This document shows, in pieces, positions 1 to 64,000 of a stretch of DNA of 64,000 nt. A program made the translations under genes and the position numbers. The stretch is from Alloboseaceae bacterium BT-24-1 (GTDB lineage Bacteria > Pseudomonadota > Alphaproteobacteria > Rhizobiales > Beijerinckiaceae), in the NCBI GenBank assembly GCA_025846845.1, contig JAOYTL010000009.1, forward strand, positions 266,180-330,179, written 5' to 3'. The notes under the pieces are model-generated. The model ran no database searches. It saw nothing but the letters and a program-made list of their open reading frames with translations, and was not told the origin of the DNA. The number at the start of each line of letters is the position of its first letter. Within the stretch, counting starts at the first letter, position 1.

Positions 1-2
1 TG

Positions 3-1106
3 ACGGCCTGGGCGGGGACACCGCTGCAGAAGGTCCAAGAAGCGGCCGCGGAAGCCGGATTCCTTTGCGGCATCGATCTCGGCGCGCGTGGCTCTTGCAC
101 AATCGGCGGCAACGTCGCCACGAATGCAGGAGGGAACCGGGTTCTTCGATATGGGATGACCCGGCACAACGTGCTCGGCCTGGAAGCCGTACTCGCCGAT
201 GGGACCATCGTATCGTCGATGAACAAGATGTTGAAGAACAACGCGGGGTACGACTGGACGCAGAACTTCATCGGCACGGAAGGCACGCTGGGCGTTGTCA
301 CGCGCGTGGTCCTGGGGCTGCATCCGCACCCGGGGGAGATTTCGACCGCCTTCCTGAAGGTCGCGAACTTCGCCGCTGCCGTTGCCGTTCAGCGGGCGCT
401 CGAGCGCGCCTTGCCCGGAAGGTTGATGGCGTTCGAGGCCATGTGGCCGGAGGTGATGGCGTTGTCCGAACACGCGTTCGGATTGAAAAGCCCGTTCGCC
501 TTGCATGACGGCATCTCGCTTTTGGTCGAGGTGGAAGCGAGTGGCGGCGAGATCAATGCCTTGGAAAGCAGCCTCATGGGGCTTTATGAGCAAGGTACCC
601 TCTCCGACGCCGTTATCGCTCGTTCCGAATCGGACCGCCTGGACTTCTGGCGCTTTCGCGAGACGCCCTACGAATATCGCAATCGGTTCGGCACCATGGT
701 CTCGTTCGATGTGAGCTTGCCGCGCGCTTTGCTGGAGCGAGCGACGGACGTCATCCGCACGCAGGTCGGCGGCACGTGGCCGGACGCCATCGTGGCCATT
801 TTCGGCCATTTGGCGGACTCGAACGTGCATGTGATCGTGCTGAGATCAGATCCGACCCCAGAAGGCCTCGACCCGGTTGAGCGCATCGTTTACGGCACCG
901 TCGGCGAATACGGAGGCTCCATCTCCGCCGAGCATGGGATCGGCCGCAAGAAGCGGGCTTTCCTGCACAGCCGCAGCCCTGCGGAAATCGGGCTTATGGA
1001 ACGTCTCAAGGAGACCCTTGACCCACTCCGTATACTCAATCGAGACCGCGTGCTTGGAACTCGGAAGACGAGTTATGCGGCAAACGGCGTCAGCTCGTCT
1101 GGCTGA
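3..1106 (+). CDS. FAD-binding (PCMH-type) 2-hydroxyacid oxidase/dehydrogenase, 5'-truncated by window edge
   Basis: The reading frame is open from base 3, so the gene starts outside the window. The first visible residues contain a glycine/asparagine-rich FAD-binding loop (GSCTIGGNVATNAGGNR) followed by RYG, typical of GlcD / D-lactate dehydrogenase / D-2-hydroxyglutarate dehydrogenase relatives of the vanillyl-alcohol-oxidase fold. The C-terminal half carries the family cap-domain signatures, including GHLADSNVHV (metal/substrate histidines) and SAEHGIGRKK. Members oxidise D-2-hydroxy acids and pass electrons to the quinone pool or a flavoprotein; the substrate cannot be told from sequence. 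The next gene is an aminotransferase on the same strand 239 bp away, so the pair could act on an amino acid and its hydroxy/keto acid. Family assignment is firm, substrate is not. Confidence 0.88.
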   Translation, partial: TAWAGTPLQKVQEAAAEAGFLCGIDLGARGSCTIGGNVATNAGGNRVLRYGMTRHNVLGLEAVLADGTIVSSMNKMLKNNAGYDWTQNFIGTEGTLGVVTRVVLGLHPHPGEISTAFLKVANFAAAVAVQRALERALPGRLMAFEAMWPEVMALSEHAFGLKSPFALHDGISLLVEVEASGGEINALESSLMGLYEQGTLSDAVIARSESDRLDFWRFRETPYEYRNRFGTMVSFDVSLPRALLERATDVIRTQVGGTWPDAIVAIFGHLADSNVHVIVLRSDPTPEGLDPVERIVYGTVGEYGGSISAEHGIGRKKRAFLHSRSPAEIGLMERLKETLDPLRILNRDRVLGTRKTSYAANGVSSSG

Positions 1107-1345
1107 TCCGTGCGGCCGTGGCCGGAAGAATGCCGGGATCGGATCTTCTGATGCGCAAAAATCTTGCATCGGGAAAGGTCAAATAGAGCGCTCGCGTCGG
1201 GCATCCTCCAATATAGTTTTCCGCTGCGGCTGGTCGCTACTTCGGCGATGGGTCTGACCAGCTCCTGGCGCGTCGCCGATCATCGCCATCTCGAAAGTCC
1301 TTCAGGTCCGACCTTCGGCGCCGGCTCTGCTAACGGAAAGCCCCG

Positions 1346-2455
1346 ATGTCCAAAGAGGCGTGCGAATTTCAATTCCCGGCTCACGTGGTCGCACTTGCCG
1401 AGAGCCGGGCCGGCGAACGCCACATCGAGCAATGGCGTGCGGAGGGCGGGCTCAGCGCGCTTAACCAGAACGAGGCCGCCGACCTGCCTTCCCCGGCGGT
1501 GACGGCCGCGGTCGCCGACGCTCTTCGCCATGCCAACCGCTACCCGGACCATCGCGGCAGGCTGCTTCGGGAAAAGCTGGCAGAAAAGCTGAACGTGCAA
1601 CAAGGCCAGTTGATCCTGGGCAACGGGAGCTACGAGATTATCGCCATGCTGCTGCAGGTGGCACTGAGTACAGGCTCCGAGATCGCGGCACCGGATCCCA
1701 CCTATCGTCGCTATCTCGAATCCTCGCTCTTGGCGCAGGCCAACTACCATCCGATCCCGCTGAGGGCGGATGGGTGCAACGATCCGGAAGCCCTGGCGGC
1801 CGCTGCACGGACGGCAAACGTCGTCGTTGTCTGCACTCCGAACAACCCGACGGGCGCCGCACTGACACGAGCGGAGTTCCGACTGATATCTGATGCTATT
1901 CCCTCGGACCACCTCCTGGTCGTCGACGAGGCATACGGCGAATTCTCCCGTGCTGAAGGTGGGCTGGATGCGATCAAGGAGCTGCGTGGAAGCTCGCATC
2001 CATGGGTCGTCATCCGCACCCTGTCGAAAGCGCATGGGCTTGCCGGCATACGTTTCGGCTATGCGATTGCGAGCCACGCTCGCATCGTCGACATGGTGGA
2101 CGGCGTGCGCGGCCTGTTCAACGTGGGGCGCGTGACGCAGGCGGCGGCGCTTGCGGCGATCGAGGACGAACAATGGTCGACCAAGATCGTCAAGCGGACG
2201 ATCGCGGAACGGGAGCGGATGCGGACTGCGCTGCTGGATGCCGGTTTCGAGAGCATGCCAAGCGCCACGAACTTCCTCGCGGTGCGAACGCGGCGCAAGG
2301 GTCGGGACGTCCAGCAAGGCCTCCGCGCTTCCGGCATTCTGACGTCGTTGATTCCCGGACGCGGCTACGAGGACGTCGTTCGGATCAGTGTCGGAACGGC
2401 GCAGGACACCGATCGGGTCGTTGCAGCCATCACTGCTGCCGGGCGTGGGGACTAG
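1346..2455 (+). CDS. Class I/II PLP-dependent aminotransferase, histidinol-phosphate aminotransferase-like
   Basis: A 369-residue fold-type I aminotransferase. Near residue 70 it has the YPDHRG / LGNGSYEII segment that grips the cofactor in HisC-type enzymes, then CTPNNPTGA (the Asn-Pro contact to pyridoxine), VVDEAYGEF (Asp paired with the pyridine nitrogen) and TLSKAHGLAGIRFGY with the Schiff-base lysine. Length matches HisC (about 360). The first ATG follows a GGAAAG ribosome site. It sits in a catabolic locus and not a his operon, so it more likely transaminates an amino acid produced by or entering this pathway than makes histidine; that is inference. A Rho-independent hairpin for the converging GNAT gene lies just after it. 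Confidence 0.88.
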   Translation: MSKEACEFQFPAHVVALAESRAGERHIEQWRAEGGLSALNQNEAADLPSPAVTAAVADALRHANRYPDHRGRLLREKLAEKLNVQQGQLILGNGSYEIIAMLLQVALSTGSEIAAPDPTYRRYLESSLLAQANYHPIPLRADGCNDPEALAAAARTANVVVVCTPNNPTGAALTRAEFRLISDAIPSDHLLVVDEAYGEFSRAEGGLDAIKELRGSSHPWVVIRTLSKAHGLAGIRFGYAIASHARIVDMVDGVRGLFNVGRVTQAAALAAIEDEQWSTKIVKRTIAERERMRTALLDAGFESMPSATNFLAVRTRRKGRDVQQGLRASGILTSLIPGRGYEDVVRISVGTAQDTDRVVAAITAAGRGD

Positions 2456-2496
2456 CCACCCGCGCGCCTTCTAAGGAGCGGGCGTTTCTCTACTTC

Positions 2497-2526
2497 AAAA
2501 AACCGCCGAAAAGGTGTCCGGGCGGT
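2497..2526 (-). terminator. Rho-independent terminator for the GNAT gene
   Basis: Read on the minus strand, ACCGCC pairs with GGCGGT across a 13-nt loop and is followed directly by six T residues. It lies about 80 bp beyond the stop of the minus-strand GNAT gene and 42 bp beyond the stop of the converging aminotransferase gene. Confidence 0.7.
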
Positions 2527-2606
2527 CGGTTGAGCCGAGCTCGCAGCCGACGCCTCCGATTGTTCGCCATAGTCGCTGACGACAATCGCGCGTTCGGGAT
2601 CGCCCG

Positions 2607-3455
2607 CTAACCCAGCGCGTGCGCAGCGAGGCCAAAGACCGAAACGTCGGCTGCGACGGCCGGCATCGAGCCGAAGGCCATCGTCCGCGCTCCGTCCATC
2701 CTCGGCATTCCCAGCCCATTCAGCCAACGAGACAAGCTCTCGTCACCCGCAAGATCGACGCGCGCGAATTTGCCAGCGCACTGCACCAACCAGTGTTGGA
2801 TCAGGATCTGGGCAGCGGGTCGATCCATGGCGACGACAGGGCCGATGCACCAGCCGCGACCGAACTCGCGCAGCATGGCGAAGCCGGCCGGCATCCCGTC
2901 CCGGAGCAACATCGCGCACTGCGCATTAGGGACAAGCGCCGTCATCACCTTGGCTTTGTCCGACCCGCTCGCCCGGGAATAGAAGTCTTCCGGGAAGTGA
3001 TCGGCAGCGGACGCGTGACGTATGGTCTCGCCGGACGCCAGCGCCGGCGGCTCGACTGCCGGCACCGGACCCTGATGCTGATACAATTCGCCAACCTCTT
3101 CGAAACCCAACTTGCGATAAAGCGGAACTCCGCTTTTCGTCGCCTGCAGAAGGATTGCGCTGCCGTCGAGACGCACCATCATTTCCTGCATCAGCCTGCG
3201 ACCCAGTCCCTTGCCCTGCTGTGTATCGTCGACGATCACCATTCCCAGGGTGGCCAGTCCCGGGCCGTGTCGAAAGGCCATGACCGTGCCTTGGACCTGG
3301 CCATTCACGACGGCGACCAGCCCTTCGCCAACGGAAAACAGAAAATCCCAGTCCAGCTTACGGTGCGGCCAGTTGATCTTCGCGGACAGCAACGCAGCCG
3401 GGCCGAGATCCTCGCGCTCCATAGACCGAATCCGGACGGGGGTTTCGCTGTTCAT
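2607..3455 (-). CDS. GNAT family N-acetyltransferase with second C-terminal acetyltransferase-like domain
   Basis: 282 residues. The N-terminal half is a classic GNAT: the acetyl-CoA pyrophosphate loop appears as QQGKGLGRRLM (Q/RxxGxG/A) near residue 83, after a beta strand carrying TLGMVIVDD. The C-terminal half (about 140-275) has the WCIGPVVAMD and WLNGLGMPRMDGARTMAFG segments seen in the Acetyltransf_18 (YitH) domain that accompanies such GNATs. These enzymes acetylate small amines or amino acids; the substrate is unknown. ATG is preceded by GAGAGACG. A small reading frame ends 12 bp upstream on the same strand, so they may be co-transcribed. The gene ends in a strong terminator. The nearby amine-catabolism genes make an amine substrate plausible but unproven. 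Confidence 0.85.
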   Translation of the reverse strand: MNSETPVRIRSMEREDLGPAALLSAKINWPHRKLDWDFLFSVGEGLVAVVNGQVQGTVMAFRHGPGLATLGMVIVDDTQQGKGLGRRLMQEMMVRLDGSAILLQATKSGVPLYRKLGFEEVGELYQHQGPVPAVEPPALASGETIRHASAADHFPEDFYSRASGSDKAKVMTALVPNAQCAMLLRDGMPAGFAMLREFGRGWCIGPVVAMDRPAAQILIQHWLVQCAGKFARVDLAGDESLSRWLNGLGMPRMDGARTMAFGSMPAVAADVSVFGLAAHALG

Positions 3456-3467
3456 ATCGTGCGTCTC

Positions 3468-3893
3468 TCATTCAATCGCGATACGCGGGTTGTTCGGCGT
3501 CCAGTTGCCGACGGACAGAGAGGCCAGGTGCGCACTCGCGGCCTCCGGATCGCTCTCCCGCATCTGGCGATACGCGGCCTCGGCGATCTCGGGGCGTGTG
3601 GCACCGAGAAGATATTGCAAATACGACGATTGGAGCGCTGAAATCGCCGCCTCAATTTGCAAGATTGTCTCGTCGAGGGGCCCATGAAGCCCGCCGCCGC
3701 TGTCCAACATCGCATCCGGCGCATGGAGCGAGACGGACCCATCCGTGGCAATGTCTCCATCGTGGATCCGGGCTCGCTCGGACAACGCATAATTGTTTTC
3801 TTGGTGGAGGAGCTGATCAGCGAAACCGCCGCAGGCATCCACGCTGCCAGGTCGACCTTTCACAGCCGCCTCGGAGGTCAGCAATGCTGTCAT
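3468..3893 (-). CDS. Unrecognised 141-residue reading frame, possibly the C-terminal remnant of a longer protein
   Basis: I do not recognise this protein. It has no signal peptide or membrane segment. The composition is protein-like, with a helical stretch DETILQIEAAISALQSSYLQ in the middle and a conserved-looking end (SVGNWTPNNPRIAIE). Its 5' end runs into the antisense of a decayed Lrp/AsnC gene, so the natural N-terminus may have been lost at a rearrangement point near 3870. It lies 12 bp upstream of the GNAT gene on the same strand. A shorter overlapping frame (3452-3838) has poorer composition and was not chosen. Confidence 0.4.
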   Translation of the reverse strand: MTALLTSEAAVKGRPGSVDACGGFADQLLHQENNYALSERARIHDGDIATDGSVSLHAPDAMLDSGGGLHGPLDETILQIEAAISALQSSYLQYLLGATRPEIAEAAYRQMRESDPEAASAHLASLSVGNWTPNNPRIAIE

Positions 3894-4065
3894 GCCGACT
3901 TCATGCTGGTGGTGCTTGGTACCTACGATGGAGGCCTACGAGACGTTGACGAGGCGATTGTTCTTCGCCAGCCCCAACATACGCAAGTTCAAGACCTTCG
4001 TGGCCATGGATTGGGTAAAGGTAGGACCCACCGTGGCGATCGAGAGATCGGCGCGTTCGGAATGA
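3870..4065 (+). pseudogene. Lrp/AsnC-family regulator, C-terminal fragment with frameshift
   Basis: From 3928 the frame encodes MEAYETLTRRLFFASPNIRK followed by FKTFVAMD and VKVGPTVAI, which is the end of the Lrp/AsnC ligand-binding (RAM) domain. The strand before it, CHADFMLVVL at about 3891-3920, lies in another frame, so at least one frameshift separates them. The HTH half is missing. Lrp/AsnC regulators respond to amino acids; an intact relative would have suited this amino-compound locus. Decayed, with no plausible start. Confidence 0.65.
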
Positions 4066-4094
4066 CGCCCCCAGTCGCTCTTCGAGTTACGACC

Positions 4095-5054
4095 CTAGAA
4101 TCGTATTTCGCTCAGGTCGTGAGGCATCATCTCCTTGAAAATAGGTAGGTAGATTTCCTTGAAAACGCTCCGCGACGCATCTGCGATCAGGGCCGGAAGC
4201 GCACCCAGTTCCCCGTTTCGCGCGACTATCGTGATCGTCCTACGGATCTCCGGGCCCGGAAACCTGCGCAACTCGGTATTCGATAGGTGATTTAGGCTAC
4301 GGGCCACCGAGGTCGGCGGAAGCATCGCCCAGCCAAACCCGTTACCCACCATCGCGGTGACCGAATCCACGCTGTCGAAGGTATAAGCGTGATCGGGCTC
4401 GATCCGCATCCGTCTAAGGTGGCGTTCGATCCTCTGGCCCAGATCACTGTTCGGGCTGTTTCGAACAAAAGGGACCGTCTGAGCGTAATCCTTGAATTCA
4501 GAGGCATCGGCGAGGCTGGGAGCGCCCCTCGGAACCAGCAGTAAGAACGGTTCGTCGAGCACCTCGTGCTGCTCCAACCCACCCGCGTCCTCAAAGAAGT
4601 TTGCCGCGATCAAGAGGTCCAAGGTCCGCTCCTGGAGGCGTCGGCGAAGTCCGCTGTTGAAGTCGGTAGCGATCGAAAACCCGCGGACTCTTTTGCTCAG
4701 CCCGTGGATGAAACGCGGCAGGAAGTGCACGGCAAGCGACTCGATCAAGCCGATCCGGAGGTTGGGTAGCGCGCCGCCGCCAAGGCGCACTTCCGTGTCC
4801 ATGGTCCGGGCCTGCCGAATGAGCATCTCGGCATGACGACGGACGATGTCGCCGAGAACCGTAGGCACCGACGGCCTGTGGCTGCGGTCCAGCAGCGAGG
4901 CACCGAAATGCCGCTCCAGTTCGGCCAACGCGTGGGACACCCCGGAAGGCGTGATCCCGATATCCCGCGCGGCCTCGGAAAGGCTTCCCCGCTCGCAGAT
5001 AGCAACGAAGGTCGCCAGCTCGCGCATGTGCAATGCGAGGAAGGGTTTGTCCAT
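4095..5054 (-). CDS. LysR-family transcriptional regulator
   Basis: 319 residues with the LysR winged helix-turn-helix at about 10-70 (LATFVAICERGSLSEAARDI, then GITPSGVSHALAELERHFGA) and an effector-binding periplasmic-binding-protein-like domain from about 95 onward. The ATG at 5054 is the natural LysR start. It is divergent from the ureohydrolase/ABC operon across a 309-bp gap, the usual position for a LysR gene that controls its neighbour, so it probably activates that operon in response to the imported compound. The effector is unknown. No clean T-N11-A palindrome stood out by eye. Confidence 0.9.
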   Translation of the reverse strand: MDKPFLALHMRELATFVAICERGSLSEAARDIGITPSGVSHALAELERHFGASLLDRSHRPSVPTVLGDIVRRHAEMLIRQARTMDTEVRLGGGALPNLRIGLIESLAVHFLPRFIHGLSKRVRGFSIATDFNSGLRRRLQERTLDLLIAANFFEDAGGLEQHEVLDEPFLLLVPRGAPSLADASEFKDYAQTVPFVRNSPNSDLGQRIERHLRRMRIEPDHAYTFDSVDSVTAMVGNGFGWAMLPPTSVARSLNHLSNTELRRFPGPEIRRTITIVARNGELGALPALIADASRSVFKEIYLPIFKEMMPHDLSEIRF

Positions 5055-5363
5055 CCTGACGTCGATAGTGAAGACCGCTCATGCTTTCAATGATTGATTC
5101 TCACATTATTCCATGCCGGCATCCATTCCACCCGACTAAGCCACTGGATTCAATGAGGAAATCGACCAACGACGGCTGCGGGCCGAAATCCATGCGCGGG
5201 AGCAACTCGTTGCCTAGCGGGATGGTTCCGAGATACTGCTCTTAGCCGACCAACTCGGGGCTGGCGGCTGACGTCGGATAACTTTTGCGGACATCCGAAG
5301 TGCTTCATCCGCTTTTCACCACAAGATGCTTCTGCAGAAAATAAACGGCCAAGGATAGGTTTC
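5055..5363. promoter_or_regulatory. Divergent intergenic region between lysR and the ureohydrolase operon
   Basis: 309 bp with no open frame of its own. By position it must hold the lysR promoter and the promoter and LysR operator for the plus-strand operon. It is AT-richer near the lysR end (about 5080-5120). I could not pick out a convincing -35/-10 pair. The ribosome site of the downstream gene, AAGGATAGG at 5351-5359, decides its GTG start. Confidence 0.45.
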
Positions 5364-6320
5364 GTGTTACATAATCTAACCTCCGCCCCCGTACATGGGC
5401 ATCGGACATTCCTTTTCTCGGAACTCCAGCTAGATCTCGACAATCTAAACGCCGATATTGCGTTTCTTGGCATCCCTTTCGGTCATCCTTATACTATACG
5501 CAACGTCTCGAACGATCAGTCCAATGGGCCGACCGCCGTCAGGCAAGCGTCGGATCGGGTCTCCCGATCGCTGGAGCGCTATGATTTCGACGTCGGGGGC
5601 CCACTGTTCGACGACAGGCCCGTACGCATGGCCGACTGTGGCGACGTCATCGGGGAGATGCACGACCCCGCCTCGCATTCCCGGCGCGCGGAGGAGGCGG
5701 TGCGGAAAATTGTCGCCGCGGGCGCCCTTCCACTGATCATGGGCGGCGACCACGCTATCCCCGTCCCAGTGCTGAGAGCGTTAGACGACCAAGGTCCCCT
5801 AGTTCTCGTGCAACTCGACGCCCACATCGACTGGCGAGATGACGTGGACGGCGTTCGGGAAGGATTGTCCAGCCCGATACGGCGCGCCTCAGAGATGGCG
5901 CATGTGGGCGAGATCTTCCAGATCGGGATCCGTTCACAGGGCAGTGCGCGGCGTGCGGACGTAGAGGCTGCGAGAGCCTACGGTGCGCAGATCATCACAT
6001 CATACGAAGTGCACGACGACGGGATGGCGGCCGTTCTGGATCGCATTCCCGACAACGCGAGATACTACCTCACCATCGATGCCGATGGCCTCGATCCATC
6101 GGTCATGCCGGCCGTCGAGGGACCCGCGCCCGGCGGCATCACCTTCCACCAGGCTCGGAAGCTTATCCACGGCCTGGTGCGAAAGGGTCGCGTGGTGGGC
6201 ATGGATATCGTCGAGATCACCCCGTCGCGGGATGTGGACCGCATCAGCGCCATCACGGCGGGGCGGCTTTTTGCCAATCTCATCGGCGCAACAATCAGAG
6301 CAGGCTATTTCGAGAAATGA
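5364..6320 (+). CDS. Ureohydrolase (agmatinase/guanidinobutyrase-like) 1
   Basis: 318-residue binuclear manganese hydrolase of the arginase/agmatinase family, which releases urea from a guanidino group. All metal ligands are visible: GGDH (His130), DAHID (Asp152, His154, Asp156) and TIDADGLDP (Asp239, Asp241). Substrate-recognition loops differ from arginase (MPAVEGPAPGG replaces the APGTGTPxPGG signature), so arginine itself is unlikely and agmatine, guanidinobutyrate or a related guanidino acid is more likely. The start is GTG with AAGGATAGG seven bases upstream. The stop overlaps the next gene's ATG (ATGA). A diverged paralogue of identical length lies at 13882. Confidence 0.9.
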   Translation: MLHNLTSAPVHGHRTFLFSELQLDLDNLNADIAFLGIPFGHPYTIRNVSNDQSNGPTAVRQASDRVSRSLERYDFDVGGPLFDDRPVRMADCGDVIGEMHDPASHSRRAEEAVRKIVAAGALPLIMGGDHAIPVPVLRALDDQGPLVLVQLDAHIDWRDDVDGVREGLSSPIRRASEMAHVGEIFQIGIRSQGSARRADVEAARAYGAQIITSYEVHDDGMAAVLDRIPDNARYYLTIDADGLDPSVMPAVEGPAPGGITFHQARKLIHGLVRKGRVVGMDIVEITPSRDVDRISAITAGRLFANLIGATIRAGYFEK

Positions 6321-7147
6321 CGCGGCTCGTCGACAAAGCCGTCTCGGACCAGCGATCGCCGACCTCGCAGTCGGGCGAGCGAGATACGCGCACACTTTCT
6401 GGAACCTGGTTCGACAGGACACGATACCACCCTGCCATCACACGTATCTGGGAGCCTCGGGTACATCGCATGTTCCGAGGAAACACGTGGCTGATCGAAG
6501 GCCGCGACGCCGATCTCGTGATCGACTTCGGCTTGGGGGTGACGTCGCTGACCAATGCCCTGGACCGGGATGTCGGAAAACCCGTTATTGCGTTGGCCAC
6601 TCATGTCCACGTCGACCACGTTGGATGCCTCCACGAGTTCGAGGACCGGTTGGGCCATGGATCGGAAGCCGCTTACTTCCAGCGGATGCCCGACGAATTC
6701 ACCCTCGCTCACTTGGTCCGCACGACGCCCGACGCCGCGGGTGAAGAACCTCCTGCAGGATGGAAATGCGAGGATTTCGAGCTTCGTCCCGCTCCGCTCA
6801 CGCGGATTGTGGCTGATGGCGACGTCATCGACCTCGGGGACACCTTTTTTCGTGTCGTTCACCTACCAGGGCATTCCGCAGGGTCCATTGGCGTTCTCGA
6901 CGAGGCCCGCAAGCTCCTGTTCAGCGGTGACGCCATCTACGAGGGAAGGCTGCTGGACGGCTTTCCTGGATCGTCGGTGGACGACTACGTCGGGACCATG
7001 AGGAGACTGATCTCCATGAACGTTGAGACCGTGTTCGGCGGGCACGGCGAGCCAATCTCGGGGGGAAGGATGAAAGCGATCGCCGCGGGTTACATCGCTG
7101 ACCGCGAAGCTGGCGGCCGCGAGCCGTTCGTACCTTCGATCGCCTGA
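6317..7147 (+). CDS. MBL-fold metallo-hydrolase
   Basis: 276 residues with the metallo-beta-lactamase zinc signature HVHVDH at 96-101. Later ligand motifs are also present: VVHLPGHSAGS, FSGDAIYEG and VFGGHGEPI. The fold covers lactonases, thioesterases and other hydrolases; the exact reaction cannot be read. Its start overlaps the stop of ureohydrolase 1 by four bases, so the two are translationally coupled and probably act in sequence on one compound. An ester, lactone or amide intermediate is plausible. There is no signal peptide, so it is cytoplasmic. Confidence 0.88.
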   Translation: MTRLVDKAVSDQRSPTSQSGERDTRTLSGTWFDRTRYHPAITRIWEPRVHRMFRGNTWLIEGRDADLVIDFGLGVTSLTNALDRDVGKPVIALATHVHVDHVGCLHEFEDRLGHGSEAAYFQRMPDEFTLAHLVRTTPDAAGEEPPAGWKCEDFELRPAPLTRIVADGDVIDLGDTFFRVVHLPGHSAGSIGVLDEARKLLFSGDAIYEGRLLDGFPGSSVDDYVGTMRRLISMNVETVFGGHGEPISGGRMKAIAAGYIADREAGGREPFVPSIA

Positions 7148-7216
7148 GGCCGCATTCTGAAAGCGCTTGCATTCGCGGTCGCGGACGATTTTTCCCTTCT
7201 TTGGAGATTGTGAAAA

Positions 7217-8443
7217 ATGGATCGCCTTTCGTACTCGACGAGTTCCCTGCCCGGTTGCGACCGGCATCCAATTCCCGGCGCGGTCAGGCACAGGGAGAGG
7301 CTTTTTCTCAGTGGATCGAGCGCCGTCCAGTCAGATGGCTCGATCAAAGGGGGCAGCGATCCTGCGGCGCAGACCCATGCAGCGTTGGACCGCCTGGAGA
7401 CTGCCCTGGATGCGGCCGGCGCCTCACTGGACAATATCACGAAGCTGACGACCAGCATCGTGGATCGCGGCTATCGGGCGGAGGTCTACCGTGCTTTGAG
7501 CCAGCGGCTCGCCAAGGCGCGCCCCGTCAGCACCGGGTTGGTCGTCTCGGCACTGCCGCGTCCCGATCTGATCGTGCAGATCGATGCCGAGGGCATCATG
7601 CCCGAAAACCCGCTGCGGTTCACTCGCCCCTACTCCTTCGAAAATTGGCATGGCCAAGGCTTCCCATGGACGGGCTCGATGGCGATCCGTTCCGATGTCG
7701 AGGTCTTCGTGCGCGGCCAGACGGGGTCGGGACTGGACCACAGTGGGATAATGGCCAAAGGACGCGGCTTGGATTCTGCCGCCGATCAGGCGGAACTGGC
7801 CATGACAAACCTGTCGATCCTTTTGCAGGAGGCAGGAACATCCTTGGACGATGTCTGCAAGATCACCGTCTATATCAGCGATCGAGTGTACCGGCCCGCT
7901 GTCTATCCGGTACTTGGTCGGCATTTTGGTGAAATCCGCCCCGTCTCGACGGGCATCGTGACGACGGCTTTCGCAAGTCCCGAGATTCTTTTCGAGCTAG
8001 ACGTGGTCGTTCTCCCGCAGAATGGCGGCGATCGGCACCTGCGTCTGCGGCCCTATGATTCCGCAGACGCCTATTACGGCTCGCAACGGCAAGGACTCGG
8101 CTCGAAGCTCTGCATGGCTGTGGTCGCCGGAGACCGCGTGATCTTGCGAGGGCAGACAGGCATGGACCTGGAGCATGTGCTTCGCGGCGCCGGTGACGCC
8201 AGCGCCCAGGCGGAGCAGGCGATGGACAACGTCGCGGAGCTATTGGGCGAGGCTGGAGCCACGCTCGACGATGTCGTCAAGGCAACGGTCTACGTGACCG
8301 AACCCGACTACCTGGCGGGCGTGAACGCCTCTGTCTTGAGACGCTTTGCCAATCCGCCTGCGTTCACCTCGTTTGTGGTGAAGGGACTGGCGAGCCCGGA
8401 ACTGCTCATGGAAGTCGACATCGTCGCGGTCAAGCGGGCCTGA
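7217..8443 (+). CDS. Triple-domain RidA/YjgF-like protein
   Basis: 408 residues made of three consecutive RidA/YjgF/Rid-family domains (about 10-128, 138-268 and 285-405). Each has the family helix (for example LDAAGASLDNITKLT, LQEAGTSLDDVCKITVYI, LGEAGATLDDVVKATVYV) and a closing strand (LIVQID, ILFELD, LLMEVD). RidA normally has about 130 residues and forms a trimer; here one chain could make the whole trimer. The arginine that hydrolyses enamines/imines in RidA is not present at the aligned position of any copy (Ala112, Ala251, Gly390), as in the non-deaminase Rid subfamilies. It follows the MBL gene by 69 bp in the same operon. A role in binding or handling an amine/imine intermediate is inferred. 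Confidence 0.85.
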   Translation: MDRLSYSTSSLPGCDRHPIPGAVRHRERLFLSGSSAVQSDGSIKGGSDPAAQTHAALDRLETALDAAGASLDNITKLTTSIVDRGYRAEVYRALSQRLAKARPVSTGLVVSALPRPDLIVQIDAEGIMPENPLRFTRPYSFENWHGQGFPWTGSMAIRSDVEVFVRGQTGSGLDHSGIMAKGRGLDSAADQAELAMTNLSILLQEAGTSLDDVCKITVYISDRVYRPAVYPVLGRHFGEIRPVSTGIVTTAFASPEILFELDVVVLPQNGGDRHLRLRPYDSADAYYGSQRQGLGSKLCMAVVAGDRVILRGQTGMDLEHVLRGAGDASAQAEQAMDNVAELLGEAGATLDDVVKATVYVTEPDYLAGVNASVLRRFANPPAFTSFVVKGLASPELLMEVDIVAVKRA

Positions 8444-8594
8444 GGACCCGAGGGTCTAAGCGCTGGTGAGGTCGGATCCTGATGACCGGCGTCTCCGATG
8501 CACTTCCGCGACGTTCACCGGATTGAACGAACGGACCACTCCCACCAGTGGAAATCGCAGTCCAATACAAACGTAACAAAAGAAGGGGAAAGTG

Positions 8595-10094
8595 ATGAAG
8601 AATTTCCTGAGCGTGGCGGCTGTAGCCGTGGCGATGTCGCTGCCGATCTGGACACCCGCGTTGGCGCAGAACTCGCTCCGCGCCGCCCTAGCGACGACCC
8701 TCTACCAACTGGATCCGTCCAAGACGACGATAGGAGACGAATACATCTATGTGCATCTCGTCTTCAACGGGCTGTCGCGAATAGATCCCGATCTGACGGT
8801 CAAGCCCGACCTCGCCGAGAGTTGGAAAGCCTCGGACGACCTGAAAACCTGGGTCTTCAAACTCCGTGATGGCGTGAAGTTCCATCATGGAAGGACGCTT
8901 GATGCAGAGGATGTCGTCGTCACAGTCAAGCGAATCCTCGACCCGCAAACGGGATCGCGGGGCCGGTCGAACCTGACCATGGTCGATACCGTGGAAGCGA
9001 CGGGGCCACTCGAGGTCACGTTCAAACTGAACATTGCATATGCGGGCTTCCCCGACGTATTCGCTGACCGGCAGCTTCGCATCGTCCCGAGGGACAAAGT
9101 CGACGAGCTCTCCACGCATCCGATCGGCACGGGTCCCTTCAAGTTCAAGTCCTGGTCGCCTGGCGACCGGATGGAGCTGGTAAAGAACCCCGACTACTTC
9201 GAGGCGAGCCTGCCCAAGCTCGATGGTGTGACGCTCCGCATTATCCCGGAGGCCGCGGCGCGCATCGCCGCGCTCGAATCCGGGTCGATCGATCTTCTCT
9301 GGAACCTCCCCTTCGAAGCCGTCGAGAAGTTCGAGAATCACAAAACCATCCGGATCGACAGCGTCCCGACCCCGACCTGGGACGGCGTGATCCTCAACAA
9401 CGAACGTCCGCCTTTCAACGACCCGCGAGTGCGTAAGGCTCTCGCTCTTACGATAGACAAGTCCGCGCTCGTGGAACTCGCACTCTTCGGCCAGGGAGCC
9501 CCGACTTTCAGCCCCCTTCCTCCGGGTCATCCCTACTTCAACACTGAAATGAAGTTCGCGCCGCCGGATATCGCGCAGGCGAAGAAGCTCCTCGCGGAGG
9601 CCGGTTACCCGAACGGGTTCGACATCCCGATGCAAGTTCCCCAGGAGCGGGAGCAGCGCGTGCGGCTGGGTGTCGCGGTGAGGGACATGGCCCGCGCCGC
9701 CGGCATTCGCATCAACGTCGAGCGCGTGCCGTTTGCCACCTATGCGGCAAATGTCGCGGGCAAGGCCCAGCTGTTCATCGACGGATACTTTGCGCGCCCC
9801 ACCGTCGATACGTCCCTCTATCCGTTCTACCACTCCTCGGGGTCCTGGAACCGCCAGCTCTGGCTCTACAATGAGCCACGTGTTGACCGGATCCTCGACG
9901 AGGCGCGGCGCACCAACGACGAGGAAGCCCGCAAAAAGCTGTTCAAGGAGTTCCAGGTCGTCGTCGAGGAAACCCAGCCCAGCATCATCGCCTACGCACA
10001 GGCTCACGTGAACGGGGTCAGCCGCAGGGTCGAGGGCTTCAAGTCGACGCCCATGCTCTGGCTAGAGCTCAAGAACGTCACCCTGAAGCCGTAA
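8595..10094 (+). CDS. ABC transporter substrate-binding protein, family 5 (peptide/opine/nickel type)
   Basis: About 499 residues with a clear Sec signal peptide (VAAVAVAMSLPIWTPALA, cleaved before QN). The SBP_bac_5 features follow: LAESWKASDDLKTWVFKLRD, VKFHHGRTLDAEDVV, and the central IGTGPFKFKSW. The mature protein is periplasmic and presents the substrate to the permeases encoded next. Family 5 proteins bind di/oligopeptides, opines, nickel chelates or glutathione. The neighbouring ureohydrolases suggest a guanidino-bearing peptide or opine. An ATG preceded by AAGGGGAAA is preferred to the GTG one codon earlier. A 148-bp gap separates it from the RidA gene and may hold a second promoter. 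Confidence 0.92.
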   Translation: MKNFLSVAAVAVAMSLPIWTPALAQNSLRAALATTLYQLDPSKTTIGDEYIYVHLVFNGLSRIDPDLTVKPDLAESWKASDDLKTWVFKLRDGVKFHHGRTLDAEDVVVTVKRILDPQTGSRGRSNLTMVDTVEATGPLEVTFKLNIAYAGFPDVFADRQLRIVPRDKVDELSTHPIGTGPFKFKSWSPGDRMELVKNPDYFEASLPKLDGVTLRIIPEAAARIAALESGSIDLLWNLPFEAVEKFENHKTIRIDSVPTPTWDGVILNNERPPFNDPRVRKALALTIDKSALVELALFGQGAPTFSPLPPGHPYFNTEMKFAPPDIAQAKKLLAEAGYPNGFDIPMQVPQEREQRVRLGVAVRDMARAAGIRINVERVPFATYAANVAGKAQLFIDGYFARPTVDTSLYPFYHSSGSWNRQLWLYNEPRVDRILDEARRTNDEEARKKLFKEFQVVVEETQPSIIAYAQAHVNGVSRRVEGFKSTPMLWLELKNVTLKP

Positions 10095-10107
10095 GAGCAG
10101 CGCCCAG

Positions 10108-11064
10108 ATGACCGCATTCATCGCACGTCGCCTGTTCTTCATAGTTCTCGTGCTCGTCGCCGTGTCGATGCTGGTGTTCGGGATCACGGCGCTCCTGCCG
10201 GCCAATGTCGCATATCTGATCCTGGGGCCATTCGCGCCTCCGGATCAGGTGCGGGCGCTTGAGATCAAACTGGGTCTGACGGATCCCATCTGGCAGCAAT
10301 ACCTTCGCTGGGCGAGCTCGTTCCTTACCGGCAACCTGGGCGAATCCACCCTCATGAACCGGCCCATCGGGCCCATGCTCACTGAGGCGGTCGGCCGGTC
10401 GCTGATGCTCACAGGGGCCTCTTTCGTGCTGATCGCTGTGATCGGCGTCGGACTCGGGATCGTCGCGGCGCTGCGGCACGGAAAGCCGCTGGACCACGGC
10501 GTGTCCATCGGGACCTATCTCGGTATCGCCGTCCCCGAGTTCTTCTGGGCGATCATCGTCATCCTGGTCTTCGCCGCCTGGTTGGGTTGGCTGCCCGCCT
10601 CGGGGTACGAGGCGCCCTCGGAGGGCCTCTGGATCTGGCTGAAGCATCTTATCGCACCGACGATCACGCTCGTCTTCGGTCATCTCGCCCACGTCTCGCG
10701 CCTAACCCGATCGAGCATGATCGAAGTGCTGCAGAGCCCATATGTGACGGCAGCGCGTGCGAAGGGTCTCCCCGAGCACGTCGTGGTCCTCAGGCACGCC
10801 CTGCGGAACGCGCTGCTCCCGACGATCACGGCCCTCGCCCTCGATTTCGGACGCCTGATGGGAGGAATCGTGGTCGTCGAGACCATCTTCGCCTACCCCG
10901 GCCTCGGGAGGTTGATCGTCTTTTCCATCCAGAACAGGGATCTGCCGACATTGCAGGCGGCGATCCTCGTCGTAGCCGCCATCTACGCGGCTGCAAACCT
11001 CGTGGCGGACCTCCTGTACGCCCGCTTCAATCCCAAGATCAGGTATGGGCGCAATGTCAGCTGA
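10108..11064 (+). CDS. ABC transporter permease, DppB/OppB type
   Basis: 318-residue inner-membrane permease with about six transmembrane helices. The N-terminal helix starts immediately (RRLFFIVLVLVAVSMLVFGI), a large periplasmic loop follows, and a BPD_transp_1 domain carries the coupling EAA-like loop (YVTAARAKGLPEHVVVLRHA, then LRNALLPTITALAL). It pairs with the next permease to form the channel. The gene overlaps the next start by 20 bases, so translation is coupled. Confidence 0.92.
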   Translation: MTAFIARRLFFIVLVLVAVSMLVFGITALLPANVAYLILGPFAPPDQVRALEIKLGLTDPIWQQYLRWASSFLTGNLGESTLMNRPIGPMLTEAVGRSLMLTGASFVLIAVIGVGLGIVAALRHGKPLDHGVSIGTYLGIAVPEFFWAIIVILVFAAWLGWLPASGYEAPSEGLWIWLKHLIAPTITLVFGHLAHVSRLTRSSMIEVLQSPYVTAARAKGLPEHVVVLRHALRNALLPTITALALDFGRLMGGIVVVETIFAYPGLGRLIVFSIQNRDLPTLQAAILVVAAIYAAANLVADLLYARFNPKIRYGRNVS

Positions 11065-11926
11065 GGTGTCAACGACGGTCGTCGACGAAAAACCGCCGGC
11101 TCGCGGCTGGCCGCTGCAGCTCAAGATCGGGCTCCTTCTCACCGGCACGATCGTGCTGCTGAGCTTGCTTGCGCCGTCGATCGCGCCGCATCCCTGGGAT
11201 ACAGTGTCGATGCGGACGCGCTTCCTGCCACCCGGCCCGACGTATTGGTTGGGGACGGATGAATATGGGCGCGACGTCCTGAGCCGTTTGCTCATGGGGG
11301 GCCGGCTTTCAATCGCGATGGGGTTGGGGGCGACAATCGTCAGCCTTTTGGTCGGCGTGCCTATGGGGCTTGCCGCCGGCTATTTCCGTGGCTGGGTCGA
11401 CGAGACCTTGATGCGGCTCGCCGACGTCCTGATGGCCGTTCCGCCGATCATGCTTGGCCTCCTCGTCCTAGCCGTCACCCCGCCTTCCCTTTGGAAGACG
11501 GCCCTCGCTGTCGGCTTCGTCTATATACCGTTGATCGCCCGGATCACCCGGAGCGTGACGCTCACCCTGGCGAACGAGGAATTCATCCAAGCCGCCAGGG
11601 CGCGCTCGGAGAGCAACTGGTACATCCTGTTCCGGGAGATCCTTCCAAACGCCTGGCCGCCTTTGCTCGTCGAAGCAAGCTTGCGCGTGACCTATGCCAT
11701 CCTTTTGGGTTCTGCCCTCAGCTTTCTCGGTCTGGGAGCCCAGCCGCCAAGCTCGGACTGGGGCCTGATGATCGCCGAGGCCCGCTCATTCATCGACCGC
11801 GCCCCGTGGATCGCGCTCGCACCCGGTCTCGCCATGTGCCTGCTCGTCATCGGCATCAACCTGCTCGGAGACGGCCTGCGCGAGCGGCTCGACCCGCGCC
11901 TCAAGACCAGGATCGGTAAGCGCTGA
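11045..11926 (+). CDS. ABC transporter permease, DppC/OppC type
   Basis: 293-residue partner permease with an N-terminal cytoplasmic tail, a first helix near residues 30-48, and the DppC hallmark GTDEYGRDVLSRLLMGGRLS. The coupling loop FIQAARARSESNWYILFREI is followed by LPNAWPPLLVEASLRV. The ATG at 11045 overlaps the upstream permease; an in-frame ATG three codons later (11054) is an alternative start. It is followed one base later by the ATPase gene, so the importer subunits are made as a block. Confidence 0.92.
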   Translation: MGAMSAEVSTTVVDEKPPARGWPLQLKIGLLLTGTIVLLSLLAPSIAPHPWDTVSMRTRFLPPGPTYWLGTDEYGRDVLSRLLMGGRLSIAMGLGATIVSLLVGVPMGLAAGYFRGWVDETLMRLADVLMAVPPIMLGLLVLAVTPPSLWKTALAVGFVYIPLIARITRSVTLTLANEEFIQAARARSESNWYILFREILPNAWPPLLVEASLRVTYAILLGSALSFLGLGAQPPSSDWGLMIAEARSFIDRAPWIALAPGLAMCLLVIGINLLGDGLRERLDPRLKTRIGKR

Positions 11927-11927
11927 C

Positions 11928-13787
11928 ATGCTGGATATTTTCGACCTCACGGTTCGCTACCGCACTTCCGGCGGAGAGCTCGAGGCGCTCTCGTCGATCT
12001 CGATCAGCGCCAAAAAGGGCACGACGCTGGCCCTGGTGGGCGAGTCCGGATCGGGCAAGAGCACCGTTGCCCTGGCTGCCATGGGGCTGCTTCCGCAGGA
12101 GGCGCAGATCATAGGCGGAACCGTCCGCTTTGATGGCCATGACCTCGGTGCCATGAGCGTGGAGGAACGCCGGCGCCTGCGGGGCTCGCGCCTGGGGCTG
12201 GTGTTCCAGGACCCGTTCTCGGTGCTCAACCCTTCGCTGACAATCGGCTCGCAGGTTGGCGAATCCCTCATCCACCATCGCGGATACACGCCTCGCGAGG
12301 CGTTCGAGCGGGCGATCGGACTGCTGGACGAGGTCGGCATCCTCAATCCCAAGGCTGTGGCGAACGCCTATCCCCATGAACTGTCGGGTGGCATGCGGCA
12401 ACGCGCCATCATCGCCGGCGCGCTCGCGCCCGAGCCGGACCTGCTCATCCTCGACGAGCCGACGACCGCACTGGACGTGACGATCGAGGCGCAGATCATC
12501 GAGCTGCTCGAGCAGTTGCGCGCCCGCCGTGGGCTCACCATGCTGTTCATAAGCCACAACCTCGGCGTGGTGCGGCGCGTCGCCGACGAGGTTGCGGTGC
12601 TCTATGCCGGGCAGATCATCGAGCACGGCGCGACCGAGGACGTGCTGCATCGCCCGATGCACCCCTATGCCAAGGGCCTTCTCGCGGCGATCCCACGCAT
12701 CGGCTCCAAGCAGCTCAGGCTGGCCTCCATCCCAGGTCGGCTGCCCGACCTTCGGAAGCCTCCGAGCGGCTGTCGTTTCGCGGAGCGCTGCCCCTTCGCT
12801 TCCGAGAGCAGCACGCAGCCTCAAACCATGCGGATGGTCGGTGGCAGGGGCGTTCGGTGCGCAAATGCCGAGTTGGTTGAATCAACGCCATGGCCGACCC
12901 CGGAGGCGACCGCGACACAAGCGCCGCCAAGGTCGGAGCAGTCACCGGTCGTCTCGGTGCGCGCGCTCGACAAGACCTTCCGGATCGGGGGCGGCGTCAC
13001 GCTGGAAGGCTGGCGGCTGCGTAGAAACGAAACGCTTCTCAAGCCTGTGGACGACATCACGCTGGACATCCGACGCGGCGAGGTTCTCGGCCTCGTGGGG
13101 GAGTCCGGGTCTGGGAAGACGACCCTTGGAAGGACGATCCTTCGTTTGATCGATCCGGATTCGGGTGAGATCCGGATTGGGGACGAGCTCGTTTCCGGAA
13201 AGCCCCAGCGAGAGCTCGAAAGGATGCGGCGAACCGCGCAGATCGTCTTCCAGAACCCGGATTCCTCGCTCAATCCCCGCAAGACCGTCGGGGAATTGCT
13301 AGCACGGCCCATTAGGCGCTTCGGGCTTGCAACCACCGAGCGGATGCCCACGCGCGTGCGGGAGTTACTGGACATGGTGCGCCTGCCCTCGCACTATGCC
13401 AACCGCTATCCCCATCAGATGAGTGGAGGCGAGAAGCAGCGCGTCGGGATCGCCAGGGCGCTGGCGACTGAGCCACGCTTCATCGTCTGCGATGAGCCCG
13501 TATCCGCGCTCGACGTATCAGTTCAGGCGGCGATCGTGAACCTCCTGGCCGATCTGCGCGATCAGTTGGGAGTCGCGTATCTCTTCATCTCGCACGATAT
13601 CGGAGTGGTCGCCCATCTATCGGACAGGATCGCTGTGATGCAGCATGGCAAGCTCGTCGAGATCGGCGACGCTGACGCTATCCTCAACCACCCAAGACAC
13701 CCCTACACGATCAAGCTCCTATCGGCCGTTCCGAGGGTCGACGCCCGGTCGACGTCTGCGGGTTCAGGCCCCCCACCACTTCAGTAA
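11928..13787 (+). CDS. Fused double ATP-binding subunit of the ABC importer (DppD-DppF type)
   Basis: 619 residues containing two full ABC ATPase domains in one chain. Domain 1 has Walker A GESGSGKST, signature LSGGMRQR and Walker B LLILDEPTTALD. Domain 2 (from about residue 345) has GESGSGKTT, MSGGEKQR and FIVCDEPVSALDVS. Between them lies the oligopeptide-transporter linker with its conserved cysteines (CRFAERCPF), which in some relatives binds an iron-sulfur cluster. Many alphaproteobacterial importers of this class carry the two halves fused like this. It energises the permeases encoded just upstream. Confidence 0.93.
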   Translation: MLDIFDLTVRYRTSGGELEALSSISISAKKGTTLALVGESGSGKSTVALAAMGLLPQEAQIIGGTVRFDGHDLGAMSVEERRRLRGSRLGLVFQDPFSVLNPSLTIGSQVGESLIHHRGYTPREAFERAIGLLDEVGILNPKAVANAYPHELSGGMRQRAIIAGALAPEPDLLILDEPTTALDVTIEAQIIELLEQLRARRGLTMLFISHNLGVVRRVADEVAVLYAGQIIEHGATEDVLHRPMHPYAKGLLAAIPRIGSKQLRLASIPGRLPDLRKPPSGCRFAERCPFASESSTQPQTMRMVGGRGVRCANAELVESTPWPTPEATATQAPPRSEQSPVVSVRALDKTFRIGGGVTLEGWRLRRNETLLKPVDDITLDIRRGEVLGLVGESGSGKTTLGRTILRLIDPDSGEIRIGDELVSGKPQRELERMRRTAQIVFQNPDSSLNPRKTVGELLARPIRRFGLATTERMPTRVRELLDMVRLPSHYANRYPHQMSGGEKQRVGIARALATEPRFIVCDEPVSALDVSVQAAIVNLLADLRDQLGVAYLFISHDIGVVAHLSDRIAVMQHGKLVEIGDADAILNHPRHPYTIKLLSAVPRVDARSTSAGSGPPPLQ

Positions 13788-13881
13788 CGGCACAACCGAA
13801 CAAGCGTCGCCGACGTCGGCGCAGCGATCGCTCGTCCTCGCCCGTCACAGCGCGCAAGCTTCCCGACAAAAGGAAAACCTC

Positions 13882-14838
13882 ATGAGACTTACCGTTCCCG
13901 CCAAAGCCGAACATACGACGTTTCTCTATTCTGCGGCAGTGAACAGCCTGGACGATCTGGCGGCGGATATTGCCTATCTCGGGATACCCTACGGTCATTC
14001 GTACTCGTTCGGAGAAATCGCGAACGACCAGAGCCGCGGGCCCTTGGCTTTGCGCCGCGCTACCGATCGGATCCTGCGCTCGATCGAACGTTACGACTTC
14101 GACATCGGGGGACCGCTCTACGACAACAGGCCGATACGCGCCGTCGATTGCGGTGACGTCTATGCGGACCCTACCGATCCCCTGGGTCACCTCGCACGTG
14201 CGGAAGCAACGGTTCGAAAGATCGTCGCCGCCGGGGCCATGCCCATAGTCCTCGGCGGCGATCACTCGATCCCGATCCCCGTCCTGCGTGCGTTGGACGA
14301 CCAGGGGCCGATCACCTTGATCCAGATCGACCAGCACCTGGATTGGCGCGAGGAGATAAACGGCGTGCGCGAAGGACTTTCCAGCCCCATCCGCCGCGCC
14401 TCGGAGATGAGCCATATCGGGGAGATTTTCCAGATCGGGCTGCACGCTTCCGGAAGCGGGCGACCGGAAGAGTTCGACGCAGCGCGCGCCTATGGAGCAC
14501 ACCTCTTCCCGTCCTATGACATTCACGAGAAGGGCATCGACCACGTCCTCGAAAGGATTCCCGATGGCGGTCGATACTACGTTACGATCGACCTGGACGC
14601 ATTCGAGCCGGGAATCGCGCCTGGGGTGGCTGCCCCGTGCGCAGGCGGCATGACCTTCATGCAGGCCCGGACGTTGCTGCACGGCTTGGTTCGAAAGGGT
14701 CGAGTGTTGGGCATGGATGTGGTGGAGATCACGCCCTCCACGGACGTGAACCAGATCACGACCATCACGGCGGGTCGTTTGATCGTAAACCTCGTCGGGG
14801 CTGCCGTTCGCGCCGGCTATTTCGATACGGCAGCCTGA
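13882..14838 (+). CDS. Ureohydrolase (agmatinase/guanidinobutyrase-like) 2
   Basis: 318 residues, equal in length to the protein at 5364 and clearly its paralogue along the whole chain. Metal ligands are kept: GGDH (His128), DQHLD (Asp150, His152, Asp154), TIDLDAFEP (Asp237, Asp239). It departs from the family at several otherwise common positions: Gln replaces Ala in DAHxD, Glu replaces Asp after the second metal pair, and APGVAAPCAGG replaces the usual APGTGTPxPGG. So it may have a different substrate, or form a mixed oligomer with paralogue 1. The start is set by AAGGAAAAC before ATG at 13882; the frame is open further upstream but only as an overlap with the ATPase gene. Confidence 0.88.
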   Translation: MRLTVPAKAEHTTFLYSAAVNSLDDLAADIAYLGIPYGHSYSFGEIANDQSRGPLALRRATDRILRSIERYDFDIGGPLYDNRPIRAVDCGDVYADPTDPLGHLARAEATVRKIVAAGAMPIVLGGDHSIPIPVLRALDDQGPITLIQIDQHLDWREEINGVREGLSSPIRRASEMSHIGEIFQIGLHASGSGRPEEFDAARAYGAHLFPSYDIHEKGIDHVLERIPDGGRYYVTIDLDAFEPGIAPGVAAPCAGGMTFMQARTLLHGLVRKGRVLGMDVVEITPSTDVNQITTITAGRLIVNLVGAAVRAGYFDTAA

Positions 14839-14842
14839 CGGG

Positions 14843-16240
14843 ATGACCGCCCATCAGCCGGCCACGGGAGACGATGTCGAATTGCATCCCAGCACCGTCG
14901 GGGTGATGGCCGAGTGGGCGGCGAGCGTCGAGGACGGAGACATTCCGGAGACCGTCTGGAAGGTCGCTCTGAACTGCCTTGTTGACGTTTTTGGTGTCGC
15001 CATCGCTGGGTCGCGGACCCCGGTCGCCGAAGCGGCACGTGAGACGATGCTCGCTGTGTCGCGACCGGGAGATGCCGCACTTTTCGGCTGCGGAGCTTCC
15101 GTCTCGGCGCCGGGCGCCGCCTTCGCGAACGCCACGGCTGCACACGCGCTCGATTTCGACGACAACTGCTACGCGGGCTTCGTTCACGGGTCGGCGGTTG
15201 TCATCCCATCAGCGCTCGCCATGACCCAGGCCGTGGGCGCATCGGGACGGCGCTTTCTGAAAGCCATCATCATCGGAACCGAGGTCGAATATGCGTTGGG
15301 CATGGCCGCGACCCCCGGCATTTACGAGCGCGGATGGTGGACTACCGGCGTGCTCGGCTCGGTAGGATCCGCGGCGGCCGCAGCGGCGGCGATCCGCGCG
15401 AATGTCGATGAGACAGCCAACGCGCTCGGCTTCGCCATCGCCGGCACAGGAGGGATGAAGTCTTGCTTCGGTACCGATGCCAAACCGCTCATGTGCGGCC
15501 GAACCGCAGAGGCCGGCGTGACTGCGGCTATGCTCGCAAAGCGCGGCGCAACTGGCCCACACGACGCGGTCGAGCACAGGTTCGGGTTCGGGGCACTATT
15601 CGGATCGGGAGCCTTCCATCGCGAGCAACTCAATCTGCTGGGAACGTGCTGGCGCTTGCTCGAACCCGGCATCGATTTCAAGCGGATCCCCGTGTGCCTG
15701 TCCGCCCATGCCGCCGTGGACGTTGCAATTGGCCTCGTCGCGGAACACCGGCTTTCCCTCGAGCAGATCGAGACCATAACTTGCGACGTACCGCCGGTAG
15801 TGGTGGCGAACCTCGTCCATGACATCCCGACCTCGCGCCAGGAGGCCCAGTTTAGCATGCCCTTCGCCGTGGCGGCCTCCCTGTGCTTCGGCACATTGAA
15901 GGTCGAACACCTCGAACCGGCTCATCTCGCGCATGGCGGCGTCGCCGCACTGATGCGCAAGATCATCATGGTCGCCGGCCCGAGATGGACGCCCGAGCTG
16001 AGAGCAGCGGCGCCGGAGGGAGCCGCCGTCCGCATCGTTCTCAAGGACAGCCAGGTCTTCGAGGGATTTCGTGCCTGCACCAGGGGTTCGGCCGGAGAAC
16101 CGCTCGACGACAGCGAGATCGATTGCAAGTTTCTCGACTGCGCCGCTTCGGTCATGGACCAACGCAAGGCGAACCAACTGCTCGATCGCCTGCGCGGGAT
16201 CGATGGCTTGGAGGACGTTCGCACGCTTGTCGTCGCCTGA
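14843..16240 (+). CDS. MmgE/PrpD family protein
   Basis: 465 residues of the MmgE/PrpD fold (2-methylcitrate dehydratase, iminosuccinate epimerase, cis-aconitate decarboxylase relatives). Typical landmarks are ALNCLVDVFGVAIAGSRTP near the start, ATAAHALDFDDNCY (active-site region), and AGTGGMKSCFGTDAKPLMCG followed by RTAEAG. It starts four bases after the ureohydrolase 2 stop, so it belongs to the same operon. Propionate genes (prpB/C) are absent, so a role in methylcitrate metabolism is unlikely. A lyase, dehydratase or epimerase step on a dicarboxylate-like product of the pathway is a guess. Confidence 0.87.
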   Translation: MTAHQPATGDDVELHPSTVGVMAEWAASVEDGDIPETVWKVALNCLVDVFGVAIAGSRTPVAEAARETMLAVSRPGDAALFGCGASVSAPGAAFANATAAHALDFDDNCYAGFVHGSAVVIPSALAMTQAVGASGRRFLKAIIIGTEVEYALGMAATPGIYERGWWTTGVLGSVGSAAAAAAAIRANVDETANALGFAIAGTGGMKSCFGTDAKPLMCGRTAEAGVTAAMLAKRGATGPHDAVEHRFGFGALFGSGAFHREQLNLLGTCWRLLEPGIDFKRIPVCLSAHAAVDVAIGLVAEHRLSLEQIETITCDVPPVVVANLVHDIPTSRQEAQFSMPFAVAASLCFGTLKVEHLEPAHLAHGGVAALMRKIIMVAGPRWTPELRAAAPEGAAVRIVLKDSQVFEGFRACTRGSAGEPLDDSEIDCKFLDCAASVMDQRKANQLLDRLRGIDGLEDVRTLVVA

Positions 16241-16313
16241 TAGAACTGGATCGTCACGCCGCGCGGCGATGCCCGGTGACCCTCCAGCGGCCTTCCAGTA
16301 GACCATGACCGTC

Positions 16314-16348
16314 GGATGGTCGCGAAGCCTTGGGCCTCGCGACCATCC
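16314..16348. terminator. Bidirectional terminator hairpin
   Basis: GGATGGTCGCGA pairs perfectly with TCGCGACCATCC, with a further GCC/GGC pair inside and a TTG loop. It lies in the 117-bp gap between two converging genes (MmgE/PrpD and the MFS transporter) and can stop transcription from both sides. It lacks a long T run. Confidence 0.72.
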
Positions 16349-16357
16349 TGCTTCCGT

Positions 16358-17980
16358 CTACTTGCTAAGGTCGCGCCCGCGGGTCTCCGGCAGGAAAAGC
16401 GCCCCCACCACCGCGGTCAAGGCGGCAACGATCACCGTGTACCAGAGGCCGCCGAAGATGTTGCCCGTCGCAATGACCACGGCCGTGGCCACGAAGGGGG
16501 CGAAGCCACCAATCCAACCATTGCCGAGTTGCAGGGCCACGGAGACGCCGCTGTAACGTATCCGCACCGGGAACAGCTCGACGAGGAGGGCACCCAGCGG
16601 CCCATAGACCATGGTCGCGAGGAAGACCAAGCCAAACAGGGTCGCCACCACCATGGGACCGTTCGGCTGCACGGGAACCTTTGCCGACGGCATGCCCTTT
16701 TCGGTCAACACGCCGATGACTGCCGCATCGTTGAAGCCGGTGAGCTCCCTGTCCCCAATCCGGATACGCAAGGGAGCGCTGTCGGCGTTCACCACGTAGG
16801 GTATCGCGTTCGACGTGAGTAGCGTCTTAGCCTTGCCGCAATCCGTCGTCGCCTGCGGCTTGAAGATCTGCCCGAAGAACGATTGCTCCTCGCTGCAGTT
16901 GTTGCCGCTCAGGACGACGGACGTCCGCGCACGGAATTCCGTCAGCGCCGGGTTCCCGTAGGTAGCGAGGGCCTGGAACAGCGGCATCATCAGGATGCCG
17001 GATAACGCGCAGCCCGTCACGACGATCCACTTGCGTCCAATCCTGTCGGAGAGCCAGCCGAAGACGAGGAAGAACGGTGTTCCGAGCGAGAGGGCCATCA
17101 GCAGATAGAAGTTCGCCTGCTCGTGGCTCATCTTCAGTGTCGTGGTCATGAAGTAGAGGCTGTAGAAGTGGCCCGTGTACCAAACCACCGCCTGACCGGC
17201 AACAACGCCGAAGATCGCAACCAGCACAAGGCGAAGATTGCGGCTGTCCCCGAACGTTTCGGCGATGGGGTTGTCGGATCCCTTTCCCTTCGCCTTCATC
17301 TCCTTGAACACGGGGGATTCATGCAGCTTCAGGCGGATGTACAGCGAGAGGATGAGGAGCGCGATCGACCCGACGAAGGGTATGCGCCAACCCCAGCTCG
17401 CGAACGCCTCCGCCGACATAGACGACCGGCATACGACGATCACGATGAGCGATAGGAAAAGGCCGAGCGTCGCGGTGATCTGGATCCAACTCGTCGTCAG
17501 CCCGCGCCTGTTTGGATCGGAATGCTCCGCCACGTAGGTAACCGCGCCGCCAAACTCCCCGCCGACGGCCAAGCCCTGCAACAATCTCAGGCCAACCAGC
17601 AAGGCGGGGGCAGCCCAGCCGATGGAATCGTAGGTTGGCAAGAGGCCGATGGCCGCCGTGGCGAAACCCATGACAAGCATGGTGACGAGGAACGTTTTCT
17701 TACGACCGACGAGGTCGCCGAGCCGGCCGAAAACGACGGCACCGAATGGACGGAGCACGAAACCGGCACCGAAGGTGGCCAGTGCCGCGAGCAACGCGGC
17801 CGTCTCATTGCCCTTGGGAAAGAACAGCGTGCTGAAGAACGCCGCGAGCGATCCGTAGATGAAGAAGTCGTACCACTCGAACACCGTGCCAAGAGCGGCG
17901 GCAAATACGGTGCGTTTAGTATCTTGTTCGCTGGGCTGCGACATCGCAGTGGTCGCGGGCGATATCTGTTGAACCGACAT
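16358..17980 (-). CDS. MFS transporter, metabolite:H+ symporter (MHS) type, with large periplasmic insertion
   Basis: 540 residues with 12 predicted transmembrane helices. Signatures of the MHS branch (ProP/KgtP/ShiA) are present: GTVFEWYDFFIYGSLAAFF, RPFGAVVFGRLGDLVGRKKT and GGEFGGA. Between about residues 340 and 440 a soluble, cysteine-containing insertion (NNCSEEQSFFGQIF onward, ending before VVATLFGLVFLA) enlarges a periplasmic loop and explains the length above the usual 430. The start is the ATG at 17980 behind GGAGG; a longer frame upstream is only the overlap with the hydrolase gene. It lies 13 bp after the alpha/beta hydrolase gene in the same sigma-54-type transcription unit and probably imports the hydrolase's substrate, an organic acid or zwitterion. 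Confidence 0.88.
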   Translation of the reverse strand: MSVQQISPATTAMSQPSEQDTKRTVFAAALGTVFEWYDFFIYGSLAAFFSTLFFPKGNETAALLAALATFGAGFVLRPFGAVVFGRLGDLVGRKKTFLVTMLVMGFATAAIGLLPTYDSIGWAAPALLVGLRLLQGLAVGGEFGGAVTYVAEHSDPNRRGLTTSWIQITATLGLFLSLIVIVVCRSSMSAEAFASWGWRIPFVGSIALLILSLYIRLKLHESPVFKEMKAKGKGSDNPIAETFGDSRNLRLVLVAIFGVVAGQAVVWYTGHFYSLYFMTTTLKMSHEQANFYLLMALSLGTPFFLVFGWLSDRIGRKWIVVTGCALSGILMMPLFQALATYGNPALTEFRARTSVVLSGNNCSEEQSFFGQIFKPQATTDCGKAKTLLTSNAIPYVVNADSAPLRIRIGDRELTGFNDAAVIGVLTEKGMPSAKVPVQPNGPMVVATLFGLVFLATMVYGPLGALLVELFPVRIRYSGVSVALQLGNGWIGGFAPFVATAVVIATGNIFGGLWYTVIVAALTAVVGALFLPETRGRDLSK

Positions 17981-17993
17981 GCATGCCTCCCAT

Positions 17994-18818
17994 TCAAACG
18001 GTTTGCCGCGAATCGGCCAAGGCCGCTGCGGACGGGTTTCGGGTGCTCTGGCTGAGAAATTCCTCGAGCAGTCGATTGAAGGCGCCGGGTTGTTCGAGCA
18101 TGGGGAAATGCCCCGCCGCCGCGATGATCTCCAGGCGGCTTCCGGGGATGCCTTCGGCAAGCGCGCGGGACTCGCTGGGGGGTGTGATGATATCCTCGTC
18201 GCCGACGACCACCAATGTAGGCACGCCTATCTCGCCGAGCCTGGAACGGCTGTCCGAGGCATTCAGGGATACGATCGCCTGACGCGCCACTGAGGCCGGC
18301 GTCTGCGAGACCTCCATCTTCGCGAACCGCAACAGCTCGGGACCGGCAGCCTTGCCGAAGGATCGCTCGATGACGTTCTGGCTGGCCGTGACCACTCCCA
18401 GTTCCTCGATCGCCCGAAGCACATTGTTGACGTTAACGTCCTCACCGAGCCCGTGGGGCGTGGCACCCACCAGGACGAGCGCGTTGACACGTTCGGGGTA
18501 GCTGAGAGTGAAGCTCTGGGCCACCGTGCCGCCCATGGAAAGCCCGACGAGAACTGCCGTGTCGATCCCCAGTGTGCGATACACCTTGAGCAGATCGTCT
18601 GCGAAAGCCTCGATCGTATACTCGCGATCGTCGGGGCGAGGCGACACACCATGCCCCGGCAGGTTTATCCGGATGACCTTATAGGAACGCGAAAAGGCGT
18701 TGGTCTGCTCGCGCCAGAATTCAGCCGTCGTCGTGAAGCCGTGAACGAAGACGATTGGCTCTCCGCTCCCGGAGAGCTTCACCACGGTGTCTCCGATCTC
18801 CAAAGTTTGTTCTATCAT
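17994..18818 (-). CDS. Alpha/beta hydrolase (3-oxoadipate enol-lactonase-like)
   Basis: 274 residues with the oxyanion-hole motif VHGFTTT, the nucleophile elbow GLSMGG (Ser about 97), an acid in GDEDIITPP and the catalytic His in AAGHFPML. Members include enol-lactonases, C-C bond hydrolases and esterases. A longer frame begins at 18848, but the ATG at 18818 has GGGGAG just upstream and lies downstream of the start site predicted from the sigma-54 element, so 18818 is preferred. It is first in a two-gene unit with the MFS transporter and divergent from a PAS-AAA-Fis activator that likely controls it. Confidence 0.87.
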   Translation of the reverse strand: MIEQTLEIGDTVVKLSGSGEPIVFVHGFTTTAEFWREQTNAFSRSYKVIRINLPGHGVSPRPDDREYTIEAFADDLLKVYRTLGIDTAVLVGLSMGGTVAQSFTLSYPERVNALVLVGATPHGLGEDVNVNNVLRAIEELGVVTASQNVIERSFGKAAGPELLRFAKMEVSQTPASVARQAIVSLNASDSRSRLGEIGVPTLVVVGDEDIITPPSESRALAEGIPGSRLEIIAAAGHFPMLEQPGAFNRLLEEFLSQSTRNPSAAALADSRQTV

Positions 18819-18851
18819 TTGTGTCTCCCCTGCTTCTGGTCCGCTCATATT

Positions 18852-18867
18852 CGCAAGGCGCGGGCCA
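18852..18867 (-). promoter_or_regulatory. Sigma-54 (RpoN) -24/-12 promoter for the hydrolase-MFS operon
   Basis: On the minus strand the sequence TGGCCCGCGCCTTGCG matches the consensus TGGCACG-N4-TTGC at 10 of 11 fixed positions and has the obligatory GG-N10-GC spacing. Transcription would start about 12 bases beyond, near 18842, giving a short leader before the ATG at 18818. The divergent gene encodes a sigma-54 activator, which supports the call. Confidence 0.75.
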
Positions 18868-18921
18868 CCAGAGGCCAGGAGATCAGGTATCGATTATCTC
18901 ATTGAATTATAACTAATATTT

Positions 18922-18931
18922 ACTTCGAAGT
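18922..18931. promoter_or_regulatory. Palindrome, possible upstream activator site
   Basis: ACTTCGAAGT is a perfect 10-bp palindrome in the AT-rich divergent region, about 80 bp upstream of the predicted sigma-54 start. That is a usual place for an enhancer site of a Fis-type activator. Only one clear copy was seen, so this is tentative. Confidence 0.35.
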
Positions 18932-19051
18932 TCCTATTAGGACCATGTAGCCGGACAAGTTGTGCATCCGATACGAGACACGTAGAGTGCACCTTGAGAG
19001 ACATAGCCCTCATCACCGTGCCTGACGTGGCCGGCCAGTGCGGATGCTTCG

Positions 19052-20404
19052 ATGGCGCTACCTGAATGGTTCGTCGGATCCACCGAGGAAGCGGCCTTTC
19101 TCAGGCTCGTCCTTGATCACGTTTCAGACTGCCTGGTCGCGGTAGACACCGCGGGGACTATCGTCCTGATCAACGAGCCCTACTGCCGACTACTGGGAGG
19201 AACGGCTGAGGAATTCGTCGGGCGCCATATCACCGACGTGGTAGGGTTTCAGACCAAGCTTCACCTGGTGGCCAGTGGCATAGGCACGCACGTCGGCTAT
19301 CCGCTGGACGTACGCGGCCACAAGCTGGTGACCAAACAGGTTCCGGTCCTGCGCGATGGCAACATCGTCGGGGCGGTCGGCTTGGCGTTGTTTTCGGACT
19401 ACGACACACTGAAAAAAACATACAGCCGCATCTCGAAGAGCGAGCTCGCGCTACCACGTTCCAGCCGGCAATGGCTCTCTAGGTTCAGCTTGCGCGATAT
19501 CGTCGGGGAAGGCGTGCTCATGGACGCCTATCGCGACAGCCTCTCGCTGGTCGCGGCATTTGACCTTCCGGTGCTGATCTCCGGCGAGACCGGCGCGGGT
19601 AAAGAGCTCGCGGCGCATGCGATCCACGGATTGTCCGCGCGTGCCGCCGAGCCCTTCGTCTGGGTCAACTGCGCATCCATCCCGAGCGAGCTCGTCGAGG
19701 CCGAACTCTTCGGCTATGATGGCGGCGCCTTCACAGGTGCTCGCGAGCGAGGCAAGCCGGGCAAGTTCGAACTTGCAAGCGGCGGGGTGCTTTTCCTGGA
19801 CGAGATCGGCGACATGCCTCTATCGCTTCAGGGAAGCCTGTTGCGTGTCCTGCAGTCGAACGAGATCGTCAGGGTCGGCGGCACCACCCCGGTGGCGATA
19901 GACGTGCGTGTGATCTGCGCGACCAATCGATCGCTCGAGGAATTGGTGGCGACAGGTCGCTTTCGAGAGGATCTTTTCCACCGGCTCAACGTCCTGCCTG
20001 TAAGGGTGCCGGCGCTGCGGGAGCGTACCGACGTCGCATTTCTGGCGGAGAGCTTGCTGAGACGTATCGCTTCACGGCTATCCCGGCCAACCATGCGCCT
20101 ATCCGCTGAGGATCATCGATTTTTGACAGGGCATCCATGGCCCGGCAACGTACGCGAGCTGGAGAATGTTCTGACCCGGCTATTCGTCACCGGCACCCTT
20201 CGTCCGTCGATGGCGATCAACCCGATCGTACACGCCGCCAGCCAGCCGGGCACATCGTTCAAGGAACGAACTCTGCAGCGCGCAGCCGCGGAGATTCGCT
20301 CCGCGTTGGAGGAAGCTGGCGGCAATAAGCGTAAGGCCGCCGCCTCTCTCGGCATCAGTCGAGCCCACCTGTACCGAATGATGAAGAGGTCAGGCAGCGG
20401 ATAG
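19052..20404 (+). CDS. PAS domain-containing sigma-54-dependent Fis-family transcriptional activator
   Basis: 450 residues in three parts. A PAS sensor (about 17-115) has DCLVAVDTAGTIVLINEPYC. The AAA+ domain (about 145-375) has Walker A GETGAGKE (178-185), the sigma-54-contacting loop GAFTGA (225-230), Walker B VLFLDE (246-251) and sensor/arginine-finger region NRSLEELVATGRFREDLFHR. A Fis-type HTH ends the protein (GGNKRKAAASLGISRAHLYR). The GAFTGA loop shows it activates RpoN promoters. It is divergent from the hydrolase-MFS unit, which has a matching -24/-12 element. The PAS domain probably senses the substrate or redox state. A truncated paralogue lies at 21908. Confidence 0.93.
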   Translation: MALPEWFVGSTEEAAFLRLVLDHVSDCLVAVDTAGTIVLINEPYCRLLGGTAEEFVGRHITDVVGFQTKLHLVASGIGTHVGYPLDVRGHKLVTKQVPVLRDGNIVGAVGLALFSDYDTLKKTYSRISKSELALPRSSRQWLSRFSLRDIVGEGVLMDAYRDSLSLVAAFDLPVLISGETGAGKELAAHAIHGLSARAAEPFVWVNCASIPSELVEAELFGYDGGAFTGARERGKPGKFELASGGVLFLDEIGDMPLSLQGSLLRVLQSNEIVRVGGTTPVAIDVRVICATNRSLEELVATGRFREDLFHRLNVLPVRVPALRERTDVAFLAESLLRRIASRLSRPTMRLSAEDHRFLTGHPWPGNVRELENVLTRLFVTGTLRPSMAINPIVHAASQPGTSFKERTLQRAAAEIRSALEEAGGNKRKAAASLGISRAHLYRMMKRSGSG

Positions 20405-20811
20405 GTGGCGACACGCTCGATGAGAGCACGATGTTCCTGCCGGTGGCGCATGGGATGGACGACGCCGACGGTAAGTCTCCGTTCGCGGGCCAGTTCAATC
20501 ACCCGCTCCGTGTCCGCCCGGCTCATCGCGACGGGAATTTCAACGAGTACATGCTTACCTGCGGTGAGCGCCGCCAGCGCCATCGGCGCGTGCGTTTCAC
20601 TCGGACCCGCGACGATAACGGCATCGATCTCGGTGTCGCCGATCACCTCGTCGTAGCTGATCGACCACCGCTGGTAATCGTAACGCGCGGCGAACTCGGC
20701 AGTTGGTTCGGAACGGCGCCTGAATACCGTGTGAAGCGAACAGCCAGCGGCACGCAGCGCCTCAGAATGCCAAACTCCCATCATCCCGTGGCCAACCATG
20801 CAAATGTTCAT
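20404..20811 (-). pseudogene. Gfo/Idh/MocA-family oxidoreductase, N-terminal fragment
   Basis: About 136 residues of a dinucleotide-binding domain: start MNICMVGHGMMGVWHSEALR, then IDAVIVAGPSETHAPMALAA and the GKHVLVEIPVAMS segment that carries the family's EKP-like motif (here EIP). The frame then runs antisense into the end of the PAS-AAA regulator, and the whole C-terminal alpha/beta domain is missing. The family normally has about 340 residues, so this is a truncated, presumably inactive gene. Confidence 0.75.
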
Positions 20812-20857
20812 GCGGTTGATTCTCCTAGCAGGATCGCGAAGCTGGGTGCGGACTGCA

Positions 20858-21330
20858 TCACGCGGAGAAATACGCGACCAGAGCCTGCGCCAGCTGTTGC
20901 GGCTTCTCCAGCATCGGATAATGCCCGACGCTAGGCAGCATCTGCACCTTCGCCCGGGGATACCTGGCGAAGAAGGTCGATTGCCCGCGGTCTGCGGGCG
21001 TGCCGGGATCGAGTTCGCCCATCAAGGCGAGAACCGGCACGCTGCTCCCTTCAACTTCGGCGGGGAAGCCAGCACCTGTCCACGATGCCATATAGCCTTC
21101 CATCGCTTCCGCCGCGGTAACCGGCCAAGCTCATTTCCAGCAACCGGTCGAGCTACGCGTCATCGCGACTGTGACCCGTATTGGTGTCGATCAGAGTCCG
21201 CTGCATGGCGGGCGAGCGCAGGGCCTTGCCCAGCAGGGAGCAGCGGTGATCGTCGATCCTAACCCCGGACGCCGGTACTGAGGCGAGCAGAATTACAGAC
21301 TCGAGTCTCTCGGGTGTATCCGGCCGCAGG
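20858..21330 (-). pseudogene. Alpha/beta hydrolase, degenerate
   Basis: The C-terminal part is readable (VPVLALMGELDPGTPADRGQ, then VGHYPMLEKP with the catalytic His). Upstream the coding sense continues in another frame as ERLESVILLASVPASGVRID and MQRTLIDTNTGHSRDD, interrupted by a stop at what was probably a Trp codon and by a frameshift near 21110. The N-terminal half with oxyanion hole and nucleophile is absent. It resembles the intact hydrolase at 17994 in fold and in position relative to a sigma-54 regulator. Confidence 0.7.
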
Positions 21331-21907
21331 AAGAAAGCCAGCGGCACGCAAAGCCCTTCCGCTTGTATTGCCGTGACCTCGCCAACAGATCTAGTATCAC
21401 CCGTTGATCGACTAGGCCGAAATCCGCGAGCACGCAGTCTTTCAGCTGCGACGCAATTCGGTCGACCTCTTGGGCGATCAATTCCAGAAGGGCACGAGCG
21501 AATGTCCTCTTCGTAATTGCGGGGAAAATATACCCTCGATCCATGCGTCGAGAGTGCACCATCAAAGCCCGGGATCAAACATCTAGCCAGCAGGTCGAGC
21601 ATGACTTGGCCCAAGAGGCGTTCCAGTCCCACTGCCTCCGTGGCCTTTTCGACCTCGCGTTCGCGGGTCGCGAGGTCGCGCTGCCGGTCATCCACGCTGA
21701 CCCGCAACGCCTTCAGCTCGACCTCCCGGTCGGTTGCCCCCTGCCCTGCTACCAGCAGTACCTCCAATGCCTCGACGACCGAGCCTGGCCTCGAACGGAG
21801 GCAACGACAGGCCATCTGACCAAGCCGTCCACTCGTGACGATGTCGTCCCGCCGCAGCGCCGCCTCGAAGTTATCGGCAGAAGCGGTGTCGAGCTTGCCT
21901 CGGCGAG
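21331..21907. other. Unassigned sequence between two decayed genes
   Basis: No intact gene. The minus strand keeps protein-like stretches in two frames: a heptad-rich segment (DDRQRDLATREREVEKATEA near 21640-21700) and FARALLELIAQEVDRIASQL near 21440-21500. This looks like the wreck of a coiled-coil-bearing protein with a frameshift near 21550. I do not recognise the family. It replaces the missing N-terminal halves of the flanking hydrolase and regulator. Confidence 0.4.
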
Positions 21908-22591
21908 TTGCCCACTGGCGCGCGCGACCGCAGCAAACCGGGCAAGTTCGAACTCGCAAGCGGCGGCGTGCTGCTCTTGGACGAGATCGGCGATATGCCG
22001 CTACCTCTTCAGGGGAGTCTGCTGCGTGTGCTGCAGGTGAACCAAATCGTATGGGTCGGGGGCACCATTCGCGTTGCAACCGATGTCCGCGTCATTTGCG
22101 CGACCAATCAACCGCTAGCACAACTGGTGAAGGCTGGTCGTTTCCGAGACGATCTCTATCACCGGCTCAATATGCTGCCCATCGAGGTCTCCGCTCTGCG
22201 TGAGCGGGGTGATATCGAATACCTCGCGGAAAAACTGTTGGCGCGCATAAGCTCCCAGCTCGCTAAACCATCGTTAAAATTGGCAGCGAAGGACTGCCAA
22301 GCGCTGCTCTGGCATTCGTGGCCTGGCAATGTCCGCGAGTTGGAGAATGTGCTCACCCGGCTTGTTGTGACAGGAAAACTGCTTCTCTCTTCATCGCGGC
22401 TTTCTCCAGTCCCTGTGCTCAAGAGCCCGTCGCCTCTTCTCAAGGAGCGTATTCACTCGCTCGCCGGAGCGGAAATCCGTTCTGCGCTGGAGCGAACCAG
22501 AGGCAATAAGCGCGAAGCTGCAGAGTTGCTCGGGATGAGCCGCGCCCACTTACACCTATATCGCATCATGAAAACCCAGGGCATCAAGTAG
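21908..22591 (+). pseudogene. Sigma-54-dependent Fis-family activator, truncated at the GAFTGA motif
   Basis: The sense begins at TGARDRSKPGKFELASGGVL, exactly at the end of where GAFTGA should be, and continues through Walker B (LLLDEIGDMP), sensor regions and a Fis-type HTH (RGNKREAAELLGMSRAHLHL). PAS domain, Walker A and most of the sigma-54 contact loop are missing, so it cannot activate RpoN promoters. It is a close paralogue of the activator at 19052 along its whole remaining length. The HTH may still bind DNA if expressed. Confidence 0.82.
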
Positions 22592-22632
22592 CTTGGAGCG
22601 CTTCTGAGCTTTCCTGGCCACGTCCAAGGTGA

Positions 22633-23607
22633 TTAATCTTTTCCTGGCTTGGGTGGCACGGTGCTCTGGAAGCGGCTGCGATACGCCGCCGGGGTCACGC
22701 CGATCTTACTGGCAAATATCCGGCGCATTGTGTTCATGTCTGAGAACCCGCAACTTGTCGCGACGCGTCGCAGTGGCTGCTCAGTATCCTCGAGCAACCG
22801 GCGTGCGGCGTCGACCCGGGCCGCGGCAATGAAATCGGCAGGCGTCATGCCTAACTCGCGACGAAACACACGGGCGAAGTTTCGCGGGCTCATGCCGATC
22901 CGGTGGGCGACGTGGCCGACAGAAAGCGCTCCTGAGAGATTGTTCAGGATATAGGACTGCGCCTTCTGGATCATCGTGGTCTCGGCCATCTGACCGACGA
23001 GATGCGCGCTGAACTGTGATTGCCCACCGGGACGCTTGAGGAAGACCACCATGTAGCGCGCGACACTCATGGCCACGTCGCGCCCGTAATCCTCCTCGAC
23101 GAGGGCAAGCGCCAGGTCGATACCGGCAGTCACGCCGGCAGCAGTGATCAGCGGCCCATCACGCAAGTAGATCGCATCAGTGTCGAGCGTGATGTCAGGA
23201 AACAGCCGGGCAAAGCGGTCGCTGCATTCCCAATGGGTTGTGACGCGCTTTCCATTCAGCAGCCCGGCGGTTGCAAGGAAGAAGACCCCGGTGCAGATCG
23301 AGCCGTAGCGTCGAACGGTGGGAATGCGACGCTGCAGCCAGGCGATGACTGACGGATCGATCTGTTGGAAGGAAGGGTCGCCCGCCACCAGCAGCGTGTC
23401 GATCGGCTCGTCGGGGTCGAAGATCGTCCGATCCGCCAGGAAGCGGAGTTGGCCGGTTCCGCCCACCACCGGATCGCTGCTCGAAATGATCTGTATGTCG
23501 TAGGCCATCCTGTCGTTCAGGCGGCGGGCGGCCTCCCAAAAAACTTCGGCCGGGCCGACTACATCGAGCGACTGAACGCCCGGTGGGGCAAGTATCGCTA
23601 TGCGCAT
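22633..23607 (-). CDS. GlxA-family AraC-type transcriptional regulator (DJ-1/PfpI sensor domain)
   Basis: 324 residues. Residues 1-190 form a DJ-1/PfpI-like domain: start MRIAILAPPGVQSLDVVGPA and nucleophile elbow YGSICTGVFFLATAGLL with its cysteine. The C-terminal 100 residues are a double AraC helix-turn-helix (VGHVAHRIGMSPRNFARVFR, then LRRVATSCGFSDMNTMRRIF). Family members often control nitrogen or amide metabolism genes. It lies 223 bp downstream of the nitrile hydratase operon on the same strand and has its own start at 23607, so it could regulate that operon; this is inference. Confidence 0.9.
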   Translation of the reverse strand: MRIAILAPPGVQSLDVVGPAEVFWEAARRLNDRMAYDIQIISSSDPVVGGTGQLRFLADRTIFDPDEPIDTLLVAGDPSFQQIDPSVIAWLQRRIPTVRRYGSICTGVFFLATAGLLNGKRVTTHWECSDRFARLFPDITLDTDAIYLRDGPLITAAGVTAGIDLALALVEEDYGRDVAMSVARYMVVFLKRPGGQSQFSAHLVGQMAETTMIQKAQSYILNNLSGALSVGHVAHRIGMSPRNFARVFRRELGMTPADFIAAARVDAARRLLEDTEQPLRRVATSCGFSDMNTMRRIFASKIGVTPAAYRSRFQSTVPPKPGKD

Positions 23608-23830
23608 GTCCCTATTTCCGCCCCCTTGTCCGACCAGGAACGCGCGCTGACAGAGGATATGTGTGACAATACTCCGTCGGAGTTATCATTTCGCGCTTGT
23701 TCCCGCGATGTTGGCTCGGCGTGGAGCCGCGTCTCCGTCGCAGAGCTTTCCGGTTAGGCATGAGTTGTCAACTTGGCCTGATCCGGGGCCCTTTGGCACA
23801 GAGCATGAGAGCTTCAGGCGCCCCGCATAA

Positions 23831-24151
23831 TCATCTAGCGCAGTGAATGTCCTGAGCTGCTAGAAGACCGGCTTTCACCACGGCCTTCTCCAATGCGGCG
23901 AGCCAGCACTCGTAATAGTTCCAGGACGAACGATCGGTTGGGTTGGCCGCCTCCCAGGCGCCGATTTCTGCGATCAACTCGTCTCGGAAGTCATCCCATT
24001 CGAAATAGCCCTGCTTCGTGAGAGCGAGGGCGACGCCGAAAGCTGTCCGTTCCCACTCATGTCCAAAGCAGAGCGTTCCGTTGCTCCGCGGCGGGGTCTC
24101 CGGCTTGCCCATCAGTTCTGTGACGGCGTAATGCTCGAAACGCGTGAGCAT
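23831..24151 (-). CDS. Nitrile hydratase accessory protein (p14K / beta-subunit-N-terminus-like activator)
   Basis: 106 residues related to the N-terminal part of nitrile hydratase beta subunits: FEHYAVTELMG, FGHEWERTAFGVALALTKQG and the SSWNYYECWLAALEKAV segment that the beta subunit also carries. Such small proteins escort the alpha subunit and deliver cobalt by subunit exchange. The ATG at 24151 is chosen because AAGGAG lies just upstream; a longer frame overlaps the nthA end. It is the last gene of the four-gene operon, ten bases after the alpha subunit. Confidence 0.87.
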   Translation of the reverse strand: MLTRFEHYAVTELMGKPETPPRSNGTLCFGHEWERTAFGVALALTKQGYFEWDDFRDELIAEIGAWEAANPTDRSSWNYYECWLAALEKAVVKAGLLAAQDIHCAR

Positions 24152-24161
24152 GGCGGCTCCT

Positions 24162-24779
24162 TCAAGCTGCCTTGGCGATCGCAACGCCCATCATGGCTTC
24201 CGGCGTGACAAGGGTCTCGAGTTCAGCCTCGCTGAGGCTTTCGGTTCCGGCAGGACGCTCGGGAACGACGAACCAGCGGACTTGCGCACTCGAATCCCAA
24301 ATCTTCACTTCGACACTTTCGGGAATCTCCAGACCGAACTCCTTCAGAACCGCCCGAGGCTCCCGCGCTGCCCGACTGCGGAAGGTCGGATCCTTGTACC
24401 AATAAGGCGGCAGGCCCAACACCGGCCAAGGGTAGCAGGAGCACAGCGTGCAAAGGATGAGGTTGTGAAGGCCGGGCGCATTGGCTACCGCGCGGACATG
24501 TTCGCCTTCGGCCCCTGCCATGCCCTCTGGCAGGGCAAGCTCGGCAATAGCGCTGGGCGCATCGGCGACGAGGCGCTCCTTGAAGGCCGCGTCGATCCAG
24601 GCTCGCGCCACGATCTTGGCGCCATTGAAGGGACCCATCCTCGTCTCGAAGAAGTCCAATACCGTGTCGACGGTTCGGTCGGTGATAATGCCCTTCTTGA
24701 TCAGCAGGTCCTCGAGGGCGCGCATGCGGGCAGCGCTGTAGGCCTCGCGGTCTTCACGGTAATTGAAGAGGTCTTCCAT
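24162..24779 (-). CDS. nthA: Nitrile hydratase alpha subunit, cobalt type
   Basis: 205 residues. The metal-binding claw is CTLCSC at 110-115; Thr between the first two cysteines marks the cobalt type (iron enzymes have Ser). Cys113 and Cys115 would be oxidised to sulfinic/sulfenic acids. The flanking segment (HNLILCTLCSCYPWPVLGLP, then PPYWYK) is standard, as is the C-terminal VRWFVVPERPAGTE. With the beta subunit it hydrates nitriles to amides in the cytoplasm. It lies 30 bp after nthB. No amidase gene that would use the product is seen nearby. Confidence 0.95.
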   Translation of the reverse strand: MEDLFNYREDREAYSAARMRALEDLLIKKGIITDRTVDTVLDFFETRMGPFNGAKIVARAWIDAAFKERLVADAPSAIAELALPEGMAGAEGEHVRAVANAPGLHNLILCTLCSCYPWPVLGLPPYWYKDPTFRSRAAREPRAVLKEFGLEIPESVEVKIWDSSAQVRWFVVPERPAGTESLSEAELETLVTPEAMMGVAIAKAA

Positions 24780-24809
24780 CGAAGATTTCTCCCAGTGCTG
24801 CAGGACCGA

Positions 24810-25547
24810 TCACGCTGCCCGGGCCGCGACGGCAGGCGCTTCGATATAGTGGTCATAAAGATCGGCGTAGATCAGGAAGTTGGGCTCGGCATTGCCCGGC
24901 CAAATGTCTGCCGGATCGAAGCGCACGCAATAGACGGGCATAGCTGCGCCTATTCCGTCCGGCCCCGTATCGCAGTCATAGGTGTAGGCACCGTCGTAGA
25001 CGGTCTCGACAACCCCGATGCGCCCGCGCAGATAGCCTGGCAGCCGGGTATGCTCAACGGAAGGCACGTTCCGAACGACGACCTCGTCGCCGACTGCGAA
25101 ACGATAGTCGACCGACACGTCACGCCGGGGGCTGTCACCCTCGACCAAATACCGTTCGACCAGAGCATCGATAGTGTCATCACCACCTTCAGGCAGCGGC
25201 TTGGCTGTATCGCAATAGTATTGGTCGGCCAGAGCGTCAAACTCTTCGACTGTGAAATACCCGTTGGCGATCAAGTAGCTCAAAATGCCACCGAACCACT
25301 TCTCATAGTAGCGATACTTGAAATAATCGAATGGATGAAGTGCTTCCGCTCCCTTGCGCAAATCAGCCCAGACCCACACCGTATGAAAGATGGAGAGGGT
25401 CTCGGGGGCTGACGTCTGGGTTGAGAGCGCCATCATCGCCACGTGGACGCCGAAAATACGCTTCTCCCACGGCTCGGCGAATACGCGCGTATCGGTACAC
25501 ACCGGGCCGAGACCTTCAAGACCGCCAAGATAATGCTGCAACTTCAT
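24810..25547 (-). CDS. nthB: Nitrile hydratase beta subunit
   Basis: 245 residues starting MKLQHYLGGLEGLGP. Internal landmarks are EPWEKRIFGVHVAMMAL and YYEKWFGGILSYLIANGYFT. The SH3-like C-terminal barrel includes FAVGDEVVVRN and TRLPGYLRGRIGVVE. The ATG at 25547 follows AAGGAA. Beta precedes alpha, the order usual for cobalt-type operons. It follows the CobW-like gene by 174 bp. A 12-residue relic identical to its N-terminus (KLQHYLGGLEGL) is found at 29350. Confidence 0.95.
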   Translation of the reverse strand: MKLQHYLGGLEGLGPVCTDTRVFAEPWEKRIFGVHVAMMALSTQTSAPETLSIFHTVWVWADLRKGAEALHPFDYFKYRYYEKWFGGILSYLIANGYFTVEEFDALADQYYCDTAKPLPEGGDDTIDALVERYLVEGDSPRRDVSVDYRFAVGDEVVVRNVPSVEHTRLPGYLRGRIGVVETVYDGAYTYDCDTGPDGIGAAMPVYCVRFDPADIWPGNAEPNFLIYADLYDHYIEAPAVAARAA

Positions 25548-25721
25548 GTCGGGATTCCTTGAGCTAAACGAGGACCGAGCAGCGGGATTCTTCGCTTTGC
25601 GCGCGGCACGCGCCGTGGCGAGGCGAGACAATCGCCCCTGCCGGACGCTAACTGGGATGAAGGAACTGGCGGAGCTGAGACCGGCCGGCGATAAGCCGCA
25701 GCATATGCACACCCCCAACTT

Positions 25722-26696
25722 TCATGAAGTCACTGCATCGACCTCGGCGAGACAAGTACGAAAACCCGTGCGAAGGTTTGTTTCATCGAGGTTCCGGCCG
25801 ATGAAAACGATCTCGCTTACTCGTTCCTGAGCCGGTAACCAGGGACGGCCGGGGCGTCCCTCAAGTGTCATGTGCACGCCGTGGAACACATAACGGCGAG
25901 GCTCATCCGCAAAGTTGAGGACGCCTTTGACGCGAAGCAAATCCTTCCCGATCGATTGCACGAGCCGATTCATCCACATGTTGAAGGCGGCCGGATCGAG
26001 CGCTATCGGCTCCCGGATGGCCACGCAGCCTATGCTGCTGTCGTGTTCATGCTCGTGCTCGGACAAGATATCGGGGTCGATAGAGAGGATGTTCTTAAGG
26101 TCAAACGCCGAAATATCGAGCACGGCGCTACGATCTATCTGACAGGCCCCGGCTCTTACGATCTTCGCGAGCGGATTGAGCGAGCGTAATTGCACCTCGG
26201 TCCTGTCGAGGGCACTTTCCGATACAAGGTCGATTTTGTTGAGCAAGAGCAGATCAGCGAAACTGATCTGCTCTTGCGCTTCGGGGAGCGAGAGCTGCTG
26301 TGAGACATAGCAGGCGTCAACTACCGTTACGATGGCATCGATCTGGACCCGTGATGCCAGGATCTCGTCAAGCATGAAGGACTGGATGACCGGTGCCGGA
26401 TCGGCGAGACCAGACGTCTCGATTATGAGACGGTCTATCGGGCGTCCCGACGTCAATAACCCTTGAATCGTGGTTATGAGGTCGGCCCTGACTGTACAAC
26501 AGATGCAACCGTTATTGAGCTCGATGACGTCATCCCGCGTCTCGACAACAAGCTTGCCATCGATTCCAACCTCGCCGTACTCGTTAACGATCACTGCAAT
26601 GCGCTCGTCACCCGAAGATGAAAGGAGGTTATTCAGCAGGGTCGTCTTACCTGCGCCAAGAAAGCCTGTTAATATTGTTGCTTTCAATTTAGCCAT
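25722..26696 (-). CDS. CobW/P47K-family GTP-dependent metallochaperone, nitrile hydratase activator
   Basis: 324 residues of the G3E GTPase family. P-loop GFLGAGKTT (11-19), the metal-binding CICC (64-67, within NNGCICC), LIIETSGLADP, base-recognition NKID (153-156), a histidine-rich patch HEHEHD (214-219) and a CobW_C domain at the end. These proteins load metal into target enzymes; P47K relatives are needed for iron-type nitrile hydratase. Here one stands first in an operon with a cobalt-type enzyme. The ATG at 26696 begins the family-typical KATILTGFLGAGK; upstream frame extension has no support. A decayed copy of its C-terminal half lies at 29480-29816. Confidence 0.92.
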   Translation of the reverse strand: MAKLKATILTGFLGAGKTTLLNNLLSSSGDERIAVIVNEYGEVGIDGKLVVETRDDVIELNNGCICCTVRADLITTIQGLLTSGRPIDRLIIETSGLADPAPVIQSFMLDEILASRVQIDAIVTVVDACYVSQQLSLPEAQEQISFADLLLLNKIDLVSESALDRTEVQLRSLNPLAKIVRAGACQIDRSAVLDISAFDLKNILSIDPDILSEHEHEHDSSIGCVAIREPIALDPAAFNMWMNRLVQSIGKDLLRVKGVLNFADEPRRYVFHGVHMTLEGRPGRPWLPAQERVSEIVFIGRNLDETNLRTGFRTCLAEVDAVTS

Positions 26697-26787
26697 TTCA
26701 GAGTCTCGATGTCGCTGTTTCCACGCTGGGGGCCCATCGGAATGGAAGGCATGTGGGCGCATCAACGCAATACACCGCATAGTTCTG

Positions 26788-26817
26788 ATTCCGCCAAATG
26801 AGCTTCAAAAACTGACA
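26788..26817 (+). repeat. 30-bp direct repeat, copy 1
   Basis: Begins ATTCCGCCAAAT and ends AAAACTGACA, with eight variable bases between. Copy 2 lies 309 bp on in the same orientation. Read on the other strand it starts TGTCAGTTTT, like the ends of some IS21-type elements, which would make this a relic terminus; that is inference only. Confidence 0.6.
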
Positions 26818-27096
26818 GCTCCGGAAAATCTCTAGAGATGAATTCAATATTCCATTGCCTTGCTCAAGATTGAAGCATCATTGCCTATTTTGAAGGCGAA
26901 CATTTTTTTTGTGAGCTTCGCCCGACCATCTGAGGGTCTCTTCTGAGGACATCTTTCTGCCAATCCGCCATCACAAGAGGGACTGAGTAGACAGTTGGGA
27001 GATAATGGCCGCTCCTGCTTCAATTCCGGAGGAATGCGGAGCTTCTTCCCAGTGCCGACTTGTGAACGAACCGGAGCAAGATTTCGGTTAGTTCAA

Positions 27097-27126
27097 ATTC
27101 CGCCAAATACCCATTAAAAACTGACA
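27097..27126 (+). repeat. 30-bp direct repeat, copy 2
   Basis: Same outer blocks as copy 1 (ATTCCGCCAAAT and AAAACTGACA), identical in 22 outer positions and different mainly in the central eight. It lies about 95 bp upstream of the chemoreceptor start. Confidence 0.6.
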
Positions 27127-27220
27127 AATCAGCGATTTTGAGCCGGATTTTAGCAGAGTTAATCATGTTTTAGCGTGGCTGCACAAATGAAGGGGTGACC
27201 TCCTCACGCAGGACACGCGT

Positions 27221-29194
27221 ATGTCACCTTCTGGAAAGCTCAGGCCCCTATCAATCAGCCATTCCTTCGTGCTCGTCGCGGGATTAGCCGTTCTCATCGC
27301 CGTCGGCAGCGTTGGCTACACGCTGGTCGCAGCCTACAACGAGATGCTAGCGCTGAGGCGCACCGAGATGAAGAATACGATTGAAGCGGCTGTAGCCACA
27401 GTGAAAAGCTATCTCGCCCGAGCTGAAGCCGGAGAGCTCAGAGAAGACGATGCCAAGAAGTTGGCCTTGGATGCTCTGGGCAATGCCAGCTTCGGAAACG
27501 GCAACTACTACTTCATTATCGCCTATGACGGCATCGGCGTACTGAATGCCAACAAGAAGGTCCAGTCGACAGACATGAGGCCGCTCAAGGATGCCCGCGG
27601 CAGGCTCTTCATTCAGGATATGATCGCCCTGGCCAAAAGCAAGGGCGAGGGGTTTATCGACTATGACTGGGTCAAGATCGGTGACAAGGAACCGTCGCTG
27701 AAGATTTCCTACGTCGTCGGTCTTCCGAAGTGGCAATGGGTGGTGGGTTTCGGCCTGCATGTCCATGATATTGACGCCGCGTTCTTTGACATGATGCGTA
27801 GCGCGGCGAGGGTACTGGTGCCGATGGCGCTGCTGCTGCTCGGTCTCGTCATCGCGCTGAGCCGCCGCGCTTCGGGCATGCTGCGCGGCCTCGCCGGCAA
27901 CATGACTGCACTGGCAGGCGGTGATCTCAATGCAGCCATCGTCCATCAGGAGCGTCAGGACGAGGTCGGCAGTATGGCCCGTGCACTGGTTGTCTTCCGT
28001 GACGCGGCGCTGATGAAGCAGCAGGTCGAGGCCGAGAAGGCCGAGGCGGAAGCCGATGCCGGCGAGCAGCGCCGGGTGGCCGATACGCAGCGCAATCTCA
28101 ACGAGGCGCAACGTGGCGAGGAGGCAAAGAAGCAGGCCGTCGTTGTCGACGCACTCGGCGCCGGGCTCGAGCGCCTGACCGAGGGCGACCTGACCTACCG
28201 CATCGAAGCCTCTTTCAGCGCCGAATACGCCAAGCTCAAGAACGACTTCAACGCGGCGATGGTGCATCTCGAAGAGACGATGCGGCAGATCGCGACGAAC
28301 ACGGAGAGCATGAAGGCGGGCGCCGGCGAGATCAGCCAGGCGGCCGATGACCTCGCCAGCCGCACCGAGCAGCAGGCCTCCTCGGTGGAGGAGACTGCGA
28401 CCGCGCTCGACCAATTGACCGCGACCGTGCGCCAGACCGCCGAGGGCGCGCGCCAGGCCAGTCTCGCCACCAGCCAGGTCAAAGGTGAGGCCGAGCAGTC
28501 GGGCGAGATCGTCCGCGAGGCCGTCGCCGCGATGGGCGGTATCGAGAAGTCGGCCGAGGAGATCTCGCAGATCGTCGGCGTCATCGACGAGATCGCCTTC
28601 CAGACCAACCTGCTCGCGCTCAACGCCTCGGTCGAGGCGGCGCGCGCCGGCGATGCCGGCAAGGGCTTCGCGGTCGTCGCCTCCGAGGTCCGGGCGCTCG
28701 CCCAGCGCTCAGCTGAGGCAGCCAAGGAGATCAAGGGTCTGATCACCGCCTCGTCCATCGAGGTCGAGAAAGGCGTCGCCCTTGTCGGCCAGACCGGCAG
28801 CGCGCTCGGCCGCATGTCCGGCGAGATCACCCGGGTCACCTCGCTGGTCGCCGAGATCGCCTCGGCCGCCCAGGAACAGGCGACCGGCCTGCAGGAGGTC
28901 AACACCGCGGTCAACGAGATGGACCAGGCGACGCAGCAGAACGCCGCCATGGCGGAGCAGTCGACCGCAGCCTCCCAGGCACTCGCCCAGGAAGCCGACC
29001 GGCTCGCGGCGCTGGTCTCGTGCTTCAAGCTCGGCGGCGACCTGATCGCGCTAAGGGCGACGGCGGGCAAGATGGCCAAGGCCGTCGCGCCAGCGCCGCG
29101 TCCGGCGCGCGCCGCTGTGACGCGATTGGCTGTTCATGGCACCGCACGTAAACTCGCGACTGGCGGCAGCGAAAGGGGCTGGGAAGAATTTTGA
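27221..29194 (+). CDS. Methyl-accepting chemotaxis protein with sCache_2 sensor
   Basis: 657 residues. Transmembrane helix 1 at about 14-38, a periplasmic single-Cache (sCache_2) domain at about 40-185 ([20 protein letters not shown], then GFIDYDW), transmembrane helix 2 at about 196-215, HAMP, and a long coiled-coil signalling domain whose tip reads [20 protein letters not shown]. The chain ends in GWEEF, which resembles the NWETF-type pentapeptide that tethers CheR/CheB, so this receptor probably recruits its own methylation enzymes. No che genes are adjacent. sCache_2 domains often bind small carboxylates. The start is an ATG a few bases after GCAGGAC. Confidence 0.93.
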
Positions 29195-29346
29195 GCAAGA
29201 CGAGTGTACCAGCCGCACCGATTGGCTTTGACGATACCTCTTCGGCCAACTCACAACCAAGCATTACCGGAAGCGTCACCTGCAGGTAGCGGTTGCATCC
29301 GAGCACCTCGAACCGATCGACGATCGCTTTGTCGTGGTGCCTGGGC

Positions 29347-29389
29347 AGGCAAGGCCTTCAAGACCACCCAGATAGTGCTGAAGTTTCAA
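29347..29389 (-). pseudogene. Relic of nitrile hydratase beta N-terminus
   Basis: Beginning at a TTG (29389), the minus strand encodes LKLQHYLGGLEGLA, which keeps twelve consecutive residues of the intact nthB N-terminus, then loses similarity. It lies downstream of a CobW relic in the same order as in the intact operon. Confidence 0.6.
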
Positions 29390-29479
29390 TGCCGCTTCCC
29401 TCCAGTTGACAAAGCGCAAGCTGCCGCCTGCCGGTCAAACCGCCGCCGACTACGCAGAGCAAGGCAGTAGGCGATCACG

Positions 29480-29816
29480 CCGACGCTTCCATCAATGCAA
29501 GACACGAGATGAACCCAGCGCGAAGGGCTGCCTCGCCCAGGTGGCGACCGATGAAAACATCTCGTTGACCCGCTCCTCGTGCGGGGACCACGAACGCCCA
29601 GGCCGCCCTCCAGCACCATGGGGACGCCATGGAACATGTAGCGGCGAGGCTCTTGCGCGAAATGAAGAACACCCTTCATTCGGAACAGATCCTTGCCGAT
29701 CGCCTGCACCAGACCGTTCAGCCACTTGTTGAGCAAGGAGGCATCGAGGGGGGCGGGCTCACAGGTGGCCACGCATCCGATGCTGGGATCATGTTCGTGG
29801 TCGTGCTCCGCGAGGA
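29480..29816 (-). pseudogene. Relic of CobW/P47K-family activator, C-terminal part
   Basis: Sense on the minus strand reads AEHDHEHDPSIGCVATCEPA, then LVQAIGKDLFRMKGVLHFAQ and EPRRYMFHGVPMVLEGG. That parallels the intact protein's HEHEHD-to-CobW_C region with many substitutions. After about 29560 the similarity continues in two other frames (for example DVFIGRHLGEAALRAGF), showing frameshifts. The N-terminal GTPase half is gone and is replaced by an ardC fragment. Confidence 0.75.
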
Positions 29817-29817
29817 T

Positions 29818-29929
29818 GAACCCAAGGCACGCGCCCGGCCTCCAGCTCACCGATGATCTTGTTGGTGATGTCGTCATAGAGGCTCGACTGGTCCGAGCCA
29901 GTGCGAGCGCGGGCGGTATTTCTGGACAT
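29818..29929 (-). pseudogene. ArdC-type antirestriction protein, N-terminal fragment
   Basis: From an ATG at 29929 the minus strand reads MSRNTARARTGSDQ, then SLYDDITNKIIGELEAGRVP and W, the opening of ArdC-like ssDNA-binding proteins of plasmids and integrative elements. It joins directly to the CobW relic. A C-terminal ardC fragment is found on the opposite strand at 32592. Confidence 0.6.
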
Positions 29930-30449
29930 CGCGGTTCTCCGCGACGGGCGCCGGAAGCCTCTCTCCCGACTTCAACCCGTCACGGCTATCTCATCCGCCC
30001 TCTCACTCTCGGCAGGCTCACGCGCCAGTCAGGAAACCGCAACGTGATTGGCTTCGGCCGGTCACTATCGTCGATCTGAACTTGGTCAACCCCATTCTAC
30101 GCCCGAATCCAGGGAGAACAGCTACAGTAAGAGCGTTGGTCTCGGCATCGTTTTACCATTGCTACGGATCTCCCGCAGCGTTGAGCCTGGTCTTCAGACG
30201 GCTGACACGCTCAAGCACAGGATCGAAATGAGGCGCTGGGCCAAAGATTCTGCGCATCCGAAAACTTCGAATCCTTCATCGTCTTCCGCTCCTCCCAGCC
30301 CATGGGAAACGACGCAGAAAACTCTAGCTCAAAGCGATCCAGTTTTAGGGGCTCGGATCAATGGCGACCTGGCTGGCCTGCCCTCCCCCGCCAAGATCCT
30401 CGAGCCGGCGGATCGAGGTGTCGCCGCTGAGCGCGGCCGCGATGAAGAC
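29930..30449. other. No recognisable gene
   Basis: About 520 bp with only short, poor-quality frames on both strands. It lies among relics of nitrile hydratase, ardC and an ABC ATPase and is probably further scrambled debris. Confidence 0.5.
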
Positions 30450-30590
30450 CTCACGCGCGAAGTCCAGTTCGTGCGTCACGATGATCATCGCCATGCCTTC
30501 CGCCGACAGCTGCCGCATGACATCAAGCCCTTGGCCTGCCAATTAGGGGCGAGCGAGACGTCGGCTCGTCAAAGAGCCATGGGGTCGGCT
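30450..30590 (-). pseudogene. ABC transporter ATPase fragment (polar amino acid type)
   Basis: Minus strand carries LFDEPTS (Walker B and D-loop start), a stop and frame change, then LDVMRQLSAEGMAMIIVTHE and LDFAREV, the H-loop region of GlnQ/HisP-type ATPases. Only about 45 residues of an expected 250 remain. Confidence 0.6.
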
Positions 30591-30797
30591 CCACGGGCGC
30601 TCAGTCCTCTCGACTTGGTTGGCTATGAATCGGCGGCGGCCTTTCGTCAGTTTTGTAGTCGCAGGCCAGGTCACTCTCCTCGCCAAGCCGAAATCCACGA
30701 TTAATTGCGTAATGTCTACGTAATGTCGTTGATTACCAATTGAATACTCTAGATCTATGAGAAATTGCCACGCGCGCTTCGAACGAGGCCTTCAACA

Positions 30798-31142
30798 ATG
30801 CAACCCGGCTTACGCGCTCTCGTCGATCTAATGGAAATTGTCACCAATGAGGACGCGACGGTTCTCAAACACGACCTGACAGAACTGCTCAACGTGGGTG
30901 GCAAGCATTCCAGTGTCCCCCTCGATATCAGTGCCTATCACCAGAATGATGTCACACTGGCTCCGAGTTTGCTGAGTTCCAAAGACGAGCTCGATCTCGC
31001 ATTAGCGTTTCTCGGTCGCCTGCTCATTACTATGCACTCGGTGCCCATGATGGCACGGCTACGCGTCATAGATCTTGATGGAAGGGCCACCTCCCCAGCT
31101 GATGATGAGGCCTTCGCCTCCATTAAGTATCCGCTAGCGTAA
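30798..31142 (+). CDS. Hypothetical protein
   Basis: 114 residues from the ATG at 30798; the frame is open to a TTG at 30765. I do not recognise it. It is soluble, slightly acidic, mostly helical by composition, with LVDLMEIVTNEDATVLKHDL near the start and LDLALAFLGRLLITMHSVPM in the middle. An A/T-richer stretch upstream could hold a promoter. It is isolated in a debris region and may itself be a remnant. Confidence 0.35.
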   Translation: MQPGLRALVDLMEIVTNEDATVLKHDLTELLNVGGKHSSVPLDISAYHQNDVTLAPSLLSSKDELDLALAFLGRLLITMHSVPMMARLRVIDLDGRATSPADDEAFASIKYPLA

Positions 31143-31467
31143 TGCCGCGGTAATCCAAGATCGTATCCTCCGCAATCCACCGCATTCTGGAAACACGGAG
31201 GACATTAGATGAGATGCACATGATCCAGATTGCCGTCGCGCCAGCCAACGTGATCCCACGAGTTTGCGTGCGATATGCGACAGCGGGAATTGGACTTGAG
31301 AATCGCGCGCCTGATCACGGCGCAGTATGCCGGACGGCGGGTCGGATGACTTCCCGGCGCTCGATGTCGATCTCAGGGTGATTGAAACGCTGCAGCGGCC
31401 TGGGGGATTCTCCACCGTGACGGGGAAGAAGTCTCTACCCGCATTTTGAATTCAAATGGAGTGGAAC

Positions 31468-32172
31468 ATGAAAACACTTGCTATACTTTCTGGGGTCATG
31501 GTCTCCTTGGGCATCGGGGTCGCGCCGGAGGCTCTTGCAGCAGACCTGCCCTCCCGAAAATTTGTCCAGAACTATCCGGTCGCACCAATTGCACCTGCCT
31601 TCACCTGGACAGGCTTCTACGTTGGCGCAAACGCCGGTTACGGCTGGAACACCAACTCAAACAAGAGAGACATCGCATTCGTCCCCGGCGCGGGGTTCAT
31701 TGGCGGGCGCAGCAGCGGCAGGGACGGCGGCATCGTTGCGGGTGGTCAAATCGGCTACAATTATCATTTCGGGCCGCTGGTCGCCGGCCTGGAAGCCGAT
31801 ATTCAGTACGCCGACTTGAAATCCAAGCACTCCTATCTTGCCCCGGCCAGTTACTACAACTCGCGCAGCAGCGGCGTCGATTGGTTCGGGACCGTGCGCG
31901 GGCGCCTTGGCTATGCCTTTGACCGCACCCTCATCTACGGCACGGGCGGTTTTGCCTATGGCGATGATTCCCGGACAGGCTGGACCCTCGGTGCTGGTGT
32001 CGAATATGCTTTCACCAATAACATAACTGCTCGTATCGAAGGTCTTTATGTTAACCTTGGCAAGGGCGATAATAATCGTGGGGTCCCCAATGCTGCCATT
32101 CTTGGAAGGTCAAGGGACACAGAATTCGGTGTCGTACGCGCGGCGCTGAACTATAAATTCTCGACATTCTGA
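31468..32172 (+). CDS. Outer-membrane beta-barrel protein (Omp25/31-like porin family)
   Basis: 234 residues. Signal peptide MKTLAILSGVMVSLGIGVAP ending EALA, cleaved before ADLPSRK, which is the usual start of mature Omp25/31-type proteins of Hyphomicrobiales. The mature part opens with FTWTGFYVGANAGYGW, has alternating barrel strands (IVAGGQIGYNYHFGPLVAGL, RGRLGYAFDRTLIYGTGGFA) and ends in a terminal phenylalanine (NYKFSTF) recognised by the BAM complex. The ATG at 31468 is chosen because GGAG lies seven bases upstream and the signal peptide starts there. It is the only clearly intact gene in a 5-kb debris region, and a strong terminator follows. Confidence 0.88.
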   Translation: MKTLAILSGVMVSLGIGVAPEALAADLPSRKFVQNYPVAPIAPAFTWTGFYVGANAGYGWNTNSNKRDIAFVPGAGFIGGRSSGRDGGIVAGGQIGYNYHFGPLVAGLEADIQYADLKSKHSYLAPASYYNSRSSGVDWFGTVRGRLGYAFDRTLIYGTGGFAYGDDSRTGWTLGAGVEYAFTNNITARIEGLYVNLGKGDNNRGVPNAAILGRSRDTEFGVVRAALNYKFSTF

Positions 32173-32224
32173 GGCTAAAAGCGGCCTGAGAGGGATTGCA
32201 GCATCTTTGCTTCACCGCTTGAAC

Positions 32225-32257
32225 AGGCCCGCTTCATTAATAATGAAGCGGGCCTTT
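32225..32257 (+). terminator. Rho-independent-type terminator after the outer-membrane protein gene
   Basis: AGGCCCGCTTCATTA is followed after one base by its exact complement TAATGAAGCGGGCCT and then TT. The arms can pair over 12-15 bp. The T run is short. Confidence 0.75.
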
Positions 32258-32299
32258 GGAGGCCTCATATATCGGTGCTGCCGATCCTTCGCAGCTAGA

Positions 32300-32560
32300 T
32301 TCTAATAATTTTAGTTAGAAGCGTATCCGGCATTTTTGAGGCGCGCGGCGCGTTCATTGGCTGAGGATGCGTCGAGCAGGGTTCCGATGTGCGGCCATGT
32401 CGTCTCGAGGTACGTTCTGCGGCCTTTCGCATCAGGTGCTTGAGCTTGGCGAAGACCTGCTCGGTATCCCTCCGAGTGCGGCCGCCTTGAGAATTGAGGC
32501 CTGGCGGTGAAAATTCGTCTGTATGTTCGAAACGTTCGACGCCCCCGAGAGCTATTGCGC
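32300..32560 (-). pseudogene. IS630-family transposase, C-terminal remnant
   Basis: Minus strand reads EQVFAKLKHLMRKAAERT, the segment after the catalytic Glu in IS630/Tc1-type transposases. After a frameshift it continues as TTWPHIGTLLDASSANERAA with LKNAGYAS at the end, the family's C-terminus. The catalytic core is missing. Confidence 0.7.
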
Positions 32561-32591
32561 CACAGTGGCGCACGAGCTCACGCACTGAACG

Positions 32592-32748
32592 CAGCATAAG
32601 TCACGATTGAATCGTGAATTCGGAAGGAAGCGGTGGGGCGATGAAGGCTATGCGACCGAGGAACTGGTTGCCGAGCTTGGTTCCGCATTCCTCCGCGCCT
32701 ATCTGGAATTGACGCCCGAGGTTCGGGAGGATCAAGCCGCCTACGCCG
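32592..32748 (+). pseudogene. ArdC-type antirestriction protein, C-terminal fragment
   Basis: Plus strand reads HKSRLNREFGRKRWGDEGYA, then TEELVAELGSAFL and YAANWL, the zincin-like C-terminal domain of ArdC proteins. It is joined in frame to an IS110 transposase fragment, making a chimeric frame with no function of its own. Confidence 0.7.
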
Positions 32749-32755
32749 CCAACTG

Positions 32756-33130
32756 GCTTACCGTCCTTATGACCGTACCGGGGTTCAGTCCCTTGATCGC
32801 AACTGCCATCAAGGCTCTTGCGCCAACTCCGGAGACCTTCCGCTCGGGCCGGGATTTTGCCGCCTGGGTTGGCTTAACCCCGGTGCAGCGATCGACCCCG
32901 GCAAGGAACGACTGGGACGGACATCGCGCATAGGCGAGCGAACGCTCAGGCGTTTGCTCATCATAACGGCCAGCGGCGTGGTGCGCTGGGCCAAACGGAA
33001 GGGGGTCCCCGCCGACTCCTGACTCAGCCGGATGCTCGCGCAAGCCGCTGATGCTGGTCATCGTCGCACTCGCCAACAAGAACGCCCGCATCGCCTGGGC
33101 GCTGCCGGCAAAGGGGGATCGATCGAGCTC
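32756..33130 (+). pseudogene. IS110-family transposase, C-terminal remnant
   Basis: LMTVPGFSPLIATAIKAL and FRSGRDFAAWVGLTPVQRST form the helix-hairpin-helix region of the IS110/IS1111 transposase C-terminus. The sense then shifts frame to KERLGRTSRIGERTLRRLLI and VVRWAKRKGVP, stops, shifts again and resumes with LMLVIVALANKNARIAWALP. The DEDD catalytic N-terminus is absent. Confidence 0.75.
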
Positions 33131-33405
33131 CGGCAGCGACCGACTAAGCAGTTCGCGGGCGTGAGGTTCGAGGATGTGAGAGGTCGAAGGGCAGGCATGG
33201 TGCAACGTAAGGCGGGATCAAGAGAACCAGGCCCATGGGGAGCGCTTCGATTGCATTCCAACGATGTGCGCCTGATCCCGGCATTCCCATATGAGTCCGC
33301 GGTCGTGATCGCGCCACATCAGAGGCCGAACACATGGCAGCTCCCGATCCCGCTGGCATCCCGTGCGAAGATTCTTCTTGCTCCGGAGAGGGCATCCACA
33401 CCTCG
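33131..33405. other. No recognisable gene
   Basis: Short frames only. Probably degraded sequence between the IS110 and sbcD remnants. Confidence 0.4.
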
Positions 33406-33429
33406 TCATGAGGAATCTTGGCCTAGATC

Positions 33430-33603
33430 GCCGGGCAGCAGCAGCGCATCGACCTGCTCGTCAAGGCAGAGGTCGATGATGCGCACGAACGCGCGCCGAG
33501 TGGCGTTTCCGATTAGGTCGGCAAGGGCGGAGTCACGCAGCGCTAGTGAGCACAACGGTAAATCCAGGTGAATGTCCGCTGCATGGACGAAACGGTAGAT
33601 CAC
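33430..33603 (-). pseudogene. SbcD-like metallophosphoesterase, N-terminal fragment
   Basis: From a GTG at 33603 the minus strand reads YRFVHAADIHLDLPLCSLAL and later VRIIDLCLDEQVDALLLPGD, the first two metal-binding motifs (DxH and GD) of the SbcD/Mre11 DNA-repair exonuclease family. The rest of the roughly 400-residue protein is gone. Confidence 0.72.
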
Positions 33604-33677
33604 GATCTACCCCAAGGCTACGTGCGAACCAAAAGCACTCGTAAATCCGACAGACCTGTTCAGTATGCTGACCTCGC

Positions 33678-34124
33678 CTACCGCAAGATACGCGGAAGCC
33701 GCCGCTTCCAGCGCTGCCCGGCAGGCAGCGTCTCGTCGTTACCGCGGCGCAATCGCACCTTCGGAGTGTCGCGCGCCATTCCTCCTGGTTCCGCGGCGAG
33801 AGCCTTCGATCCCACCGACCCCTCACAAACTGCTTCGGCGTCACTTTTGGGCTCGTAAGGCGCCCCGTCGCTCGACAGTGTTTCCGTCAGATCTTGGTCG
33901 GGGAGCGTAGCGAGCGCAGGCAGAATTCGCGGGGCCATTAGGGGTTCAGGCGCGTCCGACGGAGCTGCCGGCTTGGGCGAGCGCTTCAGCGAGCTCATCC
34001 TCGCCGCTTCATCGTCCGCAGCCGCCCTCAGATCGACGGCCGCCCACATTGAGCGCTGCGGCTTTGGGCCCGCGCGGCGCACCTGTTTGATCTCAACGAT
34101 GAAAGGTTTCTTTGGCGGCTTCAT
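33678..34124 (-). CDS. Hypothetical basic/low-complexity protein of accessory regions
   Basis: 148 residues starting MKPPKKPFIVEIKQVRR and ending GQRWKRRLPRILR. The middle is Ala/Pro-rich and probably disordered. The charged start and the KRRLP end look like those of short proteins I associate with mobile regions in Hyphomicrobiales, but I cannot name a family. It lies upstream of the sbcD fragment on the same strand. Confidence 0.45.
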   Translation of the reverse strand: MKPPKKPFIVEIKQVRRAGPKPQRSMWAAVDLRAAADDEAARMSSLKRSPKPAAPSDAPEPLMAPRILPALATLPDQDLTETLSSDGAPYEPKSDAEAVCEGSVGSKALAAEPGGMARDTPKVRLRRGNDETLPAGQRWKRRLPRILR

Positions 34125-34243
34125 TGCTGCTTGATGTCACTAGATAGGGTTATTGCCCGAATATGGCTTCGCAACCGACCAATAGTGGAAGGGCGGCGCC
34201 GCGCCAATAGCTGAATCGGGCTCTCGACGCTACCGGCGTAACC

Positions 34244-34680
34244 ATGCTTGTCAGAGCGCTTCTCCGTGTCGAACCGCTGGCACCTTGGAAAACAGCTGGT
34301 GTGGCCATTGCAACGGCAGGTGTAGCTATTGCTCATAACGAATCTCGGTGCTGCCTTCGGCGGAGCGTGGCACGGGGATTTGCTGATGGTAGCTGCCGCC
34401 TTGTGGATCGGCACTCTGCAGCGTATGGCCGCGGCCATTCGCACGAGAGCATGGCACCATCGCTACACGGTCTTCCATGGCGTTTGGTGGCCTAGTCTTG
34501 GTCGGCCTGGCATGGACGACCGGCGGATTTGCTGCTGCGGCATCGTTCGACCTTATGCAGTGGTAGCAGCGTCGTCGCTTTTCTCGGCGTTTTCGGCGGC
34601 GCGCTGACGTTCATCCTCTGGTTCTATGCATTGGAGCGAGCAACCCCGGTGTTGGTCGTCATCTCCATCACGGTGACCAC
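34244..34680 (+). pseudogene. EamA/DMT-family transporter, degenerate
   Basis: Pieces of a drug/metabolite transporter spread over at least three frames: PWKTAGVAIATAGVAIAH, then DLLMVAAALWI, then FLGVFGGALTFILWFYALER followed by ATPVLVV. The last is the characteristic end of the second EamA repeat. Frameshifts rule out a functional product. Confidence 0.65.
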
Positions 34681-35030
34681 AAGAATGTCAGACACAACCC
34701 GGACGATCAGACGGCGCGAGGCCGAGTGAGCCGATGCGAGATTGGATGAGGGCCTGGGGCTTGCTCAAAGGGGCCGGCCCCGGCCTCAGGCAGCACCGCA
34801 TCGGCCGGCGATTCGGCGGGACCCGGCCAAGCTTCATGACGAATGGCGCCAGCAACGCATTCGGGAACACCTATGACGACATCTTGGTCCATGGGCCGGA
34901 GAGCTCTTCCAGCCGCTCGGCCGGCCGCCGAGCCGGCGAGAGAATTACCAGCCACGCAGGCCGAGAATTGTTACCAGTGGCAGATGCGATGAGCAGCGCT
35001 TGTCCAGGTTCAGTCAGGACAGGCCTCATT
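34681..35030. other. No recognisable gene
   Basis: About 350 bp beyond the efflux operon's last stop. I see no convincing frame, terminator or repeat. Confidence 0.5.
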
Positions 35031-36575
35031 CTACGGACGACTGGCTGTGAAGCGAGGCCCCAAGTCTCGATCGATGATTTCAGGCTTGGAAGCATCCACA
35101 AAGCCATCCCATCCACCTCCAAGCGCCTTGTTGAGTGTGACATAGCTCATCGCCAGCGCAATTCGGCTCTGAACCAGGGCATCCTCGGCGGTGTAGAACG
35201 AGCGCTCGGCGTCGAGGACCATGAGGAAATTGGCCGAGCCGCCCTGATAGAGTGAGCGCGACAGCGTTGCTGCCTGCCGGTAGGATTCGACCGCTGCCGC
35301 AAGCTTTCTAGACCGGACCTCCTCTTGGACGATCGCAACGAGCGCGTTTTCGACCTCCTCGAGCGCCCTGAGGACTCTGTCTCGATAGATAACGAAGTTC
35401 TGATCCCTTTGCGCCTGCGCGACCTCGACCGCGGCTCGCAATTGCCCGCCGTTGAAGATCGGCACGTTGAGGCTCGGGCCGAACGACCATCCGATCGAGG
35501 AGTTCTTTGCAAGATCTCCGATTTTCAGGCCGGTGGTCGCTATATTCCCCGTCAGGCTCACCGTCGGATAGCGTGCAGCCTCGGCCTGGCCGATCCTTGC
35601 TGTTGCCTGCGCAAGCACACGTTCGGATTGCCGTACATCCGGCCGCGACAGGAGAATGTCGGCGGGGATGCCTGCCGGCATGGGCAGGCGCGGCTTCGGG
35701 ATCGGGGCGCTGCGCCTCATGCGGTTGGTCAAATCGCCAGGCGCCCGTCCGGTCAGCACGCTCAGCCGATGGACGACCTCCGCATAGGACCTTTCGAGGC
35801 TCGGAATGGCGGCTTCCGTCGTGCTGCTCTGCCCTGTCGAGGTGGCGACGTCGACGGCTGACACCGAGCCAGCTTCGAAGCGAGTGCGCGTCAGCTGCGC
35901 AGTTTCGCGCTGGGCTGTGGCAGTCCTTTGCGCGAGCGCGATCCGCGCCTGGTAACCTCGAGCCTGCACGTAATTGGAGGCGACATCGCCGACGAGCGTC
36001 AACAGCGCAAGACGCAGCTGTTCGTCCGCCGCTTCAACACCATATTCAGCAGCTTCAGCAGCACGTTGGTTCCTGCCGAAGAGATCGGTCTCCCAGCTTG
36101 CGTCAAACCCGGCCTGATACTGCGAGAACTCGCGTGGTGCTGAGCCCGCACCTGCCCCCATCCCAGCCGCACCGCCTGCGACGCTTCGCTGTCGAATGGC
36201 CGAGCTGGCACTCATTAGCGTCGGATAGAACAACCCGAGCGACTGCTGGTGGGTCGCACGTGCCTCGCGCACGCGAGCCTTCGCCCCGGCGATGTCGAGA
36301 TTGCCCTCGACCGCCTCCTTGACGAGAGAATTTAGCAGCGGATCGTTGAGCCGCGCCCACCAATGCCTCAGCATTGGCCGGGCTCGCGACTGCGCCTGAT
36401 CTGCTGCATTCCAGGTGGCGGGAACAGCTAGAGACGGCGTGGTGTAGTTCGGTCCCACTGCGCAGGCGCCCAATGCCAGAGCGAAAGGAAGCACGATCAG
36501 AATGCCGGTCGTCCTGGAAGCTGGGGGTGCTCCGCTTCGGTGTGGGGCGCTCGTCGCCTGTCCCGCGGGTTTCAT
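35031..36575 (-). CDS. RND efflux outer-membrane channel lipoprotein (NodT/OprM family)
   Basis: 514 residues. A lipoprotein signal ends at LALGAC (Cys38), then VGPNYTTPSLAVPATW opens the mature protein as in OprM/AdeC relatives. Two OEP repeats follow, with SWETDLFGRNQRAAEAA in the first and SRPDVRQSERVLAQATARIG and GWSFGPSLNVPIFNGGQLRA in the second. It forms the trimeric outer-membrane duct of the pump encoded upstream. The ATG at 36575 is chosen for the lipobox and the GGAAAGAGAA ribosome site; the frame runs farther upstream only as a shadow of the pump gene. Third gene of the operon, 38 bp after the pump. Confidence 0.92.
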   Translation of the reverse strand: MKPAGQATSAPHRSGAPPASRTTGILIVLPFALALGACAVGPNYTTPSLAVPATWNAADQAQSRARPMLRHWWARLNDPLLNSLVKEAVEGNLDIAGAKARVREARATHQQSLGLFYPTLMSASSAIRQRSVAGGAAGMGAGAGSAPREFSQYQAGFDASWETDLFGRNQRAAEAAEYGVEAADEQLRLALLTLVGDVASNYVQARGYQARIALAQRTATAQRETAQLTRTRFEAGSVSAVDVATSTGQSSTTEAAIPSLERSYAEVVHRLSVLTGRAPGDLTNRMRRSAPIPKPRLPMPAGIPADILLSRPDVRQSERVLAQATARIGQAEAARYPTVSLTGNIATTGLKIGDLAKNSSIGWSFGPSLNVPIFNGGQLRAAVEVAQAQRDQNFVIYRDRVLRALEEVENALVAIVQEEVRSRKLAAAVESYRQAATLSRSLYQGGSANFLMVLDAERSFYTAEDALVQSRIALAMSYVTLNKALGGGWDGFVDASKPEIIDRDLGPRFTASRP

Positions 36576-36613
36576 GCGGCGTTCTCTTTCCAATGGATTG
36601 GGGGCAGCGAAGA

Positions 36614-39600
36614 TCAGCCGGCCGGAGGTGTTGCAGGTTGCGCCGCCGCGATTGCAGCGGTATTGTCGCGTCGGCCGAACAGCCGCATTACGACGACGTA
36701 GAAGACCGGGACGAAGAGCACTGCGAGCACCGTCGCAGAAACCATGCCGCCGAACACGCCGGTCCCGATCGCGTGCTGCGTCTCGGCGCTGGCGCCGCGC
36801 GCGAGCATCAGCGGCACCACCCCCAGCGCGAAGGCGAGCGAGGTCATCAGAATCGGACGCAGGCGCAGCCTCGCGGCTTCCACGATCGCATCGTGAACGC
36901 TGCGCCCCTCGCCGCGCAGATTCTTTGCGAACTCCACAATCAGGATCGCGTTCTTGGCGGACAAGCCGATGATGGTGATGAGTCCGACCTTGAAGAAGAC
37001 GTCGTTCACCAAGTCTCGCAGCAGCACTGCAGCCACCGCGCCGAGAATGCCGAGCGGCACGACGAGCATCACCGACAGCGGAATCGTCCAGCTCTCGTAG
37101 AGCGCGGCAAGCACCAGGAAGACGACGAGCATCGATAGCGCCAGCAAAGCGGGAGCCTGCGCCGCCGATTGCTTTTCCTGGAATGCCTGCCCAGTCCACT
37201 CGATCATGAAGCTGGGTGGTAGCTGGGACGCCAAGCTCTCCATTTCCGCCATGGCGTCACCACTCGATACGCCTGGTGCTGCGCTTCCTGCAATACGCAC
37301 CGCCGGATAGCCATTATAGCGCACGAGCTGGAGCGGGCTCGCCTCCCAGACCGGCACGACCACTTCGGAGAGCGAGACCATGCCGCCAGCATTGTTACGG
37401 ACGTAGAGCTTGAGCACGTCGTCGATTTGCATACGATTTCGCGCGTCAGCCTGCACGATCACCTGCTGCAGGCGCCCCGCGTTCGGAAAATCGTTCACAT
37501 AGGTCGAGCCCATGGCCGCCGTCAGCGTGTCGTTGATCATGGCGAACGGGACGCCGAGCGCCTCGGCCTTCTGCCGGTCGATCTTCAGAGCAACGCTGGG
37601 CCCGTTCGGCAGGCCGTCGCGATAAACATTGATCACACGCTTGCTTTGGGCCGCAAGTTGCAGGAACTGGGCTTGAGCCGCTTGCAGCGCGGCGCTGCCG
37701 CGGTTGGCGCGATCCTCGAGACGCAGTGCAAAGCCGGATGAGGTGCCTAGCTCCTCGATCGCCGGCGGCTTGAGGCTCATAATGGTGCCCTCGGGCGCCG
37801 CCGCCATCGCCGCTGTCGCTGCAGTGAGCTCGTCATTGATCGTGGTCGATCGCTCCCTCCAGTCCTTCAGCGTAGTAAAGGCCATGGCGGCGTTTGGCCC
37901 AGAACCCGAGAGGCCGTAGCCGAGGATCGAGATGTTATCGGCGACGTTCGAACGCGACGCGACATGACGGTCATACATCGCGACAATGTTCTGCGTTCGC
38001 CCTGCCGTAGCGTCGGCCGGCAGCGAGAACGTCGTCATAAAGTTGCCCTGATCCTCTTCAGGCACGAAAGCGGACGGCAACTGCCCAAAGCCATAGGCGA
38101 GCGCGGCAACGATGACGGCGTAGATGGCCATCATCCGGCCACCGCGCTTCACAAGGGCTGCAACCCAGTTGGCATAGCCGTCCGTCATTCTTTCGAATCT
38201 GCGGTTGAACCAGCCGAAGAAGCCCTTCTTCTCATGATGCCCGGCACCGACCGGCTTGAGCAGCGTCGCACAAAGCGCCGGAGTCAGCGTCAGTGCGAGG
38301 AATGCGGAGAACAGGATCGAGACCGCCATCGACAACGTGAACTGCCGATAGATCGCGCCAACCGAGCCGCTGGCGAGACCCATTGGGATGAACACTGCCG
38401 CGAGCACCAGCGTGATGCCGATAACGGCGCCAGTGATCTCCTTCATTGCCTTCTGCGTGGCTTCCTTGGGCGGCAAGCCTTCAGTCGCCATGATGCGCTC
38501 GACATTCTCGACCACGACAATGGCGTCATCAACGATGATGCCAATCGCCAGCACCATGCCGAACATCGTTAGTACGTTGATCGAGAAGCCGGCCGCGAGC
38601 ATCACTGCGAACGTGCCGAGCAAGGCGATCGGAGCAACGATCGCAGGGATCAACGTGTAGCGGATCTTCTGTAAGAACAGCAGCATTACCAGGAAGACCA
38701 GCACCATGGCTTCGATCAGTGTATGAATGACCTTCTCGATCGAGATCTTCACAAAAGGCGCAGTGTCGAAGGAAACCGCGTATTCCATGCCGGCGGGCAT
38801 CGCTCGCGCCAGCTCGGCGAGGCGCGCGCGCACGGCCCCGGCGGCTTGCACCGCATTCGCTCCTGGGGTGAGCTGGATGGCTGCCGCCGTAGCCGGCTTC
38901 CCATTGACGCGGGTTGAGAAGTTGAGGCTCTGCGCGCCGAGCTCAACGCGAGCAACGTCGCCGAGCACGAGCTTTGAGCCATCCGGTTCAGATCGCAGCA
39001 CGATCGCTGCGAATTCCTCAGACGTCGCCAACTGTCCATGCACTGTCAGCGGAATGCTCAGCGCCTGGCCCGCCACGGTCGGCTCGGCACCGACCCGCCC
39101 TGGGGCTATCGGAGCGTTCTGGGTCTGGATCGCTTGCGTAACCTGCGCCAGTGATAAAGAATAGGAGACGAGTTTGGCCGGATCGACCCAAATGCGCATC
39201 GCTTTCTCCGAGCCGAACGCCTGCACGCGGCCGACGCCTTCGATGCGCCTCAGCTCCGGTGCAATGTTGCGGGTCAAGTAGTCGCCGAGTGCAAGCTCGT
39301 CGTACTGGCCGTCGTGCGAATTAAGCGTCACGATCATCAGGAACCCCGACGCTGCGGACTCAACTATTATCCCGGTCCGCCGCACCGCTTCTGGAAGGCG
39401 CGGCTCGATCGCCTTCAGGCGGTTCTGCACGTCGACTTGGGCCATCTCCGGGTTGGTGCCCGGTTTGAAGGTCGCCGTGATACTGGCGCTGCCCGACGTA
39501 TCCGCCGTCGACTCGAAGTACAGGAGGTTTTTGACACCGGTCAGTTCGCGCTCGATCAGGCCAACGACGCTATCGTTGATCGTCTGCGGCGTGGCGCCGA

Positions 39601-39748
39601 CATAGGTCGCGCTGATGGTCACGCTTGGCGGCGCGATCGTCGGGAAACGCGATACCGGAAGCTGCGGGAGCGCGATGAGACCCGCAAGAACGATGAAGAT
39701 CGCAATGACCCAGGCGAAGATTGGGCGATTGATGAAGAACTGCGGCAT
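36614..39748 (-). CDS. RND efflux pump inner-membrane subunit (HAE1/AcrB type)
   Basis: 1044 residues, the normal AcrB length, starting MPQFFINRPIFAWVIAIFIV. The proton-relay aspartates sit in GIIVDDAIVVVENVERIM in transmembrane helix 4. The two large periplasmic loops and 12 helices are intact, and the C-terminal half carries GLSAKNAILIVEFAKNL. The protein takes hydrophobic drugs, dyes or solvents from the periplasm and membrane. It lies 16 bp after the adaptor gene and is translated as part of a three-gene unit. Confidence 0.96.
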   Translation of the reverse strand: MPQFFINRPIFAWVIAIFIVLAGLIALPQLPVSRFPTIAPPSVTISATYVGATPQTINDSVVGLIERELTGVKNLLYFESTADTSGSASITATFKPGTNPEMAQVDVQNRLKAIEPRLPEAVRRTGIIVESAASGFLMIVTLNSHDGQYDELALGDYLTRNIAPELRRIEGVGRVQAFGSEKAMRIWVDPAKLVSYSLSLAQVTQAIQTQNAPIAPGRVGAEPTVAGQALSIPLTVHGQLATSEEFAAIVLRSEPDGSKLVLGDVARVELGAQSLNFSTRVNGKPATAAAIQLTPGANAVQAAGAVRARLAELARAMPAGMEYAVSFDTAPFVKISIEKVIHTLIEAMVLVFLVMLLFLQKIRYTLIPAIVAPIALLGTFAVMLAAGFSINVLTMFGMVLAIGIIVDDAIVVVENVERIMATEGLPPKEATQKAMKEITGAVIGITLVLAAVFIPMGLASGSVGAIYRQFTLSMAVSILFSAFLALTLTPALCATLLKPVGAGHHEKKGFFGWFNRRFERMTDGYANWVAALVKRGGRMMAIYAVIVAALAYGFGQLPSAFVPEEDQGNFMTTFSLPADATAGRTQNIVAMYDRHVASRSNVADNISILGYGLSGSGPNAAMAFTTLKDWRERSTTINDELTAATAAMAAAPEGTIMSLKPPAIEELGTSSGFALRLEDRANRGSAALQAAQAQFLQLAAQSKRVINVYRDGLPNGPSVALKIDRQKAEALGVPFAMINDTLTAAMGSTYVNDFPNAGRLQQVIVQADARNRMQIDDVLKLYVRNNAGGMVSLSEVVVPVWEASPLQLVRYNGYPAVRIAGSAAPGVSSGDAMAEMESLASQLPPSFMIEWTGQAFQEKQSAAQAPALLALSMLVVFLVLAALYESWTIPLSVMLVVPLGILGAVAAVLLRDLVNDVFFKVGLITIIGLSAKNAILIVEFAKNLRGEGRSVHDAIVEAARLRLRPILMTSLAFALGVVPLMLARGASAETQHAIGTGVFGGMVSATVLAVLFVPVFYVVVMRLFGRRDNTAAIAAAQPATPPAG

Positions 39749-39764
39749 GATGCTGACGCTCCTC

Positions 39765-40922
39765 TCAGTTCTTCGCCGGCGTGCTCAGCACGAACGGCAC
39801 GGCATCCACGGTCGCCCCGTCCTGGACGCGCTCTTGGCCTTGTACGACGATAGTCTCGCCTCCCTTCAGGCCCGAAGTGACGATAACCCGACGGCCGACT
39901 GTTTCCCCGAGTTCGATATCCTGGCGCGTCGCGATTTTATCCTCGCTCACGATCACGAGTTGTGGGCGCCCGGTCGGATCCCGCACGACTGCTTCCTGCG
40001 GCAACAGCAGTACGTCTTGCCGCATCCCGCGCGGCAGACGAGCTCGTACATACATGCCGGGCAGCAGCAGCCGATCCGGATTTGGAACCTCCACCCGGAC
40101 CGTGACATTGCCTGTGCCGGGATCGACACTGATGTCATAGAACAGCGCCCGCCCGGTGATCGGATACGGCTTTCCGCTCGCGCCGATGATCGTAACGGGG
40201 ATCTTGGAAGCGTCCTCAAGCCGGCCTGCTTCCGCCAACTCACGGATCACGTCGATTTGCGAGGCAGGCTGTCTCACGTCGACATAGACTTGATCAATCT
40301 GCTGGATGAGTGCGAGCGCGTTGGCGCCAGAGGCAGAGACGAGCGCGCCTTCGCTGACGAGCGCCTGTCCGATCCGCCCTGAAATCGGCGCGCGTACGGT
40401 CGCAAAATCGAGATCAAGGCGGCGACGCTGCAATGCCGCTGTGGCTTCGGCGACATTCGCCTTGGTCTGGGCGAGGTCCGCGACAGCATCGTCGTATGCG
40501 TCCCGGCTGATCGCCTTTGTCTCGATCAGTTGCCTGGCCCGATCGAACTTTGCCTGCGCGCGGACAAGACCGGCCTCCGCGCGTTGCAATGCAGCGGCGG
40601 CGCTGTCGACCTCGGCCTTGAACGGTTCCGCGTTGATCTGAAACAGCTCTTGCTCCGCCCGGACCTCGGCGCCCTGCTCGAACAGCCGCTTCTGGATAAT
40701 GCCGCCTACCTGAGGCCTGATCTCAGCCGTCCGAAATGCGGCAACGCGCCCGGGAAGCTCATCAGCGATCGTCACCGTCTCCGGTTTCGGCGTTACAACC
40801 GTCACCAAAATGGCTGGTGTTGCGCCCCGCACTGCCTTGGCGTCATGAGGGTCGCCCTCGCTACAGGCCGCGAGCAACAGAGCCAGCACGGCGGCAACGG
40901 CATGCGCATGGTTGCGAAACAT
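39765..40922 (-). CDS. RND efflux periplasmic adaptor (membrane fusion protein)
   Basis: 385 residues. Lipobox LLAAC (Cys20) follows a short signal, so the adaptor is lipid-anchored to the inner membrane like AcrA. The lipoyl and alpha-hairpin regions are visible (VGGIIQKRLFEQGAEVRAEQ, then LQRAEAGLVRAQAKFDRARQ), followed by barrel domains with VRVEVPNPDRLLLPGMYVRA. First gene of the pump operon and divergent from the two-component system across a 176-bp region. Confidence 0.94.
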   Translation of the reverse strand: MFRNHAHAVAAVLALLLAACSEGDPHDAKAVRGATPAILVTVVTPKPETVTIADELPGRVAAFRTAEIRPQVGGIIQKRLFEQGAEVRAEQELFQINAEPFKAEVDSAAAALQRAEAGLVRAQAKFDRARQLIETKAISRDAYDDAVADLAQTKANVAEATAALQRRRLDLDFATVRAPISGRIGQALVSEGALVSASGANALALIQQIDQVYVDVRQPASQIDVIRELAEAGRLEDASKIPVTIIGASGKPYPITGRALFYDISVDPGTGNVTVRVEVPNPDRLLLPGMYVRARLPRGMRQDVLLLPQEAVVRDPTGRPQLVIVSEDKIATRQDIELGETVGRRVIVTSGLKGGETIVVQGQERVQDGATVDAVPFVLSTPAKN

Positions 40923-41098
40923 TCTTCAAAATCCAAATGGCCTCGGCGTGGGAGGCGCGCTCTTCCCCTGTCCGCGCCAAGAAATGGTGGAGGTACAATG
41001 GAGATATGATGGAGATTTCTGCCGCCATCTCGACGCAGCAGGTTTGGCGTGCGATCGAAAGTATGCAACGCATAGGCTCGACTTCAAATCATCGAACG
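40923..41098. promoter_or_regulatory. Divergent promoter region, efflux operon / two-component system
   Basis: 176 bp between the adaptor start and the response-regulator start. It must carry both promoters and the likely regulator-binding site. I could not define boxes by eye. An in-frame ATG at 41063 is an alternative start for the regulator. Confidence 0.4.
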
Positions 41099-41788
41099 AT
41101 GAATGCTCTCGTCCTCATCGCGGAAGACGAACCGCAAATCGCCGATATTCTCGACGCCTACCTGACGCGGGAGGGGTTTCGGACGGTGCGCGCGGCCGAT
41201 GGCCGCGCCGCAATCGAGCTGGACCTGGCCTTGAAGCCCGACCTCATTCTCCTCGACGTCACCATGCCGCGCATGGACGGATGGGAAGTATTGGCTGAGG
41301 TACGCCGCAGGGGTGATACGCCAGTCATCATGATCACCGCGCTCGACAAGGATATCGACCGTCTGCAGGGTCTGCGGATCGGCGCAGATGACTATGTCGT
41401 CAAGCCCTTCAATCCAATCGAGGTCGTCGCCCGCGCCAAGGCTGTCTTGCGCCGGGCGGGTCTGTCGGCGTCGGGTGGCGTCGTGCGTGTCGGCAATCTC
41501 ACCATCGATCTTGACAGCTATCTGGCAAGAGTTGAGGGCGAGGGAGAACCACAAAACTTGCAGCTCACCCTCACCGAGTTCCGTCTTCTGGCGCATATGG
41601 CGCGCAGCCCGGTGAAGGTCTTTGCGCGAGGTGAGCTTGTCGACGCCTGCCTTCCCGGTGGCGACGCACTCGACCGCACCGTCGACAGCCACGTGAGTAA
41701 TCTGCGCAAGAAACTTGAGCAGGCCGGTGCGCCGGGAATGCTGTCGGGCGTCCGCGGCGTCGGCTATAGGCTGGCGACTGCGCAATGA
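41099..41788 (+). CDS. OmpR-family response regulator
   Basis: 229 residues. The receiver domain has acidic pocket AEDEP (9-13), phospho-acceptor Asp53 in LILLDVTMPRMDG, switch Thr in MITALD and the conserved Lys in DDYVVKPF. A winged-helix DNA-binding domain follows (LTLTEFRLLAHMARSPVKVF, then DSHVSNLRKKLEQ and VRGVGYRL). Best matched by eye to BaeR/AdeR-type regulators. The frame is open farther upstream, but the receiver starts at MNALVLIAEDEP, so 41099 is chosen. It overlaps the kinase start (ATGA) and probably controls the divergent RND operon. Confidence 0.93.
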   Translation: MNALVLIAEDEPQIADILDAYLTREGFRTVRAADGRAAIELDLALKPDLILLDVTMPRMDGWEVLAEVRRRGDTPVIMITALDKDIDRLQGLRIGADDYVVKPFNPIEVVARAKAVLRRAGLSASGGVVRVGNLTIDLDSYLARVEGEGEPQNLQLTLTEFRLLAHMARSPVKVFARGELVDACLPGGDALDRTVDSHVSNLRKKLEQAGAPGMLSGVRGVGYRLATAQ

Positions 41789-42843
41789 TGTGGCGCCACG
41801 GCCTGAGCCGCCAGATCCTCTTGTCCATGGCAGCAGTCACCGTCGTAGCGGCACTCGTCGTGTTCGTCGCATTTTATGTCGCCTTCGGATTTATCGCGAC
41901 GTTCTTCCCCCAACTGATCAACTACGACTGGCTCCCTTCGGGAACAGACCTCCTGATCCTCGCCGTCTCGATTCTCCTAGCATTGGTCGCCGCCGGAGCA
42001 ATCGCGCTCAAGCTAGCAGGTCGCATTCTGGTGCCGCTGAACTCGCTTGCCGAAAGCGCGCGCAAGATCGCTGGCGGAGATCTTACCGCCCGCGCTGCGC
42101 CAGGAGACCAGTCGCTCGGCGAGACCGCCCATCTCGTCGATGATTTCAACACCATGGCTCAGAGGCTCCAGGACATGGCCGATAACATGAGATCCTGGAA
42201 TGCGGCGATCGCGCATGAACTCAGGACGCCCCTGACGATTCTCAGGGGCAAGCTGCAAGGCATTGCCGATGGCGTGTTCGCTGCAGATGAACAATTGATC
42301 CGGAACCTGCTGTTGCAGATCGAAGGGCTATCGCGGTTGGTCGACGACCTGCGTGTGGTCACATTGGCACACAGTGCTCATCTGGATCTGCAGAAGGAGG
42401 CGATCGACCTCGCGACGGAAATCAAGCGCGTGCTCGATCTCCTGGCGCCGTCGCTGAAGGAAGCCGGCTTTTCGGTGGAGCATACTCTCGCAGACATTAC
42501 GATTGTCGCCGACGGGATGCGTATCCGACAGGCGCTGCTCGCACTCTTGGAAAATGCCCAGCGCTATGCGACGCCAGGCCGTATTGAGGTCTCCGCCCTG
42601 ATAGCGCAGGGGAAAGTCATCATCCGCGTCGAAGATGACGGCCCGGGGTTGCCGCCAGAACTTACCAAGCGAGCTTTTGAACCATTCACCCGCGGCGAAC
42701 CCTCGCGCTCACGTCGCTACGGCGGATCTGGCCTCGGTTTGTCCGTGGTCCGTGCGATTGCCGAGGCTCATGGTGGGGAAGCAATCTACCTTACCTCATC
42801 GCGGAGCGGTGCAATTTTCGAGCTCAATCTGCCTTTGGGCTGA
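41785..42843 (+). CDS. Sensor histidine kinase (BaeS/AdeS-like)
   Basis: 352 residues. Two transmembrane helices (about 10-40 and 54-76) with a very short periplasmic loop, then HAMP (ILVPLNSLAESARKIAGGDL), a HisKA domain with His144 in AIAHELRTPLTILRG, and an HATPase domain (NAQRY N-box, EDDGPGLPP, GSGLGLSVVRAIAEAHGG). The tiny sensor loop suggests it senses membrane stress or compounds inside the membrane. Coupled to the response regulator by an ATGA overlap. Confidence 0.94.
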   Translation: MMWRHGLSRQILLSMAAVTVVAALVVFVAFYVAFGFIATFFPQLINYDWLPSGTDLLILAVSILLALVAAGAIALKLAGRILVPLNSLAESARKIAGGDLTARAAPGDQSLGETAHLVDDFNTMAQRLQDMADNMRSWNAAIAHELRTPLTILRGKLQGIADGVFAADEQLIRNLLLQIEGLSRLVDDLRVVTLAHSAHLDLQKEAIDLATEIKRVLDLLAPSLKEAGFSVEHTLADITIVADGMRIRQALLALLENAQRYATPGRIEVSALIAQGKVIIRVEDDGPGLPPELTKRAFEPFTRGEPSRSRRYGGSGLGLSVVRAIAEAHGGEAIYLTSSRSGAIFELNLPLG

Positions 42844-43069
42844 CTGAGCGCCGCGTCCTGCGGTCCGCGAGCGTTGTGGAAGGGCTCGCAAACCTGGTCG
42901 CGTCGCGCGTAGCGAATGCAACCTCTGAGCGAGTCTATACGCGCGCGTCGACTCTTTTAGCTATCGCTCTCTGGCAACGCCAGACGGTGGCTCAGTTTCC
43001 TCAGGCTCAGGACCTCTTAGATCGGCTTGATCTGTGCTTTCAGGGTGTCTTGGAAGGATGCTGTGATGT

Positions 43070-43850
43070 GCATCGGTTTTTGCTAAGCGAGCAGCAGATG
43101 GTGCGGATAGCGCCGCATTTTCTACTGGCGCACGGAGTTCCAAGGGGGCCGGTGACCGGCGCGTGATGAGCGGGATCGTCTATGCGATCAGGAACGGGTT
43201 GCAGTGCGTGGACGCCCCAAGGCTCATGGCCCCTCAAGACACACTGCGACCGCTCATCTGCTGGAGACGGTTCGGCGTGTTCGACCGCATCCTCGCATCG
43301 CCGGAAGCGAAGAGCCGAAGCCTGAGCACATCATGATCGATGCCACGCATCTGGGGATTGCACCGCACGGCAGCAAGCCTGCTAAAAAAATAGATGGTTT
43401 ACGCTATAGGGCGCGCAGGAAAGGCAGCCTGAACGCCAAGCTTCGCACCGGCTGCGGCGATGCCGGCCGCCCGATCATGCTGCTTTCGGAAGGCCAGATG
43501 AGCGGCCAAAGGGCACAGGCGCGAGCCTTGTTGAGCCCTGCTGCCGGACCCTGATCGCCCACCGCAGCTATGACAGTGTCGCATTCAGCCGGACGCTGGT
43601 CGCCAAAGGCATTGAACCCTGCATTCCATAGAGCCGAAGCCGGAAAATCCCTTATCCCTATGACTAGGCGCTCTATCCCCGGCACCACAAGATTGAGAAC
43701 CTCTTCGCCAGGCTCCAGGAAACGCCGCATCGCCGCACACTACAGCCGATGTGCCCACACATTCTTTTCGTTATCTGCATCGCGGCAGCCATCGTCCTCC
43801 GGCTTGGATCGATCGGCCATGGGCCAATTGGACACGGTATAACCATGGGA
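43070..43850 (+). pseudogene. IS5-family transposase, degenerate
   Basis: Sense is spread over several frames: LSEQQMVRIAPHFLLAHGVP, MSGIVYAIRNGLQCVDAP, KPEHIMIDATHLGIAPHGSK with the first catalytic Asp, a D-G-containing middle (IMLLSEGQMS), GIEPCIP and HKIENLFARL with the final Glu, then CAHTFF. Multiple frameshifts and stops make it inactive. It lies between the kinase gene and the flagellin promoter region. Confidence 0.78.
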
Positions 43851-43901
43851 TAAATAGCGTTATCGCGTGTAATTCATTGCAATGAACGAAAGATAAGTAC
43901 A

Positions 43902-43937
43902 AAAAGTACTATAGTAGGGACGAAAAGTACTATAGTA
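43902..43937. promoter_or_regulatory. Tandem operator-like palindromes upstream of flagellin
   Basis: AAAAGTACTATAGTA occurs twice (43902-43916 and 43923-43937), 21 bp apart, which is two helical turns. Each copy contains the perfect palindrome TACTATAGTA. They lie about 105-140 bp before the flagellin ATG in an AT-rich stretch. They look like paired sites for one dimeric regulator; which one is unknown. Confidence 0.6.
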
Positions 43938-43999
43938 TCCCCAGTTCTATCACAGCTGTTTTTTTCGTATAAACTATCTGAGCTCATTCTTCCTGGCGC

Positions 44000-44017
44000 C
44001 GCTCCACGAATGGAGCG
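44000..44017 (+). promoter_or_regulatory. 5'UTR stem-loop of the flagellin mRNA
   Basis: CGCTCCA and TGGAGCG pair perfectly around a CGAA tetraloop, ending 23 bases before the ATG and just upstream of the ribosome site GGAAGGA. In related bacteria FlbT binds the flagellin leader, so this could be a translational control element; that is inference. Confidence 0.5.
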
Positions 44018-44040
44018 ATTAGAACGGAAGGATTTCGCAG

Positions 44041-45738
44041 ATGTCCGACATCACCTTGTCCGCCGCGACGCGCCAGAACCTGCTGTCGCTGCAGGACACC
44101 GCTGCATTGCTGGCAAGAACCCAGACCCGTCTCTCGACCATGAAGAAGGTCAACAGCGCCCTCGATCACCCCGTGAACTTCTTCGCCGCGGAAGGCATGA
44201 CAGCTCGCGCACGTGATCTGGAAGGACTTCTCGACGGCATCTCCAACGGAATCCAGGCGATCAAAGCCGCCGACACGGGCATCAGTCGCATTCAGACACT
44301 GGTCGATTCCGCCAAAAGCGCGGCCCAGCGGGCGCAGGCGGTGCAGAATACCGCGTCCGGCTCGACAGCGACAGCGGCGGTCGTAGCCGCTGCAAGCGGT
44401 AAATCGCTCCTCGGGAGCGGCACCGGCGCCGCTCCCGACGGCACGCATGATTACAGCGCTGCCTCGGCTGCCTCGACCTTCACGGTCGCGGACAGTTTTG
44501 GAAAAGCTGCCACTATCACCCTGGACCGCACGCGTTTTGGCCAGGGCGTGAGAGACATCACCAAGGTCTCCGCGAGCGAGGTTCTGGCTCAGATCAACCA
44601 GCAGCTTGGTCAGGCCGGTGGCTTCGCCACCGCTTCGCTCACCAATGACGGGCGACTGACCTTTACCTCCATGGCTGCGGGTTCGGACGCCAAGCTGACG
44701 ATTTCCGGAGGCGGCGTCACCAACACGATCGACGTTGGTTTTGGTGCCGGCGCCATCACATCCGTGAACGCTGCGGGCATCGATGCGACCGATGGCTCAG
44801 CCAAGGCGAATGTTGCGGGAGCGGCGATCACGGCGCTCGGCACTGCGAGCAATTTCGACCTGACGAGCGGCGACGCGTCCATCACCGTTCAGTTCGGGAC
44901 CGGAATCACCAAGACAATCAACCTCAGCAGGACTGCTGATGCTGCGCTGGGTGTGGCCACGTTGAAGGCCCAGGATATCGCCACTGCGATCAATCGGCAG
45001 CTCGACGCCGACACTGGAATCTCAGGCAAGGTCGTTGCGAGCTATGACAACACCAGCGGCACAGTCTCCCTGCGCACGACGGCTGCCGGCGGCGATCAGA
45101 AGTTGACGGTGACGTCCGCATCCGCAAGCACGAAGGACATCGGCTTCGGCATCGCAGCGGATGCGGCCAAAGCCAGGACTGGAGCGGGAGCGGGAGCGAC
45201 CGCGGAGAATGGCAACAACCAGCGGGCTGCGTTAGCCCAGGAATTCAACAAGGTTCTGACCGAGATCACGCAGATCGCGCAGGACTCGCGCTTCCAGGGC
45301 GTCAACTTGCTCTATCGCTCAGGCAGCGACCCGAAGGAGAACTCGCTACGCATGTCCTTCAATGAGAAGGATTCAAGCTTCCTTGCGATCGAGGGCGTGA
45401 AGTTCGACGCCGCTGGTCTTGGCCTCACGCAAGCAAGCGGCCGTTTTGCGACAAATGACGAGATCAAGACCGCGATAAGCCAGCTGACTAACGCCTCGTC
45501 GAACTTGCGCAGCCAAGCGGCGACCTTCGGATCGAACCTGACAATGGTTCAGAACCGACAGAATTTCACTAACAACATGATGAACGTGCTCACGGTCGGA
45601 GCCAATAACCTGACGCAAGCCAACCACACCGAGGAAGTGGCGAACCAGAAGGCCCTTGAGGTGCGCAATTCGTTTGCGGTCTCGGCGCTGTCGCTCACCA
45701 CCCAGGCACAGCAGAGCCTCCTGCAACTCCTCCGCTAA
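44041..45738 (+). CDS. fliC: Flagellin
   Basis: 565 residues. Conserved N-terminal D0/D1 helices (LSAATRQNLLSLQDTAALLA, then ALDHPVNFFAAEGMTARARD) and C-terminal D1/D0 (FGSNLTMVQNRQNFTNNMMN, ending TTQAQQSLLQLLR) bracket a variable, Gly/Ala/Thr-rich surface region of about 330 residues. No signal peptide, as expected for type III export. Exported through the hook and polymerised into the filament. It is followed by hook and hook-associated genes on the same strand. The ATG has GGAAGGA upstream. The downstream hairpin may separate its abundant transcript from flgE. Confidence 0.93.
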   Translation: MSDITLSAATRQNLLSLQDTAALLARTQTRLSTMKKVNSALDHPVNFFAAEGMTARARDLEGLLDGISNGIQAIKAADTGISRIQTLVDSAKSAAQRAQAVQNTASGSTATAAVVAAASGKSLLGSGTGAAPDGTHDYSAASAASTFTVADSFGKAATITLDRTRFGQGVRDITKVSASEVLAQINQQLGQAGGFATASLTNDGRLTFTSMAAGSDAKLTISGGGVTNTIDVGFGAGAITSVNAAGIDATDGSAKANVAGAAITALGTASNFDLTSGDASITVQFGTGITKTINLSRTADAALGVATLKAQDIATAINRQLDADTGISGKVVASYDNTSGTVSLRTTAAGGDQKLTVTSASASTKDIGFGIAADAAKARTGAGAGATAENGNNQRAALAQEFNKVLTEITQIAQDSRFQGVNLLYRSGSDPKENSLRMSFNEKDSSFLAIEGVKFDAAGLGLTQASGRFATNDEIKTAISQLTNASSNLRSQAATFGSNLTMVQNRQNFTNNMMNVLTVGANNLTQANHTEEVANQKALEVRNSFAVSALSLTTQAQQSLLQLLR

Positions 45739-45746
45739 GTCTGCCT

Positions 45747-45777
45747 GCGGACGGTGTCGCAAAAAGGCGCCGTCCGC
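45747..45777 (+). terminator. Hairpin after flagellin gene
   Basis: GCGGACGG pairs with CCGTCCGC around a 15-nt loop starting nine bases after the flagellin stop. There is no T run, so it may act as an mRNA 3' stabiliser or a weak terminator. Confidence 0.5.
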
Positions 45778-45894
45778 TCAAGACCCGATCGGGATCCGCC
45801 CAATTCCGCTCCCGAGAATCCGATGTAGCGCCGAGAGAAAAGCACCTGTCAGCGACGCATTCCGAGTGTTTCGTTCCTAGTACGCGAGGCGACC

Positions 45895-47310
45895 ATGAGT
45901 ATCTCTACCGCAATGCAGTCGGCAATCGGCGGGATGAGGGCGCAGTCCTACGCCATCAGCAACATTTCGGGGAATATCGCGAACGCGCAGACGCCCGGTT
46001 ACAAGCGCATCGACACGAACTTCAGCGATCTCCTCGTAGAACAAGCCCGCAAACGCACGGTGGCGGGGAGCGTCATCGCGGAAGCGAGCTTCACCGCCTC
46101 GCTCCAAGGCCCGATCAGACCCACCGCCGTTCCAACCAACATGGCGATCAACGGCCAAGGCTTTTTCACGGTTCTAGAAAAGACGGGCGATGCCAACGGC
46201 CAGGCGAGATTCTCCAGAGAATTTCTATACACCCGCCGTGGCGATTTCGCGCTCAACCAGGATGGATATCTGGTGAACGGAGCTGGAGCCTTCTTGCTTG
46301 GCAACACCGTGGATCCCGCCTCGGGCGCTGTGACCTTCTCCGGCCCGATCCGGATCCTCAATCCGACCGTGCCGGGCCGGGCCACCAGCACAATCGAATA
46401 TAGCGCCAACCTGCCGAAAACGCCGGCGACAGCCACCTCGGCCAACGGTGATGAAACGCCTTATACTGTAGCGAGCGCGGTCGTAACTGATCCGACCTTG
46501 GCCACGCCGGACATCAGCAAGAAGGTCTCCGGAGCGGCTCAGGCGCCGGTGTTTCTCGCCAAGTCCATCATGGGTCCGTCCTTGACAGCCTTCACCAGCG
46601 CGGGGAGCCCGGTCTCGATCTCGACGCGCTGGGCCAAGGTCCAGGACGCTGCTCCCGCGGCGGCACCCCCGAGGAACTCGGTCTGGAATCTGTTCTACGC
46701 CTCGCATTCGGCGTCGCCCAAAGACAGTGACTGGACCAATGCGGGATCCGCTTTCTCATTCGACGCGACGGGCAAATTCGTGCCCCCCGCCAGCGCAATC
46801 GTCGCCGGCGATGGCGGCGTCTCGTTGAAGATTCCGCAAATGGTTATCGATGGCGCAAACCTTGGCGACGTCACGCTGAAGCTTGGCGCAGGCGCGTTGA
46901 CCCAAAGCCCCTCCGGCACCGGCGCGGTGACGACCCATATGCTGTCCCAAGACGGCTATGCGCTCGGCACGTTGAAAAATCTCTCAACCACCCCAGAAGG
47001 CTCCATCGTCGGTTCCTTCGCGAATGACAGGACAGCCGTGCTGGCGACGGCTGGCATCGTGAACTTCAGAAATCCCAATGGCCTCAAGGCCGCGTCAGGA
47101 GGGAACTTCGTGCAGACCCGAGAATCAGGCGTGCCGATGGCTGGGCTGAACGGGGCAACGATCGTCGGCAGTAGCATCGAGGGGTCCAACGGAGATATCG
47201 CCGGAGAATTCTCCAAGCTCATTGCGACACAACAAGCCTATTCCGCGAACACGAAAGTCATGACGAGCGCCCAGCAGATGATGACCGAGTTGCTCAACAT
47301 CATTCGCTGA
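45895..47310 (+). CDS. flgE: Flagellar hook protein FlgE
   Basis: 471 residues. N-terminal rod/hook motif SYAISNISGNIANAQTPGYK is the Hyphomicrobiales FlgE type. A central FlgE D2-like region follows, and the C-terminal hook motif reads VGSSIEGSNGDIAGEFSKLI, then TQQAYSANTKVMTSAQQMM. It forms the universal-joint hook; exported by the flagellar type III system. It starts 156 bp after flagellin and is followed by flgK after 32 bp. Confidence 0.92.
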   Translation: MSISTAMQSAIGGMRAQSYAISNISGNIANAQTPGYKRIDTNFSDLLVEQARKRTVAGSVIAEASFTASLQGPIRPTAVPTNMAINGQGFFTVLEKTGDANGQARFSREFLYTRRGDFALNQDGYLVNGAGAFLLGNTVDPASGAVTFSGPIRILNPTVPGRATSTIEYSANLPKTPATATSANGDETPYTVASAVVTDPTLATPDISKKVSGAAQAPVFLAKSIMGPSLTAFTSAGSPVSISTRWAKVQDAAPAAAPPRNSVWNLFYASHSASPKDSDWTNAGSAFSFDATGKFVPPASAIVAGDGGVSLKIPQMVIDGANLGDVTLKLGAGALTQSPSGTGAVTTHMLSQDGYALGTLKNLSTTPEGSIVGSFANDRTAVLATAGIVNFRNPNGLKAASGGNFVQTRESGVPMAGLNGATIVGSSIEGSNGDIAGEFSKLIATQQAYSANTKVMTSAQQMMTELLNIIR

Positions 47311-47342
47311 TCCCCGCTTTGCGAGAAGGCTCGGAGTGATCG

Positions 47343-49178
47343 ATGCTGACGACCGCCTTCAACTCTGCAACCGCGGGTCTGCAGACAATGCAGACAGCTA
47401 TCACCGTCGCCTCGCAGAACATCGCCAACGCCGGCACAGCCGGGTACGTGAAGCGCACAGTTACGACAAGCGCATCTGGAGCCGAGAATTCCGGAGTCGC
47501 GATGAGCGCTGTCAGCCGCAATGTCACTGACGCCTCGTTGAGGCAATTGCGCCTCGAGACGTCGAGTTCTGCCTTCACCTCGATAAAAGCCGATATTCTG
47601 TCACGACTCGACAAACTTTACGGCAAGCCGGGCGCTTCCACTGCTCTCGATGGGCGCATGAATGCGTTTACGCAGGCGCTTCAAGGGCTCGCCGCCAACC
47701 CGGCATCGGCTGCGGTCCGAAACACCGTGCTGAGCGTCGCCTCGATTCTCGCCGGTCACATTGGCAGCATCGCCAGCAACGCACAGGAGTTGCGCGCAAG
47801 TCTGGAGAAGCGCCTCGCCATTGAGGTTTCCGCGGCGAATGAACTGCTGACCTCAATCGCAAGCTTGAACAGCAAGGCTGCCGCTGCTGCTGATGATTCT
47901 GCCCGCGCTGGCCTTCTTGATCAGCGCGATCAGCAGATAACGCAGCTTTCTTCCTACTTCGACGTAAACGTACAGAACCGCGGCGGCACCGTCACCTTGA
48001 TGACGACCTCAGGCATAAGCCTGGTCGAAGGCGGGCTGGCAACAAGGCTTTCGTTCAAGCCCGGCGCGACTCCGGGGTCTGGGACATCAACGGGTGTATC
48101 GGAGCTCAATTTTGGCGCGATCACCGCGACGACGCCAGGCGGGGGCATCGTCGACCTTAGCTCCGGCTCCGCCTTACGCTCTGGCTCGATCGCAGCGGCG
48201 CTGGAGTTGCGCGACGAGGCGCTGCCCCGGGCCGGGCGTCATCTCGATGAGCTCGCGTTGGGACTTGCTCGATCGCTCACCGACAAGAGCGCGATCGGTG
48301 TGGAGAATGGCAGCGGTATCGATCTCAGCCTCAATGATCTCACCAAGATCAGGCCTGGCAACGTCATCACCATCACGGTAGGGACCGGCGCACAGGCTCG
48401 CGACGTCTTTCTGGTGGCGTCGACTCTCGCATCACGGAATGTGGATGCGAGCGCGCCCGCCAGCTCCAGCGCACGAGCGCAGACATTCACGCTCCCTGCG
48501 GCTCCGGCAACGGCCTTGGGCTATGCCGATGCAATCTCGGCTGCACTATCAGCGGTTTCACCTGGGTTGAGCGCTGCCAGTAGCACTCAGGGAAAGGTGA
48601 CGCTTTCTGGCGCGGGCATCCGAAGCGTCGCTGCAGCAATCACTCAGCCGAAATCTGCAAGCGATCTTTCCGGAGCCTACCCAAGCATACCTCTCTTCGT
48701 CGACGCGTCAGGCAATTCATTGATCACCGGCGCGCTCGACGGCATCCCCCAACGGGTCGGGTTGGCCCAGCGTCTGTCGGTGAACCCGGCGCTGATCCGT
48801 GATTCATCGCCGCTCGCTGCCGCCGCGCCGGCGGCGTCGGCGCCCTCGCGCCCGCAATTCATGTACGATGCGCTCACCAGCGCCAAGCAGACCTTCTCGT
48901 CGCTGATCGGCACTGGTCACGTTCCGTACGTAGCCAGCGTAGCGACCTTCGCCCAGGACATCATCGCTGCTCAGGGCTCCGCCGCGGCAAGCGCCAAGAC
49001 GATTGATGAGGTGCAGGGCGTCGCGCTTAGAGCTGCTCAGGAACGGTTCTCGACGGGCACCAGCGTGAGCGTCGACGAGGAAATGTCGCGCCTGCTCGCA
49101 TTGCAGACAGCATACGCCGCAAATGCTCGCGTGCTGATGGTGGTGCGCGAGATGCTCGACACCCTGCTGAAGATTTGA
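47343..49178 (+). CDS. flgK: Flagellar hook-associated protein FlgK
   Basis: 611 residues. N-terminal motif ITVASQNIANAGTAGYVKRT and C-terminal VDEEMSRLLALQTAYAANAR, then VMVVREMLDTLL define FlgK (HAP1), which joins hook and filament. The middle has long coiled-coil and beta segments typical of HAP1. It lies between flgE and flgL with gaps of 32 and 10 bp, so the three are co-transcribed. Confidence 0.92.
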   Translation: MLTTAFNSATAGLQTMQTAITVASQNIANAGTAGYVKRTVTTSASGAENSGVAMSAVSRNVTDASLRQLRLETSSSAFTSIKADILSRLDKLYGKPGASTALDGRMNAFTQALQGLAANPASAAVRNTVLSVASILAGHIGSIASNAQELRASLEKRLAIEVSAANELLTSIASLNSKAAAAADDSARAGLLDQRDQQITQLSSYFDVNVQNRGGTVTLMTTSGISLVEGGLATRLSFKPGATPGSGTSTGVSELNFGAITATTPGGGIVDLSSGSALRSGSIAAALELRDEALPRAGRHLDELALGLARSLTDKSAIGVENGSGIDLSLNDLTKIRPGNVITITVGTGAQARDVFLVASTLASRNVDASAPASSSARAQTFTLPAAPATALGYADAISAALSAVSPGLSAASSTQGKVTLSGAGIRSVAAAITQPKSASDLSGAYPSIPLFVDASGNSLITGALDGIPQRVGLAQRLSVNPALIRDSSPLAAAAPAASAPSRPQFMYDALTSAKQTFSSLIGTGHVPYVASVATFAQDIIAAQGSAAASAKTIDEVQGVALRAAQERFSTGTSVSVDEEMSRLLALQTAYAANARVLMVVREMLDTLLKI

Positions 49179-49188
49179 GAGGCGGGTC

Positions 49189-50949
49189 ATGACGTCTATT
49201 TCAGCGTTTGCAGCAGGTGCTCATTCCTTTGTTCGAAACACCTCTGATCTCTTGACCCTCAAGGGTCAGCTTGACGTTCTAACGAACCAGTTGAGCACTG
49301 GGCGTGTCGCGGAAACCTATGGAGAGCTTGGCATAAGGCGCTCTGAGAGCCTCAGCGCGCGCGCAACTCTCAGCGCTATTGGCGGCTATGAGGCTGCAAT
49401 AGCGTCGGCGCGGCCCCGTGTGGAGCTCGCATCAGCCAGTTTGGCGCAAGTTTCTAAGCTAGCGGCAACGCTGCAAGGCGGCCTGACGAACCAAACCAAC
49501 TTGGGAGGTCCTCTCACAAAGCTCGCGCGCGATAGCCTCGACGGGGTGCTCGCCGCCTTGAACCAGCAGATCGGGGGCCAATTCCTGTTTAGCGGCCGGG
49601 CGACCCATATTGCGCCGGTTCCGTCGACCGATGTTCTTCTCAACGGCGATACAAGTGACCCAGCCAGGCCGCTGGCGGGCCTCAGGACGTTGGTGGCCGA
49701 GCAGACAAAAGCGGATCTCGGTGTCGGCCTTGGTCGTTTGAGGCTGGCAAACCCAACATCGACGAGCGTTGGGCTGCAAGACGAAGCGAACGCAGGCGCA
49801 AGGGCCAATTTCGGCTTTGCGATTGCGGCCGCGCCAACGGCCTCGAGCGATTTTGCCGTGATCAGCTACTCTCCGTCTCCGCTGGAAGGCGCGGTCCCCA
49901 GCTTCTCGAGAGCGCCAACAGCCGACGACCACTTTCGAGTTGTGGTCAATCAGCCGGCAGGAGGTCAGAAGACCTACGACCTTACCGGCAGCGACCTTGC
50001 CGATATCAGCTCACCGGCGAATGCCGCTTCGTCTCTGATGGCGCGGATCGACGGCGGCAAGATCGCCAGCGTGCAGAGCGAGGCGTCGCTGGGGCTAACC
50101 GCGTCATTCACGAACACGACTCCGCCTGCATCCCTTACAATCAATGTCGCGTCACAGCCCGCGCGCGGCGACCAGATCTCCATCGCACTCGCCTTGCGGG
50201 ACGGCAGCACGACCACGCTGACCTTGCAGGCGCAAGCCAATGCCCGACCGGATTCGACCACCGAATTCATGATCGGCCCCACCCCGGCCGCGACGGCGCA
50301 GAACTTGTCTGACACGCTCCGACGCGCCCTCGGACGGGCCGCGCAGACCGCGCTTGCCGCAAGTTCGACGATACGGGCCACGCAGAACTTCTTCGCAGGC
50401 TCGAGCATTCCAGGCTTGGCGCCGCGCCGAATCGATATGATGGGATCGCCACCGCATTTCTCTCAGATTGCGTCAGCCTCGACCGTTACCTGGTATCAGG
50501 GCGAGGTCTCGACTACCGACCCGCGCGCGTCGGTTACTGCGCGCACCGGCGCGACATCCGCCGTCGCGGTCGGCGCGCGGGCCAACGAGGATGCTATTCG
50601 CGCTGCGCTGTCGGGCTTGGCCGCCGTTGCCGTGCACGAAACACAGGTGACCGACACCGCCTCGGACCGCTGGAAGGCGCTTGCACAACGTGCCGCCTCG
50701 CTCTTTCCGTCCAGAGACGCCCTCGAGGTCATTTCGACGGAATTCAGCCTAGCATCGAGCTCCCTATCCCAAGCACAGACCCATAATCAATCAACCCAGA
50801 CAATCCTCCAATTGTATCTCGACGGAATTGAAACCGTTTCGCGAGAAGCAGTCATTCCAAAGATTCTCGAAGTTCAAAATCGGATACAGGCAAGTTACCA
50901 ACTCACTGCGATGCTCTCGAAATTATACTTGATCAACTATTTGCGTTAA
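49189..50949 (+). CDS. flgL: Flagellar hook-filament junction protein FlgL
   Basis: 586 residues with a flagellin-like N-terminal helix (NTSDLLTLKGQLDVLTNQLS, TGRVAETYGELG) and C-terminal helix (YQLTAMLSKLYLINYLR). This is the HAP3/FlgL type of alphaproteobacteria, which is much longer than enterobacterial FlgL (about 317). It starts 10 bp after flgK. In many relatives flaF and flbT follow here; they do not, and an AraC-type regulator comes next. Confidence 0.88.
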   Translation: MTSISAFAAGAHSFVRNTSDLLTLKGQLDVLTNQLSTGRVAETYGELGIRRSESLSARATLSAIGGYEAAIASARPRVELASASLAQVSKLAATLQGGLTNQTNLGGPLTKLARDSLDGVLAALNQQIGGQFLFSGRATHIAPVPSTDVLLNGDTSDPARPLAGLRTLVAEQTKADLGVGLGRLRLANPTSTSVGLQDEANAGARANFGFAIAAAPTASSDFAVISYSPSPLEGAVPSFSRAPTADDHFRVVVNQPAGGQKTYDLTGSDLADISSPANAASSLMARIDGGKIASVQSEASLGLTASFTNTTPPASLTINVASQPARGDQISIALALRDGSTTTLTLQAQANARPDSTTEFMIGPTPAATAQNLSDTLRRALGRAAQTALAASSTIRATQNFFAGSSIPGLAPRRIDMMGSPPHFSQIASASTVTWYQGEVSTTDPRASVTARTGATSAVAVGARANEDAIRAALSGLAAVAVHETQVTDTASDRWKALAQRAASLFPSRDALEVISTEFSLASSSLSQAQTHNQSTQTILQLYLDGIETVSREAVIPKILEVQNRIQASYQLTAMLSKLYLINYLR

Positions 50950-51115
50950 CATAAGAATATTGCAAATTCTTCTACCATTGCAGTCAAAATCACGCACTCT
51001 CAGCACGCAAGCAAAGAGGTCAGAATTGTAAATTCATCAAGCGACCGATTGATACGTAATGCCTACGCAATGATCCCGAACGACACAGGAGTTGAGACAA
51101 TTTTTCTTAAAGACC

Positions 51116-52117
51116 ATGCTATCCAAACTGATAAGCCCCGCATTTTCTGATATTGAAAGCGATCATGCAAGGTTTGATGCATGGCGAGGGCTGCTATCGA
51201 GTCTATTTATAGCCGAAAAAAATCCAGAAACCATCTTCAGCCGTGAGATTTTTGTTCGCTGCCACAATCTGGATCGACTGCTGTTCTTTGAACAATCGGC
51301 TGGCGCACATCGCGCCGAACGCAGTCAATCACAAATCACGACACAGGGCATCGACCACATCCTTCTTGGATTGCAAACCGTTGGTGTGACGCGCTTGATG
51401 CGTCCGGACGGCGACGCCGCCATACAACCCGGCGACTTCTTTGTCTTCGATCTCGCTCAACAATTTCGATTGATGAGCGAAAGCATGTCATCCATCCATG
51501 TCTGCATACCAAGGAGGCGTTTCGAAAGGCAGGTCGGCAAGATGAGCGCCTACCACATGCAAATCTTCGCATCGAGCGGCGATCCGCTTTTCAGGCTAAT
51601 GGCCGACCACTTGCTGAACATGCGGGCGTGTCTTGCTTGCGCCGAAGCTGAGCAGAGAACTTATCTCACCGCGGCTGCGCTTGCTATTTGCAATGCAGCG
51701 TTCACACCATGCGATGATAGCGCATATAATCACCCCAGCGCAACCGCGATCCAAATCCGACAATTCATAGAGGACAACATCCAGCGCCCAGATCTGGGGA
51801 TCGACCTGCTTCGTGAGCGTTTTGGTCTTTCTCGGACTCCTCTCTATAACTTGTTCGAGGCTGATGGCGGGGTCGCAAGTTATATTCGCAACCGGCGCCT
51901 TGCCCGCGCCATGCTGATCTTGACCGGCGTGGAGCGGGGTCCGCAGCAACGCGTCTCCTCTGTCGCCTATGCCTGCGGCTACCAATCTGAAAAAATGTTC
52001 AGCCGCGCCTTTCGGCGCCGGTACAGCGTCAATCCGCGGGATGTGAACAAGACCTTCCGCACCGTCGCCGTCCAGGAAAAAGGCGCGCTCCTCGCGTCAT
52101 GGATTCAAAATCTATAG
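51116..52117 (+). CDS. AraC-family transcriptional regulator
   Basis: About 333 residues from the ATG at 51116; an in-frame TTG at 51092 sits directly behind AGGAG and would add eight residues, but the spacing is too tight. The N-terminal half is an AraC_binding_2-like cupin (GIDHILLGLQTVGVTRLMRP, then IQPGDFFVFDLAQQF). The C-terminal half is the double HTH (IDLLRERFGLSRTPLYNLFE, SSVAYACGYQSEKMFSRAFR with RRYSVNPRD). It follows the flagellar run on the same strand after 166 bp and could control those genes. The upstream gap is AT-rich and could hold its own promoter. Confidence 0.85.
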   Translation: MLSKLISPAFSDIESDHARFDAWRGLLSSLFIAEKNPETIFSREIFVRCHNLDRLLFFEQSAGAHRAERSQSQITTQGIDHILLGLQTVGVTRLMRPDGDAAIQPGDFFVFDLAQQFRLMSESMSSIHVCIPRRRFERQVGKMSAYHMQIFASSGDPLFRLMADHLLNMRACLACAEAEQRTYLTAAALAICNAAFTPCDDSAYNHPSATAIQIRQFIEDNIQRPDLGIDLLRERFGLSRTPLYNLFEADGGVASYIRNRRLARAMLILTGVERGPQQRVSSVAYACGYQSEKMFSRAFRRRYSVNPRDVNKTFRTVAVQEKGALLASWIQNL

Positions 52118-52310
52118 CTTGATTTGCTGTCGCGCGATGTCACGCAAAGCCACGGAAGAATCCCGGCTTTAGCGAGTTGGCCGAAGGGCGGTCTTGAGGC
52201 GCGCATGGCGCGTCACGACCAAAGGGCCCAGCACCGGGCATGTCGAGCTGGCCGCCGTGCAGATGCAGTCTTGGAAGCTCTTCGCCTGACGCCCAGAAAA
52301 TCACATCCTG

Positions 52311-54797
52311 TCAAAAACGTGCGCCGCCTGAGAAACGGAAGGCCTGGAGGCGGTCGCCGCCATACTTGCCGTCGATGCCGGTCTGCGGGTTGGTGCCCCA
52401 CTGGCCGTCGTCCTTGGTCAGCGCATAGGCATAGTCGAAGCGGATCGGGCCGAGCGGCGACTGCCAGAGCAGGCTTACGCCGATCGACGAGCGAATGACG
52501 TTGTTGTCATGCACGCAGGCGACGTTGCTCTGGAAGGCTGATTGGCTTGGCGCGACCGCCACATTGAACCGCTGCGCCTCAGAGCCGGCGGGGCAGCCGC
52601 TGACGATCGACTTCGAGCCGCCATCGTAATTGAACAACGTGCCGGCGTCGGCGAAGATCGCGCCACGCAGGCCAAGATCGCGCGGCAGGCCCCAGATCGG
52701 GAACTGCACCTCGAGCGAACCGCCGAAATAGGTGGTGCCGCCGAGCGCGTTGGCGGTCGGGTCGTTCAACACGTCACGCGGCCCGATACCGGAAGGCGCA
52801 AAGCCACGAACCAGTGTCGGGCCGAGGAAGTAATGGTCGATCATGCGCAAATTGCCGCTGGTGGCCTGGACGTGACCGCCTTGGACGCGGACAAAGCCGA
52901 CGACATCGTCGAAGATCTCGCGATAGTAGCGGGCGTCGGCCGAGATGCGCAGGAACTTCGAGTCGCCGCCGACGCCAGCGAATTCCGGCTTCAGCTCGGC
53001 GACAAAGCCGTTGCGCGGGCTCTGGTAGTTGTCGAGCGAGTTGTAGTTGAAGTTCAGGCCGACCAGCGAGGTCAGCGTCGAACCCTGCGCCTCCTTGACC
53101 GCGACGGTGGCTTCACCGTTGCTCAAGCAGTTATAGCCGCCAGCGGCGGCAGCCACAGCGCCGGGCGTGCCAGGCGTGATGCCGGCGATCGGAAAGGTAC
53201 AGTCGTTATAAGGGCGGGCCGGCGTGTTCGGAATCTTGATTTCGGTCGTATAGATCGAATAGCGCGGCGTGATCGAGAAATCTTCCGTGATCGGGAACGA
53301 GAAGCGCAACTGGCCGCCGGTGACGCGGCTCTCGAAGCGACCGATATTGTGGTTGTTGTTGTACTTCGAGAACAGGTCGATGCCGGCGGCGATGCGATGG
53401 CCGAGGAAATAGGGCTCGGTGAACGAGAAGTCGACGCCTTGGGTACGCTGGCCCATCGTGCCGGCGATACGGACATACTGGCCGCGACCGAGGAAATTCG
53501 ACTCCGACAGCGAGATCTCGCCGATGATGCCGTCGGATGTCGAGTAGCCACCGGCGATCGAGAACGAGCCGGTTGCCTTGTCCTCGACGTCGATGTTGAC
53601 GACCACGCGGTCGGGCGCGCTGCCCGGCTCATTGGTGATGCGGACCTTGTTGAAGAAGCCGAGATTGTTGAGACGACGCTCGGCGCGGTCAACGAAGACC
53701 TTGTTGTAGGCGTCGCCTTCGCCAAGATCGAGCTCGCGGCGGACGACATAATCGCGGGTACGGGTGTTGCCGCGCACATTGATACGCTCGACGTAAACCC
53801 GCGGGCCTTCCTCGACCACATAGGTGATGCCGATCTGCTGGCCTGCCGCATCGCGCTCACCGCGCGGGCGGACCTGAGCGAAGGCGTAGCCGCGCTTGGC
53901 CACCTCGGTGGTCAGGGTGACCAGCGAACGCTCGACGGCCTCTGCATTGTAGGTGTCGCCGGCGGATGTGTTGACCAGCGATTGCAGAGCAGCCGGATCG
54001 ACGTCGCGCAGACGAGAATCAACCGAGACGTTGCCGACCTTGTACTGCGGCCCTTCGTCAACGGTGACATCGACGACCCAACCACCGGCCGCATCATCGA
54101 AGCGGGCATCGCTCGAGACGATCCGGAAGTCGGCATAGCCGTTCTTCAGGTAATAGCGGCGAACCAGCTCGAGATCGGAGTTGATCCGATCCGGATCATA
54201 GACGTCGGAGGTCTTGATCCAGCTCAGGAAGTTCGACTCGGTCGAGCTCATCAGGCCGCGAAGGCGCGAAGAGGAATAGGCGCCGTTGCCGGCGAAATTG
54301 ATCGACTTGATGCCGGTCTTGCCGCTCTCCACCACGGTGAAGACCACGTCCGAGCGGCCGTTCGGCAGCGGCTGGATGCGGCCGCTGATCGTAGCCAGGC
54401 CGTAGCCAGCGCGGCGATAGACCTCCTTGAGGCGCTCGACGTCGGCATCGATGAGCTGCTGGCTCAGCGGGCCGCGGGCCTTGGACTGAACCTGCCCAAG
54501 CAGGACATCACCCTTCAGGCGGCGGTTGCCCTCGAAGGCAACGCGATTGATCGTATCATTCTCCTGGACCGAAACCATGGTCTGCGCGCCGCGGCGGCTA
54601 ACCTGGACGTGCGAGAACAACATGGTCGCCAGCAGGCTCTGCCGGATCTTCTGCGGGTCGCCCTGGCTCGCGTAGCCGCGGATGATCTCTGCATCGACGC
54701 GACGATTGCCTTGGACAATCACAGCTTGGGCAAAAACAACGCCACCGCTGACGGCGACCATGATGGCCGCCAGTCCGACTGATCGAGAGAGCCGCAT
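52311..54797 (-). CDS. bamA: Outer-membrane protein assembly factor BamA (stand-alone copy)
   Basis: 828 residues. Signal peptide MRLSRSVGLAAIMVAVSGGV ending VFAQ, then POTRA repeats with the usual openings (IVQGNRRVDAEIIRGY, INRVAFEGNRRLKGDVL, IKSINFAGNGAYSSSRLRGL, YVERINVRGNTRTRDYVVRR). A 16-strand Omp85 barrel follows, with the signature loop LVRGFAPSGIGPRD and terminal FSGGARF. It folds and inserts beta-barrel proteins. The start 54797 is chosen for the signal peptide; the open frame upstream is unrelated. The housekeeping bamA normally sits beside rseP, lpxD and fabZ; here it is alone, so this is probably a second copy. The first POTRA repeat looks shorter than usual. Confidence 0.92.
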   Translation of the reverse strand: MRLSRSVGLAAIMVAVSGGVVFAQAVIVQGNRRVDAEIIRGYASQGDPQKIRQSLLATMLFSHVQVSRRGAQTMVSVQENDTINRVAFEGNRRLKGDVLLGQVQSKARGPLSQQLIDADVERLKEVYRRAGYGLATISGRIQPLPNGRSDVVFTVVESGKTGIKSINFAGNGAYSSSRLRGLMSSTESNFLSWIKTSDVYDPDRINSDLELVRRYYLKNGYADFRIVSSDARFDDAAGGWVVDVTVDEGPQYKVGNVSVDSRLRDVDPAALQSLVNTSAGDTYNAEAVERSLVTLTTEVAKRGYAFAQVRPRGERDAAGQQIGITYVVEEGPRVYVERINVRGNTRTRDYVVRRELDLGEGDAYNKVFVDRAERRLNNLGFFNKVRITNEPGSAPDRVVVNIDVEDKATGSFSIAGGYSTSDGIIGEISLSESNFLGRGQYVRIAGTMGQRTQGVDFSFTEPYFLGHRIAAGIDLFSKYNNNHNIGRFESRVTGGQLRFSFPITEDFSITPRYSIYTTEIKIPNTPARPYNDCTFPIAGITPGTPGAVAAAAGGYNCLSNGEATVAVKEAQGSTLTSLVGLNFNYNSLDNYQSPRNGFVAELKPEFAGVGGDSKFLRISADARYYREIFDDVVGFVRVQGGHVQATSGNLRMIDHYFLGPTLVRGFAPSGIGPRDVLNDPTANALGGTTYFGGSLEVQFPIWGLPRDLGLRGAIFADAGTLFNYDGGSKSIVSGCPAGSEAQRFNVAVAPSQSAFQSNVACVHDNNVIRSSIGVSLLWQSPLGPIRFDYAYALTKDDGQWGTNPQTGIDGKYGGDRLQAFRFSGGARF

Positions 54798-56364
54798 GTG
54801 CAAGGACCGGCTCTTTTGGGTCGACGGAAAACGTTCAACAGCTCTGGCGACCAAGCGCTCCCCGCCCTGCTTCCACAGGTCGAAAACAACACACCGCGGC
54901 CTCTCTCGAGCGACGGGCTGTTCCGGCATTTCAATTTCCGCGGCCTCTTTGATACCAATGCACGCTGCACCGGAGGCGGCAGACAGCCCAGCCAGTTCCT
55001 GTGGCCCGGCCACGATTGCACGAAACATCATTTTTAACTCGATTTCGGCTGATGTATATTCATTGTACAATTTCTCAATTCCGCTGCAGTGGATCGTTTT
55101 TTTGTAGATGCGATACCGCTTATCCACCACAGAAATGTGATTTAAGCGCGCTGTATCGTTACGAATTCAACATTTTGCGAGAGCTGATATTATCAAACCG
55201 AGAAATTACGCGGCAAGATATCCCTTTTTTCTCTGACATGTCCTTCAGAATCATGAGCAGAACCTTTTTGCAGACCAGCGGAACCCGGATCGCATTCCCA
55301 CTTGGCGTAAGTATTAGGTAGGAAGATAAAGCCGAATATTACCGCGGCATTACCCCCTCCCCTGAGGACGCCTGAGCCAGGACCGCAGCTACTCGAGGCG
55401 TCATGACCGCAGGAGAGAACCTCGCGGAGCTTGATCTCGGAGGACAGCCGGGCGCGCCAACGACGCAGGAGCTGCAAACCGCCATCCTCAATGCCGCTGT
55501 TGATCGCGTCATGGCAGCGGATGCGTCATCAGCGGCGACCGTGCGGCGATGAGGCGCTTGCGCACACGGGACGTGCCAAACTCCTTCGCGACGGTCAAGA
55601 TCACGGCTCGGTCCGATCTGGTCATGACTTTGCTGTCAAGCCTGGCGCGAGCGGCCGCGAGCACATGAGGCGCTTCGTTGTGCTGCGGCCGCCTCTCACC
55701 TTGGAAGTTTCGCCATGAGCCTCACCTGGCACGCGCGCCAGCAGGACGCCCCGAGGCATGTCTGGGTGAGGTAGGCCATTGTCGCGGCAGCCGAATTGTT
55801 CTCATAGGCCCAATCCACTCGGATTGCGGCAATCGGCGATTTATAGTGGAGAGAAAGGGATTCGAGCTCCGCTCAAGTGAGAGCTATAGAGTAAAAATAG
55901 ATCTCATCGTTACCTGAGAGGGCGCGTAGCGTGGCTGAACCTGTCTCTTGGAGATGGTGTATCCAAACGCTCGAACATTCCGCAAGCGCACTCAGCAACA
56001 CCTCACAATCTGCCTAATGGTGATCAAGGCAAGTTACCGATTAGCCCATGGCAGCAAGCCTGACCGGCGTGGGCGCACCTTCACTACGAGCCTTGCTCGC
56101 CGCGAGCCATTAGCTCAGGAGAGCGCGATGCTACGGATACTTCTGGCAAGATAGCCTTCAGCAGCTTCCCTTTCGTCCTGGCCGACCCAGCTCTATAGCT
56201 TCTGCAAGTCCTCATCCGAGGCGGGACGCTCCAGCCGAAACCCTCCAGTTTGTTGCCGAGGTGCACTACCCGGCAAGTGGTCTTTCTCTCTTGATAGGCG
56301 ATTGGCATTGGGCTCGAGCTGAATGCCTGCCATAAGATCCGCCCTGCGTGCTGTCTTGGCGTTC
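54798..56364. other. Long gene-poor stretch
   Basis: About 1.57 kb between bamA and flgH. I find only one marginal small frame (55403) and, on the minus strand near 56100-56250, a protein-like stretch (ERPASDEDLQKL, stop, SWVGQDEREAAEGYLARSIR) broken by an amber codon. The first 350 bp upstream of bamA are AT-rich and may hold its promoter. No repeats or RNA genes were recognised. Confidence 0.5.
55403..55552 (+). CDS. Possible 49-residue small protein
   Basis: ATG at 55403 opens a frame reading TAGENLAELDLGGQPGAPTT, then LQTAILNAAVDRVMAAD. It is acidic and helical in the second half. I do not recognise it; it could be the surviving N-terminus of a longer mobile-element protein because protein-like sense seems to continue past the stop. 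Confidence 0.25.
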   Translation: MTAGENLAELDLGGQPGAPTTQELQTAILNAAVDRVMAADASSAATVRR

Positions 56365-57117
56365 TCAGAAGGGCAGCAGAATATCTATTGCCTGCTGGCC
56401 GTAGCGCGGCTGCTGGACGTCGGTGATCTGGCCGCGGCCGCCATAGGCGATCCGGGCCTGGGCGATCTTAGTCGAATCGATCGTGTTGTCGGATTCGATG
56501 TCCTCGGGCCGGATCACACCGGCGATGAGCAGCTCGCGCACCTCGAAGTTCACCCGGATCTCCTGCTTGCCCTCGATCACGAGGTTGCCGTTCGGCAAGG
56601 TCTGCGTGACCACGGCCGCGACGTTGGTCGCGAGGGTCTCGGACCGGCGCACCGAACCTGAGCCTCTGCTCGACCCATCTGAATCGAGCTTGACCAGCGA
56701 CGCCGCCTTGGCCCCGCCGGGGAGGAAGTCGTCGAGCTTGTTCTCAAAGCCGAAAGCGTTCGCGGCGCCGAAATCCTCGCGGCTCTTGCGGCTGCGCCTA
56801 GTCGTGTTGTCGAGCTGGGCTCGGTCGGTGACCTTAACCTTCACCGTCACCAGGTCGCCAACTAGGCGAGCGCGCTGGTCCTTGAAGAAGGCGCGCGAGC
56901 CGGTACGCCAGAGTGAGTTCGGCGCATAGGTGGCGTGCTCGATCGCTGGCATCGGCATCTGCACCGGCTTGTAACCCTTGGCGGCGGTCGGATCCTCGAT
57001 CGGCGAGAGCGCCGGCGGTTGACCGACATTGGCCAGCCGGTCGGGAATACCACAGGCGCCCAGAAACAAGCACAGCACGAGAACCGTCGGTGTTTGAAGA
57101 TGAATAGGATAACTCAT
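56365..57117 (-). CDS. flgH: Flagellar L-ring protein FlgH
   Basis: 250 residues. Lipoprotein signal with LGAC (Cys22). Conserved FlgH segments are NSLWRTGSRAFFKDQRARLV, GDLVTVKVKVTDRAQLDNTT, LPNGNLVIEGKQEIRVNFEV and IRPEDIESDNTIDSTKIAQA, followed by YGGRGQITDVQQPRYGQQAI. It forms the outer-membrane L ring around the flagellar rod. ATG at 57117 is preferred because the lipobox then falls at a normal distance; a start 15 bases earlier is possible. It is alone here, with no flgI, flgA or other basal-body gene beside it. Confidence 0.93.
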   Translation of the reverse strand: MSYPIHLQTPTVLVLCLFLGACGIPDRLANVGQPPALSPIEDPTAAKGYKPVQMPMPAIEHATYAPNSLWRTGSRAFFKDQRARLVGDLVTVKVKVTDRAQLDNTTRRSRKSREDFGAANAFGFENKLDDFLPGGAKAASLVKLDSDGSSRGSGSVRRSETLATNVAAVVTQTLPNGNLVIEGKQEIRVNFEVRELLIAGVIRPEDIESDNTIDSTKIAQARIAYGGRGQITDVQQPRYGQQAIDILLPF

Positions 57118-58042
57118 GCCAAAATCCCGCATAGACGGATTACGCGCAATCACATTCTTGTCCGAGACACGCTTTGGGCGCTGACCCCACCGCATTACCA
57201 CGCAAGTTACGTTCACATCATCGAACACAAATTTGAAATTGAGCCACGTTTTACCTTTTTGATTACGGCTGCATTACAAACAGAGTGGAACACCACTTCA
57301 TTGCGCAATGTTCGCATAGGATCCGCCTCCAGTTTCTTGGACTTGCCGGCTCTGCGGAGCGTTGGTGCGAAGGAGACGAAGCTCACCGCCGCAGATCGCA
57401 TTCATTCCGCGCCAGGCGGCAAGACGGCCGAACACGAGCACCGGCTAAGCACCTGCTCGCAAGACAGACGCGGTCTTCGGACAAGAGGACTGATGCCAAG
57501 GAAGACCTGGAGCTTGCCCCGAACCCTGTCCACAGGCAGTGCTCGAGGCATCATGAAGCAGGTTGGCCGGCAGACCGGCTGGCTCGGCAAGCCGCTCCGG
57601 AACCTATAGCCGCAGGCGCCCATGGCATATCGAGGCCTCCCACGACCGCTTAAACAAGGGCGGGAGACGCTAGCGTGCGCAGCGATTCACTTCGTAATGC
57701 TGCAGCAACCTTCTTTGAGCAGGCATGAGCGCGACTGCTAAATGCTGCGGAAGTCGAGGAGCCGGTTCATGCCGTTGTGTGGAATGCTGACTGCAATCAA
57801 GATTGGCTGGGCAGCCGCGGGCCTCTGTGATCAGCCACCGGAAGCTGCACGGCCGTCGCCGGCGCCCTCCCCGGCAGTTGGCGCATCAGCTCCCTCCGGG
57901 GCCGCCCGCGGGCTGCACGCTCCGCCTGTTCGCTGGTCGCAGTCCCGGAAGAGCCAAGCACATCGTCGTATCGACGAAGCCACCAGAATTGCAGGTCCGG
58001 TGAGGCTAGAGTTCATAAGCGCAATGTCGACGTCAGATAGGT
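57118..58042. other. Gene-poor stretch
   Basis: About 925 bp. Between 57440 and 57610 one frame has a protein-like run (RTRGLMPRKTWSLPRTLSTG, then QVGRQTGWLGKPLRNL) that I cannot assign and that lacks a start. Elsewhere only low-quality frames. Confidence 0.4.
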
Positions 58043-58315
58043 TTGAATACCGCATCAGGCCGAAAGCAAAGCAGTAACTGGGCTTGGAGGGACGTGAGGG
58101 TGTGGCTGCCGAATAAAGCCACTCCGGGTCTTCCGCCCTATTCTAGCGCCGACCAGGTTGCCGGAGTGGAAGCATCGGAGCGCTGGCGCTCCGAGGGCGT
58201 CGGCCTTTACGATCGGGCTGAAATGGAGACCAATGTTATCGCCAGAGGCGGATCCAAAGAATTCTTTGAACAAGCGTGGGTAGATTATCTGGGCCGTGAT
58301 CGCAAGAATAGCTGA
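58043..58315 (+). CDS. Hypothetical protein
   Basis: 90 residues from a TTG; a shorter version could begin at an internal GTG. The C-terminal half is convincing as protein (SERWRSEGVGLYDRAEMETN, then FFEQAWVDYLGRDRKNS), the first 25 residues less so. No family recognised. Confidence 0.3.
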   Translation: MNTASGRKQSSNWAWRDVRVWLPNKATPGLPPYSSADQVAGVEASERWRSEGVGLYDRAEMETNVIARGGSKEFFEQAWVDYLGRDRKNS

Positions 58316-58480
58316 GGCAGCCTCCATACAGCACTGGCATGTGGCTGGCGGTACCTTGTTCTACATCGTCATAGGCCGCGTCGCTTGATAGGTTAAATCG
58401 TCGCAAAACTCAAACGAAATTCAAGAATTTCGTGACGAAGACATCGTAGTCTGGTGGAGAGAAGGTTGCCGGAAGGTGCT

Positions 58481-59011
58481 ATGAGAGACAAGGACACCAT
58501 ATTGCTTGTCTCGGTCGCTTCGGACGACCTGAGCGAGGTAAACGCTATATTCGATGACCTCGCCACCTACTCTCAGCGGGTCGATGGTGTCCCAAGGCGT
58601 GGCGATTCGGCCTACACGTTCGCCACGACGGTTCCATCAGGACATTCCCCTGTCAGCAAGCATGCGTTCCTGGCAAAGCGCGGAGAGGCGGTTGTCGGGC
58701 TTCTGGATGTGATCGATGGCTACCCGTCACCAGGAATAGCGTTCCTTGGCCTGCTTGCCGTTCGAGAGAGCGCTCAGGGATCGGGCCTTGGTCGAGCGCT
58801 ATATTGCGAAGCGGAACGTTTCGCTCGCGGCAATCTCAAGGCACGAACCATGCGGCTGGCGGTGGTCGAAACCAATCCGGTTATCGGCTTCTGGACGAAG
58901 ATGGGGTTCCATCCGACTGGCGAGGTCAAACCTTTCGAAGGCGAGACCTGCACTTCACATGCCGTCCTGATGGAAAAGAAGCTCCAATCAGTCGTCGCAA
59001 CGTCAGCTTGA
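58481..59011 (+). CDS. GNAT family N-acetyltransferase
   Basis: 176 residues. The acetyl-CoA loop reads SAQGSGLGRALYCEAERFA (QxxGxG) after the strand IAFLGLLAVRE, and the closing motif NPVIGFWTKMGFHPTGEVKP is typical of GNATs. ATG at 58481 has GGAAGG upstream; a GTG at 58454 is an alternative. Substrate unknown. It is next to a decayed FecCD permease on the other strand and to no obvious partner. Confidence 0.87.
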   Translation: MRDKDTILLVSVASDDLSEVNAIFDDLATYSQRVDGVPRRGDSAYTFATTVPSGHSPVSKHAFLAKRGEAVVGLLDVIDGYPSPGIAFLGLLAVRESAQGSGLGRALYCEAERFARGNLKARTMRLAVVETNPVIGFWTKMGFHPTGEVKPFEGETCTSHAVLMEKKLQSVVATSA

Positions 59012-59023
59012 TGCCGGCGCCGA

Positions 59024-59712
59024 TCAGCAGGCTTGTGAACGCGCGGCTGGTGAGGCGACGACCCGGCCGAGCCAGTCGGCCATGACCATCACCAGCGCGC
59101 CACTGAGCGCCGCGGCCGCAAGCTGCGGCGCCGCACGCTGCAAGCCGAGCAGGCGGGACAGATGCGGCGTCATCAGTCTGACGAAGGTCAGCGGGCCGAC
59201 GACGAGCGTCGCCGCGGCCGTCAGGGCAGCGGCCAGCAACAGCAGGAGCAGACGAACGAGCGGCAGCCTGAGGCCGAGCGAGGCGCCGACGGCATCGCCG
59301 AGCGCGATCAGATCGAGCCAGCGCAAGCTCGGTACCGTCAGCGCGACGAGCAAGATCGCGCTTCCCGCCGCCCAGGCCAGTTGCGTCTCGTCCACGGCAT
59401 AGGTCGAGCCCGTCATCCAGCCGAGCAGCAGCATGGCGCGCGGATCGCCGCTGGCCGTCAAGGCGCCGACGAGCGCGTCGAGCAGCACTCCGATCGCGAT
59501 ACCGGCGAGCAGGATGCGTTCCGGCGCCCCAGCGCCAGCATGATGGCGAGCACGATCGCCGCGCCGGCGGTAGCGGCGGCGATCTGCTGGTCTCGGCTCG
59601 CTGCCGGCAGCGCGAACAACGCCGCGATCACGCCGAGCGCGGCGCCGGCGCTGACGCCGAGGACTTCGGGGCTCGCCATCGGATTACCGCGCGTCCGCTT
59701 TCGGTCAAGCAC
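59024..59712 (-). pseudogene. FecCD-type iron-siderophore ABC permease (FhuB-like), frameshifted fragment
   Basis: Upstream half: GNPMASPEVLGVSAGAALGV and ALFALPAASRDQQIAAATAG. Downstream half, in another frame: ERILLAGIAIGVLLDALVGA, then RAMLLLGWMTGSTYAVDETQ and LVVGPLTFVRLMTPHLSRLL. A single-base loss near 59530 (expected APERILLAG) explains the shift. The true N-terminus and the final helices are missing, so only part of one FecCD domain remains. No siderophore-binding protein or ATPase gene is adjacent. Confidence 0.8.
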
Positions 59713-59954
59713 CCAATGTCAGCTTCTCTAATCGGGCATGAGGGTCAAGCTCTGGTTTGGTCCAAGCCGGCCTTCTCGTTCACGCGGGTCACGCTTCTTT
59801 TCGCAGTCTGATGGCTCCTTGCGAGCGGAGCCGCTGCACGCATGCATGGGACCATGGCCTGAAAGCCTACAGTCGAGCACTCTACAATCGCCCTGCCTTG
59901 GAACGAACCGGAGGACTTTGCCGAACTGTGGGACTGGCACACGACAAGGACGAA

Positions 59955-60158
59955 ATGCCGCCGGAATATGAGGTTTGGCACGAGACGGCGGTTGCGGTCA
60001 TAAATATGTGGCTGAGCAGCGGTAAGACGCTGCAGCTTGTGACCGTTCGCTCAAAGCCGTTCCTTGAACGGCTCGAAGCGCGTGGCCTGCCCAACACCGC
60101 CAAAACCCGCCGCCGCTATGTCGAGCTGCTTACGAGCCGTGCTGGCGACGCAGCCTGA
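59955..60158 (+). CDS. Hypothetical protein (67 residues), possibly a frameshifted remnant
   Basis: ATG at 59955 gives MPPEYEVWHETAVAVINMWL, then LQLVTVRSKPFLERLEARGL and a basic RRRYVELLTSR end. Protein-like sense (WNEPEDFAELWDWHT) occurs just upstream in another frame, so this may be the C-terminal part of a frameshifted small gene. The family is not recognised. Confidence 0.4.
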   Translation: MPPEYEVWHETAVAVINMWLSSGKTLQLVTVRSKPFLERLEARGLPNTAKTRRRYVELLTSRAGDAA

Positions 60159-60275
60159 AGATATCCCTTAAGCAGCCGATCGCTCGACTCCCATGGCAAG
60201 ACGATTTTGTCTGAACGTCAAACTGGGGCGATCCACTGAAGCGAGCCCCATGGCGAAACTGCGAGAGGACGCAAC

Positions 60276-60932
60276 TTGGTCGAACCAACACGCGGACGAT
60301 TTGTTTTCAGCCGCGCCGAGATATGGGCAGACGGCGTGGTCCATGTGCTCGGGGTAGCGATGGGGCTTTGCGCGGTCACGGCTTTAATTGCGCAAGTCCT
60401 TGCAGCAGCGCCGCTCCCTGACCTGGTTCCTGTGGCGATCTACAGCTCCGCGCTAATGGCCGTCCTCATCGTCTCCGCCATCTACAATATGTGGCCGGTT
60501 TCCCCGACGAAGTGGCTGATCCGGCGCTTCGATCATTCAGCGATCTACGTCCTGATTGCGGGAACCTACACGCCATTCCTGATGAGATTGGGCGAGAGCG
60601 CCGTCGCACATATCCTGCTTGCCATCGTCTGGATCACCTCGGGTGTGGGGGTCGTGCTCAAGATTACGCTACCGGGCCGGTTCGACCGCCTTTCGATCGT
60701 GCTCTATCTTCTCCTCGGGTGGAGCGGTGTCCTAGCATGGGAGAGCATTGCCCAACTGCCGAGCCTCGCTCTGTGGCTGATATTGGTAGGCGCCGTTCTT
60801 TACACGCTGGGCGTGGTCTTTCACGTATGGCAGACCCTTCCGTTCCAGAATGCCATCTGGCATGCCTTCGTGCTTGTCGCTTCCGGCTGTTTCTACGGAG
60901 CCGTGTTTCGAGCTTACGCGGTCGGTCCATAG
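60276..60932 (+). CDS. Hemolysin III / PAQR-family membrane protein (TrhA-like)
   Basis: 218 residues with seven predicted transmembrane helices. Family marks: the N-terminal EIWADGVVHVLG (Glu/His pair), FDHSAIYVLIAGTYTPFLM in the middle and the C-terminal WHAFVLVASGCFYG; the histidines form the zinc site of PAQR proteins. Bacterial members influence membrane fluidity and are not true hemolysins. Start is TTG at 60276 with GAGAGG upstream; no ATG would give the full first motif. It stands alone. Confidence 0.88.
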   Translation: MVEPTRGRFVFSRAEIWADGVVHVLGVAMGLCAVTALIAQVLAAAPLPDLVPVAIYSSALMAVLIVSAIYNMWPVSPTKWLIRRFDHSAIYVLIAGTYTPFLMRLGESAVAHILLAIVWITSGVGVVLKITLPGRFDRLSIVLYLLLGWSGVLAWESIAQLPSLALWLILVGAVLYTLGVVFHVWQTLPFQNAIWHAFVLVASGCFYGAVFRAYAVGP

Positions 60933-61398
60933 AACCGATCTCGAGCCGCCGGGTCAGCGAGCGGGTACTGCGACAACCCGCCTTGCAGCCTTAGTAGACA
61001 GTTTGGGAGGCCTACGGGCGAGATGGTAACACCAGAGCATCTCGAGGGCCTGGTTCAAAAGCTTGAAAGCGAAACTTGGCCGCCGTAGGCGATCGAGGCA
61101 GAGCGTAAGCGCCTGCGCCAGACCGACTGGGCGGCTTCCTTGAGGTCGACGATCGATGGCTCGCACCCTACGTCAGGGGCGAGAAGGGCGAGCTGGGACG
61201 CTATTTCGCTAAGCCGCCGCACCGCCGCAGGTTTGATCGGACAACGAGTGATGCCCCTCTACGCCCAATTCCGACAAACGTACCCAGGCCGAGCTCGATC
61301 GCTTGGTGGCGCGAGTGATTGCACCGGAAATGCGCCAAAATCTCGTGGATGTGAACAGACACACAGTGAGTAAAAACGGCCCCGGAAATAGGGGCGTT
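60933..61398. other. No recognisable gene
   Basis: 466 bp of short frames. One stretch near 61140-61230 reads DDRWLAPYVRGEKGELGRYF in one frame without a start, and EMRQNLVDVNRHTVS appears near 61330; these look like fragments of an unassigned, broken gene. Confidence 0.4.
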
Positions 61399-63060
61399 TT
61401 ATTCTTCATCAGAGCGCTGTGGCGAAGGTGCGCCCGTGGCCGGCGGCTCGAGATAATCAGGCTCGACTCCGCCTTCCTCTGGCGCTGCTTCCTGCTGCTC
61501 AGCCTTAGCAGAGGCGCGCTCCTCGCGTTCGGCCGCGGCCGGGGGAGACACCGTTTGATCTGCGATATTGGCGTCTTCCTGCGAACCACCTTCTGCCCTT
61601 GGTTTGACATTGGGCTCAAGCGGCGTCGGTTCCTTCGTTGAAAAGGGCGACGTGTCGTCGTCATCATTACCGCCCTTCTTCGTCCCCTGGTCCTCCGGCC
61701 TCTTCGGCGAAGCGTTTAGACGTGGCTGATGCGCAGGCGAGTCAGGTTCGATCAGCCGGGAAGCTTTGGGAGCCTTGATCTCCGGAGCTGAAGCGTCGGA
61801 GTCAGAGTTATCAGGACGGCCCGCTGAGCTGGGTCTCGCCTCAAACTTGAGCTGGGTCGGCGCCGCAGTCGGCGGAGTTGGAATCGCATTGTCATCGTTA
61901 TCGCGCGCCGCTGGCGAGGTGCTAGGCTCTTGTGTAACGGGCCGTGTTTCAGAGGCTGGCGTCGCGCCACCACCCTCAAGCGACTGAAACACCTTCGCGT
62001 CCGGCTTTACGGTTTCCGCAAGCTCTGCTGCATCCGGTGCGGAGTCCATCGCAGTGAGCGCCGGCCGCTCCTCAACATCCCGCGGGGTTGGCGTGACCTC
62101 GAATGTCGCCTCGGTCGCTTCTGTTTCCTGAACGAAGACGTCAATGTTTTGCGCGCTATAGGTTTCGACCTGCTGATTGATCGTCACGTCGACATTGACG
62201 ACGGTAGCATCCGGCGCCTCGAAGGAAACTTCGTAATATGTTGTAGGCCAGCTCGCGTAGTAGGCATCATAATAGCCATCCCAGTAACCCTGATAGTAGG
62301 AAAATTGTTCGTGCCGAGCATGCAGGATCATATATATATCTGGATAATAGACACGGGAGACCACCTCGTAGCCGATAAAGACGCCGTTGATAGCCGAAAG
62401 CGCCACCAAAGCTGAATGGTAGGTCTCTTCCGTAACCCGACGTTGCTCCAATCGATCGATGCGCGCGTAGAGCATGTCGAGGTCACGCACTACCGTAGCG
62501 TTGCGGCGCACCATCGTGCGCAGTTGGCCGACCTCGCCCCGCAAACGCGCAACATTGCGCTGGAGTTCGACAACTTGGGTAGCGCTAGCCTTCGCCTTGA
62601 GTTGCATTGGTCGGGCCAGCGCATAACGGGCTGTGTAGGTCGCCCAGTTGGCGGACAGCGCCCTTATGCCTTCCACGGCGCGCTGGTCGTTGCTGCCAGC
62701 CATGCGAAAGATGCCATCGAGCCGACCGATCCCTTCTGAGGTCTTGCGTGTTGCCTCCGAAATCGCGCGCGCTTGCCCGGAGGCCAACGCAGATGTCAGT
62801 CGACCCACTTCAACTGCCACATCCTTGGTTCCGTTCAGCACGAGCGCGCCAGCATGTGACTTGGCGATGTCGGGGGCTTTGTAGGCAACAAGGATCGTCG
62901 CCAGCGCACGGCGCATGTTCGCAAGCAGACTCTCAGCGTTGGCCTGGCGGCCGCTCGTCGCTGTTTGTGCGCGAAGCTGGGTTGAGACGATTGAGACGTC
63001 AGCTATTGCTATCGCCGCCATGATTGCCACGGCGGCGATCCGAGTGGTTGTCGAGATCAT
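61399..63060 (-). CDS. Large secreted hypothetical protein with Tyr/Trp-rich patch and disordered acidic tail
   Basis: 553 residues from the ATG at 63060 (a GTG two codons earlier is possible). Layout: signal peptide (TTRIAAVAIMAAIAIADVSI); helical region to about 210 including a heptad-like coiled coil (LQRNVARLRGEVGQLRTMVR, then LYARIDRLEQRRV); a hydrophobic segment with the aromatic cluster SYYQGYWDGYYDAYYASWPT; a short beta-like part; and from about 330 to the end a Pro/Glu/Asp/Ser-rich disordered tail. No known domain recognised. Probably periplasmic or cell-surface. Translated from its own promoter; a small basic secreted protein lies upstream on the same strand. Confidence 0.7.
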   Translation of the reverse strand: MISTTTRIAAVAIMAAIAIADVSIVSTQLRAQTATSGRQANAESLLANMRRALATILVAYKAPDIAKSHAGALVLNGTKDVAVEVGRLTSALASGQARAISEATRKTSEGIGRLDGIFRMAGSNDQRAVEGIRALSANWATYTARYALARPMQLKAKASATQVVELQRNVARLRGEVGQLRTMVRRNATVVRDLDMLYARIDRLEQRRVTEETYHSALVALSAINGVFIGYEVVSRVYYPDIYMILHARHEQFSYYQGYWDGYYDAYYASWPTTYYEVSFEAPDATVVNVDVTINQQVETYSAQNIDVFVQETEATEATFEVTPTPRDVEERPALTAMDSAPDAAELAETVKPDAKVFQSLEGGGATPASETRPVTQEPSTSPAARDNDDNAIPTPPTAAPTQLKFEARPSSAGRPDNSDSDASAPEIKAPKASRLIEPDSPAHQPRLNASPKRPEDQGTKKGGNDDDDTSPFSTKEPTPLEPNVKPRAEGGSQEDANIADQTVSPPAAAEREERASAKAEQQEAAPEEGGVEPDYLEPPATGAPSPQRSDEE

Positions 63061-63321
63061 CAGCACGAATCCACCGTTGGCTGGCTCGCAATCGTGCAGG
63101 CCACGCTTTCCTCCAAATGTGAGGTGATGCGTTTATGGTCCCGGGAGATTGCCGCAGTGTTACCGCACAAGCGATCAGTCATCAGCCACTTGCCGGCGCG
63201 CGACCGTATACAGGTTACTCAACAATTGCCGCATTTATATGCTCGGCGATCAGATCAACGCTTACGGTGAACCGAGCTTAGCCGCTCAGCTTATCGCTAT
63301 TCGTGTGGTCATAAATAGGGG

Positions 63322-63516
63322 CTACCGCTTCTTCTTGGGGGCCTTCTTATGCTGCCCGACCTTAACTACCCCGTGACCAGCCGCCTTGGTCAGGGCGGGA
63401 GCGGAGCTGGTCACCTGCGGACCGGCGGCATAGACGCTTGTCGCGGTTAGTGCCGGCGCAGAAAGCAAGGCAAAAGCAGCCGCTGAAGCGAGCAGAATGG
63501 GCTTATTGAGAGTCAA
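63322..63516 (-). CDS. Small secreted basic protein
   Basis: 64 residues: signal peptide with AAAFALLSAPALTATSVYA, probably cleaved after VYA, leaving a mature peptide of about 34 residues that ends in the lysine-rich HKKAPKKKR. AAAAGGAGAC lies just upstream of the ATG. Similar signal-plus-basic-tail peptides occur widely in Hyphomicrobiales without known function; binding to DNA, LPS or the wall is a guess. Confidence 0.6.
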   Translation of the reverse strand: MTLNKPILLASAAAFALLSAPALTATSVYAAGPQVTSSAPALTKAAGHGVVKVGQHKKAPKKKR

Positions 63517-63790
63517 TGTCAGTCTCCTTTTAGGGTCTTGATGAAGCCATGGTTAGACAGCATCAAAGCGGGTTCAGCCGCTCAATTCGTCGCGTTAGCC
63601 GCAGCCAAGCGACGCACCCGCTTTTAGGGAGTGACTGAGGAGGTTTTGTAGAAGAGCGGTTAAGGGACCAATGAGGAATCGCGGTCTTTTCAGGGCAACA
63701 GGAGACCCGCAAGAATCTGGTCTTGTCGGTTTCATGATTGAGTTAGTGCTCGGCGTAGTCCGCGGGCAGGATGATGGAGCTGATCCGGTC
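63517..63790. other. Intergenic, no recognisable gene
   Basis: About 270 bp with low-quality frames only, leading into the 51-bp tandem repeats. Confidence 0.4.
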
Positions 63791-63940
63791 CCGTTTTCTG
63801 GACCGCCACAAGGTGGAGTTTCCCAGCCTTTTGATCCGAGACCGTTTGCTGGACCGCCGGAAGCTGGAGTTTCCGGCCTTTTTGATCTGAGACCATTTGC
63901 TGGAGCGCCGGAGGTTGGAGTTTCCGGCATTCGATCACGG
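63791..63940. repeat. 51-bp tandem repeat, about three copies
   Basis: Copies start at 63791, 63842 and 63893, each opening CCGTTT or CCATTT and containing TGGAGTTTCC about 25 bp in. The period of 51 is a multiple of three and frames stay open through it on both strands, giving 17-residue repeats (for example FAGPPEAGVSGLFDLRP on the plus strand). No gene start is evident, so it may be non-coding or part of a frame running out of the window. Confidence 0.7.
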
Positions 63941-64000
63941 CGGTAGGCTGGGTGTTCCGCCGGGATTCTGCAGCAGGATCGGGGGCTTGTTGCCGATGGC

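Follow-up and report, generated by a model that had tools for sequence, protein, structure and literature searches.

A candidate LysR-controlled operon of Alloboseaceae bacterium BT-24-1 predicted to take up and degrade blocked guanidino amino acids

Which compound is handled by a compact gene cluster of Alloboseaceae bacterium BT-24-1 that combines two ureohydrolases with a triple RidA protein, a complete ABC importer and an MmgE/PrpD protein? The cluster lies in a 64,000 nt stretch of contig JAOYTL010000009.1, here called the window, and a first-pass annotation had read it as a tight plus-strand unit with a divergent LysR gene. Profile searches recovered all gene families named there, at the places where it had put them. 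The ten genes at 4095-16240 are as follows.

4095..5054, minus strand, divergent LysR-type regulator (Pfam LysR_substrate and HTH_1)
5364..6320, plus strand, ureohydrolase 1, arginase family, 'DAH...DADGLDP' subclade, GTG start (Pfam PF00491, 208.6 bits)
6317..7147, plus strand, MBL-fold hydrolase (Pfam Lactamase_B)
7217..8443, plus strand, triple RidA of the 3x-RidA type (three PF01042, Ribonuc_L-PSP, stretches)
8592..10094, plus strand, family-5 solute-binding protein, SBP (Pfam SBP_bac_5)
10108..11064, plus strand, ABC permease, B type (profile matches)
11045..11926, plus strand, ABC permease, C type (profile matches)
11928..13787, plus strand, fused double ABC ATPase, oligopeptide type (two ABC_tran and two oligo_HPY stretches)
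13882..14838, plus strand, ureohydrolase 2, 'DQH...DLDAFEP' subclade (Pfam PF00491, 196.2 bits)
14843..16240, plus strand, MmgE/PrpD protein (both Pfam domains)

The tight arrangement was borne out, since the gaps between the nine successive plus-strand genes are -4, 69, 148, 13, -20, 1, 94 and 4 bp. Scans of the operon for promoter-like (2 matches, shuffle mean 2.2) and terminator-like sequences (6 matches, shuffle mean 7.1) gave no excess, so that the presumed co-transcription of the nine genes is deduced from their spacing only. A DNA search of plasmids with the whole operon returned four records with one short match each. A literature search, which left subscription journals mostly outside its coverage, found no published description of the operon; the first-pass annotation, too, could put no named pathway to this gene set.

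Both ureohydrolases exceed the 22-bit cut-off of PF00491 and thus belong to the arginase superfamily, whose metal ligands are contributed by H, DxHxD and DxD motifs. All six ligands are present in both proteins (H130, D152, H154, D156, D239 and D241 in ureohydrolase 1 numbering) and are unchanged in 12 of 12 ureohydrolases aligned. The two proteins are 61% identical and fall into two different subclades; the start assigned to ureohydrolase 2 had to be moved, since the mechanical open reading frame begins at 13645 inside the ATPase gene and alignment with relatives places the start ATG at 13882. The best solved match of ureohydrolase 1 is the Deinococcus agmatinase 1wog (about 32% identity), and its predicted model, of only moderate quality (mean pLDDT 78.5), matches the folds of 1wog, guanidinase, agmatinase and metformin hydrolase. 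While this fold is common to 1wog, other solved ureohydrolases and the window proteins, the latter scored 155.7 and 141.8 bits, below the 174.3-bit cut-off of the agmatinase equivalog TIGR01230, and an agmatinase/polyamine route was therefore rejected. Most plasmid records viewed annotate this subfamily as 'agmatinase'; the scanned members fall under NCBI's agmatinase equivalog cut-off, and the genes around them, which encode an importer, MmgE/PrpD, ArgE and a RidA lacking the catalytic arginine, point to a substrate other than agmatine. Metformin hydrolase is a pair with one inactive subunit; such an active/inactive pairing was discarded for the window because both ureohydrolases retain the metal ligands. 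The same contig encodes a third relative, 63% identical to ureohydrolase 1, at a distance of about 117 kb; this third-copy locus, L025, includes an adjoining amino-acid-type importer.

The family-5 importer is complete, with SBP, two permeases and two ATPase domains, and its SBP shares 82% identity with the Bosea sp. Root381 protein and 52% with the Azospirillum one. The LysR regulator and its divergent counterpart in the Azospirillum operon described below are 36% identical over 295 aa. The window regulator also matches that of locus L063 weakly, and BLAST at 1e-3 gave no match to the LysR proteins of L015 and L025. The MBL protein belongs to a broad family with relatives in 45 of 249 genomes, host included. 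One relative, on Gemmobacter plasmid p2, overlaps a speB gene, others stand after importer genes, and an arginase-family match (88-96 bits) lies within about 4 kb in three of the nine MBL loci L151-L159, all three in genome family f5.

The triple RidA consists of three tandem units (AlphaFold2 model, mean pLDDT 91.9), as do the 3x-RidA proteins described in PMC4433059, but it differs from these in having no arginine at the catalytic site of any unit. The position of the imine-hydrolase arginine (Arg105 in PMC4433059) is taken by Ser105, Ser244 and Phe383 (Thr384 in the ungapped register). Serine occupies this site in units 1 and 2 of all 13 triple-RidA proteins aligned, and in unit 3 position 383 is Phe (10), Val (2) or Leu (1) and position 384 Thr (12) or Ala (1). 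According to PMC4433059, about 10% of RidA proteins carry serine at the catalytic arginine position.

The closest solved relative of the MmgE/PrpD protein is the iminodisuccinate epimerase 2hp0 (E 1.1e-51). Six of its seven active-site residues (H85, D88, H99, Y145, H150, K198 and K266) are kept, as H101, D104, H115, Y161, K214 and K280; in contrast, His150 of 2hp0 corresponds to Trp166. Cut-offs of the 2-methylcitrate dehydratase PrpD equivalogs were missed (63.2 vs 950, 29.3 vs 458 and 27.2 vs 575). Known MmgE/PrpD substrates have a 1,4-dicarboxylate unit in common, as stated in PMC12290011.

Much of the gene set recurs, rearranged, in relatives and in Azospirillum, whose plasmid operon is the closest system by gene content. 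MmgE/PrpD relatives (E up to 1e-60) were found in eight plasmid records, seven of them from Azospirillum, and in all seven a ureohydrolase and a RidA gene lie within about 8 kb by coordinates (four viewed with annotation). The annotated operon (e.g. NZ_CP012916.1, AMK58_RS23470 to RS23510) shares LysR, MmgE/PrpD, SBP5, two permeases, ATPase, RidA and ureohydrolase with the window but has a single RidA, one ureohydrolase and an added argE, and lacks the MBL gene. In Azospirillum brasilense Sp7 this operon runs, after a divergent LysR, from MmgE/PrpD through SBP5, two permeases, ATPase, RidA and ureohydrolase to argE, and its proteins share 36-61% identity with those of the window that were compared. 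A HutF-type deiminase, absent from the window operon, accompanies two of the four Azospirillum operons viewed; the literature search found no paper on the function of this operon. Its M20 protein is of the acetylornithine-deacetylase type, and the ArgE proteins of L107, L108 and L063 (396, 385 and 448) all exceed the equivalog cut-off of 297.7. Locus L063 combines RidA, MmgE/PrpD, a permease (named by eye), ATPase, ureohydrolase and ArgE-type M20 with a family-3 SBP, and thus joins a different importer type to the same set. The order ureohydrolase, family-5 importer, ureohydrolase is repeated in locus L058, and a urea-carboxylase-associated gene adjoins the ureohydrolases of two relatives.

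How firmly these genes are linked depended on the gene from which the search started. Among 12 triple-RidA loci (L013-L024, two of them cut; L057, a duplicate of L013, was left out), which come from Bosea, Bradyrhizobium and others, nine contain a ureohydrolase and ten a family-5 SBP. Unlike the window operon, these loci variously carry in addition a deaminase-like gene (9/12), a carbamoylase-type M20 gene (7/12), DUF1028 (7/12), a hydantoinase (5/12) and a racemase (4/12), and the MmgE/PrpD proteins of four of them are only 28-30% identical to that of the window. Sampling from the ureohydrolase gave no enrichment over control ureohydrolases for RidA (2/21 vs 2/20), MmgE/PrpD (2/21 vs 2/20) or SBP (6/21 vs 8/20). 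The gene set thus recurs in Azospirillum and, in part, around the triple RidA, but its linkage is not seen from the ureohydrolase. A class search starting from MmgE/PrpD yielded five loci in four other genomes, with an arginase-family match only in L146 (65 bits), an importer SBP without such a match in L147 and L150, and neither in L148 and L149. Gene absences in all these counts are soft, because the GC-based heuristic that called open reading frames in relatives missed the expected ureohydrolase in L060 and control loci L088 and L098, RidA and ureohydrolase in L107 and RidA in L113; moreover, L019, L020, L064, L080 and L148 lie on short contigs, and neither the Azospirillum loci nor the Bosea and other triple-RidA loci are mutually independent.

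We propose, with about an even chance of being right, that the cluster is a LysR-controlled catabolic operon that imports an N-blocked guanidino amino acid, frees urea from it and removes the block. The compound taken up by the importer would be a guanidino amino acid of dipeptide or opine size with an acyl, alkyl or peptidyl block on its amino end. Its guanidino group would be hydrolysed by one ureohydrolase or by both, and the urea released could be used by the urease present in the host genome. A second hydrolase would then remove the block, a role that the ArgE-type M20 protein may have in Azospirillum, Ewingella and L063; since the window has no M20 gene, this step would fall to the MBL protein, which is our guess. 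MmgE/PrpD may invert a carbon adjoining a carboxylate, making both stereoisomers usable, and RidA may act on a labile intermediate by a route other than classical arginine-dependent imine hydrolysis. The guanidino-compound function suggested by the first-pass annotation is thus consistent with the metal ligands, the recurrence in Azospirillum, the host urease and the urea-carboxylase-associated genes, the guanidino substrate itself being a prediction. An opine reading was dropped, as no opine oxidase or dehydrogenase is among the operon families; opines as a substrate class may still hold.

A narrower scheme, to which we attach rather little probability, is an undescribed pathway of modular build whose substrates would be guanidino amino dicarboxylates with an N-substituent, either N-amidino-aspartate or conjugates of arginine with aspartate. 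An iminodisuccinate-type epimerase would here feed the new-subfamily ureohydrolase, and the arginine-less RidA would handle an intermediate. The host, Azospirillum and the genome of L063 would each combine these modules with a family-5 or family-3 importer, and Ewingella would do so minus MmgE/PrpD. It is also unlikely, yet worth weighing, that the operon acts on an aspartate with an N-amidino or other N-substituent, such as guanidinosuccinate, from which a ureohydrolase would yield urea and aspartate, with MmgE/PrpD epimerising the aspartyl carbon and aspartase-type enzymes finishing the route. A guanidinosuccinate amidinohydrolase was reportedly described in Pseudomonas in 1972; the literature search did not return that work. 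The resemblance to iminodisuccinate epimerase and the dicarboxylate unit of known substrates fit such a compound, although one carboxylate-binding His is Trp in MmgE/PrpD of the window type. In Aminobacter, genes for an aspartase-type lyase, an ATPase and an asparaginase come after a ureohydrolase gene, a Cupriavidus plasmid MmgE/PrpD gene, with no ureohydrolase among the annotated genes of its locus, stands with an asparaginase and an aspartase-type lyase, and a Paracoccus versutus ureohydrolase run includes an asparaginase-like reading frame (N-terminus, named by eye). These Aminobacter and Cupriavidus lyases score 698 and 544, above the cut-off of 510 for the aspartate ammonia-lyase subfamily, but do not reach that of the aspA equivalog (596 and 463 vs 681), and the Aminobacter asparaginase stays below the type II cut-off (197.5 vs 314.3). 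Moreover, neither the window operon nor the four Azospirillum operons viewed contain an aspartate gene, and ArgE suggests ornithine instead. Ureidosuccinate chemistry would suit the carbamoylase, hydantoinase and Asp/Glu/hydantoin racemase of the triple-RidA loci.

The additional genes of the triple-RidA loci, together with the triple RidA itself and the importer cassette shared with Bosea sp. Root381, would fit import of a hydantoin precursor or cyclic guanidine. The window operon would then be a smaller version of the Bosea and Bradyrhizobium pathway that includes deaminase, hydantoinase and carbamoylase. We regard this as improbable: the window operon has no deaminase, carbamoylase, DUF1028, hydantoinase or racemase, and the Azospirillum operons viewed show only the HutF-type deiminase. 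Comparison with a Bosea sp. 685 plasmid speaks against a single pathway for the whole unit: there a solitary ureohydrolase, 86% identical to ureohydrolase 2 and lacking annotated importer, RidA and MmgE/PrpD neighbours, has the window's downstream flank (MFS, 91%; alpha/beta hydrolase, 85%; sigma-54 regulator, 78%). This could mean a patchwork of two adjacent units, with ureohydrolase 2 part of the flank and a pathway of ureohydrolase 1, MBL, RidA and importer only, which we think rather unlikely, as the 81% identical ureohydrolase of L063 belongs to a same-strand run that also includes RidA and MmgE/PrpD, and in the window only 94 and 4 bp separate ureohydrolase 2 from its neighbours. That the operon scavenges beta-Asp-Arg, the dipeptide of cyanophycin, is very improbable; a dipeptide-type importer and a guanidino- and aspartyl-ended substrate would account for the ureohydrolase, and for asparaginase and ArgE in relatives, but the host genome has no cyanophycinase, isoaspartyl dipeptidase is not named in the annotated tables of related loci viewed, and the literature search found no operon of this kind. 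Equally remote is the reading that the two enzymes attack an amidine or ureido compound without a guanidino group: the superfamily takes in formimidoylglutamase and metformin hydrolase, yet neither ureohydrolase reaches the hutG cut-off (93.2 and 89.2 vs 229.15).

If confirmed, the proposed breakdown of N-blocked guanidino amino acids would be a new way for soil and root-associated bacteria to salvage nitrogen. It would also provide a function for a RidA protein that lacks the catalytic arginine and for an iminodisuccinate-epimerase-like protein.

All ten genes ascribed to the operon by the first-pass annotation were found in the window, namely a divergent LysR gene (4095-5054, minus strand) and nine plus-strand genes (5364-16240) encoding ureohydrolase 1, an MBL-fold protein, a triple RidA, a family-5 solute-binding protein (SBP), two permeases, a fused ATPase, ureohydrolase 2 and an MmgE/PrpD protein. 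The nine genes are separated by eight gaps of -20 to 148 bp. The set is thus real; elsewhere a part of it recurs, and no description of the operon was found in the accessible papers searched. Upstream, positions 156-2455 encode an FAD-linked oxidase C-terminal domain protein and a class I/II aminotransferase.

The two ureohydrolases share 61% identity, and both missed the agmatinase equivalog cut-off of 174.3 bits (155.7 and 141.8 bits). 1wog was the best solved match of both sequences and also the best solved fold match of the predicted ureohydrolase 1 model (mean pLDDT 78.5). In a 57-row arginase-family tree, ureohydrolase 2 (start 13882) paired with the protein of locus L063 from another genome (support 100/100, 81% identity), adjoining the proteins of triple-RidA loci, while ureohydrolase 1 clustered with those of loci L056 and L058 (support 96/87). 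Around the ligands the subclades differ, with DAH...DADGLDP in one and DQH...DLD in the other. An importer flanked or followed by two arginase-family genes is also present in L058 (family-5 importer) and in Chelatococcus, Salipiger and Neorhizobium (amino-acid-type importers); in these loci the second partner is less similar, at 29-33% identity to the window proteins. A urea-carboxylase-associated gene comes next in Chelatococcus and Salipiger, consistent with urea release. A third ureohydrolase of the same subfamily lies on the contig of the window (G000:C9:151800-155700; L025 6230-11866) together with an ABC importer of the amino-acid type, a gene resembling LysR and a short RidA-like ORF.

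The triple RidA belongs to the 3x-RidA type in PMC4433059. According to the available text of that paper, an arginine is essential for imine hydrolysis by RidA, and a minority of RidA proteins carry Ser at that site. The predicted model was confident (mean pLDDT 91.9); its best whole-chain fold matches were chorismatases (TM 0.51-0.55 on query), and its single units matched RidA proteins in the fold search. Units 1 and 2 each have Ser at the arginine site in 13/13 aligned triple-RidA proteins. In unit 3, where the register differs by one residue between alignments, the site is either Phe383 (Phe in 10, Val in 2 and Leu in 1 of the 13) or Thr384 (Thr in 12, Ala in 1), and neither register places Arg there in the 13 proteins. 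Because the arginine is absent from all units, classical imine hydrolysis by the window RidA is not supported by its sequence. The single RidA proteins of Azospirillum and Ewingella have PVSTG at this site.

Scanning genome contigs with a four-sequence alignment detected 12 triple-RidA loci outside the host. Counted from profile matches of at least 40 bits, they include a ureohydrolase in 9, a family-5 SBP in 10, a deaminase-like amidohydrolase in 9, a carbamoylase-type M20 in 7, DUF1028 in 7, hydantoinase in 5, and MmgE/PrpD and racemase in 4 each. Eight of the nine loci with a ureohydrolase also hold a deaminase, carbamoylase or hydantoinase gene (L021 has none of these). L019 and L020 are truncated by contig ends, and no ureohydrolase was detected in L017 or in the truncated L019. 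At host density (8 arginase-family genes per 6.9 Mb genome) the chance of 9/12 would be ~6e-13 assuming independence, but the loci are not independent because all belong to Alphaproteobacteria, several of them to Bosea. In the family sample, 4/149 genomes, host counted, encode a triple RidA of the window type (E up to 1e-40). The Bosea sp. Root381 locus has an importer and RidA closer to the window's than those of Azospirillum (SBP 82%, RidA 70% identity), but an unlike enzyme set. L013, L014 and L023 (about 1-17 kb) share a large conserved cluster of deaminase-like amidohydrolase, ureohydrolase, carbamoylase-type M20, MmgE/PrpD, hydantoinase, ArgE/DapE-type M20, triple RidA, DUF1028 and family-5 importer, plus a racemase in L014 and L023; it seems to represent a more complete pathway than that of the window.

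Counting from the ureohydrolase gave a different picture. The subfamily, delimited by an identity of 56% or more and E < 1e-100, occurs in 14/297 order genomes and 9/385 class genomes, host counted in both. Among 21 loci (L057 left out as a duplicate), RidA was nearby in 2, MmgE/PrpD in 2 and an SBP in 6, with no excess over 20 control loci whose ureohydrolases are 40-47% identical (2, 2 and 8, respectively). The linkage is thus true of the window's own branch and not of the whole subfamily. Of 52 plasmid records matching the ureohydrolase, 18 reached at least 57% identity, and 10 of the 11 records examined among these have importer genes in the ureohydrolase run, Bosea sp. 685 being the sole exception.

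The best solved relative of the MmgE/PrpD protein is iminodisuccinate epimerase (2hp0; E 1.1e-51). The available text of PMC12290011 gives its active site as H85, D88, H99, H150, K198 and K266, plus Y145 acting as the second base, and a 1,4-dicarboxylate unit as common to known substrates. The window protein keeps H101, D104, H115, Y161, K214 and K280, but H150 is replaced by W166. This position is W in 9/10 window-type proteins and Y in one, whereas five other MmgE/PrpD proteins (28-31% identical to the window's) retain His. The replacement may indicate a substrate with one carboxyl masked or replaced. Relatives (E up to 1e-60) were found in 8/72,556 plasmid records, seven from Azospirillum and one from Cupriavidus. 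In all seven Azospirillum records, ureohydrolase and RidA lie within about 8 kb by coordinates (annotation examined in 4/7). At the Cupriavidus locus, MmgE/PrpD is accompanied by an importer, asparaginase and aspartase-type lyase, and no ureohydrolase is annotated. In this C. metallidurans plasmid (L160 9141-18822) MmgE/PrpD lies amid importer genes, followed by a type II asparaginase and, further on, the lyase, a candidate N-substituted aspartate operon. In the class sample (5/289 genomes matching, host counted; E up to 1e-80), the four non-host genomes hold five loci. L146 alone has an arginase-family match, together with a family-5 SBP; L147 and L150 have a family-3 SBP without such a match, L150 also a RidA; neither an arginase-family match nor an SBP was detected in L148 and L149. 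Asparaginase or aspartase-type genes in the Aminobacter, Paracoccus and Cupriavidus runs provide a second pointer to aspartate. L065 (4067-11094) combines MmgE/PrpD, M20, ureohydrolase and a second arginase-family gene with a weakly ectoine-hydrolase-like protein (148 bits; cut-off 575).

By gene content, the operon nearest to the window's is that of Azospirillum. In A. brasilense Sp7 it consists of divergent LysR, MmgE/PrpD, family-5 SBP, two permeases, ATPase, RidA, ureohydrolase and argE, with identities to the window of 36% (LysR), 45% (MmgE/PrpD), 52% (SBP), 52% (ATPase), 41-49% (RidA against the window units) and 61 and 58% (against the two ureohydrolases). The A. oryzae and A. ramasamyi operons additionally contain a HutF-type deiminase, which in A. 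oryzae exceeds the hutF cut-off. Ewingella pB61a joins ureohydrolase, amino-acid-type importer, RidA and argE. Mainly because the ArgE proteins of these relatives and the ArgE-type M20 of L063 pass the acetylornithine deacetylase equivalog cut-off (3/3 proteins scored), we infer that the product would be an N-blocked ornithine-like compound and the substrate an N-blocked arginine-like one.

Evidence against one pathway comes from the genes directly after the operon:
16358-20404: MFS transporter (minus strand), alpha/beta hydrolase (minus strand), sigma-54 regulator
The order of these genes is conserved on a Bosea sp. 685 plasmid, in which a solitary ureohydrolase, 86% identical to ureohydrolase 2, adjoins the same three genes. 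The alternatives are loss of the importer and MmgE/PrpD in Bosea sp. 685 and recruitment of ureohydrolase 2 in the window. L063, with RidA, family-3 SBP, MmgE/PrpD, permease (assigned by eye), ATPase, ureohydrolase and ArgE-type M20, favours an old link of this ureohydrolase with MmgE/PrpD. Nitrile hydratase genes lie further along the Bosea sp. 685 plasmid.

Altogether, among possible cargoes of the window operon a guanidino compound ranks as the most probable; the gene families are known and their combination is new.
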